A stretch of 64,000 bases of DNA from Undaria pinnatifida. Taxonomy: Eukaryota > Sar > Phaeophyceae > Laminariales > Alariaceae. The translations under genes and the position numbers were made by a program. Positions 1-64,000 of the stretch are shown piece by piece (the stretch's first letter is position 1; the number at the start of each line of letters is the position of its first letter). The notes beneath the pieces were generated by a model. It did no database searches and was not told where the DNA came from. It was given only the letters and a program-made list of their open reading frames with translations. The stretch covers positions 9,500,121-9,564,120 of the forward strand of contig JABAKD010000016.1 in the NCBI GenBank assembly GCA_012845835.1, written 5' to 3'.

Positions 1-900
1 GGGTAGTCCCGCCCTCCTCCCCCTCCTCCTCCTCCCCGGTGTCGTGCACGTTTCGAATTTCGTTCTTCCATAGCCGTGAGTCTTTCTCCCCGAGATGGAC
101 TTGAAAAAGTAGCAACGCCGAGAGATGCGGTGGCGGGATTTGATGATTTTGGTAAAAAAATGGCGCTAGCTTTCCAATCTACCCGTGGAAGCTTTTTGTA
201 TAGGGATACGGGGACGGAAATAGCCGAAAACCGAAAAGCCCCCAATTGCTGGAAAATTCGTTGGTTGAGACGTGGGACTGCGCGATGAAGATACAAGATT
301 TTGAGCTCCCATTCCATGACAGCTCTTTCTTCCGCGCAACACGACAACCTATGTATTATGCAGACATCTATCCACTCACCGATCACACACAGAAGTCTCT
401 GGAATGCCACCCCGCGAGTGAAGTCATCCCACTACTACGAGTAGGCCTTGGGAGCTCTGCGACCGATCTGCGATTGCTTTCCGACAACGGCGGCTCCGGT
501 AAGCCTAATAATAGCCTATGTATCATATACGGTATGCTCGGATGCTGCTGCTGTTGTTCGCGTCAGCAGAAGAACCTTGCATATTTGACCGACGGATAGT
601 ATAACAGAGCGGCAGGTATTCTGGTACCTATGCTACAATACTAGACTAGGCTATTTTTCATTTTCAGTGTTGTAATATTTAGGTCTAGTCTGTTGTAGCA
701 GAAGAGAGATCACTTCGGAGCAGCAGCGATCGACGTCCACCGCATGTTCCATCATGATGACTCGTGACAGCACAAAAACCCAACATCAGGCCTGGACTGG
801 ACCTCCGCTGGCCTGCTGCACAGGGAGTACACAGGAACTTACGTACCAACCCCCGGTAGACCCAAGTAGCCCACTCCAAAAGCTAACTCACACCATAACA
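1..900. other. no recognised gene
   Basis: The first 60 bases are pyrimidine-rich. The rest holds only short open frames with no recognisable domain, repeat copy or splice pattern. I see nothing I can support here. Confidence 0.5.
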
Positions 901-904
901 CTTA

Positions 905-1215
905 TTGTTTCATGCAAGCCGAATTCTACAGATATATGTCTGGTTTTGTCCCCCTCAATGCGGGTTATCAGTTTCCGTGCGCAGAACAAGGCTGAACGTC
1001 TTAGTCCCTCCTGTTTACCCTGGCATTAACAGGGGAGTCACCGATCTGTATCCTTCACTCGAGGGTACACACACCGTAACATGCGCGATCGAAGTATCAC
1101 ACACACGCAGCTTGCAAAAAGCTGAGTTGTGATCAATCAAAAATCACTTTTGGTCGATCTATCTCATTCACAGCTGAAATGAGAAGTGGAATTTTTCATT
1201 TTTTCAAACATTCCC
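905..1215 (-). repeat. Rep-A fragment (diverged)
   Basis: The sequence follows the same order of blocks as the long Rep-A copy near 50.1-50.36 kb: a stretch on GTCCCCCTC, then CACCGATCTGTATCC, then GCGCGATCGAAGTATCACACAC and a block ending in an ACAGCTG box. It is clearly diverged and has lost the clean inverted-repeat end. It is not coding. Confidence 0.6.
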
Positions 1216-2400
1216 AAATGACAGCTGATCTGTCGGCTGATTAGACTAATAAAATACCTTATGGTAGCAGTGTAGTGTATAGCAGTATTGTAGTACCAGA
1301 GTAGTAGCACTGCAACAACAACAGCAGTAGTGAGTATAGACAGGGGAGGCTGGGGTCCCCCACTCAGTATTTAGGCGAGGCATCCCCCGACAGAAAAGGC
1401 GGTCAAAATGACGCGACTATTATAGAGAGCAGTATGCACTCATATAACAACCTGTCGAATGAAAATATAAAAAGGCGGGTTCTCCCGAGGTTCTCCCAGT
1501 AACGCGGTGGCACTGCTCGCGAACACCACCGCCTTGCTTTCACTGGGGGACTGGGAAACCTCTATCTACTCATACTTCGTACTCTGTATGCGGTGTCGAC
1601 CCCTCCGGTACCTTCAGCCTTAAAGTACGTGAAAAAATGCCGAACTTGAGCGACAATGAAACTACCAGGGCGTCGGCCACAGGGGAAGAGTAAGCCATAT
1701 ATAAGATAGGCTTCTGGAGGTAGGGTTGTGCCCGACGGGCCACGAAAGGAGGAGCGCGGCATATGCGCTCAGTAAGAAGGCTCACAATTAAGATCCACTC
1801 ATCACACGCTTGAAGCTTTTGTAGGTCGCGACGCAGCAGTAGTAGCAGCAAGCAGCTGTTTTCAAGGTTCCAAGAGGGGTATAACAAAATATATATGGTT
1901 CCAGGTATACAGCGGTTCACTCAGTAGTACACATCCTCCTCCTGATAATTAATAACAACGACGTGACGACTTCTGCACTGCTGACCATCTGTGGCAGTTT
2001 TCTTTCAACGGGGTATTGCACGGCGACCACAGAGCTGATCTTTCTAGGGTGAAGAATCAGTACGGACACTGGGTGTGCTGGATGTCGACGAGTAGAAGAA
2101 CGGTTTAATGTGAAGAACACACACACACACACGGCAGATAGGCGGTGAGTGCGGTGCGGTGGTATACAGACTCGTTATGATGCTGATTGTTGTTGCTGTT
2201 CTCACATTAAGTTGTATCGTCTACTGTAGTACCACAGGTATTATTTGACTGTCTACCTACTGAATGAAATGCATACATACACGCATGAAACAAGCCCCCC
2301 ACCCCGCGCATTGACGGTCGAGCGTTGTTTGAGAGTTGAGTACCGGGTACGTGTTAATATAAACAGGATTATTATTATTAATTTACTTATTCTCACACTC
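1216..2400. other. no recognised gene
   Basis: Mixed sequence with a few CAG/TAG-rich patches (1265-1335) and a short (AC)n run at 2117-2132. No domain, RNA gene or repeat copy is recognised. Confidence 0.4.
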
Positions 2401-2404
2401 TTGT

Positions 2405-2690
2405 ACTTTCCAGCTTCTTCTGGACAAGCCGTGATCACAGGTGTCGTCCAAATCTTCCCCCCGGTTCTTGCCTTCAATTTTTATTGCGCTTAGGGTTCAG
2501 CAATCCCACTGCTCGTCGATTTCGAGTGTTGCTATCTCGCGCTATCGCGCTTTCCGCAAGTCAATTTGTGCACAAGAAAATTTCCCAACAAATTCATACG
2601 AGTACGCACTACTCGGCGGGGCTCGAACTCACGAAACTGACCTATACCAGGCTCAAGGATAACCTGATACGCCACCGGGGCGACCGGTAT
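2405..2690 (-). repeat. tRNA-derived SINE, copy 1
   Basis: A second copy of about 285 bp lies at 29401-29687, alignable along its whole length. Read on the minus strand, the head (about 2690 down to 2610) looks tRNA-like. It has an A-box-like GGTGGCGTATCAGGTTA and a B-box-like GAGTTCGAGCCC at Pol III spacing, followed by a non-tRNA body. This layout is that of a tRNA-derived SINE. The open frames across it on both strands are incidental. Confidence 0.7.
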
Positions 2691-3084
2691 CATGGCGCAT
2701 GCCGTCTTTTTGCTGGGCTGTCCATCGCACCGGTACCAGCACATGCTATTAGTAACAGCAGCAAAGCAGTCGGTGTGACGCTCGATCGGACATCGGTTGT
2801 TTATTTTGCCACCGACATCGTGCGCCTACTACTACTGAAGTACCACCCCGACTCGGTGAGTGGGCTCGTAGTATGCGGTACTTGCACTATAACCTCTTCG
2901 GACGGCCCAGCACCAGCACCGCCGTATCTTTCCCGCAGAATGCATTTTCTCCGCGGCGCTCTGATGCTTCAGCGGATAAAAGTAGCAGTAGCAACACAGA
3001 AGCAAGAAAAGCAACCATCGGCCATCAGCAAAAAAACGTAAGTAAAGTCAAAGTCGCGTAGCTCATGTTGCATATATTCGCATT

Positions 3085-5270
3085 TCATTTATCGAAGATT
3101 TCGTCGAAACTCGTATTTGCAAGCTGTGGGTGATACTCCGATCGCGCGTATTGCTGGATGTGTGTCCTCATGAAGAATACGATAGGTCGGCGACTCTCCT
3201 TGGAATTACAAGAAGTGTAGCTTGTACCAGGGTCAACAGGGTGATTAACCCATCTATCTGTGCGCGGCAACTACAAAAACCCGTTTTTGAGGGGGACAAG
3301 ATCTGACAGCTGTCAGAAGGAAATGCATCAGTTAATCAAGCACATATCCTGTAAGTCGAATAACTGGTGAGGGGAGGGCGGAGTTAAAAATCAACATAGA
3401 GTCTAGACTATACAAGCATTATAAAAACCAAAATACACTCCATCCAGCTGTGAGATTGAAGATTGTGTCGAAACTCATCTTTGCAAGCTGTGTGTGATAC
3501 TCCAAGATTTCGCGCGTATTACTGGGTGTGTCTTCATTAAGTATATAGGTCGGCGACTCCCCTTGGAACTACGGTGTAGCTTGTACCAGAGGGTCAACAA
3601 GGTGATGTTAGTCAGTCTCTGTAATATATATCGATCGGAGTATCACACACAGCTTGCAAAGATGAGTTTCGACAAAATACTCGATCTCACAGCTGGAGTG
3701 TATTTTCATTTTTCATAATATAGTCTAGTCTAGTCAATATAAATAAGAATACACTCCAGGAATGAGATCGAAGATTTCGTCGAAACTCATCTACCAGGTA
3801 TCTTTTTTGCAAGCTGTGTGTGATACTCCGATCGTGCGTGTTACTGAGTGTGGGTGTGTCCTCAACGAGGATATAGGTCGGCGACTCCCCTTGGAACTAC
3901 AGTGTTGTGTAGCTTGTACCAGGGTCGACAGGGTGATGTTAGTTAGTCGGCGCGGAAACTATAAAACCCGTTTATAGACTAAATATATTATATATGCGCG
4001 ATCGGAGTATCACACACAGCTTGCAAAGATGAGTTTCGACGAAATCTTCGATCTCACAGCTGGAGTGTATTTTAATTTTTATAATATTATATACTGGAGT
4101 ATTATAAAAACACACTCCATCCAGCTGTGAGATCGAATATTTTGTCGAAACTCATATTTGCAAGCTGTGTGAGATACTCCAATCGCGCGTATTACTGGGT
4201 GTGTGTCCTCATTATGGATATAGGTCGGTGACTCCCCTTGGAACTACTGTGTAGCTTGTACTAGGGTCAACAGGGTGATGTTAGTCAGTCTGTGCGTGGA
4301 AACTATAAAAACCGTTTTAAGTTTTCAGGGGGACAAAATATTACAGCTGTGGAAGGAAATGCATCAGTTTATCAAGTGTATATATGCTGTTAGTCGTAAA
4401 ACCAGTAAGGAGAGGGCGGAGTGTTCGAAGGGTTGGGGGGGTGGGGTTCGGGGAAGGGGGTGGGCGGGGGGGGGGGGGAAGGGGATTTCCAACAGCTTTA
4501 GGTCGCATACTGTGGGCTTGCTACACACGTGGTGCTAGGTCTAGGCGATGGTTCGGGTGGTGGGTAAGGAGGGGGCGTTTGGGGGGGGGGGGCGAATTGA
4601 AGCTACGGCATGGATGGCTAAAATTATAATAAGGTGATATCAACTGCCTGATAGTGTTTATTACTCTGGCATATTTTGATTTTAGGTGGGGTGTTTGAAC
4701 AAGAGGGAGCGGGGGAAAAAAACAAAAGGGGGGGGGGGCGGATGAATTGGAGCTACGGCGTGGATAGCTATGAAGATAATCAGGTGATGTCAGCTGCCTG
4801 ATAGTGTTTCTTACTCTGGCAGAATTTGATTTTAGGTGGGGCGTTTGAACAAGAGGGATCGGGGGAGGGGACAGGCGGGACAATGTTAAGATACGGCCTC
4901 GAAAGGCCTGTAGGTATCCGAATTCGAGATCATTTGGATGGGTTTCGTATGATAAGGTTGGCGGTTTATATTCGGGGAAGTTAGGAATTAGATCGGAGGC
5001 ACGCGCCTCCGATCTCAGAAGCTATCCCGGGCTCTGGTGGAAACGAATAAAGCTACATCTCTACGAAGGAACGAAAGTGAGTACTCTCCGAGGACCTGCT
5101 CAATTGGCAGACCTGCAGGGGGCACTCTGTCCCCCACCTTTAATTTCACAACAACTCAATATGTGCGCGGAAACCAAAAATCCTTCAAGGGGACAAATAT
5201 ATACCAGCTGATATTTTACGCCAGTTTCGCAAGTTATTTGCACGTTTCGTCCGGAGGGCCGTGACTAACC
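3085..5270 (+). repeat. Rep-A cluster with long inverted termini
   Basis: Repeated units run between mirror-image ends. The left end contains CAGCTGTGAGATCGAAG then TCGAAACTCAT and a GATACTCC block. The right end is its reverse complement. Units 3430-3705 and 3751-4072 each have about 80 bp inverted termini around a shared core (GGCGACTCCCCTTGGAACTAC and GGTCAACAGGGTGATGTTAG). A third unit from about 4110 lacks the right terminus and runs into a G-rich body (4400-4880). The same body occurs reversed at 49.5-50.37 kb. The structure suggests non-autonomous DNA elements. Exact ends are uncertain because AT-rich flanks are conserved too. Confidence 0.7.
4884..5150 (+). mobile_element. solo LTR of TRIM-1
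   Basis: This is a single LTR related to the pair at 52850-53738, on the opposite strand. It starts TGTTAAGATACGG and ends TAATTTCACA. The flanks are ACAA at 4880-4883 and ACAA at 5151-5154, a 4 bp target-site duplication. It contains a TATA-like TTTATATT, the 24 bp palindrome around GGAGGCACGCGCCTCC, and AATAAAG as a likely poly(A) signal. It interrupts Rep-A; the paralogous uninterrupted site is near 49960-49980. A solo LTR implies LTR-LTR recombination after insertion. Confidence 0.9.
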
Positions 5271-5790
5271 GGGAGAGGTTGCCACGCTGTACTGACTCAG
5301 TCGCTTCGTACCGTATACTCATTAGCGTATCTTATGTGATGCCACCGACACAACAACCATGATCCTGCGATGCTGGTGATGCCCTATACGGCGACGTTCT
5401 GTGTTGGCGTATGTATATCCTGGCGCAGTGCGAATCTAATAAGAGCACCCTGTGGCAAGCCGAACCAGTAGGCGCTCACCTTTATTTGCTCTTATCTGTA
5501 AGCACCTGATATTGGGCTTGAAATGTCTCCCGACTCCTGATCTTTGGCGCTGATATTTCCATTCCATTCCTACAGCAGTAATTCAAGACATTTTGACCAT
5601 TTCCTGCTCGTTTCCTGCGCCGTCGAAGCAGACAACATTTTAACTTTTCTAGAATATACCAGGTATATATTTAATTGGAGTGTATTTTAATTTTTATAAT
5701 ATTTAATTTTGGTAATATATCTGGTACACGGCAGGACATGGCGATTCAGCCCGAGAATGCTCTGATGTCGGGCGCTCTTAAAATCGGGTT
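5271..5790. other. no recognised gene
   Basis: No domain or RNA gene is recognised. A short right-end fragment of Rep-A (GGAGTGTATTTTAATTTT) sits at 5676-5700. Confidence 0.4.
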
Positions 5791-5795
5791 ACCCA

Positions 5796-5918
5796 CTACT
5801 ACTACTACTACTACTATTACTACTACTACTACACTACCACACTATTCTACTACTGCTGCTGCTACTACTACCACTATTAGTAGTACTACACTATACTACT
5901 ACTGCTGCTGCTACTAAC
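5796..5918 (+). repeat. (CTA)n-rich microsatellite
   Basis: Imperfect ACT/CTA trinucleotide repeats broken by CTG steps. A cleaner (CTA)n run lies at 28525-28571. Confidence 0.9.
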
Positions 5919-7530
5919 ATACCAATAATATCGTTGTGTATGCCGCGCCGATCCAGGAACCAGTGCTCAGGGCAGAACGAACCGGACCGTCGTTTCGTCA
6001 CTCAGCCCTCGCCATCAGGGGGCACGAAAGGGGCCACATCGCCCAGGGGACGAGGCCGCTATTAGTATACCTGAAGAAACGCGACCTTAATAAGTAGTCG
6101 TGTGTGCATCCACTCCTCCATCCACCAGTCGGTTCAATCACCGACATATCATCTACACAGATAGATCTACAGGGCCATTTACATATATTTTCATATATAC
6201 TTTCATATTGGCCATTGACCACCTACTATTTCTATTTCTACCCGCTTGGGCACCTTCATCTTCGTCTTCACCACCACAAGAGCGTAAATAAGGCTGTGGA
6301 CATGGATCCTGTGCCGGCAATACCGATCAACCTCCCGTCAGGTGCGCGCTGCCACGACGTAGAACGTGCGTAAGGTCCAAAACGTAAGGTAAAGTATCCT
6401 GACGGTCAACACCGCTGCCGCCGCATTGTTTCCCGCGCGCAGTAGGGCACCCCCGCCAGTGCCTGTGTTATTGCTGGGATGCGTTCAGCGAGCAATGCAA
6501 TGGTATAAAAATTGGAATGCACTGCAGTTGTGAGATCGAAGATCAAGATTTCATCGAAACTCATCTTTGCAAGATGGATGACGTGTGTGTGATACCCCGA
6601 TCACGCGTTGTACTGTTGCTGTACATGGTGTGCGTCCCTCATTTTACCGGCATCGCTGAGTCGTCCGTTGACCGTTCGTTGCGTTTTGCAGACAATCGGA
6701 TCGATTGCGCGGCTTCTATGTTCTATGATATCCGGGGGTGATGAACACGCGTAAACACGTTCTACCGCTGCAGCATGCTGTTGTCGAAAATCAAAATGGT
6801 TGGGGTGCCCCCGACGTTGGTTGAATGACTTCATCTGCTCGGCTTCTATTAAATAGTTGCTGGCTGTGGCTGTTGAGCTTTTTTCTTCATTTTTCTCATG
6901 TCGTGCTTTTTTGGCCTTTTCGTTTTCCTGCTTCTTTCCTATCGTTTTTTTCCCACCTTTCTTTTCCTCCCCGTTGTTTCAAATATAGTCTTCTTCTGGT
7001 GTGCTGGCTTGCATCTATTTTGCCCGCGTGTTCATTTCGGCCCATTGCATGGCCAAATCACCTTGCCCTACGTTAGCAATGTGTATCCCTGCTGTCTCGT
7101 ACGAGTTTGTGGCCGAAGAAGTCGTCTTTCTGGGCCACGAAGAAGTCGCCACTCTAGGAGGCAATCAAGAACACACCGTACATGTATCGGATACGTACAA
7201 CATTTTCATTTTATTTTTTTTGTGGCGATTCGAAACTTCGAAATTGACCTTGTCACATCTTGCGGTCTATATGAACTGAATGTTTGATACGATACGTAGC
7301 CTGTGTCTTCTCTACCGAAAGATTCGATGAAAATCGTCGAGTAAAGGGGGAATGCTGAGAACCCTACGCATGACACATATAAGTGAAAAGGAGTACCGCC
7401 GTGGGGGGGGGAGGAGGGGCGACGCCTGTGACCACGGCTCGTCACCTGTGTTGCTTTGTTGCTTTGTGACAGATACATACGCACCCACAAAGCAAAAAAG
7501 CCATCCCACCGTTGTAGAGTACGCGTGCAG
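5919..7530. repeat. mostly unrecognised; Rep-A end fragment at 6510-6610
   Basis: At 6510-6610 a diverged Rep-A left terminus is visible (GTTGTGAGATCGAAG, then TCGAAACTCATCTTTGC, then GATACCCCGATCACGCG). The rest has no supported gene. The small frames at 6825-7290 are T-rich on the + strand and look incidental. Confidence 0.45.
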
Positions 7531-7760
7531 CATGAGTCCCTGAGGTCCTCACATGAGGAGCTCAATATCTCACCCGATACTACATTATTTGGAAGGCATT
7601 CGTTCGCACAACCTGACCAAGCTCCTATGCTTTCTTAGTCTTAAAACAATACGTACTCGTGAAAATACAACTAATACTTCACTCACCTTATGTGAGAAGC
7701 TCAATTGGCCAGGTATACCTTTTTTTGGCTCAAAAAGTGCAACCCCTACCGTGGGATGAC
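7531..7760 (+). repeat. Rep-C dispersed repeat, copy 1
   Basis: Shares ordered blocks with 63313-63551: GAGGAGCTCAATATCTCAC, GAAGGCATTCGTTC, CTCAATTGGCCAGGTATACC, and CAACCCCTACCGT at the end. Related copies lie at 18700-18960, 31012-31255, 41090-41306, 45243-45390 and 46440-46620, some on the other strand. No coding capacity is visible. Confidence 0.75.
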
Positions 7761-7993
7761 TCAAAAGAAAAATGCGGCATAACCTAAAACGACGTCAAAT
7801 ATTACACTTACTATTGAAACCGGGGTTTTGTCAAAAACAGCCCCGCACAATTCCCTGTGGGTCGTTCAGCGCTCTATCTATGCTATTTTCACCGCTGTGG
7901 CACCGTGTGCTCCTCGCGGAAACACCCGAAATAACTTAATGGCCAAGTCTTGAGATATTATTAGTATGATCTGTTGTTTGTTTCGCGTGTTTG

Positions 7994-8597
7994 TGTAGTT
8001 ATTGGTGGGGACACAGAGTGCCCCCTGCAGGTCTGCCAATTGAGCAGGTCCTCGGAGAGTACTCACTTTCTTTGCCTTCCCAGAGACGTCGTAGCTTTAT
8101 TCGATTCCACTAGAGCCCCGGATAACTTCTGAGATCGGAGGCACGTGCCTCCGATCCATTTCCTTACTTTCCCAAATATAAAACGCCAACCTTATCATAC
8201 GAAACCCATCCAAATGATCTCAAATTCGGATAATTACAGTCCTTTCGAGGCCGTATCTTAACGCTAGCCCACCCTGATAAGTCGCATATGCAGAAATATG
8301 GGAGATTCGGGGAAACTCCTTTTCCACGAACTAGACCATGAGTCGAAGATGCGGCTCCTCAAAACCCACTCCCACACCTCTAACGGTCTGGCTATGGATC
8401 CAGGAACACGCGAAGATAAGCAGTTGGAAGAAACGCAGACCCTACAGCAAGGCAAAAGTCACCCACCAAGAACCTGCCGCTTGCCGCCGGTGTGGCGGGG
8501 GGGGCAGAAAAGGCTCTAGAACCTGCCGCATGTCGCCGGTGTGGCGGGGGGTGGCAGAAAAGGCTCTACGGCAAACCAACCACAGATAAGGTACTAT
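7994..8597 (-). mobile_element. TRIM-1, truncated copy
   Basis: On the minus strand this holds the 3' LTR (7994-8263) and most of the internal region (8264-8597) of TRIM-1, diverged from the complete element at 52850. The second LTR and the tRNA-complementary primer site are missing. The LTR keeps the GGAGGC/GCCTCC hairpin with a different loop. The internal part carries a local duplication of about 50 bp around GGCAGAAAAGGCTCT (8471-8570). A 63-codon open frame on the minus strand is shared with the complete copy, but most differences change residues, so it is probably not under selection. Confidence 0.8.
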
Positions 8598-9073
8598 GGC
8601 GAGGCGATGGGTTATGGTGGCTTGGAAAATCAGCGCGAGCACTACCGAGGACAAGGTATACCTGGTCCGCTTTCTGGACGACCCGGGACCGATTAAACCT
8701 CCGCTTCTCCCGGCGCGCTACACAACTTCGACGGGAGCCGTACGAGGCTCTTGGTACCTGCAAGTTCACATCGCCAGTGCGTTTCCTCGTGGATCCAACG
8801 TAACGTAGATGAATCTCGAGGCGCGGTCGTGGCCAGTTGACTTTCAAGCCGCCACCGCTCCTCAATAGTTCTTCATTTTTTGGAGTTATGAGGTTTAAGT
8901 CTTTGTCTTTGGGTTGTTCGTAGTGTCCTGAGAGTCTTCGTCGTCGGTTTTTGGGGCGGTTCTTCCCATTTTTTTTTATTCTTGTCCTGCCGAACCCCTT
9001 GCTTAGTGCCGGGCCAGGCTTCGGGTAAAACGCTGCTATCTGAGACGCAGGGCTCTCGCTTTTTCGTCATTGT

Positions 9074-10430
9074 TCAATTTCGCCCTGCCGACGCCCTCCT
9101 CAGCCCAGAGACGGGAGACGACCAGGGTACCCTGTCACAGCGCATGAGTATATCAGTCACTGCAAACCGAACCGAACGCGTGAGTTGCTGTGTGCCGTCA
9201 GACTTGTTCGAAGAGGCGGGGAACGGTAGCACAGAAATGCGTGATACGTCCTTGTAGGAGAGCTTAACACAGTCACGCCTAACCGAGTCATCAAGCGTGG
9301 ATTTGGCTAGTGCCGCGGCGATAGCAAGTTCGGCGGTACGATCGCGGGCCAAATCCGAAGAAACAGGCTTGGTGCGGTCACCCGACACAGTCAGTTTGCT
9401 CAGCCGTTCAGCGGAGGAGGCAATATCCACCAGGGAGGGAGTTACTTTCCTCTTGCCGGCTACCACTGTCACCTCGCCGTGGTCCGTGTTCGAGCTCGAA
9501 GACGAGCGGGAGGAGGTTGACGAGCCGTCCCACGCTGAAAGCCCTTGTGCGCTGTTTCGCCGTCCTCCGGTGCCTCTTCCCGAGCTGCGACCGCCGCTCC
9601 GGTTGGTTCGGGCCTGGTTGCTCCCTTGGCGGCGCTGTGGGCCACCACCAGTACCCGACGCTCCCCCCGCGCTTCCACCACCGTTGCCACCCCCGCGGTG
9701 GTTGTGGTGGCCACCACGCCCACCATTTTCCCCGTTTCCCCCAGTCTGGCCGCCACCATCCCCGGAGTTACCACCTCACCGGTTGCGGTCCCCCCGATCG
9801 CGGCTGCCACCGCGCTGCTTTTTGGTGGAGCGCCTTCCTTCCAGCGCTTCCTTTGGAGTCGGCCACAGGACTGGGTCAGGGGCGTCGTCGTGGGCCAATC
9901 TTAAGGCTTTGACCAAGGCGAGGGTAGGTGTTCGCCTCATCTGCCCGAAGGCGGACGAGTTGTCGCGGCGAGCCCAGACTGCTCCGACCGAAAGGTCTTC
10001 CGCCTTGAACGACGACCGTCGCTCTGACGTTAGGAGGGCCGTGGCCGCTGCTACCACCGCCTCCGCCAGATGCGCCGATAACTCAACCCTCGGCGTGATA
10101 GCCATGTACTGAATGCTGCCAGACATGAAAGCGTCGTGCCCGGGTCGTGTCTCTTGGGAGGCAACACCCAGCGGGTTCACCGGGGAACGGGTAGCTCTCG
10201 CCGGAATCCATGTAGCTGAGAGGGCAATGGCTTGGCGTGCCCTCTCTATCGCGCGGAACGCCTCGCGAGCAGCGGCCCTCGCCTGGTCGAGGGCTTGATC
10301 CTCGCGGCGTCGACGTTCGTCATCGAGCCGTCTGCGTTCCTCTCGACTAAGCAAGGTTGCGTTGGCTTCGTCGAGAGGAACGCAGACGGCTCGATGACGA
10401 ACGTCGACGCCGCGAGGATGAAGCCCTCGA
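9074..10430 (-). pseudogene. Gag-like protein of an LTR retrotransposon, one premature stop
   Basis: Reading down from the palindrome centre, the frame encodes an Arg/Glu-rich, likely coiled-coil stretch (around REERRRLDDERRRRED), a helical region, then a Gly/Arg/Asn-rich segment (about 9780-9560) typical of nucleic-acid-binding Gag tails. A Ser/Thr-rich part follows and the frame closes at 9074. The same frame continues across a single TGA in the reading NR-stop-GGNS near 9777-9782, so one base change, perhaps CGA to TGA, broke an otherwise continuous frame. No zinc knuckle is visible. The Gag assignment rests on composition and on the linked RT/RNase H, not on a clear Gag domain. Confidence 0.6.
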
Positions 10431-10795
10431 CCAGGCGAGGGCCGCTGCTCGCGAGGCGTCCCGCGCGATATAGAGGGCACGCCAAGCCATTGCCCTCTCA
10501 GCTACATGGACTCCGGCGAGAGCTACCCGTTCCACGGTGCGCCCACTGGATGTTGCCTCCCAAGAGACACGACCCGGGTACGACGCTTTCATGTCTGGCA
10601 GCATTCAGTACATGGCTATCACGCCGAGGGTTGAGTTATCGGCGCATCTGGCGGAGGCGGTGGTAGCAGCGGCCACGGCCCTCCTAACGTCAGAGCGACG
10701 GTCGTCGTTCAAGGCGGAAGACCTTTCGGTCGGAGCAGTCTGGGCCCGCCGCGACAACTCGTCCGCCTTCGGGCAGATGAGGCGAGCACCTACCC
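9922..10795. repeat. near-perfect palindrome, 426 bp arms
   Basis: The left arm 9922-10347 is the reverse complement of the right arm 10370-10795, with roughly a dozen mismatches that I counted by eye. The spacer is 22 bp (10348-10369). The arms hold the Gag-like sequence, so it reads out in both directions from the centre. The right arm ends abruptly against the RNase H segment. This is either a real inverted duplication or an assembly fold-back. Confidence 0.9.
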
Positions 10796-11208
10796 GCCAT
10801 CTCTGGACTCGGGCGTTGTGGTTCCCCACTTTGCCTATGCTTTCCAGAGCCTTGTGGTCTGAGAATATTCGGAACTTGGTGCCCCAAAGGTAGCCGCGGA
10901 GGCGCTTGAGAGCCCAGACGATGCTGCCAACCTCCAAATCGAGAGGAGTCCAATGCCTTTCCGAGTCGAGCGTAGCTCGGCTGATGTACGCGATGGGTTT
11001 TATGGAGCCGTCCGTCTGCTCCTGTTCGAGAGCGGCTCCGAACCCGTCGATGCAGGCATCGCAGTACACGTGAAACGGGCGTGTGCCGTCGGCGACGGCG
11101 TCCCAATCAGGGAAACGAGAACCGACGGGATCGTGAGCTCCGCCAAGATTTCTCTCACCAACTTTTCCATAGCAGGCGTGGAGGCAAACTTTACCCCCTT
11201 CCGACCCG
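10796..11208 (-). pseudogene. Ty3/gypsy RNase H domain (displaced)
   Basis: The minus-strand frame shows the classic Ty3/gypsy RNase H order: FHVYCDACIDGFGAAL (first Asp), PIAYISR, a TPLDLEVGSIVWAL helix (catalytic Glu), and FRIFSDHKALE (Asp). It ends at NARVQRW exactly where the palindrome arm begins. Upstream the frame slips by one base between the RT-RNase H connection and the PDWD segment, so it is broken. RNase H should follow RT on the same strand, but RT lies on the + strand from 11216. The connection starts at a TTCGGAAGG sequence that also ends the RT piece, which marks the inversion breakpoint. Confidence 0.9.
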
Positions 11209-11215
11209 GTATCGC

Positions 11216-11502
11216 ATGTTCGGACGATTCGCTCCCTCTTTGAACGCCTTCGAAAGCACAATCTCAAGCTTTCCCCCTCGAAGGCGCGTTTGGGCGCCAC
11301 CGATGCGAACTTTCTAGGCCACTCCATTTCTCCAGCGGGCCCACGCCGAAATGCGGAAAAAGTGTCGGCATTGACCAATATGCCGATGCCCACTGACGTC
11401 AAGCAGGTGCGCGCACTTATGGGTGATATCAACTATTACCGCAATTTTTTGCCCGACTTATCGAAGAGACTTCGTCCAATTAACGCGCTCCTTCGGAAGG
11501 TC
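11216..11502 (+). pseudogene. Ty3/gypsy reverse transcriptase, C-terminal fragment
   Basis: The frame begins HVRTIRSLFERLRKHNLKL and continues with FLGHSISPAG, then KQVRALMGDINYYRNFLPDLS and a final NALLRK. These are the palm/thumb-side motifs that follow the YxDD box in Ty3/gypsy RT. The catalytic YxDD itself is absent, so this is a fragment. It points away from the RNase H piece, showing an inversion inside one element. Confidence 0.9.
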
Positions 11503-11893
11503 CTTTTACGTACCGGAAGGGGGTCTATTTCCTATATAGGAGATAGACTAAGGGTACGGTAGGGGGCCTATTTCCTTTTTTTTCGGTGGCTCGGGCTACT
11601 CGCGCGAGTAACCCGTCTCGGTCCCTTCGCGGTCTCAAGCTTTTCGTACCGTTTTAAACTTGCAAAACCAATGATCCGCGATGAATGGAAGGGCAAGCTG
11701 CGCTGCGGCAAAAAAAAACGCGTTCGTGAAGTGCTCTTGTGCGCGAGGTACGGAATCACTCGTGCGCGTCAACCAGATCCGGTACTGAACCCCCCCCCCC
11801 CCCCCCCTGAACATGCCCCCTGGTTCTTGGAAGGATGCAGTTCACCCTTCGTGTGACTCGCCGAACACCTCACGGAGCTTCGCGCTTGGTACA
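11503..11893. other. no recognised gene
   Basis: Contains a short inverted repeat (CTATTTCCTATATAGGAGATAG at 11524-11545) and a poly-C run at 11790-11807. No LTR could be identified for the retrotransposon. Confidence 0.4.
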
Positions 11894-11990
11894 AGCAATG
11901 TCTGCCTGGTTGGTGAAAACCCGACGTGCTCCGTCCCGGCATAGTAGGGGATGCGAGGGTCTATGGTCGTAGGACTACACGGCCATGCAC
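11894..11990 (+). repeat. Rep-D dispersed repeat
   Basis: Shared blocks are GTCTGCCTGGTTGGTGAAAA, CCCGACGTGCT, GATGCGAGGGTCTATGG and a CGGCCATGCA end. Other copies: 24764-24850 (+), 43974-44060 (-), 44108-44195 (-) and 44667-44752 (-). A partial copy lies at 24900-24945. Not coding. Confidence 0.75.
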
Positions 11991-12099
11991 AAACTGACTA
12001 AACCCCCCCCTCCCCCGCTTCCGTGACCTTGATGCTACAGTAGAGCGAGGATCCTCCGAAACCGAATATATATAGTTGCACCTCAACGCTGGCACATAC

Positions 12100-13400
12100 A
12101 TGTTGTGTCTAGCCGTCACACCAGCCATGACACTCACCGTTAATCTAGCCGTTACGCTGACGGTTACTCTTGATCGTTTTACACCACTATATCCGTTTCA
12201 CTAACCGCGTTATACTCACTCACCAAATGCACAAAGTTACGCACAAACTTCTGCTGATAAACAAACCGTCAGAACTCCCGGCGGGCTACGCTGACAACCA
12301 GCTACACTTATCCGTTCCTCCAACCGTCACCCTATCCGTCTCACCAAAACCGTTACAACTCGCCAAGATACGCAAGCCAATACAGAAACCGCTCACGCAT
12401 TCAACGATCGCGGTATAACTTTTTCCTGTCTTAAACGGTTTCCGGCGGGAAACGGGGCTCCTCAACCCCCCAAAAAAACGTCGGAAATTCGTTCTTTTTT
12501 GGCACGATTTCCATGAGTACCTATTGTAGGTCATCGGATTGCTTCATCCGGTATCATAAACAAGTTTTAGATTTTTTTCCGAATTAGTTTTTGGGGGAGA
12601 TTTTTAAGCTCTCCTTAATCCCTTTAGGGCCCTAAAACCCCTCCCTATGCTAGTTCCAAGTATTTTTGTCCCCCAAACGGGTTTCCAGCTGTAAAGGCGT
12701 TTCGTGGAGAACCTTAGAAATACAATGGTGCACCTGCACCGTCGCATGTGACCGGCTACTAAAGCACCCGTTACACCCCCGGTTACACTACACTTACCGG
12801 CACACCAACAGTTAGACTGGACGTTACGGTTTTGATACAACAACCAACCGTAACACGAGCCGCTACACTATCCATTTCACTCACACCGTTGGATTAAGCG
12901 ATACCAGGCACATTAAATGTTACTCTTACCGCTCCACCAACCGTTATACTTGCGGCTGAACTAACCGGTATTTTGCACTAGCCGGGGTATCCTACTGCAA
13001 CTGTTACACAGGCCGTTACACGAAAACGGTTACATTAACGGCTGTACTAACGGCTACTAGGTGCGCCATAACCGGCGATACACTAACCGTTACACGAACC
13101 GTTACACTGGCTGTTACACTCGCCGTCACAATAAACCGTTACACATGCGGTGAAACTGACTAGCATTGTGCTTCGCGGTACACTAACCGTAACAATATCC
13201 GTTAAACTAACCGTTACACTGGCGTTCGGTTGCGCTAACCGTTACACTGATCACTGCACTGACCGTTACGCTGGCGTTCAGTTGCGCCAACCGTTACACT
13301 GATCACTACACTGACCGCTCCACTGACTGTTACACCACCAGCCGGTACACCAACCGTTGCACTATCAATAACCGCCACCCGAAACTGCGTACTCACCTTT
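12100..13400 (+). repeat. degenerate CCGTTACAC minisatellite
   Basis: An 11-12 bp unit close to CCGTTACACTAA recurs dozens of times with heavy decay. It is densest at 12840-13380. A second patch lies at 14780-15040. A MITE-2 copy sits inside it at 12617-12702. Confidence 0.85.
12617..12702 (-). mobile_element. MITE-2 copy 1
   Basis: About 86 bp with short inverted ends near AACCCCTTTA and TAAAGGGGTT (here decayed). The core reads CCTCCCTATGCTAG, then CCAAGTATTTTTGTCCCC and GGGTTTCCAG. Same family as 17584-17670, 20220-20305 and 58361-58443. Confidence 0.7.
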
Positions 13401-14780
13401 TTTTTTACTGACAGTTTACACTAAACATTACACTATTAATAGCGTGTTTGCGAATACCACGGTGTTTGCGATTTTTTTTTCCAAGCTCTGTTGAGTTGGA
13501 AAAAATGTAAAGAAAAAATAGCATTGAAAAACCGACGAACACCATAACCCAAGGCCAACCAATCCACGAAAACCTTACAGGCTGGCTCAAGCTTGAAGGC
13601 GGAAAATGGCTCCCCCACGAATGACGCTCGCAAAATCTAGTCGAAGGATAAATATTACGAACCCCCATGGAGGCAGATAGTGGCCACAGACGGCGTAACA
13701 GGAAGGGGTTAGGATAAGCAAACATTTTTTATGTAATACGTGTGGAAGAACCGTAACGAGCGCCCAAATGCTGGAGGTGTGTGTCTATACCAGGAGTAGG
13801 AACGGTGCTCCGTCTCGAAAGGATTGCGTGGTCAATGAATGGTCAAATGACTAAGGCAAGCAACAAATGAGTACGCCCCCCCCCCCCCCCGCCCCATGAC
13901 CAGTGGAGGAGGGTGACATGGCCAGTTTTGTTGTTAACGGCCTCGGGCTGCCTGTAGGAGCAAAACGCGTATCGACCAATGACAGGCCGTCAATGTTTTC
14001 ACCTATACTAAGGCTGTTCCAAGCGGGGGTCGAAAACAAACTTGCGCCACGTTTTGCGCGAACCGGTTGGAGGTACTCCGAAGCATGTCTGTAGAATTTT
14101 TGGCGCAAAACAAATCGAAGATCTCTGACCTGCGGCGAGATGCCCAATATTAAGCAGAATATAACGAAAAAAACGGGTCCTACACTAGAAAAAACAAGTA
14201 ATCTAAAGGTATCTTAACCCATTTTTACGCGCACAAATCCAAATGTCCACGCCGTTTTCGAGAGATAGACAATGACATTTTGCACACGTGTTCTATAGGC
14301 CCATCCCGAGGTCTGACCTCCGGGTGTGTTTTTTCATCTGTTTTCGTTTTCGCCGAAAACATTTGGTCTAAGATGGTCCTATTTTTCTACAAAATCCTGA
14401 CTGGACGAAAAATCAGGCAAACAAACAAGGAAACCCCGACAGGTGAGGTGTTTGCGATGGCACATAGAAGACGTGGGCAAAATTTCACAGTGTCCGAATC
14501 GAAGAAAACGGCGTGGACGTTCGCCGGGGAATAAATTCCCGTCGTTTAACTCAAACCAGCCCGTATACGTAGGTTAACGAGAACAAAAAAAATAGTAAAA
14601 CGGTAGGAAAAAAAATCTCGAACCTAGTTTTTCGTTGATCTTTCAGGTGTTGGGCTGGCCTTGGATCGTGACACTCGACAGTTTCGATACTATTCTTAAC
14701 ACATTTTCGTACCCAACTTCCTGCTACCCAATCAAAATCGGTACCTTGTACCTGGCACATCTTAAACGCCCTTCTGACCG
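13401..14780. other. no recognised gene
   Basis: A poly-C run lies at 13876-13890. No repeat copy, RNA gene or domain is recognised. Confidence 0.4.
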
Positions 14781-15087
14781 TTCCACTGACCGTTCCAATG
14801 ACCGTTACGCACACTAGCCGGAATTTTGGTTTCTACACACATTTTACCTTCAGCTTGGAACCATCGAAGGTTAAGGTTGCACTACCCGTTACACCAAAGT
14901 TCGCTATAATACTAGCCGTCACACCTACATTTACACTATCCGCTACGCCAATGGTTACACACCAACCGGTACAATATTAATAGCCGTTACACACTCCAAC
15001 CGTTAAACCAATCGGTACGTTAGCCGCTGTACCGGTCGTTCTACTAAACTGCTTGGTTTAGGAAACATATTGGTTGTGGTCACCGTG

Positions 15088-15273
15088 CCTTCTTGGCGCC
15101 AGTTCTGGCCAAGGTACTAGCATGTGGTAGCTGCTGGTAGAGAACCGCTGCACGAAGCTTTTTGTGGGCATGTTCTCACGTCGGTGCCAGTACTGGTCAA
15201 GGTACGAGCATGTGGTAGCTGCTGGTAAATAAATGCTGCATGAAGCTTTTTGTGGGCGTTTTCTCACGGAACC
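15088..15273 (+). repeat. tandem duplication, about 95 bp x 2
   Basis: Two adjacent units share AGCATGTGGTAGCTGCTGGTA and GAAGCTTTTTGTGGGC with scattered differences. Confidence 0.85.
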
Positions 15274-15551
15274 ACCGGGTTTGCTTTGTTGTCGGACAAT
15301 ATATCATACACATGGCGAGGTTCGGGCTTGAGCTTGATTTTTCATATTTATGGCACTCAGAGTTCAGCGCCGTTCCCCGAACCCGTCCCGTAGGCGTGAA
15401 AAAAGCGTTGGGATTTCCACCACCATAGACTATAGGCTCTTCTTTAGGTTTCGTATTGGGTATCTGATACTGTTCGACGTATATACACGGGTAGGGTCAG
15501 TCTAGAGCACATAACCTTTTTTAATCTCTCCTCTTAAGGAGCTGTGTGTTT

Positions 15552-15687
15552 TTCCTTCCTTCCTTCCTTCCTTCCTTCCTTCCTTCCTTCCTTCCTTCCT
15601 TCCTTCCTTCCTTCCTTCCTTCCTTCCTTCCTTCCTTCCTTCCTTCCTTCCTTCCTTCCTTCCTTCCTTCCTCCCTTCCTTCCTTCG
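15552..15687 (+). repeat. (TTCC)n microsatellite
   Basis: About 135 bp of nearly perfect TTCC repeats. Open frames on either strand here (KEGR or LPSF repeats) are artefacts of the repeat. Confidence 0.97.
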
Positions 15688-15689
15688 CT

Positions 15690-16552
15690 TGATCTCTTTT
15701 TTGGGCTTGTGCAACTCCTCTTGCGTGTGTACCGGTGATGTTTTGGCTCCCCCGTGTTGGTCTCGCTATTTTGCGCTTCCTGTGCATCTGCGGTTGGCGT
15801 GTTGCCTCCTTTTCGTTTGGATACGCACAGGATGGGATGCCAAGTTGGTCCGTGGTAAACTGGTGTTCGTCGACCACGTCACAAAGGTAAGTCGAACGCC
15901 GATGCGATGTGCTCGTAAGTTCCAAGTCCGGATGGCCTGACCGCCACGCGACGGTCGGATGAGGCTCTTTACATTCGCTGTACTAAAGGACAGAGCGAGG
16001 GGGAGAGAGCCGGAGTGCTCTTCCTATCTATCCAAGTACTAAATGCCAAATATACCCAGCAAACTTGCTCATGGAACGCCTGGGAAGTTATGCAAATTCT
16101 GTACAACATGTTAAACATCGTCATTTTGCTGGTCTCTCGGACCCAAGCGAACACGGTGGACAGTTTTGCTAAAATGAGCGCTTTCACCACACCGTCGAAG
16201 GCATGTTCAAGAGCTCGAAAAAAAGTGTCAATCTCGTACGAAACATTAATTGGCTTTTTGTGACCTCTCTCTCTGCAGTGGTTTATCAAATACATTCCGG
16301 CGTTTTGGTTTAACTCGCCGTTGTTCGTGTATCGGATCATTCGGGGATCGGTAGTGGAGCGCCTCGCCTCAGGTAGCGATGTCAGTCGGCGCTGCTTGTA
16401 GGCTCCAGCTTCATTTGATTGTCCTTTTGTCCAACCGCGCTGGCCTCTCCCTCCAAGTTTTCCAAACTGATCTCGAATGAAAGCAGGGCTTTTGTTAGGT
16501 CATGGCCCGACCCACGGATCACGCCAGGAAGTTCTCAACATGCGAGGCTCGA
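15690..16552. other. no recognised gene
   Basis: Ordinary complexity, no recognised domain, repeat copy or RNA gene. Confidence 0.4.
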
Positions 16553-16832
16553 GTCGGGTCGGGTCGGGTCGGGTCGGGTCGGGTCGGGTCGGGTCGGGTC
16601 GGGTCGGGTCGGGTCGGGTCGGGTCGGGTCGGGTCGGGTCGGGTCGGGTCGGGTCGGGTCGGGTCGGGTCGGGTCGAGTCGGGTCGGGTCGGGTCGGGTC
16701 GGGTCGAGTCGGGTCGGGTCGGGTCGGGTCGGGTCGGGTCGGGTCGGGTCGAGTCCGGTCGGGTCCGGTCGGGTCCGGTCGGGTCGGGTCGGGTCGGGTC
16801 GGATCGGATCCGGTCGGGTCGGATCGGAAGAA
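16553..16832 (+). repeat. (GGGTC)n pentanucleotide satellite
   Basis: About 56 units of GGGTC, nearly perfect on the left and drifting on the right to GAGTC, CGGTC and GGATC. Diverged GGGTC/GACCC patches recur at 29148-29300 and 30060-30215. All three frames stay open because the unit lacks stops; it is not a gene. Confidence 0.97.
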
Positions 16833-16859
16833 ACCTCGCGGGTCGGGACGAGTTAGTTA

Positions 16860-17583
16860 CCCTGACTCGACTCGACCTGACCCGTGAAAACTTGTGAATG
16901 AAAGGGGTAAAATGCCGGCATCAATCGCATGTTACGGCAGCGGGAGTAGCGCCGGAATTTAGAGGAGGCCAAACCCTTGAGGCTTGAGAACCTCCCCATC
17001 TCTGTACCTTACCCCGAACATATTTTAATTTAGAGGGGGGGGGAACAACCGCAACCCAACGAATAGTCCCATTTGGCCTATACTATACCATGGTACGTAT
17101 TTATCGCCTATACGATAGTATTGTACAAACACAAAGTTTTGTTGTTGTTGTTGTTTTTAAAGTTATTTTTAAATACGTCAGCTGCGAGTTTGCTTCGCCA
17201 AATTTATGGGGTCGAGGTGCACTCACATCTTCGCAGCGAGCTGCGTGATACACCGGCCGCTCGTACTGCCTTTTAAAGGCAAAATGCCACTCTTTTTTGA
17301 ACACGTATTTGGCTCCCTATTATACGGATGTCGACGGCGGCCGTGTGGAACATACAACAACAAAATGATGTCAATCAACAATAATAAAAATAATGGCAGC
17401 AAGTCATACGTACTCCATCCCAAGGCAGTGAGTTGGTATTTCACTCCGACTGCAGACTTGAGACTATTGACAGAGTAGGGGGAGGTACTCCCCATTTCAC
17501 CGCCGGGTTACGAGACACAGCAGCAGCAGTAGCCCATGATGAGGCGGGAGGGGGGGATTTCTTCGTTGTACGATTTTGCGCTC
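16860..17583. other. no recognised gene
   Basis: Nothing recognised on either strand. Confidence 0.4.
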
Positions 17584-17670
17584 AACCCCTCTACAGCTGG
17601 AAAGCCGTTTTTTGGGGGAAATTACTTGGGATTAGTTTCAGGGGTTGGTTTTGGGGGTTCTAAAGGGGTT
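17584..17670 (+). mobile_element. MITE-2 copy 2
   Basis: Starts AACCCCTCTACAGCTGG and ends TTCTAAAGGGGTT, an imperfect terminal inverted repeat. Orientation is opposite to copies 1 and 3 by core sequence. Confidence 0.75.
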
Positions 17671-18059
17671 AAATTATTATTTGATCAAAAATCAACAGTT
17701 TTTTTTTTTTCTTTTTAATGACTGCCGCGGTAGAGGTAGCCCTTGTTAGCTTTAAAAAAACATATACCAGGTATTTTCTTCTCTGTAAAATGCCCTGAAC
17801 CCACGACCGTCGGAACGTCAAAACAAAAAAAAACTTGTTTTTTGCAAAAAAAACGAGAGGAGGGGGCATTCATTTGACTACGATAGAATGTACTCTAAAC
17901 AGGCACCCTTTTTTTTTGTCCGAAATTCCTCGATTCAGAGCTTTAGGACACCTCTCCCAAGTTCACATGGATTTGTTGGGAGAGAAAAAAAAAATGCTGT
18001 GAACCGAATGAAAAAATCCCATGGCCAACGAGAATCACGCAACAAAAAAAAAAATGTGT

Positions 18060-18565
18060 CCCATCATTTATTTATTTTCCGACAATTTTGGGTTTATCCA
18101 GGAGGCCCGTCATTCAAAAAACATTTACGCCAAAAAACGGTATACCTCTATCGTAGCACGCGTCTTCTTTTTGTTTTTTCTTGGTGTTCAACCTGGGCCA
18201 CGGGGGTTTGGTGAATAGTTGTGTCTGTACTTTTCGGCCTTTCTTTGCTAAAAACAATCCATTTTGGGGGTGAATTACTATGTATGCAGATTGCTTTCCG
18301 TCGGTGAAACCAGTCCCTTTTTGGGTGAGTTACTATACAGCGCTTTCCGTCGGTGAACCAATCCATATTTGGGTGAGTTTACTATGCAGAGCTTTCCGTC
18401 GGTGAGGAGGGCCGGAAACAAAAATATTTCCAAATGCATATACGAAGTATATCGTGTGTTAATTTAAACTCCTCTCGTCATTGTCAAAAAAATCAGGTGT
18501 ATCACACATCTCTTGCAGAGATAGATGAGGGTCGAACCCTAAATTTATCGAACTTTCACAGCTGA
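18060..18565 (+). repeat. Rep-F single unit, short tandem block, Rep-A end
   Basis: 18080-18165 is one Rep-F unit (CCGTCATTCA, CCAAAAAACGGTATACC, CTATCGTAGCACGCGTC). 18285-18410 has three spaced copies of GCTTTCCGTCGGTGA with GGGTGAGTTACTAT. 18495-18565 is a diverged Rep-A terminus. Confidence 0.65.
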
Positions 18566-18699
18566 CGTGTTTGGACGAAAAAACAAGAAAAAATAAAATA
18601 AAAAAAATGGTGGACCTCTCTATCGTCTCATGCGTCTATAGATCTAAGAAGAGCTCCTCCAGCAAAGAGCCTCAGAAGAAGCTGCAGACACACCTTAGT

Positions 18700-18960
18700 A
18701 GAGCCATACCACGGTAGGAGTTGCCTTTTTTAGGAGGCTTTTTAGGGGTGCCAAGCGTTTCTGACCCCGGTCGAACTCCTTTATTTAATAGTGTGGAGCT
18801 ATCGGATAGCATGCTGTTTCTCCACGAGTATGTTTGTGCTAGGACTGCTGTAGCGCGTAGACATGCTGGTCGGGTCGCGCGAGCGAGTGTCTTGGAAGGC
18901 ATGTTTCGGCGATGGTGAGATATTAACCTGCTCGTGTTAGTAGCTCAGAAATTTCTTAGA
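18700..18960 (-). repeat. Rep-C dispersed repeat, copy 2
   Basis: Reverse-strand relative of 7531-7760. It shows the CACGGTAGGAGTTGC start, the CACGAGTATGT and GAAGGCAT blocks, and GGTGAGATATTAA before the end. Confidence 0.65.
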
Positions 18961-19205
18961 ATCTTCTCCTTCACCCCCTATCTTGGGATGAGTCCCTTAT
19001 CTTCTGTACTAGTAGTGGCCTGCCCTAGGTACTTCCCTACTGTAGCATGCGCCCTCCTACGCCCAACACGCTGGATAAACTGAACGGGCAACTAGGCCAA
19101 CGACCCCCCCCCCCCCCCCCCCTCCCCCCAGCTCACACCCTTCTCGCTTCCGTTGCCAACACGGTTTCTCGACACGCGGCACGAAAAAAAACAAAAAAAA
19201 AAAAA

Positions 19206-19393
19206 ACAAATGAAGACGACCCAGTGGGAAAATCCAGTGACGGGAGAAGTACCAGCCATGCCTGTGGCTGAGGTGACACGTCGCCCGAGCAGCCCGGAGG
19301 CCTCGGTACCGATGTGCACCGGTAGATCGTGCGACAAGCCGGCAGATCCAGGGAATATCGAAGCAGCAACACGCACGGAGTCTCCTCCCGCAG
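19206..19393 (+). CDS. WW-domain C-terminal half plus linker exon (candidate)
   Basis: The + frame reads MKTTQWENPVTGEV, the second-Trp half of a WW domain (TTxWxxP). An acidic and Pro-rich linker follows and ends TESPPAG at a donor (CCCGCAG then GTAACG). The donor is phase 1, as at the ends of the linker exons downstream, so it could be spliced to the WW exon at 27064. No first-Trp half is visible just upstream, which is poly-A and poly-C rich, and the acceptor is not identified. It is a diverged WW type (QWENP rather than TWxRP). It may be the first preserved exon of the locus or an older relic. Confidence 0.45.
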
Positions 19394-19468
19394 GTAACGA
19401 GGATTCACAAAGCGGCACAGCGCGAAGCCGGGGGGGGTGGGGGTGGGGGGGGGGGGGGGGACGGCGGC

Positions 19469-19700
19469 GGTCGGGAAGGATACAGAAAAGGCACACACGG
19501 GCGGCCGCTTCGTGCTGTATTTAGTTGTGCTCTACAACACCAAGGGCTGTTTCTGAGTTTTCGCTAGACGTTGCGCTTGGTGAGGGGGTCGGGCAGGATA
19601 CAGAAAAGGCACACACAGGCGGCCGCTTCGTGCTTTAGTTAGTTGCGCTCTACAATATACCAAGGGCTGTTTTTGAGTGTTCGCTAGAGGATTGTGCTCG
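19469..19700 (+). repeat. tandem duplication, about 120 bp x 2
   Basis: Two units share GGATACAGAAAAGGCACACAC, GGCGGCCGCTTCGTGCT and CCAAGGGCTGTTT. A 25 bp poly-G run follows at 19778-19803. Confidence 0.85.
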
Positions 19701-20219
19701 GTACACTACCACCGACAGGTCGTTATAAGTCTTTCGTTGGGTTATAGCTACTGCGGATGGAGGCGGATACAATGCGGGGGGGGGGGGGGGGGGGGGGGGG
19801 GGGCGGTAGGGTGAGGCTAACCATCCATCGACAAAACCTTCGGTGCAGGCGCACTGTGATTTTTCTAAGGCACCATTTTTGACCTCTCAAGAGGGTGGTC
19901 ACTCGAGGAGATGTATACCTCACGCAAAAACTAATTAGTCCAATTGGTTTAGGTATACATACAACGAACAATGATTGATTGGCCAAAAAAAACAATAACG
20001 ATAATTCTGACCATTTTTTTGGGTTAAGAAGGCAACGTTTCAGTAAAAATAGAAAAGCGCTGCCTGTATCGTAGCATGCTGCGTCGAATCGTTTTTCGTG
20101 AGACTTGGTCACTTTGACAAGCTCTATACCTCTCGCGTTAAAACTGATCTGCGAGGCGTGCTACGATAAAAAGCGCACCGATTTTTTTTTTTTCTGAGGT
20201 TTCCTCAATTTGGGAGCTC

Positions 20220-20530
20220 AACCCCTTTAGAGCCCCCAAACCCCTCCCTATACTAAATCCAAGTAATTTTGTCCCCAAAAACGGGTTTCCAGTTGTAAAG
20301 GGGTTAAGACCTTCTCGCCCAAAAAACTGATTTGGAGAAAAAAATAACTGCAACTGCCAACGCGGGGTGATAAAATCCTATGTCCTACGTAGTAGGTACA
20401 CGACGAGAATGATGGGGGGAAAAAAATGGCCCATTATTTTTTTTTTTCCCGGCGATTTTGGGTTTAGGAGCCCCGTCATTCAGAAACCATTTTCGCCAAA
20501 AAAAAGGTATGCCTCTATCGTGTAGCACTC
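20220..20530 (-). mobile_element. MITE-2 copy 3 (20220-20305) and a Rep-F unit (20445-20530)
   Basis: 20220-20305 starts AACCCCTTTAGAGCCC and ends GTTGTAAAGGGGTT. It is the best-preserved MITE-2 copy. The adjacent Rep-F unit reads GGCGATTTTGGGTTTAGGAG then CCAAAAAAAAGGTATGCCTC and reads on the + strand. Confidence 0.75.
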
Positions 20531-20539
20531 GTCTTGCCT

Positions 20540-22645
20540 TGTGTAGGGGAAAGTGACAAGAAGAGTTCACCCCCGAGAGATGAACGATCCCATGGACCTC
20601 ACGAGTACGTATAGTGGGTACACTGAAAAAAAATCGCGTTGTTCTAAAACAAGGATGGAATTTAGTTTTGTTTCCGGACGAGTGTGGGGGTTAAGGAACA
20701 CCCCCCGTCGTTTTATCGTTCAGAGAAAAACCTTCTCAGGCCAAACGTGCTGCCTCCGTCGCAGCGCCCGTCCGATCCAACTCTTGGAAGCAAAAACGAC
20801 AAGCGTCGATGTGTAGTGTGCGAGATTTGAGTGACCGGGCGGGTCGTAGGTACCATGTACATACTACGGAGAGCGACGGGTGACGACGAGCACGGGTGGT
20901 TTCGTGCTCCCTCGAGCACACTGTACTTCGTATGCGTTGCCATTATCTATCTTTCCGAATGGTTGTTTTAGCTCTGCCGTCGATCATTTGATGTACAGGT
21001 TGGGTTCGATTAGGTCCCCTGCCCCGGCCGGGTTCCACTCATACTTCGACGTTCTCCTGGGCTTCTTGCGGGTCAATGGCCTGGTGCCGAGTTTCCCCGC
21101 CCAAAGTTCCAACTTCGAGTACTACATTTCTGAGCGCATTTCGGCTGCACTCGCCTAACTCTCGCATCTCTATCAAAGGGTGTTTTCGGATGACTATTTA
21201 TAGTAAAGTGAGGGTAGTGCATAGCTTTCTGTTCTGGCGTTTTCCGCAGTTATTGGCAGCAAAAACAGACTGGATCGCGAACGCCGGGAGGGAGGGGGGG
21301 GGGGGGAGGGAGGGCGGGGGGGGGAAGGGAGGGCGGGGGGTAGTTGTATCCCGGCTTTGCTCTGGCGTGGCTAAGCCGAGTGCTGTAGCGTGGCGACATC
21401 CTTACCTCGCCAGTCGTCTTGAATCCACCTCGCTCGTGGAAGGGAGAAGTGGTTAGGGGCCTCGTCAATCCTCTTCGATCTATCTCGCTCGTTTGAGGGG
21501 AGGAATTGGCATTAAGTAATCCGTGAGGGATTAGCCCTGGACGCCCACTTGCTTTTGTAGGATGTAAGGGCCAATTTTTTTCGTAAACAGCGCTTTGGTT
21601 AGTTCGAACTGCTTTAAATGGGTTGCGCGGCTTCGAAACCCCCCGGCAAGCGGGGGGGGGGGGCAGGGGGCGGAATGATAATCTGGGAGGGTCATTCGTC
21701 TCGGTATTCCTGTTTGTTTTATCTGGCATGTAGTGTCAGTCATGCCTCCACATGTGCTTACCGCTCTGAAGATAAAGGGTATCCCTTTTTTGGCCAAAGC
21801 CGTTGTAGTTGATGAGAGTATGGAAGTACCCAAAAAAACCAATGGAATGCCAACCTGTGCGTTACTTATGTTATATTCCTTCTGCGTCTGAAGGCATGGG
21901 ATTTTTCACCGGATTAAGCGTACGTTTGATCTCAGCTTGTTATCTGGTTCAGAGGGCGCCTCGAGCAAAGAAGGGTCCTCAGAAAGGTCCTCAGAAAGGT
22001 CCTCAGAAATTGTTACCTCTATCGCAGCGTCCGTCTCCGACGCTATGCTTCTGCTCACAACGAGCGCGGCGCGTTGATGCGCGTCAGGTGTGGGAAACGG
22101 GATGGGATGACGCGTCTCGGATAGTTCGGCTGGCTCCTGTTTTAGCGTGCCGTGTCTGCGCGTGCGCTTGCTTCCCTCCTCTTGAGAAAGGACTGATGTT
22201 GACCCTGCTCACGTGTCGCAACGTGTTGATGCACGTGCTAGGTCACTCCGAACGTAAAAGCAGCTCCTCCTCCTCCGACAGCGCAACCGCGGGCAGCAAC
22301 GCTCTTCTCGACGAAAGGTGAGCCGACAAGACGTGCGCCACGACCGACGGAGGTCATAGCGCGACATTGTTTTTTCGTTGGCCGAAAAACGCTTTCTAAA
22401 ACGAAGGACAAGGCTCTCCAACACCAAAATCGTCGGAACTCGTATTTCTTGTGTTGCACAATACGCTCCGGTTCATGGCTTCTTGAGCCATGGGGGATTG
22501 TTAATCGGATAAGAGTTTGGGGGGGGGTAAGTTATAGATATAGCGCTGCTCATAGCGAAGAGGCTCAGAAACAAAACGAACTCGGCCCACGGTAGGAGAG
22601 GTCCCTTTGGGGGCCTTTCTTAGTAGTGGCTTGGCGGCTACCCCC
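20540..22645. other. no recognised gene
   Basis: Contains G-rich runs (21292-21342, 21652-21670) and three head-to-tail copies of a 13 bp GGTCCTCAGAAA unit at 21974-22012. The 170-codon frame at 21809-22321 has no recognisable domain. Confidence 0.4.
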
Positions 22646-22649
22646 CTAC

Positions 22650-22920
22650 TACCGTAGCCTTGATCAGAGGTATACCCTTTTTTGGCTTTGACCCGGTAGT
22701 GAAAATTAAGGGTACCCCCCTACCGTAGCCTCGATCAGAGGTATACCCTTTTTTGGCTTTGACCCGGTAGTGAAAATTAAGGGTACCCCCCTACCGTAGC
22801 CTCGATCAGAGGTATACCCTTTTTTGGCTTTGACCCAGTAGTGAAAATTGGGGGTACGCCCCTATTACCGTAGCCTTGATCTGAGGAGTACCCTTTTTTG
22901 GCTTTGACCCGGTAGTGAAA
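22650..22920 (+). repeat. 71 bp tandem array, about 4 units
   Basis: The unit runs from CTACCGTAGCCTCGATCAGA through GGTATACCCTTTTTTGGC and TTTGACCCGGTAGTGAAAA. The second and third units are identical for most of their length. The fourth is diverged. Confidence 0.95.
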
Positions 22921-23562
22921 AGGCAGTGAAAAAAGGGGGGTATCCTATCTACCGCAGCGTGCGCCCAAGGACGGCAGACCCCGAACGCGCAACATGCCCG
23001 CGCACCGGGCAGATCTCGATCTATACGTTGATAATCTCTAGATATCGTTTTGTCTGTTTGGTGCGATACGCTGTGCAGGATCTGTACTCAGAGCGTACGG
23101 ATCCAACCCAGGAAAACATGTGTCATGGATCATTTCAGGCCGTCCATTTCTCAGCCGGCAAACATGATCTATAGGCCACGTGGCAGATCATCTATACCAG
23201 AGGTCCATCTGATGTGAAAGACGCATATACCTCTATAGATCATCTGCAGCATAGGGATCTGATCTGTCCGCGGGGACGTGTTTAACAAAACCCACCGCGC
23301 GTGGCGTGCGTCTGAACCATGAACGCACATGCGACGGTAGGAGGTACGTGCACATTTTTTTTTTCTTTACGCGTGCCACGATAGAGGTGCACCACTTTTT
23401 TTCTTAATACTACCCCTCAATTTTCGGAGCTCAAAACCTCTCCCAAAAACTGAAATTTGGAGAAAACTACAATCCCTATACACCGGAATGAACAAAATCC
23501 CATGGCCTTGTAGGAGGGTACACAACGAGAATCATGCAACACCAACAAAAAATGGCCTCTAG

Positions 23563-24474
23563 GTATTTCCGACGATTTCCGGGTTAAGGAGCCCCGTCAT
23601 ATTCAGAAACATTTTCAGCCAAAAAACGGTATACCTTAATACCTCTATGTCAGACGATTTCGGGTTAAGGAACCCCCGTCCGTCATTCAGAAAACCATTT
23701 CAGCCAAAAAACGGTATACCTTAATACCTTCATGTATTTCCGACGATTTTCGGGTTGAAGAACTCCGTCCGTCAGTCAGAAATATTTTCAGCCAAAAAAT
23801 GATATACCTTAATACCTTTATTTCAGACGGTTTCGGGTTAAGGAGCACCGTCCGTCAGCCAGATTTTTTTTCAGCCAAAAAATGGTATACCTTAATACCT
23901 TTATTTCAGACGATTTCGGGTTAAGGAGCACCGTCCGTCAGTCAGAAACCATTTCAGCCAAAAAACGGTATAACTTAATACCTCTGTGTCAGACGATTTC
24001 GGGTTAAGGAGCCCCCGTCAGTCAGAAAACCATTTCAGCCAAAAAACGGTATACCTTACCACCTCTATTTTAGACGATCTGGGGATTAAGGAACCCCCGT
24101 CATTCAAAAAACCGTTTTCACCAAAAAACGGTATAATATCTTAATACCTCTATTTCAGACAATTTGGGGATTAAGAAGCCCCCGTCATTCAGAAAACCGT
24201 GTCAGCCAAAAAACGGTATGCCTTACCACCTCTATTTCAGACGATTTGGAGATGAAGGAGCCCCCGTCATTCAGAAAACCGTGCCAGCCAAAAAACGGTA
24301 TACCTTTATACCTCTATTCCAGACAATTTGGGGATTAAGAAGCCCCCGTCATTCAGAAAACCATGCCAGCCAAAAAACGGTATACCTTAATTACTTTGTC
24401 TCAGACGATGTGGAGGCAAGGAGTCCCCGTCATTCAGAGAACCATTCAAGCCAAAAAACGTTATACCTTAACCG
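23563..24474 (+). repeat. Rep-F tandem array, about 11 units of 83 bp
   Basis: Each unit has GACGATTT-GGGTTAAGGAG, CCGTCATTCAGAAA, CAGCCAAAAAACGGTATACC and TTAATACCTCTAT. The GACGATTT box starts near 23571, 23652, 23740, 23826, 23909, 23993, 24074, 24157, 24240, 24323 and 24404. Single units are dispersed at 18080, 20445, 25155 and 37250. Confidence 0.95.
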
Positions 24475-24539
24475 TAGTAGGTGTCTTCTGAGGGTAGGTC
24501 ACTCGGGAAGTGTTTTGAGTAAACCGAAAGGGAAGCAGC

Positions 24540-25321
24540 CCTATGAGCCACCCCCCCCCCCCCCCGTGGCCTAGATATATATATATACCTGGTATATATA
24601 TTTTTTCCTATTTCGAAACCAGAATGACTTTCAGACGACGATTTGGGGGGTTAAGGACGCCCTGTCGTTCAGAAACTATTTTAAAGCGTTTTAGGAATGC
24701 AAGGAGGCGACAAAATCTATGTTCTTCCTACCTTGCCGCACCTGCCCCCCCCGCCCTCCCCCCCCGCTGGTTGGTGAAAACCCGACGTGCTTCGTCCCGG
24801 AATAGGAGGGATGCGAGGGCCTATGGCCATACGACTACGGCCATGCATGAACATCGAATATTGAGTACCCCCGTCCCCGTCCCCGTCCCCCTCCCCCCGG
24901 CAAGCGATGTCTGCCTGGTTGGTGAACACCCGATGTAGTTCCCATGGGCCACGGTACAGACGTACATCAGACACGCCTTTTTTTTTTCCCCCGGCGAGCT
25001 TATGACTCAAGGAGCTCTATATACCTTCACTCACCCCAAAAACTGATTTTGATATGAAAACTGAAAACGTGCAGTCCGACGAACAACCCGTAACCCAGAA
25101 TTATACTTCGAAGTACAAAACAACGTGCTTCATTTCGGAAAAACAAGAACGATATATCCCGACGATCTGGGATTAAGTGAGCCGTGCTTTCAGAACACAA
25201 TTTGCCCAAAAGTTGCTACCTCTTTATGTATCGTAGCGCGCGTCTGTGTACCCCGTCCCGATATATATAATAAAGATGCGGGTCTAGGATCCAAGGGAGT
25301 TCGGCCATCGGAGATAGGATC

Positions 25322-25352
<31 letters not shown>

Positions 25353-25440
25353 ATCCCCCTCTCCCGCCTCCCGCCCCTCCCCGTGGAAGGACGTCGCCAC
25401 AAATGTGCAACCAAATTACAAGCACAGCGCACTCCGGCAG
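24540..25440. repeat. Rep-D copy, homopolymers and a Rep-F unit
   Basis: Rep-D copies lie at 24764-24850 and 24900-24945. A (CCCCGT)n patch is at 24870-24890. A diverged Rep-F unit is at 25155-25230. A poly-C run of about 30 bases spans 25323-25352. No gene is recognised. Confidence 0.6.
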
Positions 25441-25478
25441 CGACTTTTTGGGTGGCTCTCGTACAAGAATCCATCAAG

Positions 25479-25514
25479 AAAACAGTGGCGGCGGAAAGCC
25501 CCCGCTTCCTCCCG
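25479..25514 (+). CDS. linker exon L0 of the WW array (candidate)
   Basis: The frame ends GGGKPPLPPG at a clean phase-1 donor (CTTCCTCCCG then GTATGT). Joined to the next WW exon at 27064 it gives PLPPG-W-S-A, the canonical LPxGW opening of a WW domain. The end is well supported by its match to seven other linker exons. The start is uncertain: the AG at 25478 gives phase 1 and a 36-base exon, but AGs further upstream keep the frame open too. Confidence 0.55.
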
Positions 25515-25721
25515 GTATGTATAATGAGTGTATAGTGAGTGGTGGTCTGGTGCGTGCCTTTTGGGCGTCGCTTACTGGTACTGCGTGCTGTTCGCGAACA
25601 GGCGCGTGTCACCGAGGGAGAACAATGTGGATAGGAACGGTCATGGAGAGGTACTGTGTAGTACGACATAATATATATGCTGTGGTTGTGAAGGTGGTGG
25701 TGATGGTGATGGTGATGATGA

Positions 25722-25753
<32 letters not shown>

Positions 25754-25887
25754 CCTCCGGCGGATGGGGAAAAATAAAGCTTTAGCTCACCACACTTCCA
25801 CGTATTTTCATACGCGTTGTGTGTCGAACTCAGTTGCTTTCGCAGCCCAACGCTAGCTGGCGCACCCTTCGGGTCCCATTCATTGTA

Positions 25888-26350
25888 GGTGATGATGATG
25901 ATGATGATGGTGATGATGGTGATGACGGTGATGATGCTGATGGTGATGGTGATGATGATGATGGTGATGGTGATGATAGTGATGGTGGTGACGATGATGG
26001 TGATGATGGTGATGGTGATGATGATGATGGTGATGGTGAGGGTGGTGATGATGACGGTGATGATGATGATGGTGGTGATGATGATGGTGATGCTGATGGT
26101 GATGATGCTGATAATGCTGATGGTGATGGTGACGGTAATGATGATGATGATGATGATGGTGATGATGGTGATGATGATTGTGATGGTGATGATGATGGTG
26201 ATGGTGATCATGGTGATGGTGATCATGGTGATGATGTTGATGATGATGATGGTGGTGCTAATGATGATGGTGGTGCTGATGATGGTGATGATGATGGTGA
26301 TGATGGTGATGGTGGTGATGATGACGGCGATGATGATGATGATGGTGGTA
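25888..26350 (+). repeat. (GATGGT/GATGAT)n microsatellite
   Basis: About 460 bp of imperfect GAT/GGT trinucleotide repeat. It makes long Asp-rich, Met/Val-rich or, on the other strand, Ile/Thr-rich frames. These are artefacts. A poly-T run lies just before, at 25730-25751. Confidence 0.97.
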
Positions 26351-26399
26351 TGATAGTCAAACGTCATCGGACAGTAGAACGGTATACGCAATGGCAGTA

Positions 26400-27063
26400 A
26401 TGATGATAGCATTATCTCTCACCGATACATATTATGCGAGTGTTGGGCACGTCGCGCCCGTACGTTTTCCAAGGATTTTAGTATTTGTTGGCGTCGACAT
26501 GAAGGCTATCATATTGCTTCGAGGGCTACACCGTACATATACATGTTTGTGCCGAACCGGCGTCCTTTTTTTTTTTTTTTGTGTCCGATACAGCCTGTTA
26601 GGGTCAAAATCGCGCGACATCGCCGTGAAAAGAGACGTATCGAACTATCAATATGTCTGACGCGTGGTGTAGAACGGACGACGGCCCTATGTTTGCTCTC
26701 AATGTGCACGCAGAATCTGATGTGAATGGGAGCATAATAACCGTACCTCCCATACCGCCTTCCTTGAAGTTGGAAACTGATTAACGTATTGAAATAGTAT
26801 GCATCAGCTAAATGTCACCCCCAAACCCCACCCCCCAGGTATTATCATTGCTAATAATTGAGTACACCCCCCCCCAGGTACCATTAATGGTGGTGAAATA
26901 CAGTTTTGTAATGCAGTTTCGAGTCGCAACAAATGCGCCAGCTGCCCACAGACAGGCGTTTCGTGTGGTTTGGATCTCATCCCTGTATGGCGTTTTTGCT
27001 CCGCGCGTCTAAGATCAAGTGCTAACCTCAACTGTTTTTCTCGTGATGCCGCATCGCATGCAG
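26400..27063. other. no recognised gene; intron-like upstream of WW exon 1
   Basis: No domain or repeat copy is recognised. The last 60 bases before 27064 are pyrimidine-rich (CTGTTTTTCTCGTG) and end in GCAG. Confidence 0.45.
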
Positions 27064-27180
27064 GGTGGAGCGCCTACAGGACGAAGAACGGAGAGATGTA
27101 CTACGCTAACCATCTCGACAAAATCACCACTTGGATCAGACCCGGGTCTCCTGAAGCCTCACCATCGGCATCGTCAGCAC
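27064..27180 (+). CDS. WW-domain exon E1
   Basis: 39 codons, phase 1 at both ends. The acceptor is ATGCAG and the donor follows ...TCAGCAC. The exon starts on the first WW tryptophan (WSAYRTKNGEMYY), continues ANHLDKITTWIRP, then has a Pro/Ser-rich tail. All core WW positions are present: first Trp, Gly-x-x-Tyr-Tyr, Asn-His, Thr-Thr-Trp, Pro. WW domains bind Pro-rich ligands, often PPxY. The Gly and the LP that normally precede the first Trp come from the preceding linker exon. The donor GTCAGT is weaker than in the sister exons. Confidence 0.85.
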
Positions 27181-27844
27181 GTCAGTACCACGCGGCGAGC
27201 GCCTGCAGCCGCTGCCCGCGCAGGTCCCACCGCAGGAAACTGTTTTGACCTTTATAATAAGCGAAAAAATATTCACACTACGATGCTTTTGAGCTTTTTA
27301 TCGGGGTGGTACGTTTTTGGCGTTTCTTTTATCCAACAACGGCAATTGTGTCATTGTGCGGCGAATTGGTACATGACTCGGCCCCGTCGTTGAGTGTGGA
27401 TAGCGCAAGAACGTCTTCTCCTTCGGCCTCCCCCCTTGTCGAAAGCACCACGACTACGCGTCCTAAATCTCGGGCCAGGCTTTCGCTTGCCTAGCGGTGC
27501 CACGCCCAACTGAAACGAGCCGGTTTTTGCTTCGTCAATGCTATCAGAACACGCCAAAATTAGACAACACCGCGCAGCCGGCCCCTTAGCTTGGTCATCA
27601 TCAGCGAAATGTACGGTTGATTCTGTTATATCTGGTATAGCACTATCAACTGGTAGACCACTCAGACGCAACATACTCTGCTGTGCCGCACCTGGTGCGT
27701 TTGTGAGCGTGTTGGCGTGGCGATCAGGGAGCGAAACGGGAACAATATGCGGGTGGTGCGCGTAACTACCGCTATTGCGCAATTCTCTGACAAAGAGGGA
27801 AACGCTACTTATTTGCTAGTATTAATATATTCGAGTCACTTTCA

Positions 27845-28230
27845 GGCAAGAATATGTTTACGACGTACATGAAAAAATAAAACAACCTGGCACCTCTCGT
27901 GGTGCTGGGGTGTTTGCTTTTGAACGCATCTGCCTTTTCGGGCAGGTACCCTGCAAACGTCGCCAGCTCTTGGAGGCGGCCCAGCGTTTGACGCCCATAG
28001 AAGCCCTGCTGCTGCTGTTTCTGCTGCTGCTGCTGGTGAGGCTGGCGTTGGCGTTGGTGCTGGTGACGCCGCTGCTGGCGTGGCTGCCGTTGGTGCTGCT
28101 GATGGTGCTGCTGTTGCCGCTGCTGGCGTGGCTGGTGGTGGTGGTGGTGGTGATGATGCTGCTAGTGTGGCCGGAGACGGTGCTACCGCTGGTCGTGGCG
28201 ACGGAGATGGTGGTCGATACATGGAGCAGC
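27845..28230 (-). other. Gln/Pro-rich trinucleotide repeat, possible coding exon
   Basis: A CAG/CAC-type imperfect repeat leaves three minus-strand frames open. One is Gln/His-rich and ends in a non-repetitive segment (GFYGRQTLGRLQELATFAGY) that looks more protein-like than its surroundings. Another is Pro/Ala-rich and starts MYRPPSPSPRP. Without splice support I cannot choose one. The + frames are Leu/Val-rich and probably incidental. Confidence 0.3.
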
Positions 28231-28523
28231 CCCTGGGTTCTGGTGAGAAACTCTTTCCGCCAACGTTTATTTTGCCTTGACAACGCCGTCCAGCGGTGTG
28301 CCTACTGCCGTGTCTATTGCAACAACACTCATTCTTGCTATAATGTGATTACTATGGTATCTGGTACGTGTGTTTGGTTTTACTCGGCGAAGTTGTGGCG
28401 AGCAACCTTTCCCACTGCGTCAGCTACAGCAGTAGTACGTTTTTGTTGTGCTCTACTATTCTGCTGTGGTCCTACTCGTGTGCTTCCGTCCCCCCGAACC
28501 GGTGATATCCTGGCTAAACGCTG

Positions 28524-28524
<1 letters not shown>

Positions 28525-28571
<47 letters not shown>
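28525..28571 (+). repeat. (CTA)n microsatellite
   Basis: About 16 perfect ACT/CTA units. Confidence 0.97.
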
Positions 28572-28572
<1 letters not shown>

Positions 28573-28639
28573 ATCGAATGGTACGGCGGCTGCCCCGCGA
28601 AGTAGGAATTCGTCATCGATCGGTATTATCGTCATTCAC

Positions 28640-29400
28640 GGTTAACGCACATGCCCCCCGCCCGTGAGTTGTCACACATGCTACGGTAGCCGTACCCCTG
28701 AACTTTCCCGAGGCTGACGCGTGCTTCGGTACCGTACAGATACTAATAGCACTTTCTGGGGGGAAAAAATGTTTCCGGAAAGCAAGGGACTCCTCAAAAA
28801 AAACAAAATCGTCGGAATGCCATTCTTGTTCTGCACTTTGTGAATACGTTTTATCTCTATTAGTAGGCCGTGGGTTTGGTCATTGGGTTTGCGCTTTCAG
28901 CTTACTAAAAAAAAAGTGTGTTTTTTTTTGGGGGGGTGAGGCAATAACGCTCCTCATGATGTTGTAAGAGAGAGCCTCAGAAAAAAAAAAAATGTGGTTC
29001 CCCTTTCACCGTGTGGCATGTGCCGACTCCTCGCTTGAGGGAGAAGTCTGCACCAAAATTGTACCCCAAAAACTTGACCTTGACAAGACGTGAACGTGAA
29101 GCGCAACTAGCAACCTCATGGTCCAGGTACAGCGAAACCAGGGATCTGCACGGGTCGGACCAGTTCCCGCGGGTCGGATCGGGATGTCAGGGCGACCCGG
29201 CCCGACCCGTGATACTTGGAAACCCCCCTTGACCAGCACCCGACGCTACCCGTGAGAGCTCGATCCCCATCCTGGCCGGACCCGACTCGACCCGCGAGTT
29301 GTAAAAGCCTCCTGAGCCGAGCCGCGAGCCGGATCATGACCAGTGAAGATATATATATATATATAACGGATATATATATATATTTTTGCACACTTACTTT
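28640..29400. other. no recognised gene; GGGTC/GACCC remnants
   Basis: 29148-29300 holds scattered GGGTCGG and GACCCG motifs resembling decayed pieces of the 16.5 kb satellite. An (AT)n run lies at 29348-29381. Confidence 0.5.
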
Positions 29401-29687
29401 CACTTTCCAGCTTCTGGACAAGCCGTGGTCACAGGTGTCACCCCTTCTCCTCCCAGGTTCTCGCCTTGAATTTTTATCTCGCATAGGGTTCAGCAATCCC
29501 ACTGCTCGTCGATGGTTCATCGAGTGTTGCTAACTCACGCTCTCGCGCTTTCCGCAAGTAAGTCAATTTGTCCACAAGAAAAAGTCCCAACGAATATATA
29601 CGAGTATGCACTCGGCGGGGCTCGAACTCACGAAACTGACCTATACCAGGCTCGAGGATACCCTGATACGCCACCGGGGCGACCGGT
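29401..29687 (-). repeat. tRNA-derived SINE, copy 2
   Basis: Alignable end to end with 2405-2690, with small indels. The minus-strand head again carries GGTGGCGTATCAGGGTA and GAGTTCGAGCCCC boxes. Confidence 0.7.
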
Positions 29688-29884
29688 CTATTATATACTC
29701 AATTGGTGTTCCGACGACATCAGGCATTCCCTAAGTCGAGGAGTTCCGTCGATTAGAAAAATGTTGGGCAAAGAAAACGCGAGGCTTTTCGCGGATCATG
29801 ATTCGGCCCACGGCTCGGGTCCCAGTGGGTTTTCAAAAACTCGCGGATCGTTTAAGTATAAAGTCAATTCAGCTGTCCCGCTGC

Positions 29885-30055
29885 CTTAAAAGTCTTTGGC
29901 GGTCCCCTCACTCGGCGGTCCCGCTACCCAAAACCTCTTCGCGGTCCCCTCTCTCGGTGGTCCCGCTGCTCAAAACCCGTTGGCGGTCCCCTCGCTCGGC
30001 GGTCCCGCCGCCCAAAAACGCTCTAGCGGTTCCCTCACGCGGCGGTCCCCTAACG
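29885..30055 (+). repeat. 43 bp tandem repeat, about 4 units
   Basis: The unit is close to GCGGTCCCCTCGCTCGG then CGGTCCCGC and CCAAAAC. Units differ at several positions. Confidence 0.85.
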
Positions 30056-30612
30056 CACTACAGTTTTCAAAAACTCGCGGATCGAGTCGGGACGTGATCG
30101 AAATGGCATGGGTCAGCTAGGGCCGAGTCGGGAGGTGTTCAAGTCTCAAGCGTCGGGTCAGGTCACCCTGTGCCGGTCCGACCCGCGAAAAGTTACCCGA
30201 CCTGTGAACAGCCCCGAAAAAACGGTATCCCTTCTATCAAAACACGTGTCTTGTGACGAGGAAATAAAACATCGCCATTGTGGTGCAGCCAATTCATCGT
30301 TCCGCGTGCGCACCCTTACCCTTCCTTGCTCTGCATATAGTATATCAGAAAACATCGACTGTTTTTGTTTTGGAATATGACTGATTCGATAGGGGCGCGA
30401 ACCCCCCTCCCCCCCTCCCCGCGTAGCAGTCCGCATCATCTGGCCCCACGAAAAATCTTGGTTACGTTATCTCACGTACCAAACCATGTTAAACGCGAGT
30501 GCCTGCTACGACACCCACCTCTGCTTTGACACGCCGATGCCACCCCACCCACTTTACGGCTTTGGCGTTGCGCTCCCACCCTTTTCCCGACTTTTCTGTG
30601 TTGAAGAACCAG

Positions 30613-30672
30613 GACCAGGTAGCGACGCCAAAGGCACACCGCCCGAGAGCGGAAAAGCTCCGTTGCCACCGG
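30613..30672 (+). CDS. linker exon L1 of the WW array
   Basis: 20 codons, phase 1 at both ends. The acceptor is GAAGAACCAG after a pyrimidine-rich tract (CCCTTTTCCCGACTTTTCTG). The donor is CCACCGG then GTAAGG. It encodes a Gly/Ser/Pro-rich peptide ending SGKAPLPPG. Spliced to E2 it gives LPPG-W, the textbook start of a WW domain. The exon has no domain of its own. Confidence 0.65.
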
Positions 30673-31011
30673 GTAAGGGCGCAACCTCGACTCTGATTGG
30701 CTTGTTGCGCGGTGGATAATACGACGTTTTTCTATCTGGTCTCTTCCCGTTATGAATGTTTTGTTTTTTTTTGCTTCGCAAGGCTTGCCTTGTGCAAGGC
30801 GAAGAAAAAACGGCCCAGCAGTGTAGCTTCGCTCCCTTGTTCTTGCCTCGATATTAAAAGGCGCGCGCGTGCTACGACAAAGGTATATGAAGCACCTACT
30901 GACCAACATCCTTCTGGCCGACTGCATTATGATACGAGACTAATCATCTGAGGCACAAAAAGCCAACGTTTTATTGGGATTTAATTTGTGTTTGAAATTC
31001 GTAGAGTTGTC

Positions 31012-31255
31012 CCACGGTAGGAGTCATGGTTGCAGTTGTTGGATTAGCTAATAATGTACCTGCAGCCGATTGAGCTCCTCAGGTAGTGAGGAAACTGCCG
31101 GATAGTCACTGATCAAGTAATTTCACGAGTACCATATATGTGTTTTAGGACTACTCTAAGGCATAGAAGCTCGGTCGGGTTGTGTGCAAACGAATGCCTT
31201 CCAAGTCATGTATTGATAGTATCGGGTGAGATATTGAGCTTCTCGTGTGAGGAGA
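31012..31255 (-). repeat. Rep-C dispersed repeat, copy 3
   Basis: Begins CCCACGGTAGGAGTCATGG and contains TTTCACGAGTACC and GAATGCCTTCCAAG. It ends GGGTGAGATATTGAGCTTC. It lies in the intron between L1 and E2. Confidence 0.75.
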
Positions 31256-31798
31256 GGAGTGATGGGACTCATGCTGCACCCACCTGCCGAGGGATGGCTC
31301 TGTAGTGTCGTTCGTATTTGTGTATGCGTGTGTGTCGTTGCACTTCTATTTGTTCTTCGAGGAGTGAGGTTTTGGGTGCATTGCAGAGCTCCCTTGAGTG
31401 AGGGAGCGTCAGAAAGTTCAGGTGTTTAACTACCAGTACCGTAGCACGGACTGACACAGTTTGGTGGGAACGGGGGTGTCTTCGTGAGTCAGTAGAATTT
31501 TATTTCACTTGGTTTTTCGGATCTTCCTAGCTAGGGCTCCAGCACCTTTCTTTGTGTCACCACGGACTCTAGATTTTTTACAAGAGTTAATGTGAGAAAA
31601 CAACAAACAAACAACAAGGAGCGGTTTTGTGTCAGCAGCTCGCGGGGACGAGGTTTGTGCGGCTCCAGCTCCAGGCCATCACGCGAACGTCCCTAGGAAT
31701 TTTTTGCAGTCCTGCTGTGGGCGTCGTCGAGAGCCATCACGAAAGCCCAATCCTTCGCTGCAACCTCGCAACACTTTTTCCGGGTCGATACTCTGCAG

Positions 31799-31936
31799 GA
31801 TGGAGCAGCCACATGGTGAACACGGGAGATGTGTACTACGTCAACCACGCCGACAAGACCACCACCTGGCTCAGACCCGTGACCGCTACCGCCGAGTCGT
31901 CGATATCGTCGCCGACGAAAGAAAAATCACCAGCAC
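31799..31936 (+). CDS. WW-domain exon E2
   Basis: 46 codons, phase 1-1. The acceptor is ACTCTGCAG and the donor is CCAGCAC then GTGAGA. It encodes WSSHMVNTGDVYYVNHADK, then TTTWLRP, then a Thr/Ser/Ala-rich tail ending KSPA. All WW core positions are intact. The tail (PVTATA..S) closely matches E5, which suggests a recent duplication between them. Confidence 0.88.
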
Positions 31937-32496
31937 GTGAGAGCAAGAGTAGCCCGGCAACCTATAGTCTAGTAGGCATGCAGGATGGCCGGTAGATCAT
32001 TTAAGACTATATTTGCACGACAAACTATTTGATTTTGCTTTGTTTGGTTGTTGTGTGTTTTGGCATTTTCCCTCACGACTATCAACGCTGGGCGCCAAGA
32101 GCTCTAATACGAACGATCGTCGTACACCGGACACGGCTTGCTCCTGCGGTCAGCGGTATTTTGTGGCTAAATCCACCTTCGCCTCCTTGATTCAATGCAC
32201 CGTCTCCTCCTTGGTTTAAGACATACGTCTTCTCCGTAGTTTAAAGACACCGTCTCCGCCTTCCCGATGCTAGGTTGTAGCAGCATCGCCACAGGGTCTC
32301 TTGTCCGAGCATGAGCTGTCCGACTAGGTGAAACGCACCCACACCACGGTCGTACCGCGACGACAACAAACCCGCACACGACGCTTGCCTTCCCTGCGCG
32401 CCTCGCAACTCCCCTGTCTGCTCGTTCCCACGCCATTGGGCCGCGACATGTGCGCTCGGCTCCTCGAACACGGCGGTGGATCACTTTACCATGCAG

Positions 32497-32562
32497 TAGC
32501 GGTCGCAAGCCGTCAACATGGGGGCACCACCGCCGTCAACGTGGATTCGCCGCTGCCGGCAG
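32497..32562 (+). CDS. linker exon L2 of the WW array
   Basis: 22 codons, phase 1-1. The acceptor is TTTACCATGCAG and the donor is CTGCCGGCAG then GTACGC. It encodes AVASRQHGGTTAVNVDSPLPAG. L6 at 40634 has the same length and aligns along its full length (A..SR.H....V...PLPAG). Upstream intron sequence is shared with the other linker exons. Confidence 0.68.
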
Positions 32563-32699
32563 GTACGCAATAAACGCCTGCCGCGATAGGAGTAGCGCTT
32601 GTAGGCCACAACAAATCGGACTGACGGGGCTCCTCCAGTGGGGAACTACTCAATAGCGTTTGATTTGTACTGGGTCGTTAGTTGAATGCCCGTTGTGAT

Positions 32700-32957
32700 A
32701 CTATGGCATTACTTCGTATGGTATTGTGCTCGTTGTGCTTGCAAAAAAGATACAGCAGTGTGGCCGTTTTTTTTTTTTGTATCATGGGATTTTCAATGAT
32801 CGACTGGCTACATCGTAGCGGGATATCGGGATAGCGGGACTTGTTCCGGTCCATTTGACCGCCTGCCTTCTTTGCACGCCTCGTTGTACTCGGGAGCACT
32901 TTTCGTCGTGCTCGGGAGAAGTTTAATATATACCAGGTACATGTTGTGTTTGTCCTT
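32700..32957 (-). repeat. dispersed repeat, also at 33738-33985
   Basis: Both regions share CGGGATATCGGGA, GTACTCGGGA(A/G)CACT and a TTGTTTTTCGT/TTGTCCTTTGT end. They flank the TRIM-2/tRNA cluster on each side in the same orientation. Minus-strand frames in both read KLLPSTT..PEY, but neither is open throughout. Confidence 0.6.
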
Positions 32958-33308
32958 TGTTAAATTATAGGTGGGGAAAAGGTCTACCGATAGCTTACCC
33001 AAACTAAGCCTTATAACACTCTTTCCCCCTGAAACGGCGGGATAGCAGGTCGGCCGGATATACGGCGGACCTCTGTCAATATCCAAGCCGCTTCATTTCC
33101 TGGGGATACCACGGAGAGTATTTTTCAAGTTCGACACTTGGGGAAACCTGAAAAGTTTTTTGTTGTGGATGGTGGGGATCAAACCCACGACCCAAAAACC
33201 CATGGTCTGTCGACGACGCCATTTGTTAAGGTTATTAGTGCGGAATTAGTCCGTTCGACCACTTGCAAAAGGTCAACCGATAGCTTACCCAAACTAAGCC
33301 TTATAACA
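32958..33308 (-). mobile_element. TRIM-2 copy A
   Basis: LTRs are at 32958-33018 (shortened, 61 bp) and 33224-33308 (85 bp). Both run TGTTAA...TTATAACA. On the minus strand an AGGGGGAAAGAG polypurine tract touches the 3' LTR, and TGGCGTCGTCGACAGAC follows the 5' LTR after two bases as primer site. There is no coding capacity. No target-site duplication is evident (CCTT against TTCT), so the copy may have been rearranged with the inverted copy next to it. Confidence 0.85.
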
Positions 33309-33315
33309 TTCTGGT

Positions 33316-33387
33316 TCCCTCGTAGTCCAATGGTTAGGATATATGACTCTCACTCATGAGACCCGGGTTCAATTCCCGGCGAGGGAG
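33316..33387 (+). tRNA. tRNA-Glu (anticodon CTC)
   Basis: A complete cloverleaf can be folded by eye. The acceptor stem is TCCCTCG with CGAGGGA. The D arm is GTCC with GGAT. The anticodon arm TATGA-CTCTCAC-TCATG gives anticodon CTC. The T arm is CCGGG-TTCAATT-CCCGG. The discriminator is G at 33387. There is no intron. The next three bases are CCA, which is unusual for a eukaryotic nuclear tRNA gene and could reflect a reverse-transcribed copy or chance. Inverted TRIM-2 LTRs lie within 8 bp on each side. No T4 terminator is seen until about 45 bp downstream. Confidence 0.92.
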
Positions 33388-33393
33388 CCAGAG

Positions 33394-33540
33394 TGTTATA
33401 AAGGCTTAGTTTGGGTAAGCTATCGGTTAACCTTTTGCAAGTAGTCAAACGGACTAATACCCCACTATAACCTTAACAAATGGCGTCGTCGACAGACCAT
33501 GGGTTTTTGGGTCGTGGGTTCGATCCCCACCATCCACAAC
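33394..33540 (+). mobile_element. TRIM-2 copy B (truncated, inverted)
   Basis: An 85 bp LTR (33394-33478, TGTTATAAAGGC to CCTTAACA) is followed by AA and the primer site TGGCGTCGTCGACAGACC. Then comes the tRNA-like segment with GTGGGTTCGATCCCCAC. Homology to other TRIM-2 copies stops near 33540, so the rest and the second LTR are missing. It forms a long inverted repeat with 33161-33308 around the tRNA-Glu gene. Confidence 0.85.
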
Positions 33541-33737
33541 AATGGTAAGGCTCGTCGAACCACCTTCTACTAGTGACTCCATTAACCCGCTACTTGTCCG
33601 TCCAACGGGTAAGCCCGCTACGCTTCGAAGTTCATGAAGTTTACACGATTAAAGTCCTATGTGACTACGATGGTAAGAGAGTGAAAACCCTGTAGAATAC
33701 TTGGTGCCGCATCACTTAAAAAGCAAGGGGGGCTGTT

Positions 33738-33985
33738 CGTTGTGCTTTTGGTACAATGCGAATATGTCAACGGTTTGGTGATATTATGAAATTTTCCAGT
33801 AATAATTTGGCCACATTGGTGGCGGGATATCGGGACGGTAGGATAAGTTCTGGTCTAGTTGACTTCCTACTTTCCCACCGAGTGCCCTTCTTGTGGTACT
33901 CGGGAACACTCCTCGTTGTACTCGGCAGGAGCTTGATATACACATGATGCGTTTGTTTTTCGTACGGGCAACTCCACTGCCCCAC
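33738..33985 (-). repeat. dispersed repeat, partner of 32700-32957
   Basis: Diverged copy of the left flank of the TRIM-2 cluster. A 30 bp motif (AAGCCCGCTACGCTTCGA) also occurs twice nearby, at 33611 and 34008. Confidence 0.6.
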
Positions 33986-34019
33986 TCCTGTTTGCACGAC
34001 GCACGGTAAGCCCGCTACG

Positions 34020-35191
34020 CTTCGAGGTTCATGAGAACATGCTGTGATATTTTGCTATTATTAGGCTATAGTAAAATATAATATTACATGATACTATAGT
34101 ATAGACTATGGCATAACGTAAAAATATATTATAGATAGGTCACGGGATTGCTCGTCTGGTTGCTATCATGATAGTACGATATACCGGGTATGATATTATG
34201 ACATGTCATAATATGTGACAGGTCATGGGATTGCTCGTCTCGGATTGACCTGTCGTCTTTTATCACAGTGACTAGTCGGGCTTTGGGTTTGGTACGGGCG
34301 TGCTTAAATCAGCCTCCCAAATTTCGATGCAGCCCTATCGTAGCACGCGTCATTGGTTACGTGCGAGACAATCACAGGCGTCTACCCTGGAATATTGTAG
34401 TATTCGGGGATTAATCGCGGTGCTTTTAGTGACCAAGACCACGATACCATAAATAAATATACATCGTAGATACACAGTAGTATTATACGCTCACTTTCAC
34501 GACCAGATTTAGGTCGCTCGCGCGAGCAGCGCTGCATCTCCCTCACAAACAGGCTTAAACGTTCATTAAACACTGGCGCAGCGTAACAAACAATTCCACG
34601 GCGATCAACACCGCCCAACCGGAAAGCACAGAAGAATGTCACGTCGGCAACAAGACAAGTTAGCCACTGACAACAACAGTGGTTCTGCGCTTCTGAAAGA
34701 AGAGACTCTTAACATGACCTCAGGAGAAGGTGCACCTTTCAGGTGTGCAGTCTCCGTAGGGTCTGTCGCAAAAGGGAACAAAAGAAGGAAGTGTGAATGC
34801 GACGGTGTCAAGTTGGTCCTGAACCAGGGCAGCTCGAAGTAAGCTGCGGTGCTGATGGTGTTGAGCTAAGCCACGCAGGGTGGACCGCACTTACGCTTCA
34901 ACAAAACAACCTACAGTCGGCCTGATTCAGCACGGAGCAGATACACGTGCCACCATTGTGCTGAGTAACTCATTAACTGTACCTCTTGCCATGGACAAAA
35001 GTATCATAGAGGTAGTGGGCATTTCGCAACCGAAAACCTTCGAGGTCAAAAGTGATACAGCGCATCTTTCGCCCCGCGCGGTAGTCACCGTTGCCATCGA
35101 CGCTCCGTGGAAAACCAGAAATCTGGACCCGAGCCCTAAGCTTGTCCACCCTCGGATTGACTCCGAATCGGTTGCGCGATCGGAAATGCAG
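34020..35191. other. intron-like region before WW exon E3
   Basis: 34030-34230 is AT-rich. At 34876 a GCAG followed by GGTGGACCGCACTTACG resembles the start of a WW exon (G-W-T-A) but loses the domain at once, so it may be a decayed exon. The 80 bases before 35192 share CCCGAGCC-TAAGC-TTGTCCACCC-like sequence with the flanks of E5 and E6. Confidence 0.45.
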
Positions 35192-35326
35192 GATGGACGG
35201 CCTCCAAGACAGAGAAGGGAAACGTGTACTATATCAACCACGTCAACAAGACCACCACCTGGATCAAACCAGCAACCCCTAATGCTGCGCCGCGTACTCC
35301 ACCTCCACCAGAAGAGCAGCCAGCAA
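35192..35326 (+). CDS. WW-domain exon E3
   Basis: 45 codons, phase 1-1. The acceptor is GAAATGCAG and the donor is CCAGCAA then GTAAGC. It encodes WTASKTEKGNVYYINHVNK, then TTTWIKP, then a Pro-rich tail (TPPPPEEQPA). All WW core residues are present. Lys replaces the Arg before the terminal Pro of most sister exons. Confidence 0.88.
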
Positions 35327-35829
35327 GTAAGCATAAATGCGGATGACTTAATGGGTGCTAGAGTCGATGCTGCGTTACCTGTGTTTGAACGACTCTGTTA
35401 GCCTTAGCTGTTGACTTACAGTAGTTGTTAGCTTCAATGTATCTTAAGGTGTATTGCACGTGCCTGAACTCGTGTGCTAATCGCTAGGGGTCAAGGTCGT
35501 TATTAGCTAAATGGTTGTTCTTCATGAACCGGGCACGATCTTCTCCTGCCGCCGGTTCTGTTCGATGCCGAAAACACCGCATTATAATATCCGGTGCTGG
35601 GCTGCGGCAGCAGCGGCAAAGGCCACCTGCTCGAGTATGAGCTTTCCGGTTCGGTGGACGACTCCTTAACATTCCAGTGAACAGTGCCAATAAATGCGTA
35701 CGCCACGCTCACATTCACGGTCGGCAAGCCCGTACGCTACGCTCACCTCCGCAGTCAACAAACGCCTGCGCTACGCTTTTCTTCGCAATTCCGATACCCC
35801 CTTTGCCCACCCGTGTTTGCCCGATGCAG

Positions 35830-35946
35830 ACGCGACGCACGCGCGACCGTACAAACACGCTGGCCTGATTCGCCACGCGGAAAAAAAATCAAGCGGTCAA
35901 CCAGAAGGTTCCGCCCCCGCCAACGCTAAAGCATCACCTCCCGCAG
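35830..35946 (+). CDS. linker exon L3 of the WW array
   Basis: 39 codons, phase 1-1, the longest linker. The acceptor is GCCCGATGCAG after a T/C-rich tract. The donor is CCTCCCGCAG then GTGGGA. It encodes a His/Lys/Ala-rich peptide ending NAKASPPAG. The donor GTGGGA is weak. Confidence 0.55.
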
Positions 35947-36210
35947 GTGGGAACTTATTTACGTGTGGAGGGAACCATAGTGACGTCCCACGTGTACTTG
36001 GGCCGGTGCCTACATTAATCACATAACATCACAGGCCCATAAAGAACGCTTTGAAGGTTCATCCATAGTGGCATCTTGCTGATAGGAGTGATTGGGCCGG
36101 GAGCCAATCGCAACAGTAGCACAGACCCATGAGCCTGGTGAAGGTTCATCCTGGAGAGATGCCATAAATGACCGTCGTGCACCGTACACAATCTGTCCCT
36201 TCCGTCGCCG

Positions 36211-36936
36211 GTGCTGGTTGCCGGGAATACCTTCTTCTCCGTGCCAGTGCTAAGCTGCGCTGGCCAGTACCAGGGAAGGACGTCCTTACAGTGCCAAACT
36301 GAGCTCTTCGAAAAAGTAAAAGTCAGCGATTGCACACCCCTGAACCGCCACAACATACTCGCGCGACACACTTACCTCCGTGCGTCCTGCGCGCTCCTTC
36401 CCATCCGTTTCCGCCCGATTGGGAATCGACTCATGCGCTTGGGCCTCCAAACGCACTTTTCGAAATATGGAGAAGACGTTGCAAGCCATCGAAAGAGTCC
36501 CGATGCTCCCGTTCACGTTGAACCAAAGCGTTCTGAAGGTGCGTCTTGTTTGCATGTGGGAGAACCGACGGTGTCCTCTCCGAGGTGTTTGGAAGAAACT
36601 CCAGCCCCACGATCTCACGGCTTCACGCGTCGAGGACCAAGGCTATACTATCTGTGGCGTCGTAGTCACTTAACACTACTTGTAGTCTGTACTACAGCGG
36701 TCACGTTTAAGGCTTTATTTTCAAGCAACTCAGAACCACTCGTGCAACTAGTTATTAATAGCGATGTGCTTTTCGGTTTCAAGATATGCACCGCAGACAC
36801 ATTCTGGGGTACAGGTGCACCAACCATTCTTTTTTCTGATACTAATCCTCACTTGAAGTACCTTCTGAGGAAAAATCTGATTTCGAGTAAAACTGGATCG
36901 TTCTACGGTAGCCCCCGCGACTTTTCTCTTTTTTAA
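36211..36936 (+). other. long open frame spanning linker L3b, probably incidental
   Basis: 241 codons without a stop, covering the L3b exon and running into the first MITE-1 copy. No domain is recognised outside the linker. The length is above chance for this window but the repeat insertion at its 3' end argues against a single exon. Confidence 0.2.
36476..36538 (+). CDS. linker exon L3b of the WW array
   Basis: 21 codons, phase 1-1. The acceptor is TATGGAGAAG and the donor is TTCTGAAG then GTGCGT. It encodes DVASHRKSPDAPVHVEPKRSEG once the shared first base is added. It aligns with L2 (VAS....VHVE against VAS....VNVD) but ends KRSEG, so it would not supply an LP motif. No WW exon lies between L3 and L3b or between L3b and L4. 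Confidence 0.45.
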
Positions 36937-37163
36937 CAAAATCGCCGGTTTCAAAACCAGCTCCCGGTCGTATCTCCCGAAACACGTACGGTGTCCCTCG
37001 ACACCCCGAAGTCATCGATCGATAGGCCTTCGCGCACAAGAAAATATATGGATACCGTTGTTTTCAATTGCATCCTTCCTTGTGTCGGGCGGCCATGAAA
37101 ATCGTTTGTCCAAGAAAACCGCGGATTTTTTTTTTTTCGGGGGGGGGCTATCGTAGAATCAGT
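36896..37163 (+). mobile_element. MITE-1 copy 1
   Basis: About 268 bp. It begins GATCGTTCTACGGTAGC and ends GCTATCGTAGAATCAGT, imperfect inverted ends. Internal sequence (AAATCGCCGGTTTCAAAACC, GGTGTCCCTCGACACCC, ACAAGAAAATATAT) matches the copy inside WW exon E4. No target duplication is evident here. Confidence 0.75.
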
Positions 37164-37249
37164 CTTTTTTTTTAAGTGAAATCCAATGAACAATCCCATT
37201 GCCCTAGCTAAACAACATATATATAGTCCATGTATTGCAAAAAATATTG

Positions 37250-37345
37250 AAATTCTTCTGACGATTTTGGGTTAAGGAGCCCCGCCATTCAGAAGAAAAA
37301 AATGGCCGAAAAATGCTACCTCCGTCATAGCACGCCGTCCGCAAT
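37250..37345 (+). repeat. Rep-F single unit
   Basis: GACGATTTTGGGTTAAGGAG then CCCGCCATTCAGAA and GCTACCTCCGTCATAGCACG, one diverged Rep-F unit. Confidence 0.7.
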
Positions 37346-37652
37346 GTGGAATTGGTTATTACGCTGCGCCAACACAACCTGGTTTTTGTCCGTTTTTTTT
37401 TAGTGACATACTGAGAGCCACGCGCGCGAGTCGCCTTAGCTCGGTAGAGAAAACTGTGGTGTATTTGCGATACGCAATACTGTACGTTCTGCTATAATAC
37501 TATGCAAAATGCGCTTAAACCACGACCACAAAAATCGTTTCGTCTCGCTTACCTTCGCGCATCCGATACATTCCTACCCGCCTGCGCTCGGGCTGTCGGG
37601 ACATGGCGCGAACGATTGGTCCTACCAACACGCTGGCCCATCCATGTGTCAG

Positions 37653-37724
37653 GAGCCATATCGAACCTCAACCGTCATAAGGAACGGGCCGCCTCGGTCG
37701 GCCCCAGACCACGGCTTTCCGCAG
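37653..37724 (+). CDS. linker exon L4 of the WW array
   Basis: 24 codons, phase 1-1. The acceptor is CATGTGTCAG and the donor is TTTCCGCAG then GTACGT. It encodes AISNLNRHKERAASVGPRPR, then LSAG. It aligns with L6 through the R-H and A-S-V positions. Its LSAG end departs from PLPAG. It immediately precedes the broken WW exon E4. Confidence 0.55.
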
Positions 37725-37933
37725 GTACGTTCAGAATGCTAGATAGCCCATTGCTAGATAGCCCATTGTGTAATCCCAGGACCGTGCTTGGGTCCCAACG
37801 CTTTTTTATTCCTCAAATTGCCGCGCGAGGGAACCGCAACGGGTAGTGGCACGCAGTGGAACGCGTCATACCGAAGCCGCGTCTTGCCCACCGACTCATC
37901 TACCAAAACTAAGCTTAGCAACTGAGAACGCAG

Positions 37934-38338
37934 GATGGAGCTGTTGTACGACGAAGACAGAAGACGAGTACTACGTAAACAACGCCTGAGTCGTTCTACG
38001 GTAGCTCCCCCAACTGTTTTTCTTTAACGAAATCGCCGGTTTCAAAACCAACACATCCGGCCGTATCTCCTGAAATACGGTGTCCCTCGACACCCTCCCC
38101 GACGTCGTCGATCGTTAGAGTTTTGATAACAAGAAAATATATTGATACTTTTTTTCTAATAGTATCCTTCCTTGTGTCGAGCAGCCATGATTGATGATTG
38201 ATGATGAAACGTTCGTTGAAGAAAATCGCTGGTTTGGGGAGGGCTATCGTGGAATCGGTCGCCTGCAAGACCACCACCTAGACGTGACCCGCGGCCGCGA
38301 ATGCCTAGCTGTTGCTCCCACCGCCGCAAACAGGGGTT
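37934..38338 (+). pseudogene. WW-domain exon E4, broken
   Basis: The first half (37934-37988) encodes WSCCTTKTEDEYYVNNA in the same phase as its sisters. A 271 bp MITE-1 then interrupts it. The second half resumes at 38266 with AAGACCACCACC, but the second Trp codon is TAG and another stop follows. The exon therefore carries an insertion and point nonsense changes. It marks a fourth WW position that has decayed. Confidence 0.88.
37989..38259 (+). mobile_element. MITE-1 copy 2, inserted in WW exon E4
   Basis: 271 bp, starting AGTCGTTCTACGGTAGC and ending GCTATCGTGGAATCGGT. The inverted ends match at 11 of 17 positions. It is flanked by CGCCTG at 37983-37988 and CGCCTG at 38260-38265, a 6 bp target-site duplication. 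Excising the element and one repeat joins the two halves of the WW exon in register, which fixes the boundaries. Confidence 0.88.
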
Positions 38339-38689
38339 ATTGCTCTTGTTGTTGTTCTCACATAACCTCGCATAATCAAGTCCGTGGTCACAGGACAGGC
38401 TCCAGTCACTCTGGAGCTGAGGAATACCCCAGGGAAAAACACAAACAATCCAAAGGTGGTGCACCCATATATCACAGCTGACGCAATTCATGCCTCCGCT
38501 AGAAACATGTAAAAAGTGAAACCGGGTCTCAGCCTACGATGTGCCAGGTCCATACTGGTGCATAAGTTTCACTACTCACGCCTGGAAAAACCGACTATAA
38601 CCGCTTGCCACCCAGGAAATACCACCACGTATATATTACACGCAGTACCTATCACTACGCATACGCACGTCAGACGCAAGTCAATTGGA

Positions 38690-38825
38690 AAAAAGAAACA
38701 AAGAACAAAAAAAAGAGAAAGTAAAGGAAATGAAAGAAAACAAAGCGAGAAAGGAAAGAAAAGAAAAGCAAGAAAAAACAAGACAAGAAGAGGAAGCAAG
38801 GAAAAGAAAAAAGAAAAAAAAGTCA
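38690..38825 (+). repeat. (GAAA)n-rich purine tract
   Basis: Imperfect A/G-rich repeat of about 135 bp. The Lys-rich and Phe-rich open frames across it are artefacts. Confidence 0.85.
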
Positions 38826-39544
38826 TACTAGCAGACCCTAGGAACTGACTAAACACGGCATTGGGCTCATAGAGGGTATCAAGTGCATCAACGGCACTGG
38901 GGAGAGAACGCAACTAAGGCGAAGAAGTCAGGGCGGCCTTGTGCTAACTTGTGGCGGCCATTGGAAGGCCCACAAATTTCAAGACGATGATGGCCAGACC
39001 CAGACTTCAGTCTCTTGGGCAGGACGCCCCCCCTCCCCGCCCCCCGTACTAGCACATGAGCACGAGCTTGACCAGAGAAACCTAAGCATGCTGTAAGGGT
39101 TAGCATAACGTAATGGGTTGAGATGCTCTCTCTGTTGGGCCTCCTTCCTCCTTTGCTGTTCGTGTTTGCTAGTCTCGAGTTTTCGCCACATCTATACTCA
39201 TCATCAACGCTGGAGGTTAAGAGCCTCGACCTGCGCGCTCAACACGCACCGGACGCTGCCTGACCCCGCAGCCGACGGTATTTGCTCGCAGAACCACCTT
39301 AATCTCCTTGTCGGTGCTAGTCGACGGTAGTGACCGCGAATGGCGCATACTCTATATACTGTAGTGAAAGGAAGAGCTCTCCCATGAAGGGGTTTCAAAC
39401 CGCGGATACTCGTGAACCGCAACGACAAACTCGTCCGTCACGCTTACCCTTCCACGACCACGCCCTCCTGCCCTCCCGTGCCCGTCCTATTGGAACGCGG
39501 TGCGTACTTGGCCGTCCGGATAGGCGGGCCAACCCATACGGAAG

Positions 39545-39601
39545 CCTTTAAAACCTGCAAACAAGCCGGTCTTGGTGCCGTGGAACCACCGCTTCCTGCA
39601 G
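39545..39601 (+). CDS. linker exon L5 of the WW array
   Basis: 19 codons, phase 1-1. The acceptor AG is in CATACGGAAG and the donor is CTTCCTGCAG then GTACGC. It encodes (A)FKTCKQAGLGAVEPPLPAG and ends in a perfect PLPAG for joining to E5 428 bp downstream. The acceptor lacks a strong pyrimidine tract right before it, so the start is less sure than the end. Confidence 0.6.
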
Positions 39602-40028
39602 GTACGCGTGTACGAGACAACCCGATGCGTCGTCCCAATATAATAGTGTTATCACGGCAATGCGGGCCGTTCCAAAGACCGGTATCCGCGAGCTTTTAGG
39701 GGTCTACCGTCGTTGTTGCCCAACGCAAAGCAGACTCACGCATCATTATACATATTAAGTTGCCAGTGGCACCAGGCTGGGGAAACGATGATTGGTGTGC
39801 GGTGATTGTTGCTACGAAATGTGTCGACGCCAAATGAAATTAAACACGACGTTTTACGACACGAGAAATTACGGTCGACAGGGACATTCGGTAAAAATGA
39901 TTGTAATAATGGGATCTCCGCATTAGGCTTCTCTCTTGCGGACTTCCTGCCCTAGTGAACCGGGCCCGAACCTTGTCCACCCCCGCATCTAAGACCACTG
40001 ATCGGGCTTCAAAACTCGGGGGGCGCAG

Positions 40029-40166
40029 GATGGAGCTCTTCCAAGACGAAGACGGGAGATGAGTACTACGTGAACCACTTCGACAAGAGCACCACCTGGG
40101 TCAGACCCGTGACCGCTACCGCCAAGCCGTCGACATCGTCACCGCCAAAAGCAAGGCCACCAGCAC
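40029..40166 (+). CDS. WW-domain exon E5
   Basis: 46 codons, phase 1-1. The acceptor is GGGGCGCAG and the donor is CCAGCAC then GTGAGC. It encodes WSSSKTKTGDEYYVNHFDK, then STTWVRP, then a Thr/Ser/Pro/Lys tail ending ARPPA. All WW core residues are intact. Its length and tail match E2. Confidence 0.88.
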
Positions 40167-40633
40167 GTGAGCGCAAGAGTACAGCAATCAGTCTGGTAGA
40201 GTGGATGCTACGTTGCTTCTGCTGCATGGCTCGTTCTTCTTGGGTCGTGTGGCATGTTTGTTCGTGTCTGAAGTCTTCGCTGCGGCCCGCCTCTTGTGTC
40301 AATCGCTGGCGGTGAAGAGGCGTGCAATAAATACATGTTGTGCACTGAACACGACTTACGCCTGCCGCTAGTGGTGCCTGTTATCTAAACTACCGCCTTG
40401 TCCATGCCGGTACTATTCATATGTCGCGCTGGTAGCGGCAAATAGAGCCTGCTCGCTCACGGGTTCGTACGCGTTGAAAAGCACCCAAACGTAGGCTTGT
40501 GACGCGACAGCAAACGCGTACATCACACTTACCTTCGAGGTTCCCTTGTCCCCTTACCCACCCGTACCCGTGCTATCGTGACGCGGCGCGCACGCACGGT
40601 CTTCCGAATGCGCTGGCCCGACTCCCCTTGCAG

Positions 40634-40699
40634 CAGCCTTTAAAAGCCGTCACCACAGAAGAATCGCCTCCGTCGAGATGAAGCCGCCGCTTCCTGCAG
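40634..40699 (+). CDS. linker exon L6 of the WW array
   Basis: 22 codons, phase 1-1. The acceptor GACTCCCCTTGCAG has a good pyrimidine tract. The donor is CTTCCTGCAG then GTGCGT. It encodes AFKSRHHRRIASVEMKPPLPAG, equal in length to L2 and alignable throughout. Joined to E6 it restores PLPAG-W. Confidence 0.7.
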
Positions 40700-41089
40700 G
40701 TGCGTCTTCTATTGTTGTGAAAGTGGACGCGGATCAAGGCTACGCGGGACAAAACAGTATATTAGAGTCTCGTGTTCATTTGTGCCGCGTTTTAGGCAAC
40801 GCGATCGAACAGTGGTGTACGTCACTCAAAAACGATCTTGAAAAAACGTGTCAAGTGTCGAGGCTCAACAAACCCTTCCACGCCCCGGTTTATACCGCGA
40901 AATCGACAAGCACCTCTCTGCCCAAGGATGCGGGGGAAGAGCGTGGTCACTTGCGCGAGTGATCCTGGGTCGATGAGAACCGAGGGCCTGAACGTGACCA
41001 GTACAGTATACTACCGTAACGTTGGTCTTGAGTCATCCCACGGTATGCATTAGGGGTGCTGCAGCAGAAGTTTCTGAGAGCGCCTAACA

Positions 41090-41306
41090 TGAGTTGCTCA
41101 GAGTACCTCCCCCGAAGCATGACTTCAAAGACCTTCGTTCGCGCAAAACCGACCAACGTTTCTCATTCGATAATCCTAAAACAAATGTGGTACTCGTAAA
41201 AACTACCTGGTACCGTATTAGCCGATATTGCCGCGCTCGAGGAGCCCAACCGCTCACAATCATTTCGTTTTACAACTGCAACCCCTACCGTGATGTGACT
41301 CTCTTC
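41090..41306 (+). repeat. Rep-C dispersed repeat, copy 4
   Basis: Diverged. It shows CCTTCGTTCGCGCAAAACC, CCTAAAACAAATGTGGTACTCGT and CTGCAACCCCTACCGT in Rep-C order. It lies in the intron before E6. Confidence 0.6.
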
Positions 41307-42005
41307 GGGGCTCTGAACCATCCAACCAAGTTGTCGTCCCCAAAGTGCTGCTTGGGTTGGGGGGAACATCTCGCACGATTTCGCGGAAACATGTGTTGTC
41401 TGGCAAGCATGTATCCGGGAATCCTTTCGAGTTGTCCCACCTTTGGCGCATCTTTCACAAGAAGCGTGTACGGCGACGGAGCCTGGCTACCGCGAGGTAT
41501 TCGTTGAGCTCACATTGAGTTGTCTGCGGTGCCGATCGCCTCTTATGTTGACTGCCGTAGGCCGTCTGCATTGCCCACAGCTGGGCTGGCCATGGTCGGG
41601 TGGATAGAGCGGAGCGTAAAATTTGTCGATGTTTGATCGTTCTTGGCGAACTAGCCTTGCACCGTCGCGGTTGATATATTTCGGAGCGGTCTATTACCCA
41701 GGATACCGACAAAAAAGAACAGTTATCTCTGGCGCCTTCAAAGGTTTGCCGTCGGTTTCGCTGAGCCGAATATGACTGCGCACGCCGTCACGCACATAAA
41801 GTCAGCAAAGACACCAGATAGGGGTAGGGATGGGAAGAGCACGGTAGTTGTGGCGTCTAAACATATCGACGCCTTACGTTATAATGTGCGTCATCCACCG
41901 TGCAAGGAAACAACGGCACCCGATGGGACACACTACTTCAGATCGAACCCAAGCCTCGTTTACCCCCGCATCAACCACGAATCGTCGTCGCATCTGGTGA
42001 CGCAG

Positions 42006-42125
42006 GTTGGAGCTCCCACACTAGCAAGACGGGAAACGTGTATTACGTCAACCACGCCGAAAAATCCACCACATGGGTCAGACCCGCAGCTACTCCAGCT
42101 ACGCCGTCGCCTATCCAAGTAAAAC
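42006..42125 (+). CDS. WW-domain exon E6
   Basis: 40 codons, phase 1-1. The acceptor is TGACGCAG and the donor is TAAAAC then GTGAGT. It encodes WSSHTSKTGNVYYVNHAEK, then STTWVRP, then a short Ala/Thr/Pro tail (TPATPSPIQVK). All WW core residues are present. It starts with GT rather than GA before the Trp codon, which still completes a Gly codon after a linker ending in G. Confidence 0.88.
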
Positions 42126-42725
42126 GTGAGTTAGCAAACCGTACTGCGGCTTTAAAGCTAGAAAAGGTGCCTGTGGCATTGTTGTATGAAGAGGTTTGAC
42201 AATTTGGTTAGCCGGAGGCAGGCGGCATATTTTAGAGTCTTACCGAACAAGAGGGCAAGCTGGTCTTGTTTCCTTGTTCGCTGGGTGAACACGGCAATGT
42301 TTTCCAAGGCAAGAAAGTTTTGAGCACCTTTTTCACCGGCGAGGTTGCCCAAGAACTCACTGGCGGCAGGACCCACCGACGTATTGGAAGCTTGGGTATC
42401 GTACCTCGGGGTGCAGAATACTCACGTTAAATACGCGACAGGTCCATAATTAGGGGGCAGCTTTCCGACGTGCGAAAGTTTCGCTCCCGCAACCCTGCAC
42501 TCACGGGACGGAATCCCGGTTACCTAACTGGTAAGCCACCTTGAAGTCTGGCGTGACCCTTTAGCGCGTATCTACTGGAGAGCTCGTGATTTTTGCGCAT
42601 GGATATCGTGGAAACATTTATGATCGTCCCGTCTTGAGTCGTCAGGTTTGGCGTGTCAAATGCTGCCTGTTTGACGCTTTGACAACCCGCTATTTGTTAC
42701 ATAAGGTACGTTTGAAAGATGCAAG

Positions 42726-42933
42726 GAAAACGGCCACCGAGAAAATGGCATCAACTGCCTCCAACCTATACTCCGAAACTCGCCTGCCGCAGCAGGGGCG
42801 GCACAGCACCACGAAACGTCTTCGAAGCCCCCCCCTCTTTACTGGACCGAGGCTATCGAGCACACGCCCCCCGCCATATCTGCAAGCCCCATCGCCCACA
42901 TAGGAGAGGGCAACGCTCTGCCTTGGCGCGAAG
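42726..42933 (+). CDS. candidate exon with a PPTY motif
   Basis: The frame is open from an AG acceptor (GATGCAAG, phase 1, compatible with the WW array) to a donor (GGCGCGAAG then GTAACT, phase 2). It encodes a basic, Pro-rich peptide with WHQLPPTYTPKL near its start (PPTY at 42758-42769). PPxY is the classic class I WW ligand. No other domain is recognised. Membership in the WW gene is inferred from phase and position only. Confidence 0.4.
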
Positions 42934-43542
42934 GTAACTCTCCACTGGGACGGAGTGGGCCGCCACGGCCGTTCCAGAAAGTCAACTCGACGAAGACAGG
43001 GGCAGCAGCAGCTGCAGGGCGTCTTTCCCTGGTGAGGGGCGGGGTTTCCACATATTTTTTGTGTCGTTCGGTGATGTACCTGTCAACACTTTTTCTGGAT
43101 GAAGTGGGTCTAGTTCACACGAGGGACAGGCGGGGTCGAGGATACATGGGTTCGCTCGCCCTCGTGTTGATTTACATTTTTCCCCTGAAGGCGAATGCTT
43201 TGTCCATGAGAAGAGGAAGGGGGGTAGGGTGGTCGATGCAAAGTAAACGCGAGCGAGTGATGACATTTTCGCTTTGCCAGCTCAATGTCAGGCTTGCACC
43301 TCGCTGGAATGCTTGGAATCTATTTGATGACAATTCAAAACCACTATGTGTTACATCGTATGTGTTTGAATTGCGCTCACCGGTATCGTGTTATCCTCTT
43401 GTTTCGCCTTATCTTCTTATCTCGACCCTACCGCCGCCATGTTTTCGTCGACGTCGACACCGAACCGCCAACACCGAACTACCACCACAACCACCGCCAC
43501 CACCGCCACAACTTCAACCAACAACAACAACACACGCATCAG

Positions 43543-43854
43543 CCTCCGACATATGCAAGCGCCTGCGCTGCACCCTCCAGCAAGGCACAACGCGCCCTCC
43601 CTGCCTACCGGTCAAGGTCCCCGTCTCCTACTCCAGGGAACGGCAATACTGGGAAGCACGACGACGTTTATGGCTCCTCGTCGCCCCCCGCATGGCCGCT
43701 GCTAGCGCCGAGGGGTGCTCACTCGGCAGTGTCCGCCGTCCGCTCGACCGGGTCTTCACCTCGGCCCACACAGAGTGGCGGGGCCACAATGTACTTTGGC
43801 AATCTTTTCAGTCGTGGCGGGTTGACCTGCCCGGAGCAACCGGGAAAGGGGTGA
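43543..43854 (+). CDS. candidate exon with a second PPTY motif
   Basis: After an AG at 43542, preceded by CA-rich sequence, the frame reads PPTYASACAAPSSKAQ and continues Ser/Pro/Gly-rich to YFGNLFSRGGLTC. It ends by a GGG-GTGAGG donor-like site near 43850. Two other + frames are open here too, so the frame choice rests on the PPTY match to 42758. Confidence is low. Confidence 0.28.
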   Translation, partial: PPTYASACAAPSSKAQRALPAYRSRSPSPTPGNGNTGKHDDVYGSSSPPAWPLLAPRGAHSAVSAVRSTGSSPRPTQSGGATMYFGNLFSRGGLTCPEQPGKG

Positions 43855-43859
43855 GGAAG

Positions 43860-45240
43860 ACCCTAAATAGTGGGATGGGGGGGGTGGGGGGGGGCGTACT
43901 CTTTTCATGCATATAACCGTAGTCTTAATAACAATGGGGAAGAGGGGGGGGGAGGGGGGTTACCATATCGTGCATGGCCATAGTCTTGAGGCTGTAGATC
44001 CTCGTATCTGTACAATCCTGGGATGGAGCACGCAGGATTTTCACCGACCAGGCAGACAATGCGTGCGGACATGGGCGGGGGGGGGGGGGGGGGGGGTACC
44101 CAGTGTGTGCATGGCCGTAGTCGTATGTCCATAGACCCTCGCATCCATACTATGCCGGGACGGAGCACGTCGGGTCTTCACTAACCAGGCAGATATTGCT
44201 TGCAACAAGCTCAAAGCGCCGTGAGGTGTTTGGCGAGTCGCGTGAAGGGTGACCTGCATTCTTCCAAGAACCGCTCGCAAGAACGACTTCGGCACCTTGT
44301 GCGTACTTTTTTGCTTATGGATGACAGCGCCAATGAGTTACTTGTTTTCTGGTGTACCCACTCCAGAGACAGCAATGGGTATTACTATGTAACTGTCTCG
44401 TGGGTGCCTTACCATATTCACACTACGTGATGCGATCATTCCCCTTGTGCGGAGTTAGGGTTCTCCACCCCGCACAATATGATCTAACTCGATATCCATC
44501 ATGACCACCGCCCAAAAAAAAAAACGGCACCCTGGTTGTCTAGCTCACGCAGTGATTGGCATGTTTTCCGGCGCCGTTGCCAACCAACGCCAACCCCAAT
44601 ATACATGTAGTGTTTTCCAGCGTCGGTGCCAATCGAGGCAGGGGAGGGAGGTACAACCGTTCCATGCATAGCCGTAGTCTCAAGTCCATAGACCCTCGTA
44701 TCTATACAATGCCGGAGCACGTCGGGTTTTCGTCAACCAGGCAGCCATTGCTCGAAGGGAAATGGGAAATTGGCGAGGAATATGAGAGGTGGTGGGAAGA
44801 GGGAGACCCCGCGGAGGGGAGGAGGGCGGCTCATCCAGCGTTCGCTCGACCTCAGGCGCTTGATGTAATCACGCCAGCCCTGATCGCCCTTCTTCCTACA
44901 AGCGTCAATGATTCACTCGAAACTTGTTCGGTTTAGGTAACAGGTTAGCCAGAGGCGCGATGCTAAAGTTGGTTTCGTCGTTCACGTCTTCGGAGGTTTG
45001 GATCCGATTAAATGATTCCGTGAGTTTGTTGTTCAAACCCTATCACGTCGATTCATATTCTCTCTGTTTGATCGGTGCACTCCATGACGGTGACGCGGTT
45101 CACACTTACCGAGCGCTGCCCAGCTTGGCTGCGTGTGAAAAAAATGTTTCCTCTCGATTGTGTGAGGGCTCAGTCCGGGTGGGCAAATAAGTTTGGCTTT
45201 CGGCAGCCCAATGGGCTATGACTATTACACCTCTTAGAGT
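43860..45240. repeat. Rep-D copies and G-rich runs, no gene recognised
   Basis: Three Rep-D copies on the minus strand (43974-44060, 44108-44195, 44667-44752), each in CATGGCC(A/G)TAG to ACCAGGCAG order. Poly-G runs lie at 43874-43895 and 44078-44096. The remaining sequence is unrecognised. Confidence 0.6.
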
Positions 45241-45242
45241 TA

Positions 45243-45505
45243 GCCCACGGTAGGGTTGCAGTTGTTAAACTAAACGTTTGTGACCGGTTGAGCTGCTCAA
45301 ATGTGCAACTATCGGTTAGGTCTGATGCTTTTACCGGTAGCATACTTCGAAGTATCTGTTTTAACACTGGCGCATAGAAGCACTGATCGCATTACGCGAT
45401 TGAAAAAGCGTTCGAAGCCATGTATGTGCCGGTTTGAGGTACTGAGATCCTCGATTGAAAAAGCGTTCGAAGCCATGTATGTGCCGGTTTGAGGTACTGG
45501 GATCC
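45243..45505 (-). repeat. partial Rep-C and a 53 bp tandem duplication
   Basis: 45243-45390 is a diverged Rep-C copy (CCCACGGTAGGGTTGCAG). It is followed by two 53 bp units, 45399-45451 and 45453-45505, with ATTGAAAAAGCGTTCGAAGC and GCCGGTTTGAGGTACTG. Confidence 0.7.
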
Positions 45506-46171
45506 TCAGGTTAAGAGCCCAGAAAAATCTTACATTCTGCTGCACCCCCTATCGTGGGGGGTGACACCTTGACGGATGGCGGCGTCGGCGGCACGAAACA
45601 ACACGTATATCGGGGTATTTGTGACCGTGGTTCGACGGACGGTGTTTCTGAACATCAACCGCTTTAGGCGAATTGGCGGGAAACCTGAATGGGTGTCGGT
45701 CAAGCTCTGAATTGCGTGCACGTTAATATCATATATGGCAAGAGTCTCGGGCCATCCAAAGGAGCCGCGAACTGGTGCTGTAATATGGCAGAGGGGACGC
45801 TTGTGTTCGTCTTGCGCTCGCTACCACCCGTTGTGACATTTACTTTGTTTGCGTGCTCTGCAAGGCCCGGCTAAAATCGTCCATTTTTTTTAGTGCGCAC
45901 ACTGCGCGATGGTGTTGTCGGGATATCGTGGACCCCAATCCCCCAACCCCGTGGAGGGGTGTGCTGCTGTTGCCTGGCATGCAGTGTGCAGACGGTGGCT
46001 TCCGTTCGTACGTGGCTCTGCGACTATGTGGTCTAGCGGGTACAGCGGGGCCCTCAACCAGGCCGGTGTGTGCCAGCCCGATATACCGGCATCATTTGGG
46101 GAACCGGCACTGCTGGAAAAAGGGTTACTCAGAGCGTTACCGTGTGGAGCTCCAGTCGTGCCAAGCGATTT

Positions 46172-46620
46172 TCACCGGCACTGCAGAGAGTAGTGGCACT
46201 GTTCAACCGGCACTACATTGAACAGTGACACTATTCAACCGTACTATAGAGAGAAGTGGCACTATTCAACGACACTATAGAGAGCATTGGCACTATTCAA
46301 GGGCACTGTGGAGAGCAGTCCACTATTCAACGGCACTATAGAGAGAAGTGGCACTAATCAACGTTATTATAGAGAGCAGTGGCACTATTCAACCGGCACT
46401 GTAGAGAGCAGTGGAGGCATTCCACGGCAAAAGTTGCATTTTTTGGGCTCCTCAAGTGTGTGATAGCTCTACGAACATGCTGTAGTTGTTTTAGGGCTAC
46501 CGCGTATAAATTTTTCTTGGGTTGCGCCAACGAATTATTTCGGAGTCATGATTTGGGTGAGATATTGAGCTCCTCGCGGTAGGTGAGCTCAGAAACTTCC
46601 GCCTTTACCTCTAACGTTGG
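46172..46620 (+). repeat. 31 bp minisatellite, about 8 units, then Rep-C copy
   Basis: 46172-46412 repeats CACTATTCAACGGCACTAT with AGAGAGCAGTGG, and units differ by one or two bases. 46440-46620 is a diverged Rep-C copy ending GGGTGAGATATTGAGCTCC. Confidence 0.85.
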
Positions 46621-48095
46621 ATTACTCAGAGACACTGCTCAACCGGCATTATAGATATCCGTGTCACTGTGCAATCGGCACTGGAGCACGTCCCGTGAGT
46701 TTATAGGTGCTGGGCGCGAGGTAGTACCGGTATGCGTCTGGCGGTCTTTATTCCGAATCCAAGAGAACGAAGGGTCGGTAGCTGGGTGATCGTGCGGAAT
46801 TCTTGTTTCTGCTTGGCTTACCTATCGGCCGTTGAGATTGGTGTACAGCGTGACAACATATTTGGATTGGGCGCCTGATTGCGGCGAGTTGTTGGTTCTT
46901 GATGGCCTACTGGCCGTTAACATTGGTTTGTAACTAACGTGACATCGAATTTTAGGTTGGCGCATAAGAGGGGGGGGGGGGGGACGTGTGGTGTGCATAT
47001 TCGTTGGAGTTGCCGGTGCACGACTGTGTTGCTTAACTCCTTTAGGACTGCACCCCCGTCGCGTTGACGGGAACGCATTACTTGGAAATATTGTAGGATA
47101 GGGTTTGCCGTAGTACAAAGATAATATGGGAGAGGGGCGAGGGGTTTATGCGTCAAGGTCAATCTTCCACTTGACAACGGAGAGAGAGCTACTGTAGGAA
47201 AAAAAGCAAATCTTGGGTTTTGGTGTGTTGTATTCTCCGATGCAGGAGTCATGCTCTCGCGTTTAGACCGCTCGCGGGCATCAACAGGTCTGGTGATCTT
47301 TCACTCATGCCGTTAGTGTTCATTAGCTTTTTAGCCATACCGAAGGTGGGTATTCGCTACTGCTATAGTACTTGCTGCAGCGTGCAGATTTTCATTTCGG
47401 GGGGGGTGTCATTGAACAGTAGCGGCTACGTAGAGCTTGATATTTATTGATCGTCCTATTTACTATTGTACACATGGCAGCAGATTGGCGTTTATTTCTC
47501 TGGGGGGCAAGTGTGTGAGCCAATTTTGACCATGTAGTCCTTCCATTCAAGAACGGGCCGATTTTTTTACCCCACCAGAAGCTTCTGCCTGTGGTTAGGT
47601 TGGTGATTGCCATTTTGGGGTATAGGGTAGCGCTCGTTTCGTGCAATGTATGTCACCAAGACAACGGCGTTTTTGTATATTATAGCATTATATAGTACAA
47701 TACACGGTTCTCCTTCGGAATACATTTGTGGAACGTGAAATCCCGGGGGCGTGGCAAGGCGAACAGGGAGTCACAGGTAACGCACGTAACATGCTATTCG
47801 TGAGACGAAGAACTAGACGTGTCACACACGCATATACTCGAAGTACTACACATAATGGGACGATCGAGTGAGCGAGCGGGCGGACGATGAATGATCGCAC
47901 GGCTTGCAACTGATCGCACATCATCATGTCGTATACACACCACAACAGGCACACATACACACATACACACGCAAGCACTCCGAACGGCCCAGATATACCG
48001 TCCTCGTTCCTGGGGCAAAAGCTACCTAACCTTGTGGACGGTAACATAAGGACCGATTGGTAGGCGTCTTGTTCTTGTATATTTAGACTACGCCC
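46621..48095. other. no recognised gene
   Basis: Mixed sequence with a poly-G run at 46972-46983. No domain, RNA gene or repeat copy is recognised. Confidence 0.4.
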
Positions 48096-48101
48096 AATCT
48101 A

Positions 48102-48467
48102 GGTCTCTTGCAGCAGCACCCCGATATATATATTTTCGTGGAGGCACCAGGCGCCCCATCCCCAGCCACCCTCTCTCGGCCGATGCCGGCCAAGCCGCGA
48201 CGGAAATCGGCAGCCCCGACCCCTCGAAGTCAAGGAGACCCGGCCCCCGTCGCGCGTTCACCAGGCACACAATGTTCCAGGCATCTCTTGCAGCAGCACC
48301 CCGATATATATATTTTCTCGTGCAGGCACCAGGCGCCCCATCCCCAGCCACCCTCTCTTGGCCGATGCCGGCCAAGCCGCGACGGAAATCGGCAGCCCCG
48401 ACCCCTCGAAGTCGAGGAGACCCGGCCCCCGTCGCGCGTTGACCAGGCGCACACTGTTCCAGGCAGC
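48102..48467 (+). repeat. tandem duplication, about 183 bp x 2
   Basis: Two adjacent units begin CTCTTGCAGCAGCACCCCGAT and share GGCACCAGGCGCCCCATCCCC and CGACGGAAATCGGCAGCCCC. They differ by a few bases, so the duplication is recent. A third unit start (CCAGGCAGCA) follows. Open frames in both directions repeat with the duplication. Confidence 0.95.
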
Positions 48468-48839
48468 AACCACAGTGCCCGAAGAAGCCAACCAAACGTC
48501 GCGTATCTGTTCACCGTTTCTTTCTGGGCAAAAGTATAGCGTACGTGGAGCATTTGATATGATTATTGTATTGTTCATTATATCCCTGGCCGACACAGCA
48601 TACCAAGCGAGAGAACAGGGCCCATTTCGGTGCATGATACATCCCTGTCTGCACCCTGCTCGCCGCCGCGAGAGATGTGGCGCTCGACAGATGTGTGCTG
48701 CTGGTGCTGCTGTATGTTGCTCCAGCTGCTGCTGTTGTGCTGCGGCTACTGCTGCGGCTACTGCACCTTCTACTGATACAACTTCTGAGATGGTCTGATA
48801 AAAACAGAGCAGGCGATTCGAGACTGGGCGGGTAGCAGG

Positions 48840-49217
48840 TGTTAAGGACTTTAGTGGGGTATTAGTCCGTTTGACCACTTGCAAAAGGTTAACCAATAGC
48901 TTACCCAAACTAAGCCTTATAACACTCTCCCCCCCTGAAACGGCGGGATAGCAGGTCGGCCGGATATACGGGCGGACCTGTCAATATATCCAAGCCGTTT
49001 CATTTCCTGGGTATACCGGGGAGAGTATTTTTCAAGTTCGCCATGGGAAAATCTGAAAAAGTTTATTATGGTGGATGTGGGGATCGAACCCACGACCCAA
49101 AAACCCATGGTCTGTCGACGACGCCATTTGTTAAGGACTTTAGTGGGGTATTAGTCCGTTTGACCACTTACTTGCAAAAGGTTAACCAATAGCTTACCCA
49201 AACTAAGCCTTATAACA
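48840..49217 (-). mobile_element. TRIM-2, complete copy
   Basis: LTRs are at 48840-48924 (85 bp) and 49129-49217 (89 bp). They are identical except for a 4 bp duplication (CCACTTACTTGC). The flanks are CAGG at 48836-48839 and CAGG at 49218-49221, a 4 bp target-site duplication. On the minus strand a GGGGGGGAGAG polypurine tract touches the 3' LTR, and the primer site TGGCGTCGTCGACAGACC follows the 5' LTR after two bases. The internal 204 bp is non-coding. It includes a sense-strand tRNA-like 3' segment (GGGTCGTGGGTTCGATCCCC) with a B-box. At 378 bp in total this is a very small LTR element and must rely on proteins supplied in trans. Confidence 0.93.
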
Positions 49218-49489
49218 CAGGGCCATTTTTTTACAAACAAAACAAAAAATAACCAGAAAGAACCAAAGAATTGTAAAATTTATAACAAATTGTAAATTTG
49301 GGGTGTTCCAAGTGACCTGCTCGTCTCAGGGAGGCGGAACGCAATCCCTTGCTAAATAGAGCCAGCTCAGCGACGTTTCATGCGCCGAGCACCGCCACGG
49401 AGCTCGGCCGAGATCCAAACATGCTTCATAATGTACCTCAACACCTCCTTCTTCCCCACCACGCGCACGACCGCATAGGCCTAGCACCA

Positions 49490-50370
49490 CGCGTACAGCA
49501 CGCCCCTACATGTATGCGACCTAAACCTGTTAAAAACCCTCCCCCCCCCAAAAAAAAAGCCCCCCCCCTTCCCCGTCTCCCCTTCTTTTTTTTTTTCCCC
49601 GCTCCCTCTTACTCAAACACCCCACCTAACATCGAAATCACCTCATTATCCTTCTATAGCTATCCATGCCTCTGCTCCAATTCATCCCGCGCCCCCAACG
49701 CCCCCTCCTTCCCCACCACCCGCACCATCGCCTAGACCTGGCACCACGCGTATAGCAAACCCCTACATCTATGCGACCTGAAGCTGTTAAAAACCCTTTT
49801 GCCCCAACCCCCCCACCCACCCACCCACCCCGTCGAACACTCCGCCCTCTCCTCACTGGTTGTACGACTTACAGGATATACCAGGTGCATTATAAACTGG
49901 TGCATTTCTTCCAAAACCGTCACATTTATCCCCTTAAAGGAGTTGTACTTTCCGCGCACATAATGAGTTGCCCCGCCCATTCCCCCACCCCCACCCGTTG
50001 TTCCCTCTTGTTCAAACCCATGCCCCCACGCCCTTCGAACCTCCGCCCTCCCCTCACCGGCTATACAACTTACAGGATACACTTGATAAACTGATGCATT
50101 TCCTTCCACAGCTGTCCGATTTTGTCCCCCTCCAAAACGGGTTTTATAGTTTCCGCGCACAGACTGACTAACATCACCCTGTTGACCCTGATAGCTACAC
50201 TGTAGAACTACCAAAGGGAGTCGCCGACCTGTATCCTCAATGAGGACACACAACCCGTAATACGCGCGATCAGAGTATCACACACAGCTTGCAATTATGA
50301 GTTTCGACAAGATCTTCGATCTTGCAACATACAGCTGGATGGAGTGTATTTTAGTTTTCATTAGAATGTA
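49490..50370 (-). repeat. Rep-A, long copy
   Basis: Read on the minus strand it starts with the Rep-A terminus (near 50357), then the core (GGCGACTCCCTTTGG, GGTCAACAGGGTGATGTTAG). It continues through the G-rich body also seen at 4400-4880 and 5150-5200. It contains an internal duplication of the body. Near 49960-49980 it has the uninterrupted counterpart of the site holding the solo LTR at 4884. Confidence 0.8.
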
Positions 50371-50743
50371 CCCCTGGCAGCCTAGCTTGCCCCGCGGCCG
50401 AAGGTGCGAGAAGAAACCCTCGGCCGGCGGAGAGCATCGAGCCAAAAAAAATGAAGATCATAAAAAAACTATATACCTAGACCTCGCCCCCCTCGGACGT
50501 CTCGCTCGGCATATCCTCCCCCCTCTCAGCCCTTCTCAGCCCGTAATTGCCGAAAAGAAAATTAGTTGCTGGGAAAAAGAACCGTCCCGAAGTTCCTTGC
50601 CTTCCTTGCTTTCCCTAGTCTCATTCTTACTTAGCTCTCATTCTCTGATCTTTACTGCTTGCTCTCTGATATTTTTATTTTGCTTTTTCAGCAACTTCTT
50701 TGTTAGTACTTTTATTTGAAGTTGGCCAATTGCTGGCTGTTGA
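50371..50743. other. no recognised gene
   Basis: Pyrimidine-rich sequence (50580-50720) that could serve as an intron or leader before the cysteine-rich gene. No ATG-led frame joins it. Confidence 0.35.
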
Positions 50744-51204
50744 GAGGGAATTGCCGTTGACGGCTGCAAACAATTTGAATTTGAAATTTGCCGGATCGGC
50801 AATAATAACAATTTGAAGTTGAAATTTGCGAAGCGGACCAAGGCTAGTGCGGGAGGAGGCTCCGCCAACAGTGGGGGTGGTGGAGGTTCAGGATCAGGCG
50901 TGTGGAAGCTGGTCGGGCAAGAACGGGACTCAGCTTCTTCTGGCAATCCTGATTGGCCGTGCCCGAGCAAGGGTTGTGACGGCTTCCTCATCGCACGAAA
51001 TAGGAAAAAACAGGAGTTCCCAGTACGCTGTCTGCGACACCTGCAGGAGTGACGAGCCTTCCACGTGCCAAGCTTTTCATAACCTTAACAAGCACTGGGG
51101 AAGCGGCGACAACCCTCGTGTGTGTGACTGGTGTGACACGGACACCTGTGATTCACCTTCGATCGGCGTCCCTAACGAAGGAGCTGAGAGCTTGACGAAA
51201 CGTG
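50744..51204 (+). CDS. cysteine-rich protein, exon a (frameshifted)
   Basis: A frame open from 50744 encodes a Ser/Gly linker, then WPCPSKGCDGFLIARNR. The matching downstream part, YAVCDTCRSDEPSTCQAF, then HWGSGDNPRVCDWCDTDTC, lies in the next frame. The switch falls at an A6 run near 51003, so one extra base, real or an assembly error, explains it. The spacing of CxxxxC, CDTC, His and CDWC suggests zinc binding, faintly like IBR/RING-type modules, but I cannot name the family. The exon ends at ACGAAAC then GTGAGT. No start codon is visible, so upstream sequence is missing. Confidence 0.5.
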
Positions 51205-52234
51205 AGTTACATTTCTGTTGTTGTGCTGTGATTTCTTTTTCATGCGTACAAACACACTTTTGCATGTACGAGTACGTTACGGGGCAGTCCCGTCATCGCG
51301 GTGTAAGCGGGAATGGTACAAGTACTCAGGTCTACGAGTAGACCTATGCAGTGACGCTGTGTGATGCGATTTCTTTTTCATACGTACAGCCAAACACACT
51401 TCATGTATGTACGACTACGAGTACGGGGCAGTCCCGTCATCGGGGTAAGCGGGGGTTGAACAAGTGGTCCATGCAGTGACGCTTTGTGCTGTGATATAAA
51501 CACACGTTTTGGATGTACGACTACGACTACGTGGTATCTATACATGTAAGACGCAATGAAAACGGGCAAGTCTCATCACGGGGGTCAGCCAGGGTTGTAA
51601 AAAAGGTCCATGCAGTGATAAATAACACAGCAGCATGATACCTCAGCACCAGTCGCAGTACACACTGGAGGTTGATATATAGCAGTAAACAGAAGCTGAA
51701 GTTAACCTGGGTGATGCTGGAGAGCAGTCCCGTGATTGGGGTTAGCGAGTTGTTCATGTAGTGACGCGGTGTACTACTACTGTTACTCATTTTTCATACA
51801 ACCACATGAACTCTTTGTATTAACGAGTACAAGTAGGGTGCGCAACCTCTTCAGGAATCGCAGTACACGTCGGTCGTAATAGTGTTGATAGCAGCAGTAA
51901 TAGAGTAGTACCGAACAATATATACAGCAGGTACTGTCTCTTACCCTTCGTTGTCGGTATTCCGCCGGTAGGCCTTATATAGCAGTATACCGGGGCTTAC
52001 GCTTACCAGTTGCGACTGTGAATCCCGTTCGTTCCTGTCCCAGTGGTGGTTTCATACGTGTTAGCAACGTTGTGGTACCAGGCAGGGCTTTGCCCGTAAA
52101 CGACCGCTTTCATTACAACGGTGTTAAATTGTACGACTTCCTTTCAAACTTTGGAAATCGACGACAGCTACGTGGCCTTACTATTTTGAACATTCACTGA
52201 ACGCAAGGTATTCCCATCCGTTGTTGTCGTTTGC

Positions 52235-52404
52235 AGAAGCCCTGCGAAGCAGCCGCCGAGGGCCGCCAAGTCGGCGAGGACATAAACACGAAGTGCACCG
52301 GCGACATCAAGGTCGGTGACCTCCTGAAGAAGGCAGGCGACCACTTGCTCGATATACATCCCGCATTCCATTCCCACGGTGCCACGAGGGCGTTCGACAT
52401 CGAG
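52235..52404 (+). CDS. cysteine-rich gene, exon b
   Basis: The acceptor is CGTTTGCAG and the donor is GACATCGAG then GTACGT (phase 0). The frame reads KPCEAAAEGRQVGEDINTKC, then a charged, helical-looking stretch, then RAFDIE. Codon use looks coding. The exon does not join exon a in frame (exon a ends in phase 1), so another exon may lie between, or the two may belong to different transcripts. No family is recognised. Confidence 0.6.
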
Positions 52405-52678
52405 GTACGTTCTACTCTTATCTTGCGTCCTGTGTGTCACGAGTCGAGACATCCATGTCTCTTGCTCAAGACTAGGGGATGGCGTGCGGATATAGTCTAT
52501 GAAGTGCGGCTCTTTTTCCAAGTACCAAGAGCAAGTACTACAATACCACAACAATTACTAACAGCGAAAGGAGCTCCAATAATTTGGATGGGTACGACGT
52601 CTGCTGGAGAGAAGTACGAATACTTTTTTACACATACTTATCGACGTTCTCCCGCCATGCTTCAACGTTTGTGGACAG

Positions 52679-52783
52679 ATCCACAAGACCATCGACAAAA
52701 AACAAGAGTGCAAGGTGCTGGGTACCTCCGCTGAGGAGGAAGAGTCCAAGCAAGCCTGCATGCTCCTTCGGAAGCAATGTTGA
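52679..52783 (+). CDS. cysteine-rich gene, terminal exon c
   Basis: After a GTGGACAG acceptor the phase-0 frame reads IHKTIDKKQECKVLGTSAEE, then a short Lys/Cys tail ending RKQC and TGA at 52781. It joins exon b exactly (DIE-IHK). 34 codons. The TRIM-1 insertion starts only 66 bp after the stop, so it probably lies in or near the 3' UTR. Confidence 0.6.
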   Translation: MHKTIDKKQECKVLGTSAEEEESKQACMLLRKQC

Positions 52784-52849
52784 CAGCACGTTCTTTATAG
52801 AACGTCAAGTTGTGGTTTATTATACCAGCATCGTTTTTTGAGAACTATG

Positions 52850-53738
52850 TGTTAAATTAATAGGTGAGGACACAGAGTGCCCCCTGCAGGTCTGCCAATT
52901 GGGTAGGTCCTCGGAGAGTACTCACTTTCGTTCCTTCGTAGAGATGTAGCTTTATTCGTTTCCACCAGAGCCCGGGATAGCTTCTGAGATCGGAGGCGCG
53001 TGCCTCCGATCTAATTCCTAACTTCCCCGAATATAAACCGCCAACCTAATCATACGAAACCCATCCAAATGATCTCAAATTCAGATACCTACAGGCCTTT
53101 CGAGGCCGTATCTTAACACTAGCCCACCCTGATGAGTCGCATATGCAGAAATATGGGAGATTCGGGGAAACTCCGGTTCAACGAACTAGACCATGAGTCG
53201 AAGATGCGGCTCCTCAAACCCCACTCCCACACCTCTAACCGTCTGGCTATGGAGCCAGGAACACGCGAAGAAAAGCAGTAGAAAGAAATGCAGACCCTAC
53301 AGCAAGGCAATAGTCACCCATCAAAAACCTGCCGTATGCCGCCGGGGTGGCGGGGGGGGCAGAAAAGGCTCTGCGGTAAACCAACCACAGAAAAAGTACT
53401 ATTAAGGGAATGGATTGGAAACCCATTGTGATTTCACGCGCAGGTTCGTGTCCTGCCGACGACGCCACTTGTTAAATTAATAGGTGAGGACACAGAGTGC
53501 CCCCTGCAGGTCTGCCAATTGGGTAGGTCCTCGGAGAGTACTCACTTTCGTTCCTTCGTAGAGATGTAGCTTTATTCGTTTCCACCAGAGCCCGGGATAG
53601 CTTCTGAGATCGGAGGCGCGTGCCTCCGATCTAATTCCTAACTTCCCCGAATATAAACCGCCAACCTAATCATACGAAACCCATCCAAATGATCTCAAAT
53701 TCGGATACCTACAGGCCTTTCGAGGCCGTATCTTAACA
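52850..53738 (-). mobile_element. TRIM-1, complete recent copy
   Basis: LTRs at 52850-53118 and 53470-53738 are each 269 bp. I see one difference between them (A or G in CAAATTC-GATACC). Ends are TGTTAA...TTAACA. The flanks are TATG at 52846-52849 and TATG at 53739-53742, a 4 bp target-site duplication. The internal region is 351 bp with no real gene. On the minus strand AGGGTGGGCTAG abuts the 3' LTR as a weak polypurine tract. The primer site TGGCGTCGTCGGCAGGA follows the 5' LTR after AG. Each LTR has a TATA-like TTTATATT, a GGAGGC/GCCTCC hairpin and AATAAAG. This is a non-autonomous TRIM of 889 bp. Confidence 0.95.
53410..53467 (+). other. 3' half of tRNA-Ser(GGA) with CCA, inside TRIM-1
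   Basis: The + strand reads as a tRNA from the 5' side of the anticodon stem to the 3' end. The anticodon arm is ATGGA-TTGGAAA-CCCAT (anticodon GGA, one mismatch). A variable arm stem GTGA/TCAC, as in class II tRNA-Ser, follows. The T arm is GCAGG-TTCGTGT-CCTGC. The acceptor 3' strand CGACGACG is followed by CCA. CCA is normally added after transcription, so this was copied from mature tRNA. It is the complement of the element's primer site extended far beyond the usual 18 bases. Confidence 0.85.
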
Positions 53739-53742
53739 TATG

Positions 53743-54900
53743 CCTAAATGCGTGCTCTTCGTCTTTCAGGAATACAAATGTACTTCACATGTTTGCGGTG
53801 TGTGCGTTCAAGTTCCTGCTTCCAGCATGTTTTTTTTGGCACTGCGCTCCTTTACATCTTAAGTTGTAGTTTTCCTGTCTCTATCCTTGACAAGCGCGTG
53901 CCTGGTGTTTATTCACTGCGATAATTTATTATTGATGATCGACTTAGAGAGAGCTATTAATAAGTGTACAGGACCTAGGTGCTACCTGAGAGGTGGAAGG
54001 ATATGCCAAGCAAGTCCTCCGACGTGCCCATCATGGACTGGGCGAATGGGTGATAATAACAAGCTCATAATCATAATCGTCTCTATCCTGTACCGTTGTA
54101 CTATATATGGACCTCTTGGCATTTTCAAGTCGCCAGTTGCGCCATTTGTGCTTCTTTTCCGCCTTTCTACTGAATGTCTATTCCTCCTTCCGCAAGCGTA
54201 GCGGGCGGCGCCCAGCCGCCCGCGAGCGAAGCCCTTGTATTTTACATATACATAGACTATAGACTATATAGTATTGTATACAAGGTTCCCCTTCGGAGGA
54301 AGGGTGACGCAAGAAGAGGCAGATGCTTTTTTTGCATTTTTCACCCCCGTGCGTTCGCCCGCATCCTTACGGCAGATAGAGCATGCAGCCATACTGCAAT
54401 GTAACTGATCCGGGTGTAGTATCGGAAACAAGGAAGGTATGTATTTGCGATACTACTGTTGTTGTAAGAACGGCCCCAGATAAATTATGGTGATCTGATG
54501 CTGTTGTAGCCTACCTACCAGGTATTTCCAGATCTTCTTGGAAAATACACTGGCTGGTCGATGGGTGACCGGCCATGTGCAACAATTTGCGGGTACTTTT
54601 TGATGTATGCGCGATTTGACTGCTGTCTTGGTGTAAATAAATACTCGAACCTGCAGCTGTGTTGGGCGATCCGAAACAAATGATGCGAGTTCGCACAACA
54701 CGTTGCTGCAGCAATGGCGACCTCCGCAGCCAGCACTTGAGCGTCTTTCCCTAAGGTGCCCAGTCACAGATAACACTAGTAGTGCCATTATCACAGCCAG
54801 CTCCCTCCCTCCCATGCTCCCCACGCATAGACACTCCGCCATGGAACGAGTATGTAGCAAGGAAGACAGGCTAGGCGAGGTCATGACCACAGACAGCCGT
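53743..54900. other. no recognised gene
   Basis: A G/C hairpin (GCGGGCGGC-GCCCA-GCCGCCCGC) lies at 54201-54223. No domain or repeat copy is recognised. The minus-strand frame at 54453-54890 has no known motif. Confidence 0.4.
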
Positions 54901-56560
54901 TTTTTTACCTTTAAAACTCACGCAGTATAGACACCAACAGCAGTAGCAGCAGCAGCAGCAGCAGCGACTGCCGCGGCGGCGCGGGGGGGCTGACGGTGGC
55001 GCTGGAAGCTTTGGCGACAGCGCTGTGGTATAGCTGTAAAAATTCAGCACCAAGTACGAGACGGAATCTGCTGACGTTGTGAGCAGCAAGCAGCGGATAG
55101 GGGGGAAAAAACGAACGGTAGCAGCAGCTGATGAAACATTTGTAGCCTTTATCACCACCACCAGCATCGAAATTACAAAACATAGCTGACGTTTTGACGT
55201 TCTGGGACAGCCGCTCGAATGGTCCAGCAGCTGCGGGAGCTGTTCGAAGGGTTCAGCAGCAGCTGCAGCTTTGGAAGTCTGTACAGCCCAAAAGTCCAAA
55301 AAATGAAAGTTTAACGACCGACCGCGACCTAGATAAGGGTAATTAATTATATTTATATTATTATATATAGGTACTATCGAGCATAGGCCACTCACCCGCG
55401 TGGCTCTGTACCTCGCTAAACAAAGGACCAAAACTTAACTTGTTGACGCAGCTTAACGAATGGCGGCGGCGCATATCGCAAAAAAAGAAAAGCAGGGAAA
55501 CGTATGATGGAAAATTGTTATGATAGGGTAGGGTGATGTCCAACATTTCAGCATCATTTGCAGCAGAGGCAACGTTAACTTGATGCCCAGCGTTTTGCCG
55601 CAATAGGAGTTATACAGCATCCTCCTCGCGCGTCAATTATGCATGGGCGGTGGCGTTAAGGTCTCGACTTTGGCTCGCGCTTTTAGGTTGGAATCTAATT
55701 AATTGCGCTGTTCGCTCTCAGTGCTCCAACAAAAAGGTTTGCCAGGTAGCTTGTGTTCATTATGCCTATATAATACGAGGATCAGTTACTCATTTTGGAT
55801 ACATTTTGCATGCGGTGTCGGCAGGCGGAAGACAGGGGGGGGGAGGTTACATACGCTATTTCACTAAAACATTCAGAATAAATCCGAAAACATGTTGCAC
55901 CGCACCACCATACGGCTTCTTGACAACCCGACCGAGGTTGGGCATACGTAAGGGATGAGAGACCTTGGCCTGAACAAGACCGCGACACAGGAAAATACGC
56001 CGCTACTAGTATACTAACTGTGATAGGTCTTCACAATTCGGCAATAAAAAAAGGCACATTTAGGAATCGTGGTGGCGGCAGTGGACATGTCCTCGGTATC
56101 GTCGGAGTGAGACAACCCGCCGATACTCATTGTTGTAGCAGAGCGCAGAGTAGTTTGATGCCGGCGAGTCCAACGGCGCACCACTATGTACGGAAGTGTA
56201 CGGGCCATGTGGTGTCCAATCGAATACCCAACCGTCTTGATATACATGTCCAGAGCGATACATGGTCGGGAGGCGACTGGAATGGCTCGGCAGCAGCGGG
56301 AAAATGGGCGACAGGCGTTGCGACAAGGTTGTGAGCTTGACTCTGGTTCATTGGTAGTCCGCGTTCAGCTTGGCCACTACAGAAGAAGCTGTTGTTGCGC
56401 GCGGTAGGTAATGATGTGCTTGTCGGCTACAGACAGGTTCGGTGCCACAGCAGCAGCAGGCACGGTGAGTACAGAGCCGGGGCATCGTGGACATTTCAGC
56501 GGGCAGGGGAAGTAAGCGCAACAGGGGCGGCGGCGGGCGCTACGAAAAGAACGATCTACG
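54901..56560. other. no recognised gene; CAG repeat
   Basis: (CAG)n at 54940-54966. The minus-strand frame 54871-55431 (Cys/Ser-rich across the repeat) has no recognisable domain. The rest is unrecognised. Confidence 0.4.
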
Positions 56561-56564
56561 AGTA

Positions 56565-57137
56565 TGGTCTAGAGGAGGCAGGGATGGCGACTCATCTAGG
56601 ATCCAGAGAGGTAGGTGTGGATATCAACTCATCATCTATCGTCTAGAGGGTTGGATGGCGACTCATCTATGATCTAGAGGCGTGGATAACGACTCAGCCC
56701 ACAAACCCTTAGGAATTGTGGAAGCCACTTCGGTGGGATCGGTGGGGTATACGGGGGGTGCGGTAGGCGCTACGGGCCATCAAAGCTAACAACGTGAACC
56801 CGCGCGGATCGTGGAGGGTAGTTTTTACGTTCTCTCATATTGGCCGAGGTCTGTGTGGTAGTCCGCCGGGGTCGGAGAAATAAAAATAAAAAATGCCGAA
56901 AAGCGGCGTTTCTCGCCCGTTTCTCGCCCGTTTTTGGGTCCGGGTTGGGGTTAGGGTTAGGGTTAGGGGTTGAGTTGGGTCTGCGCCCGTACCTTGATCC
57001 CACCAGGAAGTTCTTCCTAGCTCACAAATGCGAACAACCTGGGGTTAGGGTCAGGGTTAGGGGTTGAGTTGGGTCTGCGCCCGTACCTTCATCTCACCAG
57101 GAAATTCTTCCTAGCTCACAAATGCGAAGACCCTGGC
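56565..57137 (+). repeat. imperfect tandem repeats and a telomere-like duplication
   Basis: 56580-56705 repeats GGATGGCGACTCATCTA with TCTAGAGG. At 56945-57137 two units of about 95 bp each start with TTAGGG-type repeats (GGGTTAGGGTTAGGGTTAGG) and share TTGAGTTGGGTCTGCGCCCG and CTAGCTCACAAATGCGAA. Confidence 0.85.
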
Positions 57138-57139
57138 GC

Positions 57140-58360
57140 CCCAAAATTTCCGCGCGAACAGATCATTGGGCGAGCTCTTACGGGCATACGCGCACAAAAA
57201 AAGCACCCGTGGGTGCTACGGCAGGAATATTGGACTCTACAGGGGCATGATGGGTGCTACCGGCATATGAGCGGCGCTTGTGTAAGACGGGTGTGTTGTT
57301 ATAATCGGGTGGGGGATTAGGGGCGAGGATTGCGGTGCATTTGAAGCACCTTGGGATGTCACAACAAGACTTTATCGTCCTGCCGTCGACGCTAAATGCG
57401 AAGGAGCGGTCCTCAGTCAGGACGCAGATGTGTCTACTGCACTAGAGCATTCTTCTCTCGGTGGTAGACTATTTTCTCTTGAATATTACATACAAACCCG
57501 TGACCCGATAAGATGAACCCAGGGTTGAGACAAAGATGGTTCCAGTCTTTGGGACCGAACGTCCTGGAATTTCTATTGAAGACGCGATCATCCCCCTTAA
57601 GCTTAGCCACACACCGCCAGAAAAGGGTCTTCAAAATGCAGACAATGTGATTCTTGCCTTGTCCGTCAAACGGGTCGACTCGTAGCGACACCCCAGCACC
57701 TTTCCCTGCGCCCGCCTCTACTACGCCGCCACCTCTGCCACAGCGGAACTCGGTGATTTTTCCTTCTCGACGCATCACAGCAGCAAGCAGCAGCTGGTGT
57801 CCACCGCACAGGGGTGGAAGTGCTAGCGGTGGGGTTGGGGCCGGAGCTGTGCAGTGCCAGAGGTGTGCTTGCCAACCTTCTCTACCGCGCGTTCTGCGCC
57901 GACATGGTACATCCTAGAAAGCGCATTCTAAACGAAACGACGCAGAAGGAATCGTTCAATCCAATGTTAACATTAAAGCATGGGCGGCAGTGCTAAACAA
58001 TGCAACTGTCACAATCACAACGCTAGTTCATTTTCCGCACTGTTAGTTTTCAGGGATAGTCACCGCCCCACGCGTGCGCACGGCGCGGAGACTTGTCCCG
58101 AGCAAGGCCCCCTGTTTCGGGGCAGGAGGCTTCATTATATCCAGTACGTAATTGCACGGAGCGATCGGCGGCAGCGCATAAGAACGCCACTGAGTCTCGC
58201 GATGACGACAAATCCACACGCGGTCGCTGGCATCAGCCGCAACACGACTTTCACAGGGGCACATGGCGCTCCCCAACATGAGCAGGACATTCGCCTCACT
58301 TTCCCGAGCTCGTTCGACCAAATGAAATGGAGCCAAGCGCGTACTACACGTTGCAGCGTT
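57140..58360. other. no recognised gene
   Basis: A 114-codon minus-strand frame (57434-57778) and a Ser/Pro-rich + frame (57654-57917) overlap. Neither has a recognisable domain, and I do not call either a gene. Confidence 0.35.
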
Positions 58361-58443
58361 CCCCTTTACAACTGGAAACCCTTTTTGGGGACAAAATTAC
58401 TTGGATTTAGTATTGGGAGGGGTTCGGGGGCTCTAAAGGGGTT
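58361..58443 (+). mobile_element. MITE-2 copy 4
   Basis: Starts TCCCCTTTACAACTGGAAACC and ends GGCTCTAAAGGGGTT. It is the reverse-complement orientation of the 20220 copy, with very similar sequence. Confidence 0.8.
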
Positions 58444-58614
58444 AACAATGTAGTAGTCAGTAGTGCGGTCTTTCTTGCAAGTTCCTTGTTCGAAGAAAGC
58501 GCCAGAGAGAAAGCTGTGGGGAATATGTTAAACTAGTCTAATAGTATAGACTAACTGGGCCAAAGGCAAGTTCCGACGGGGGACAAATGCCGTGTATATA
58601 CTTGTAATCATGGT

Positions 58615-59244
58615 TTGCTTAGGATTCAGCCGACAGAGCGCCAAAGTCCTCCGCGAATGATGCATCTATTAATAGTCCATGTATCAGGTATGTACCAGAG
58701 GTATGGGAAATTCATAACGGCGGGATATTGCGAACTTCAAGACCGCGCGGAGGCATTTTTCTACAGGGGATGTTACCGAAATTGCTGCAAGCACGCTGAC
58801 CAGCACAGACTGAGACAGACCAATACGGGGTTCTGTGTCGTCGCTGCCAGGCCAAGGAGGGAACAAGTGGAAGGAAGGAAGGAGTGGCTTTGCCAATACG
58901 TCCGTATTTCGCCGGCGCAGCTTACCTGTTTCGGTGAGTCAACACCAGTTTTCCGAGGCCTGCGAGCTCGGAAAGAGAAACATGCTGCTGTGCAACAACT
59001 CAGGTCTCGGGGCACACTAGTCGTAGGTCTTTCGAGGCGCTACAGGAGCTACCCCGTACATAGCAGGGGGTGTTGCCTCATAGAAGATGGTGCGCTGGAG
59101 ATCGAAGTCCTTGCTGTGTGTATAGCAACCTGTAACACGACTTTGTGTCGCAGCGTTTTTTTTTATGTGTTGTGTGTGCCTACCGCTGTTACATGTCATC
59201 ATACCAAACTGTTCGTAAAAATAATAAATGTTTCATATTTCTAG
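58615..59244 (+). CDS. unrecognised open frame, 209 codons
   Basis: The longest open frame outside repeats. The first ATG is near 58657 (MMHLLIVHVSG). It is Cys/Arg-rich, with no domain, signal peptide or repeat seen. The length is a little above what chance would give in this window. No splice or promoter support was found. It could be a chance frame. Confidence 0.18.
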   Translation: MLRIQPTERQSPPRMMHLLIVHVSGMYQRYGKFITAGYCELQDRAEAFFYRGCYRNCCKHADQHRLRQTNTGFCVVAARPRREQVEGRKEWLCQYVRISPAQLTCFGESTPVFRGLRARKEKHAAVQQLRSRGTLVVGLSRRYRSYPVHSRGCCLIEDGALEIEVLAVCIATCNTTLCRSVFFYVLCVPTAVTCHHTKLFVKIINVSYF

Positions 59245-60600
59245 ATAAGACCCAACCACCCTTATATTTTCGACTTCGATGGTACTTCTAGCATGTGGTG
59301 CTTGCTCTGACCTCTGGCACTGCTGCTGCTGTGCTGCTCTGTAATACGAGTAAGTACTGCCCACGAGTACCGGTGTTGTATCCACGGCGGCGGTGCTGCT
59401 GCGTCACGGGGAACCCGCATGAGGCTGGGTGGAGATTACAAAAGCTCAGTCTTACTCGCGTCTACTGCTGCAGTCTACCTGGTGCTTATCATATGTCGCC
59501 ACGGTACTGTTGTGTATGCGTGTTGTTGTCTCGAATCATGTGGCTGGTGACTGGTACCTCGTACCTCGTGCATGATACTTCGTGCATGATCATGATCTAA
59601 GATACCAGGGCACCAAGCAAGAGGGTACTTCCTAGAGCTGTGAGTCGGCACGATTTTAGTCACCAACTAGTTACTAGTTAATACTGTAGCTGTAGTTGTA
59701 CTAATAGTCAGTCGTTTTCCGGAGATGCCGACTATCCGACTTGGTTGGCTTCCACGGGAAATGTTGATAACGCGGCGTGCGCTTTTTTTGGGTGGGGGCA
59801 GCGCCCCCTCGACCGGGAGATATACTGATTTTGACTCGCTTCACTCACCTGGCTGAAGTCGGCAAGTCGGTTGACCATCAGCTGGTTTCGCCAGCCGACT
59901 TGCCGACTAAAGCCACCTTGTTGACTGCCGTCACCTACTGATTAGTTTTTAGTCGTGAAATCCTGCCGACTCGCAGCTCTAGTACTTCCAGTTCTGTCCC
60001 AGGCACTCGTACCTGGTTTGGCACGAGTAAAAGGGAGACACTCTGTTGCTCTACGAGGCTCTATTGTAGACTGCAGCAGTATAGGCACTGCAGGGCTTGT
60101 AGGTAGTGCTTACCAGGCACCGGTAGTTTTTACTAGTAATTGGTGGTAATGAGGCGCGGCCTCAATACCTGCGGTAGCCATATCTGCGATGCCTCATATA
60201 TGGAGTTCCTTGTACGGTCGACCCCGCTTTAAAGACGCACATGTTTTTGTTTTCAGAGCGTCTTTGACGCGGGGAATCGGGACTTATCGAATTGAGGGTG
60301 TACTGGTAGGTTCGACATCAATGCTTCGGGTATCCCGAATGGAAAAGTATGATAAGCGAGAGCTGTTGTTGTTGTTGTTGTTGTTGTTCTCGACGCGCTT
60401 GTGGGCTTGCTTGTGGACACAGCAGGTGCTCGTACAGCAGCAGCAACTTTTAGATATGATAGTTCTCCCGTTCATTTCGGCTAACTCTTGACCAGACGAT
60501 CAGCATCTATTAATAATATATATCTCCGGTGTCGTGGGTTTTTTATTGCTCCGTACGAGCTAAGCGAACATCCACGCTGTTTGATATTTACGTTCTGTAT
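59245..60600. other. no recognised gene; hairpin at 59857-59908
   Basis: A perfect 14 bp inverted repeat, AGTCGGCAAGTCGG with CCGACTTGCCGACT, has a 24-base loop at 59857-59908. A (TTG)n run lies at 60364-60388. Nothing else is recognised. Confidence 0.5.
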
Positions 60601-61345
60601 TCAGAGAGAAGAATAAGTCGTCAATCGACCTCCTGAAAATAGGTATTCGTACAGCAGCATAGATTTTACAGAAAAAAAAAAGTCGTCCAACAACCTCCTG
60701 AAAATAGCTACTACTCGTACAGCAGCAGAAGACGTAAAAGCAGCGGTAGTAACAGCAACACGGCACACGGGACCAGAGCCAGGTCGGTGTCGCTGTGCGT
60801 GTGTCTCGTCGATCGACGTCCTGAAGATAGTTACTCGTACAGCAGCACGCTGCAGCATAACAGATAGTGCTCCCTTTCTTTTCGGTTGCATTGTTGAAGG
60901 CTCACAATCTGCGTCTCCGATCACAAAAACACGATCGGCATGGGAGAAACCCATACTGCTGTAGTACTCGTATATAACGTAGACGAGCAATGCCTGTCAA
61001 ATCACAACATGCCGCACACCCGGCAGTGTCTTCAGAGGAAAAAAAAATCGGTACCCATACGACTGGTGGTGCTGTACGCGTAGCAGGGGCAGGGTTAGAA
61101 TCAGCAGTAGCACAGCAGCAGAAGAAGGTGTAGAAGCAGCGGTAGTAACGGCAGCACGACACATGGGACCAGAGCCGGGTAAGTGTCGCTTTGCGTGTGT
61201 CTCGTCGATCAACCTCCTGAAAATAGGTATACTCGTACAGCAGCATGCTGCAGCAAAATCTCTGCTGTCCTCGTATATAACGTAGCCCAGCAATGCCTGT
61301 CAAATCACAAAATGCCGCACACCCAGTAGTTGGTGCCTGTGAAAT
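60600..61345. repeat. duplicated block with CAG-rich motifs
   Basis: Two diverged copies, about 60600-61020 and 61070-61345, share CCTCCTGAAAATAG, CTCGTACAGCAGCA, GGGACCAGAGCC and GTGTGTCTCGTCGATC. They also share GCAATGCCTGTCAAATCAC. Short subunits are repeated within each copy. Minus-strand frames follow the duplication and show no domain. Confidence 0.8.
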
Positions 61346-62496
61346 CACACGTTGTCGCACCTATCTCGACGAACTCTCAACGACTTACAGCGAAACCAGC
61401 ACTAGAAGAGTTGTGTGTCATTTGTGCGTGCACAGGACCCGTCGGAACTGGCCTTAGTGCCGTGTACGCTGAGTGCGGTGGACAAACGTGGCCGAAGAAC
61501 TCGATACAAACATACAAGCATACACACATACAGAGTTCGAGGCACCCAACCCTCGTATTCGATCCGAAAAGAAGAGGCTTTTTTTCCTTGGAAAGCCAAG
61601 AAAAAAAGGCTGAGCGCTGCGCGCTTCGCGCGCGTCATTATCAGGGCTGCGCAGTATATACGGCCAGTGTAGTATACTGGCGGTACGCGTATACTGGCGG
61701 TAAAAGTATACTGGCTGAGAGCACCAGTAAATACAGCAGTGTGTCGAAGCTTACCGCATACCAGAGGGTACGTGGTAGAACCTTCAAGTACGTCCCACAT
61801 AACGCCATCCCATACAGCGGAAACCCTCAGAAATAAGGAAACGAGAAAAGGAGAGAGAGAAGCGAGGACTTTGCGCACGATGGACGAGCTATTGTCTTCC
61901 GCTACAATCTAGACAATACCATGTTTTTACTTGCCCCGGATTGTTGTGAAGGGAACATGAAGCGAAAATTTCTCAACACATTGCCTCCGGCGGGGCCCCC
62001 TCGCCAGCTTTGGGAGGGCTTCGCCTCCATGTTGCGGCTTCTCCGCATCACGCAACAGTACACTGAGGGAATCTAGTATACTGGCTGCTGAGTTGTACAG
62101 AATACTGGCAAATTGTACTGGCTGCGCGAGCCAATACCCGACCCTAGTTTTTATATCGCCTATGTACTACGTACAAGTATAGCCCCGACAGGCTCAAGGT
62201 TTGCAATTGCAAAGCAGATTCAGATTCTGCCCCCCACCCCTCATCCTCGCGAGATGCCGTTACAGCAGTAACGTCGAGCAGAGATCATGGAACAAAAAAC
62301 GCGAATACCAAGGTTGGTTCGAGAGTTCCCACGAGTATTCCCACAGGAACTTTTTCTGTGCGTGTTTTGTGCTGGTCGGTAAAACTCTGTATGCTTCCCT
62401 GCTGCCGCTTTTCGCGTGATGCCATCATTCCGATCTGCGCAGCTGCAGGCTAGAGCGTAGCGGACTCCAACCTCCTCTCCACCTCTGGCGGTGGCG
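61346..62496. repeat. GTATACTGGC minisatellite patches, otherwise unrecognised
   Basis: TATACTGGC recurs at 61672-61712 and TACTGGC variants at 62073-62128. No gene is supported. The region directly upstream of 62497 must hold the promoter of the plastid-targeted gene, but no TATA box is obvious. Confidence 0.55.
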
Positions 62497-62642
62497 ATGA
62501 AGGCTTCAGCAGCATTGGTGCTGGGCACGGCGTTGGCGGGGTCGACGTTAAGAGATGCGTCTGCATTCGTCGGTACGCCGCTGGCCCGGCTGTCTTCGGT
62601 AGCGCCGGCGGCTCCTTCTTCCTCGGTAGCAATGCGGCCCAG
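62497..62642 (+). CDS. plastid-targeted protein, exon 1 (bipartite presequence)
   Basis: An ATG at 62497 opens MKASAALVLGTALAGSTLRD, a hydrophobic signal peptide, followed by ASAFVG. ASAF with cleavage before Phe is the hallmark of stramenopile bipartite plastid targeting. A Ser/Ala/Arg transit peptide follows (TPLARLSSVAPAAPSSSVAM). The exon ends in phase 2 at CGGCCCAG then GTAGGT. The protein would cross the ER-derived outer membrane via the signal peptide, then enter the plastid stroma. The mature function is not identifiable from this exon. Confidence 0.82.
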
Positions 62643-62996
62643 GTAGGTGGTGGTCGGGGGGGGGGGGGGAGGGGGGAAATGGAGGAGGGGGGAAATGGCA
62701 GAGGGGGGAGGAGGGTGGTGGCGGTGAGGGGGGGGGAGGGGGGGGGGGGTGATGGTGGTGGTGGTCTGAATTGCGATGCTGATGATGGTGATGGTGTTTA
62801 GGAACATATGGCGGTTATAATAGTGGAATAAGTAAGAACAAAGGCGGCGTGGTTGCGAATCGTGCTTAATAGCAGCACGGTGATTTGCTTATTGTGTTGT
62901 GGATGTTTAAGTTGAAGTCGGTTTTGAAACTGGGCTGCCTTGTCGGAACTTTCAACAGCAGCTTGCCCACCCACACATATCACCCATCGCAAGCAG

Positions 62997-63107
62997 GACG
63001 GGCGTGAGCATGGTGGCCGGCGTGGCCGGCACGGTGGGGGGATCGGGGATTGAGCGCATCAAGGGCACCGACAAGGAGGGGCTACTGGATGTCAACCGCA
63101 TTGACAG
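62997..63107 (+). CDS. plastid-targeted protein, exon 2
   Basis: The acceptor is ATCGCAAGCAG and phase 2 is restored exactly from exon 1 (RP-R-TGVSMVAGVAGTVGGSG). The frame continues IERIKGTDKEGLLDVNRIDR and ends in phase 2 at GACAG then GTACGA. Codon use looks coding. No further exon is visible before a Rep-C copy at 63313, so the gene either continues past the window with a long intron or is cut. I do not recognise the family. Confidence 0.72.
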
Positions 63108-63312
63108 GTACGATGACGGAGTTCTACATACATGGAAGCTATCACTAGGGGATCGTTGAGTCGACCTTTTTTTTGTCGCTTTTCGCGTTCGCGAGGTTAA
63201 AACTTCGCTGCACAACATGGTGACGCTGGGCGGCGTGGCGAAACGACGTAGGCGTATACCTGGTTTAAACGATTTTGAATGTCAACTAACCCATTGAGCC
63301 ATCCCAAAATAG

Positions 63313-63551
63313 GGGTGCACAGCATGAGTCCCTGAGGTCCTCACAAGAGGAGCTCAATATCTCACTCGAAAAATAATTTCGAAGGCATTCGTTCCCTCAA
63401 CCCGACCAAGCTTATACGCCTTAGTCCTAAAAAAATGTGTAATCGTGAAATTACTTCATTAACCGGCAGTCCCTCACATTAAGAGCTCAATTGGCCAGGT
63501 ATACCTTTTTTTGGCGCAAAAACTGCAACCCCTACCGTAGGATGACTCCAT
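63313..63551 (+). repeat. Rep-C dispersed repeat, copy 7
   Basis: Best match to copy 1: CAGCATGAGTCCCTGAGGTCC, GAAGGCATTCGTTCCCTC, CTCAATTGGCCAGGTATACC and GCAACCCCTACCGTAGGATG. Confidence 0.8.
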
Positions 63552-64000
63552 TTCCAACTCCTAAAACTGTCCTGGTCTATCTCTAAGTGTTTTGTCCCCA
63601 AGTCGGGAGTGCGGTGCTATTTTAAGAATTAAAATAACTGTCAACCCTTTTGGGAACATGCCTAGCGTCCAAAACAAAAAAAGGGTGTGCGATTGTTTTC
63701 AACCATGTAGGAAGAGCGTACCAGGTACACCGGTACGAGTGTCAGCATGCTGTGCCAATGTCGCCTACCAGCAGCCCCTAACGTTGCACTACTGTTGGTC
63801 ACATCCCCTAGTCTACCCCAGAGATCTGCGGCTCTGCTTCGTGCGGTCGATGCTGAAACATTTCTTCAGTTGTGTTTTTTTTTCGATTTTTTTTTCCCCC
63901 AAACGCGAAAGCTCACACTTAACTCTCCAAACCACAACATGTAAAAATCCCGCGTTTACACGCAACACCGCACGTGTACACAACGTCGGCACACTCACGC
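63552..64000. other. no recognised gene
   Basis: Probably intron or intergenic sequence after the plastid-targeted exons. No exon in the required phase could be supported. Confidence 0.4.

Follow-up and report, generated by a model that had tools for sequence, protein, structure and literature searches.

Where exons for WW domains alternate with linker exons over many kilobases of an Undaria pinnatifida genome, it has to be asked whether they jointly encode one protein whose many binding sites are similar or a mix-and-match set of different ones. In this study, the exons, their phases and their relatives were investigated in a window of 64,000 nucleotides (the whole stretch of DNA analysed, hereafter the window). 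We observed that the Undaria gene here carries tandem copies of a WW domain that was multiplied as a cassette of two exons, and its product is probably a single protein with many similar sites. The explanation that we favour, at a probability of roughly 0.6, is one poly-WW adaptor gene that grew by duplication of the cassette and whose exons are spliced mostly in genomic order.

Exon structure and extent of the array

The preliminary description of this locus had reported five intact WW exons on one strand together with eight linker exons. The five WW exons were recovered, all on the forward strand, while the candidate linkers came to nine (Table 1). Each of the WW exons has a length divisible by three, AG/GN TGG in front and a phase 1 GT donor behind, and these five and the six linkers bounded by alignment agree with the earlier statement that every bounded exon is a multiple of three with phase 1 at both ends, making them tandem symmetric exons (repeated exons with equal phase at both ends), with the linker acceptors in this assignment being proposals from sequence. 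No 5′ end was fixed for La, Lb and Lc, and for the six others an AG near one alignment column was chosen, with Le, Lf and Lh as the exceptions marked in the table. WW and linker exons mostly alternate, and no WW exon was found between Le and Lf.

Table 1. Candidate exons of the poly-WW gene in the window; a slash within a sequence marks the exon boundary.
Feature	Position	Strand	Remarks
X1, first half of split WW	15831..15886	+	GWDAKLVRGKLVFVDHVTK; phase 1 start, phase 0 end; donor AAG/gtaagt
X2, second half of split WW and linker	19216..19393	+	TTQWENP...ESPPAG; phase 0 start, phase 1 end
La, linker	25428..25514	+	ends KPPLPPG/gtatgt; 5′ end uncertain: 87 nt, or 36 nt if from 25479
E1, WW exon	27064..27180	+	117 nt, phase 1-1
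Lb, doubtful Ala/Gly-rich linker	27967..28242	+	ends MEQPLGSG/gtgaga
Lc, linker	30613..30672	+	ends KAPLPPG/gtaagg; 60 nt, or 54 nt
E2, WW exon	31799..31936	+	138 nt, phase 1-1
Ld, linker	32497..32562	+	ends SPLPAG; 66 nt (63 nt from next AG)
E3, WW exon	35192..35326	+	135 nt, phase 1-1
Le, linker	35830..35946	+	ends ASPPAG; 117 nt; acceptor further upstream than in other copies
Lf, linker copy	36473..36538	+	ends KRSEG; 66 nt; weak acceptor
Lg, linker copy	37653..37724	+	ends PRLSAG; 72 nt
Broken WW exon	37934..38332	+	matches 37934-37986 and 38266-38332; stop and insertion between
Lh, linker	39545..39601	+	ends EPPLPAG; 57 nt; weak acceptor
E4, WW exon	40029..40166	+	138 nt, phase 1-1
Li, linker	40634..40699	+	ends KPPLPAG; 66 nt (63 nt from next AG)
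E5, WW exon	42006..42125	+	120 nt, phase 1-1

Most linkers had been described as ending in PLP(A/P)G or a variant, so that almost any of them could rebuild LPxGW with almost any WW exon. This holds for phase; by sequence, LPxG closes only five of the nine, the others being Le (SPPAG), Lf (RSEG), Lg (LSAG) and Lb (LGSG), and the first three of these count against the adaptor reading. With a pattern whose donor part had been made stricter than in an initial looser version, LPxG/GT donors numbered five on the forward strand of 25001-42200, none on its reverse strand and, counting both strands, one elsewhere in the window; in 500 single-base shuffles the mean was 0.16 and none reached five. The looser pattern also matched 27496 and 41496 within the array (poor donors GTGCCA and GTATTC) and, outside it, two more forward sites and three reverse sites.

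The gene reaches further upstream than 25479, where the array had been taken to start, as it includes the split WW of X1 and X2. The joined halves score 25.3 bits, below the Pfam WW cut-off of 26.9, with the second half only being matched, and the open frame 19096-19521, compared with Pfam by itself at E 0.05, matched nothing. The use of X2 in splicing is uncertain because only two of the 18 bases before its acceptor are pyrimidines, which counts against the adaptor reading, as does the broken sixth WW exon, whose insertion includes a copy of 36898-37098. Codon usage is also on the contrary side, since it is not clearly coding-like: seven of the 17 candidates fall below zero in their own frame. 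The own frame is the best of three in 14 of them (all except La, Lg and the broken exon), an advantage that is biased by stop codons in the other frames, and little weight is given to this score. The first and last exons of the gene were not found, and of 26 open frames, most of them on the forward strand of the window, Pfam recognised one, a retroelement RNase H; these points, too, count against the adaptor reading.

Identity of the WW domains

Checked against PF00397, as the preliminary description had proposed, the five intact exons all exceed the cut-off, with 30.9-40.0 bits alone and 36.8-46.4 bits when joined to the PLPxG of the preceding linker. Two Trp 20-23 apart, an aromatic block and a closing Pro are invariant in all five. 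The group I contact residues Tyr28, His32 and Trp39 (YAP numbering), at positions that we take over from YAP as those contacting PPxY, are likewise present in every one of the domains. Five predicted contacts (Y, H, K, T, W) do not vary at all, and the sixth position reads V/V/V/I/A. The domains are thus predicted to be of the group I, PPxY-binding kind.

Many animal multi-WW proteins, such as YAP1, the NEDD4 family, KIBRA and MAGI, carry several WW domains in a row. The likeness to them lies in the best matches among solved structures to the E4 peptide, the sole query, which are chains of ITCH, NEDD4L, YAP1 and WWP1; in contrast to them, none of 20 open frames surrounding the array gave a HECT, C2, PDZ or other Pfam domain.

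Cassette duplication and constraint

Sequence flanking the exons had been noted as duplicated, and pair scores together with cassette alignment confirmed related flanks, so that local duplication took in the introns as well. Pairs above threshold amounted to 11/36 for linkers, 4/15 upstream and 4/15 downstream of WW exons, with z up to 9.9, and E3-Le aligned with E4-Li throughout and E2-Ld at both ends. The duplicated unit appears to be a WW exon, an intron of about 0.5 kb and a linker exon. The five WW domains of the window form one group in the tree (81 UFboot), and an own-genome search with E4 scored its four companions at 47-63 bits and the best match after them at 35. The earlier proposal of exon duplication is hence well supported, whereas shuffling between genes as a source is not, as E4, the only query, had no close match outside the window. 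Because the cassette copies are related by descent, their equal phase would be mostly inherited and is no independent evidence for shuffling.

Among the five WW domains, 11 of 28 core residues are invariant. Such invariance arose in 0.0010-0.0026 of 20,000 runs of a neutral star-tree simulation, and together with the lack of any stop in 0.0001-0.0005, a test that is blind to past versus present constraint. Neutral evolution of the intact WW exons, which the preliminary description had named, jointly with unspliced linker exons, as grounds for giving up its view, therefore seems unlikely for the set. The pooled dN/dS-like ratio over the ten WW-exon pairs was 0.53. Single pairs span 0.29 to 1.78, and for E2/E4, the two exons closest in sequence, no constraint is seen (core 1.78, whole exon 1.27); both points count against the adaptor reading.

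Relatives in the same genome

The Gly/Trp intron of the array recurs on C27 and in two places on C23, where, between them, seven linkers ending in LPxG/GT precede WW exons that share this Gly/Trp acceptor, so a poly-WW gene is not peculiar to the window. The gene at C27:19.379-19.407 Mb has seven matches to the WW profile, one being just half a domain, and five of them exceed the Pfam cut-off. It shares with the window gene the phase 1 Gly/Trp intron, the LPxG linkers and a split WW related to X1; it differs in that its WW domains are mutually diverged, not recently copied, and that it terminates in a SAM domain followed by a stop (read by eye, the SAM being confirmed by Pfam). A SAM motif pattern matched nowhere, C27 included, and a whole-genome search with the C27 SAM peptide, which a diverged SAM could escape, matched C27 alone. 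X1 pairs with C27:19404685 in the tree (90 UFboot), and all seven matches of its own-genome search (E up to 1) fall in the window, C27 or C23, those beyond the window at E 0.15-0.35. Partner halves of two split-WW exons of C27 were looked for in C27 and not found. When the window was compared at the protein level with pieces of C27, C23 and L014, its WW exons match C23 and L014 (best 40 matches each); many matches listed came from pieces resembling dispersed repeats, and no shared coding piece beyond WW was recognised among them. Compared with the preliminary description, the window gene extends further and is less of an exception.

Interpretation of the locus

Splicing and translation of the adaptor gene are predicted from the exons, phases, cassette relatedness, broken copy and genomic relatives observed here. 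The product of this one gene would carry some five to six WW domains in tandem, joined by mostly short linkers, and each domain would draw on two exons, the linker exon supplying the LPxG start and the WW exon starting at Trp. The cassette would have been duplicated in tandem several times, copies and losses being frame-neutral because it has phase 1 at both ends. The transcript would most likely be spliced in genomic order, skipping the broken exon, and from the presumed ligand class the protein may act as a multivalent adaptor that binds partners with PPxY motifs.

The same exons may be seen as a decaying paralog of the C27 gene, with cassettes copied while it was active and with exons and splice sites now being lost. 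The broken WW exon with its insertion, the weak X2 acceptor, the degraded ends of Lf and Lg, the E2/E4 ratio above 1, the weak codon-usage signal and the failure to find a start or terminal exon all agree with such a relic; nevertheless, of the six WW exons that are not split, five are intact and have both splice sites, five of the six predicted contacts do not vary, and neutrality of the WW set is unlikely, though past and present constraint look alike in that test, so that we regard a relic as somewhat unlikely. Very unlikely, in our judgement, is a combinatorial array, as the preliminary description had suggested, in which isoforms arise by choosing different WW and linker exons and vary in the number or kind of binding sites. 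Phase permits it, as WW exons and linkers with a proposed 5′ end are all phase 1-1, linkers outnumber WW exons, the extra linkers Le, Lf and Lg with no WW exon between them leave some room for it, and splice variants of brown-algal LRR arrays of similar style are described in PMC11378527. However, the exons mostly alternate, a WW-to-WW join puts Arg or Ser at the Gly position and loses LPxG, which four of the nine linkers also do not rebuild, and the five domains hardly differ at their contact residues, so that exon choice would alter number more than specificity. It is quite unlikely, though conceivable, that LRR and TPR are joined in kelps by a third module of exon arrays, namely a WW and linker cassette whose copy number, and perhaps inclusion in splicing, tunes the count of PPxY-binding sites, with binding strength and not specificity varying between isoforms, strains or species.

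Comparison with brown-algal exon arrays

The likeness to brown-algal LRR exon arrays that had been pointed out earlier is correct. According to Teng 2024 (PMC11378527), in which Zambounis 2012 is cited, brown-algal ROCO genes carry arrays of LRR exons of 72 bp in phase 2, one repeat each; these are alternatively spliced, and four concave-face sites are under positive selection. In both kinds of array, brown algae encode a repeated binding module by tandem symmetric exons, and the number of repeats stems from duplication; the WW array differs in being phase 1, in taking two exons per domain and in its nearly invariant contacts, and it is known from genomic sequence. Five invariant contacts out of six speak against diversifying selection on the ligand side of the kind seen in immune-type LRR/TPR arrays, although the E2/E4 ratio lies above 1. 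A literature search of titles and abstract openings returned no WW version of such an exon array. Brown-algal calpains with one WW are on record in PMC10762896, and nothing calpain-like was recognised here.

Brown algae enlarge several repeat modules through symmetric exons duplicated in tandem, and with WW a signalling domain joins these modules. Equal phase that is inherited with a cassette should not, on its own, be read as shuffling or combinatorial splicing. The duplicated unit (one WW exon, one intron, one linker) is resolved in detail that suffices to compare cassette copy number in other kelps.

WW and linker exons of the array

The window (C22:9500121-9564120; GC 50.7% by base counts) harbors five intact WW exons, E1 to E5, and these, as noted in the preliminary description, proved to be real. 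Each begins with GN TGG directly behind AG, which places a phase 1 intron between Gly and Trp, and each of the five ends in phase 1 with GT next. An HMM search against Pfam WW, which that description had proposed, was also run: all five exceed the cut-off of 26.9 bits, scoring 36.8-46.4 bits when joined to the preceding linker PLPxG and 30.9-40.0 bits without it. A further, broken WW exon carries a stop and an insertion, part of which is a copy of 36898-37098 with about 80% identity.

Features of the WW array and the split WW domain upstream of it
Feature	Position	Strand	Description
X1	15831-15886	+	first half of split WW; encodes GWDAKLVRGKLVFVDHVTK; phase 0 end, AAG|gtaagt
X2	19216-19393	+	second half of split WW; phase 0 start TTQWENP; phase 1 end SPPAG
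E1	27064-27180	+	WW exon
Lb	3' end 28242	+	candidate linker, ends LGSG
E2	31799-31936	+	WW exon
E3	35192-35326	+	WW exon
Le	3' end 35946	+	candidate linker, ends SPPAG
Lf	3' end 36538	+	candidate linker, ends RSEG
Lg	3' end 37724	+	candidate linker, ends LSAG
Broken sixth WW exon	from 37934; profile matches 37934-37986 and 38266-38332	+	carries a stop and an insertion
E4	40029-40166	+	WW exon
E5	42006-42125	+	WW exon

With regard to the linker exons (nine candidates, La to Li), the strict pattern LPxG|GT, with donor requirements that were narrowed following a looser first scan, matched five times on the plus strand of the array (at 25514, 30672, 32562, 39601 and 40699), never on its minus strand and once in the rest of the window; in 500 single-base shuffles the mean was 0.16 and none reached five. 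Further hits of the looser scan, at 27496 and 41496 within the array and at two more plus-strand and three minus-strand sites, were discarded for poor donors or place. The acceptors of Ld to Li were chosen near one alignment column, that of Le lying further upstream, and those of Lf and Lh are weak. The proposed lengths of Ld, Le, Lf, Lg, Lh and Li (66, 117, 66, 72, 57 and 66) are all multiples of three; La, Lb and Lc lack a fixed 5' boundary.

Duplication of a proposed cassette

Comparison of the 200 bases before linker acceptors gave z > 3.5 in 11 of 36 pairs (maximum 9.6), all 11 among Ld to Li, and none of the 36 pairs passed for the sequence after linker donors. Around the WW exons, 4 of 15 pairs before and 4 of 15 after showed z > 3, with the top value of 9.9 for E3/E4 downstream, in agreement with the earlier observation that flanking intron sequence is duplicated too. 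E3-Le and E4-Li are alignable throughout, with 43-75% identity per 60-column block, and E2-Ld is similar to both at either end, on the WW side and on the linker side (up to 90%), some blocks of its middle falling to 30-40%, the chance level for gapped alignment. The introns of E2-Ld, E3-Le and E4-Li measure 560, 503 and 467 bases. Most simply, the duplicated unit would comprise a WW exon, an intron of about 0.5 kb and a linker exon. E1 has the WW exon in common, its sole related flank being downstream and weakly similar to that of E2 (z = 3.6); for the flanks of La, Lb and Lc, no relation was found in these comparisons. That every bounded exon is a multiple of three with phase 1 at both ends stands for E1 to E5 and, with the proposed acceptors, for Ld to Li; it is largely one fact, since copies of a phase 1-1 unit are necessarily phase 1-1.

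The gene is wider than the array, as a WW domain split between X1 and X2 lies upstream. Joined without an LPxG start, the two reach 25.3 bits, just below the Pfam cut-off, with the second half alone matched. It is doubtful that X2 is still used in splicing, because its acceptor has 2 pyrimidines in the 18 bases before AG and its open frame alone gave no Pfam match.

Predicted ligand contacts, constraint and splicing

Phase would allow combinatorial splicing, in which any subset of WW and linker exons is joined in order, as phase 1-1 exons keep the frame in every such subset. However, joining one WW exon to another would replace Gly by Arg or Ser, with loss of LPxG. The suggestion that linkers mostly end PLP(A/P)G or a variant, and so rebuild LPxGW with almost any WW exon, was sustained only in part: five of the nine candidates end LPxG, but the other four fail to rebuild it.

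Among solved structures, a search with E4, the exon used for it, retrieved 57 different sequences with E of 0.001 or less, the nearest being chains of ITCH, NEDD4L, YAP1 and WWP1. Six positions, which we take from YAP to be the PPxY contacts, were compared in E1 to E5: five are invariant and the sixth is V/V/V/I/A. The preliminary description had set neutral evolution of the intact WW exons against its own reading. In 20,000 runs of a neutral star-tree simulation with the consensus as ancestor, at least 11 invariant residues arose at a frequency of 0.0026 (p = 0.15) or 0.0010 (p = 0.16), at least five invariant contacts at 0.0004 or 0.00025, and 11 invariant residues with no stop at 0.0005 or 0.0001. 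Neutral evolution of the set is thus unlikely, although these frequencies cannot date the constraint. Pooled pN was 0.234 and pS 0.378 (ratio 0.53). Single-pair ratios range from 0.29 to 1.78, the highest being that of E2/E4. E1 to E5 were thus kept alike at the predicted ligand-touching positions, a pattern more in line with several equal sites on one adaptor than with a collection of differing specificities.

The parallel drawn earlier with phase-compatible LRR and TPR exon arrays of brown algae matches PMC11378527, in which the LRR exons of ROCO genes are 72 bp, of phase 2 and alternatively spliced, with positive selection at four concave-face sites, and TPR arrays are cited. In contrast, the present exons are of phase 1 and five of their six predicted contacts are invariant. 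Open-licence literature on WW domains in brown algae, kelp or Ectocarpus, or in connection with exon shuffling and exon duplication, concerned calpains (PMC10762896), myosins and other subjects at the level of titles and abstract beginnings and described no WW version of such arrays, which does not prove absence in print.

Relatives in the genome and other features of the window

Across the genome searched (511,146,479 bases, 68 contigs), at least 65 Pfam WW matches were noticed. The DNA before the first Trp was inspected in 33 of the 65, picked largely for clustering and with two unjudgeable; in 12 of the 33, AG falls precisely on the Gly|Trp boundary in phase 1, namely 5 in the window, 4 at C27:19.386-19.401 Mb and 3 on C23. 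Further C27 exons of this kind came from our own scan. With a loose-donor LPxG pattern, 5 of 7 linker matches on the C27 minus strand (L009-L011) and 2 of 4 on the C23 plus strand (L015-L016) precede a WW exon of this type, and several of these 5 + 2 have non-standard donors; the remaining four come after short frames or are distant from every WW exon. The C23 piece L014 gave three on its gene strand, none convincing, and the other strands four. On the minus strand of L014 (C23:8597001-8607000), at about 8603368-8603801, an open frame that precedes a lone WW exon of the Gly|Trp type runs past SPLPRG into GSMYALLRSTLLRRNAKWNDKYVVI, 29 residues that appear to resemble the beginning of a PH domain and gave no match against Pfam.

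The C27 gene shows seven matches to our own WW profile, one of them a half domain and five above the Pfam cut-off, and continues into a SAM domain, which scores 39 bits for SAM_2 (cut-off 20.5) when its two exons are joined and is followed by a stop read by eye. A genome-wide search with its SAM peptide (E of 1 or less) found C27 alone. In a tree of 23 WW peptides, which is weak as they have 19-28 residues, E1 to E5 form one group (81 UFboot), and the partner of X1X2 is C27 19404685 (90 UFboot).

Within the window, 10608-11432 on the minus strand is a retroelement open frame (RT_RNaseH, E 3.5e-29), with no Pfam match for its neighbors, the frames at 9077-9775 and at 9779-10501. A tRNA-Glu (CTC) gene lies at 33316-33390, within 33224-33543, and the stretches flanking it share about 89-92% identity with 48840-49218, in both direct and inverted orientation. 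An 82-base unit is repeated in 10.9 tandem copies at 23564-24471, with related pieces at 18076-18168 and 20446-20518, and a GAT/GGT-type tandem array at 25888-26354 is open in several frames, one of which would read as poly-Asp/Gly.
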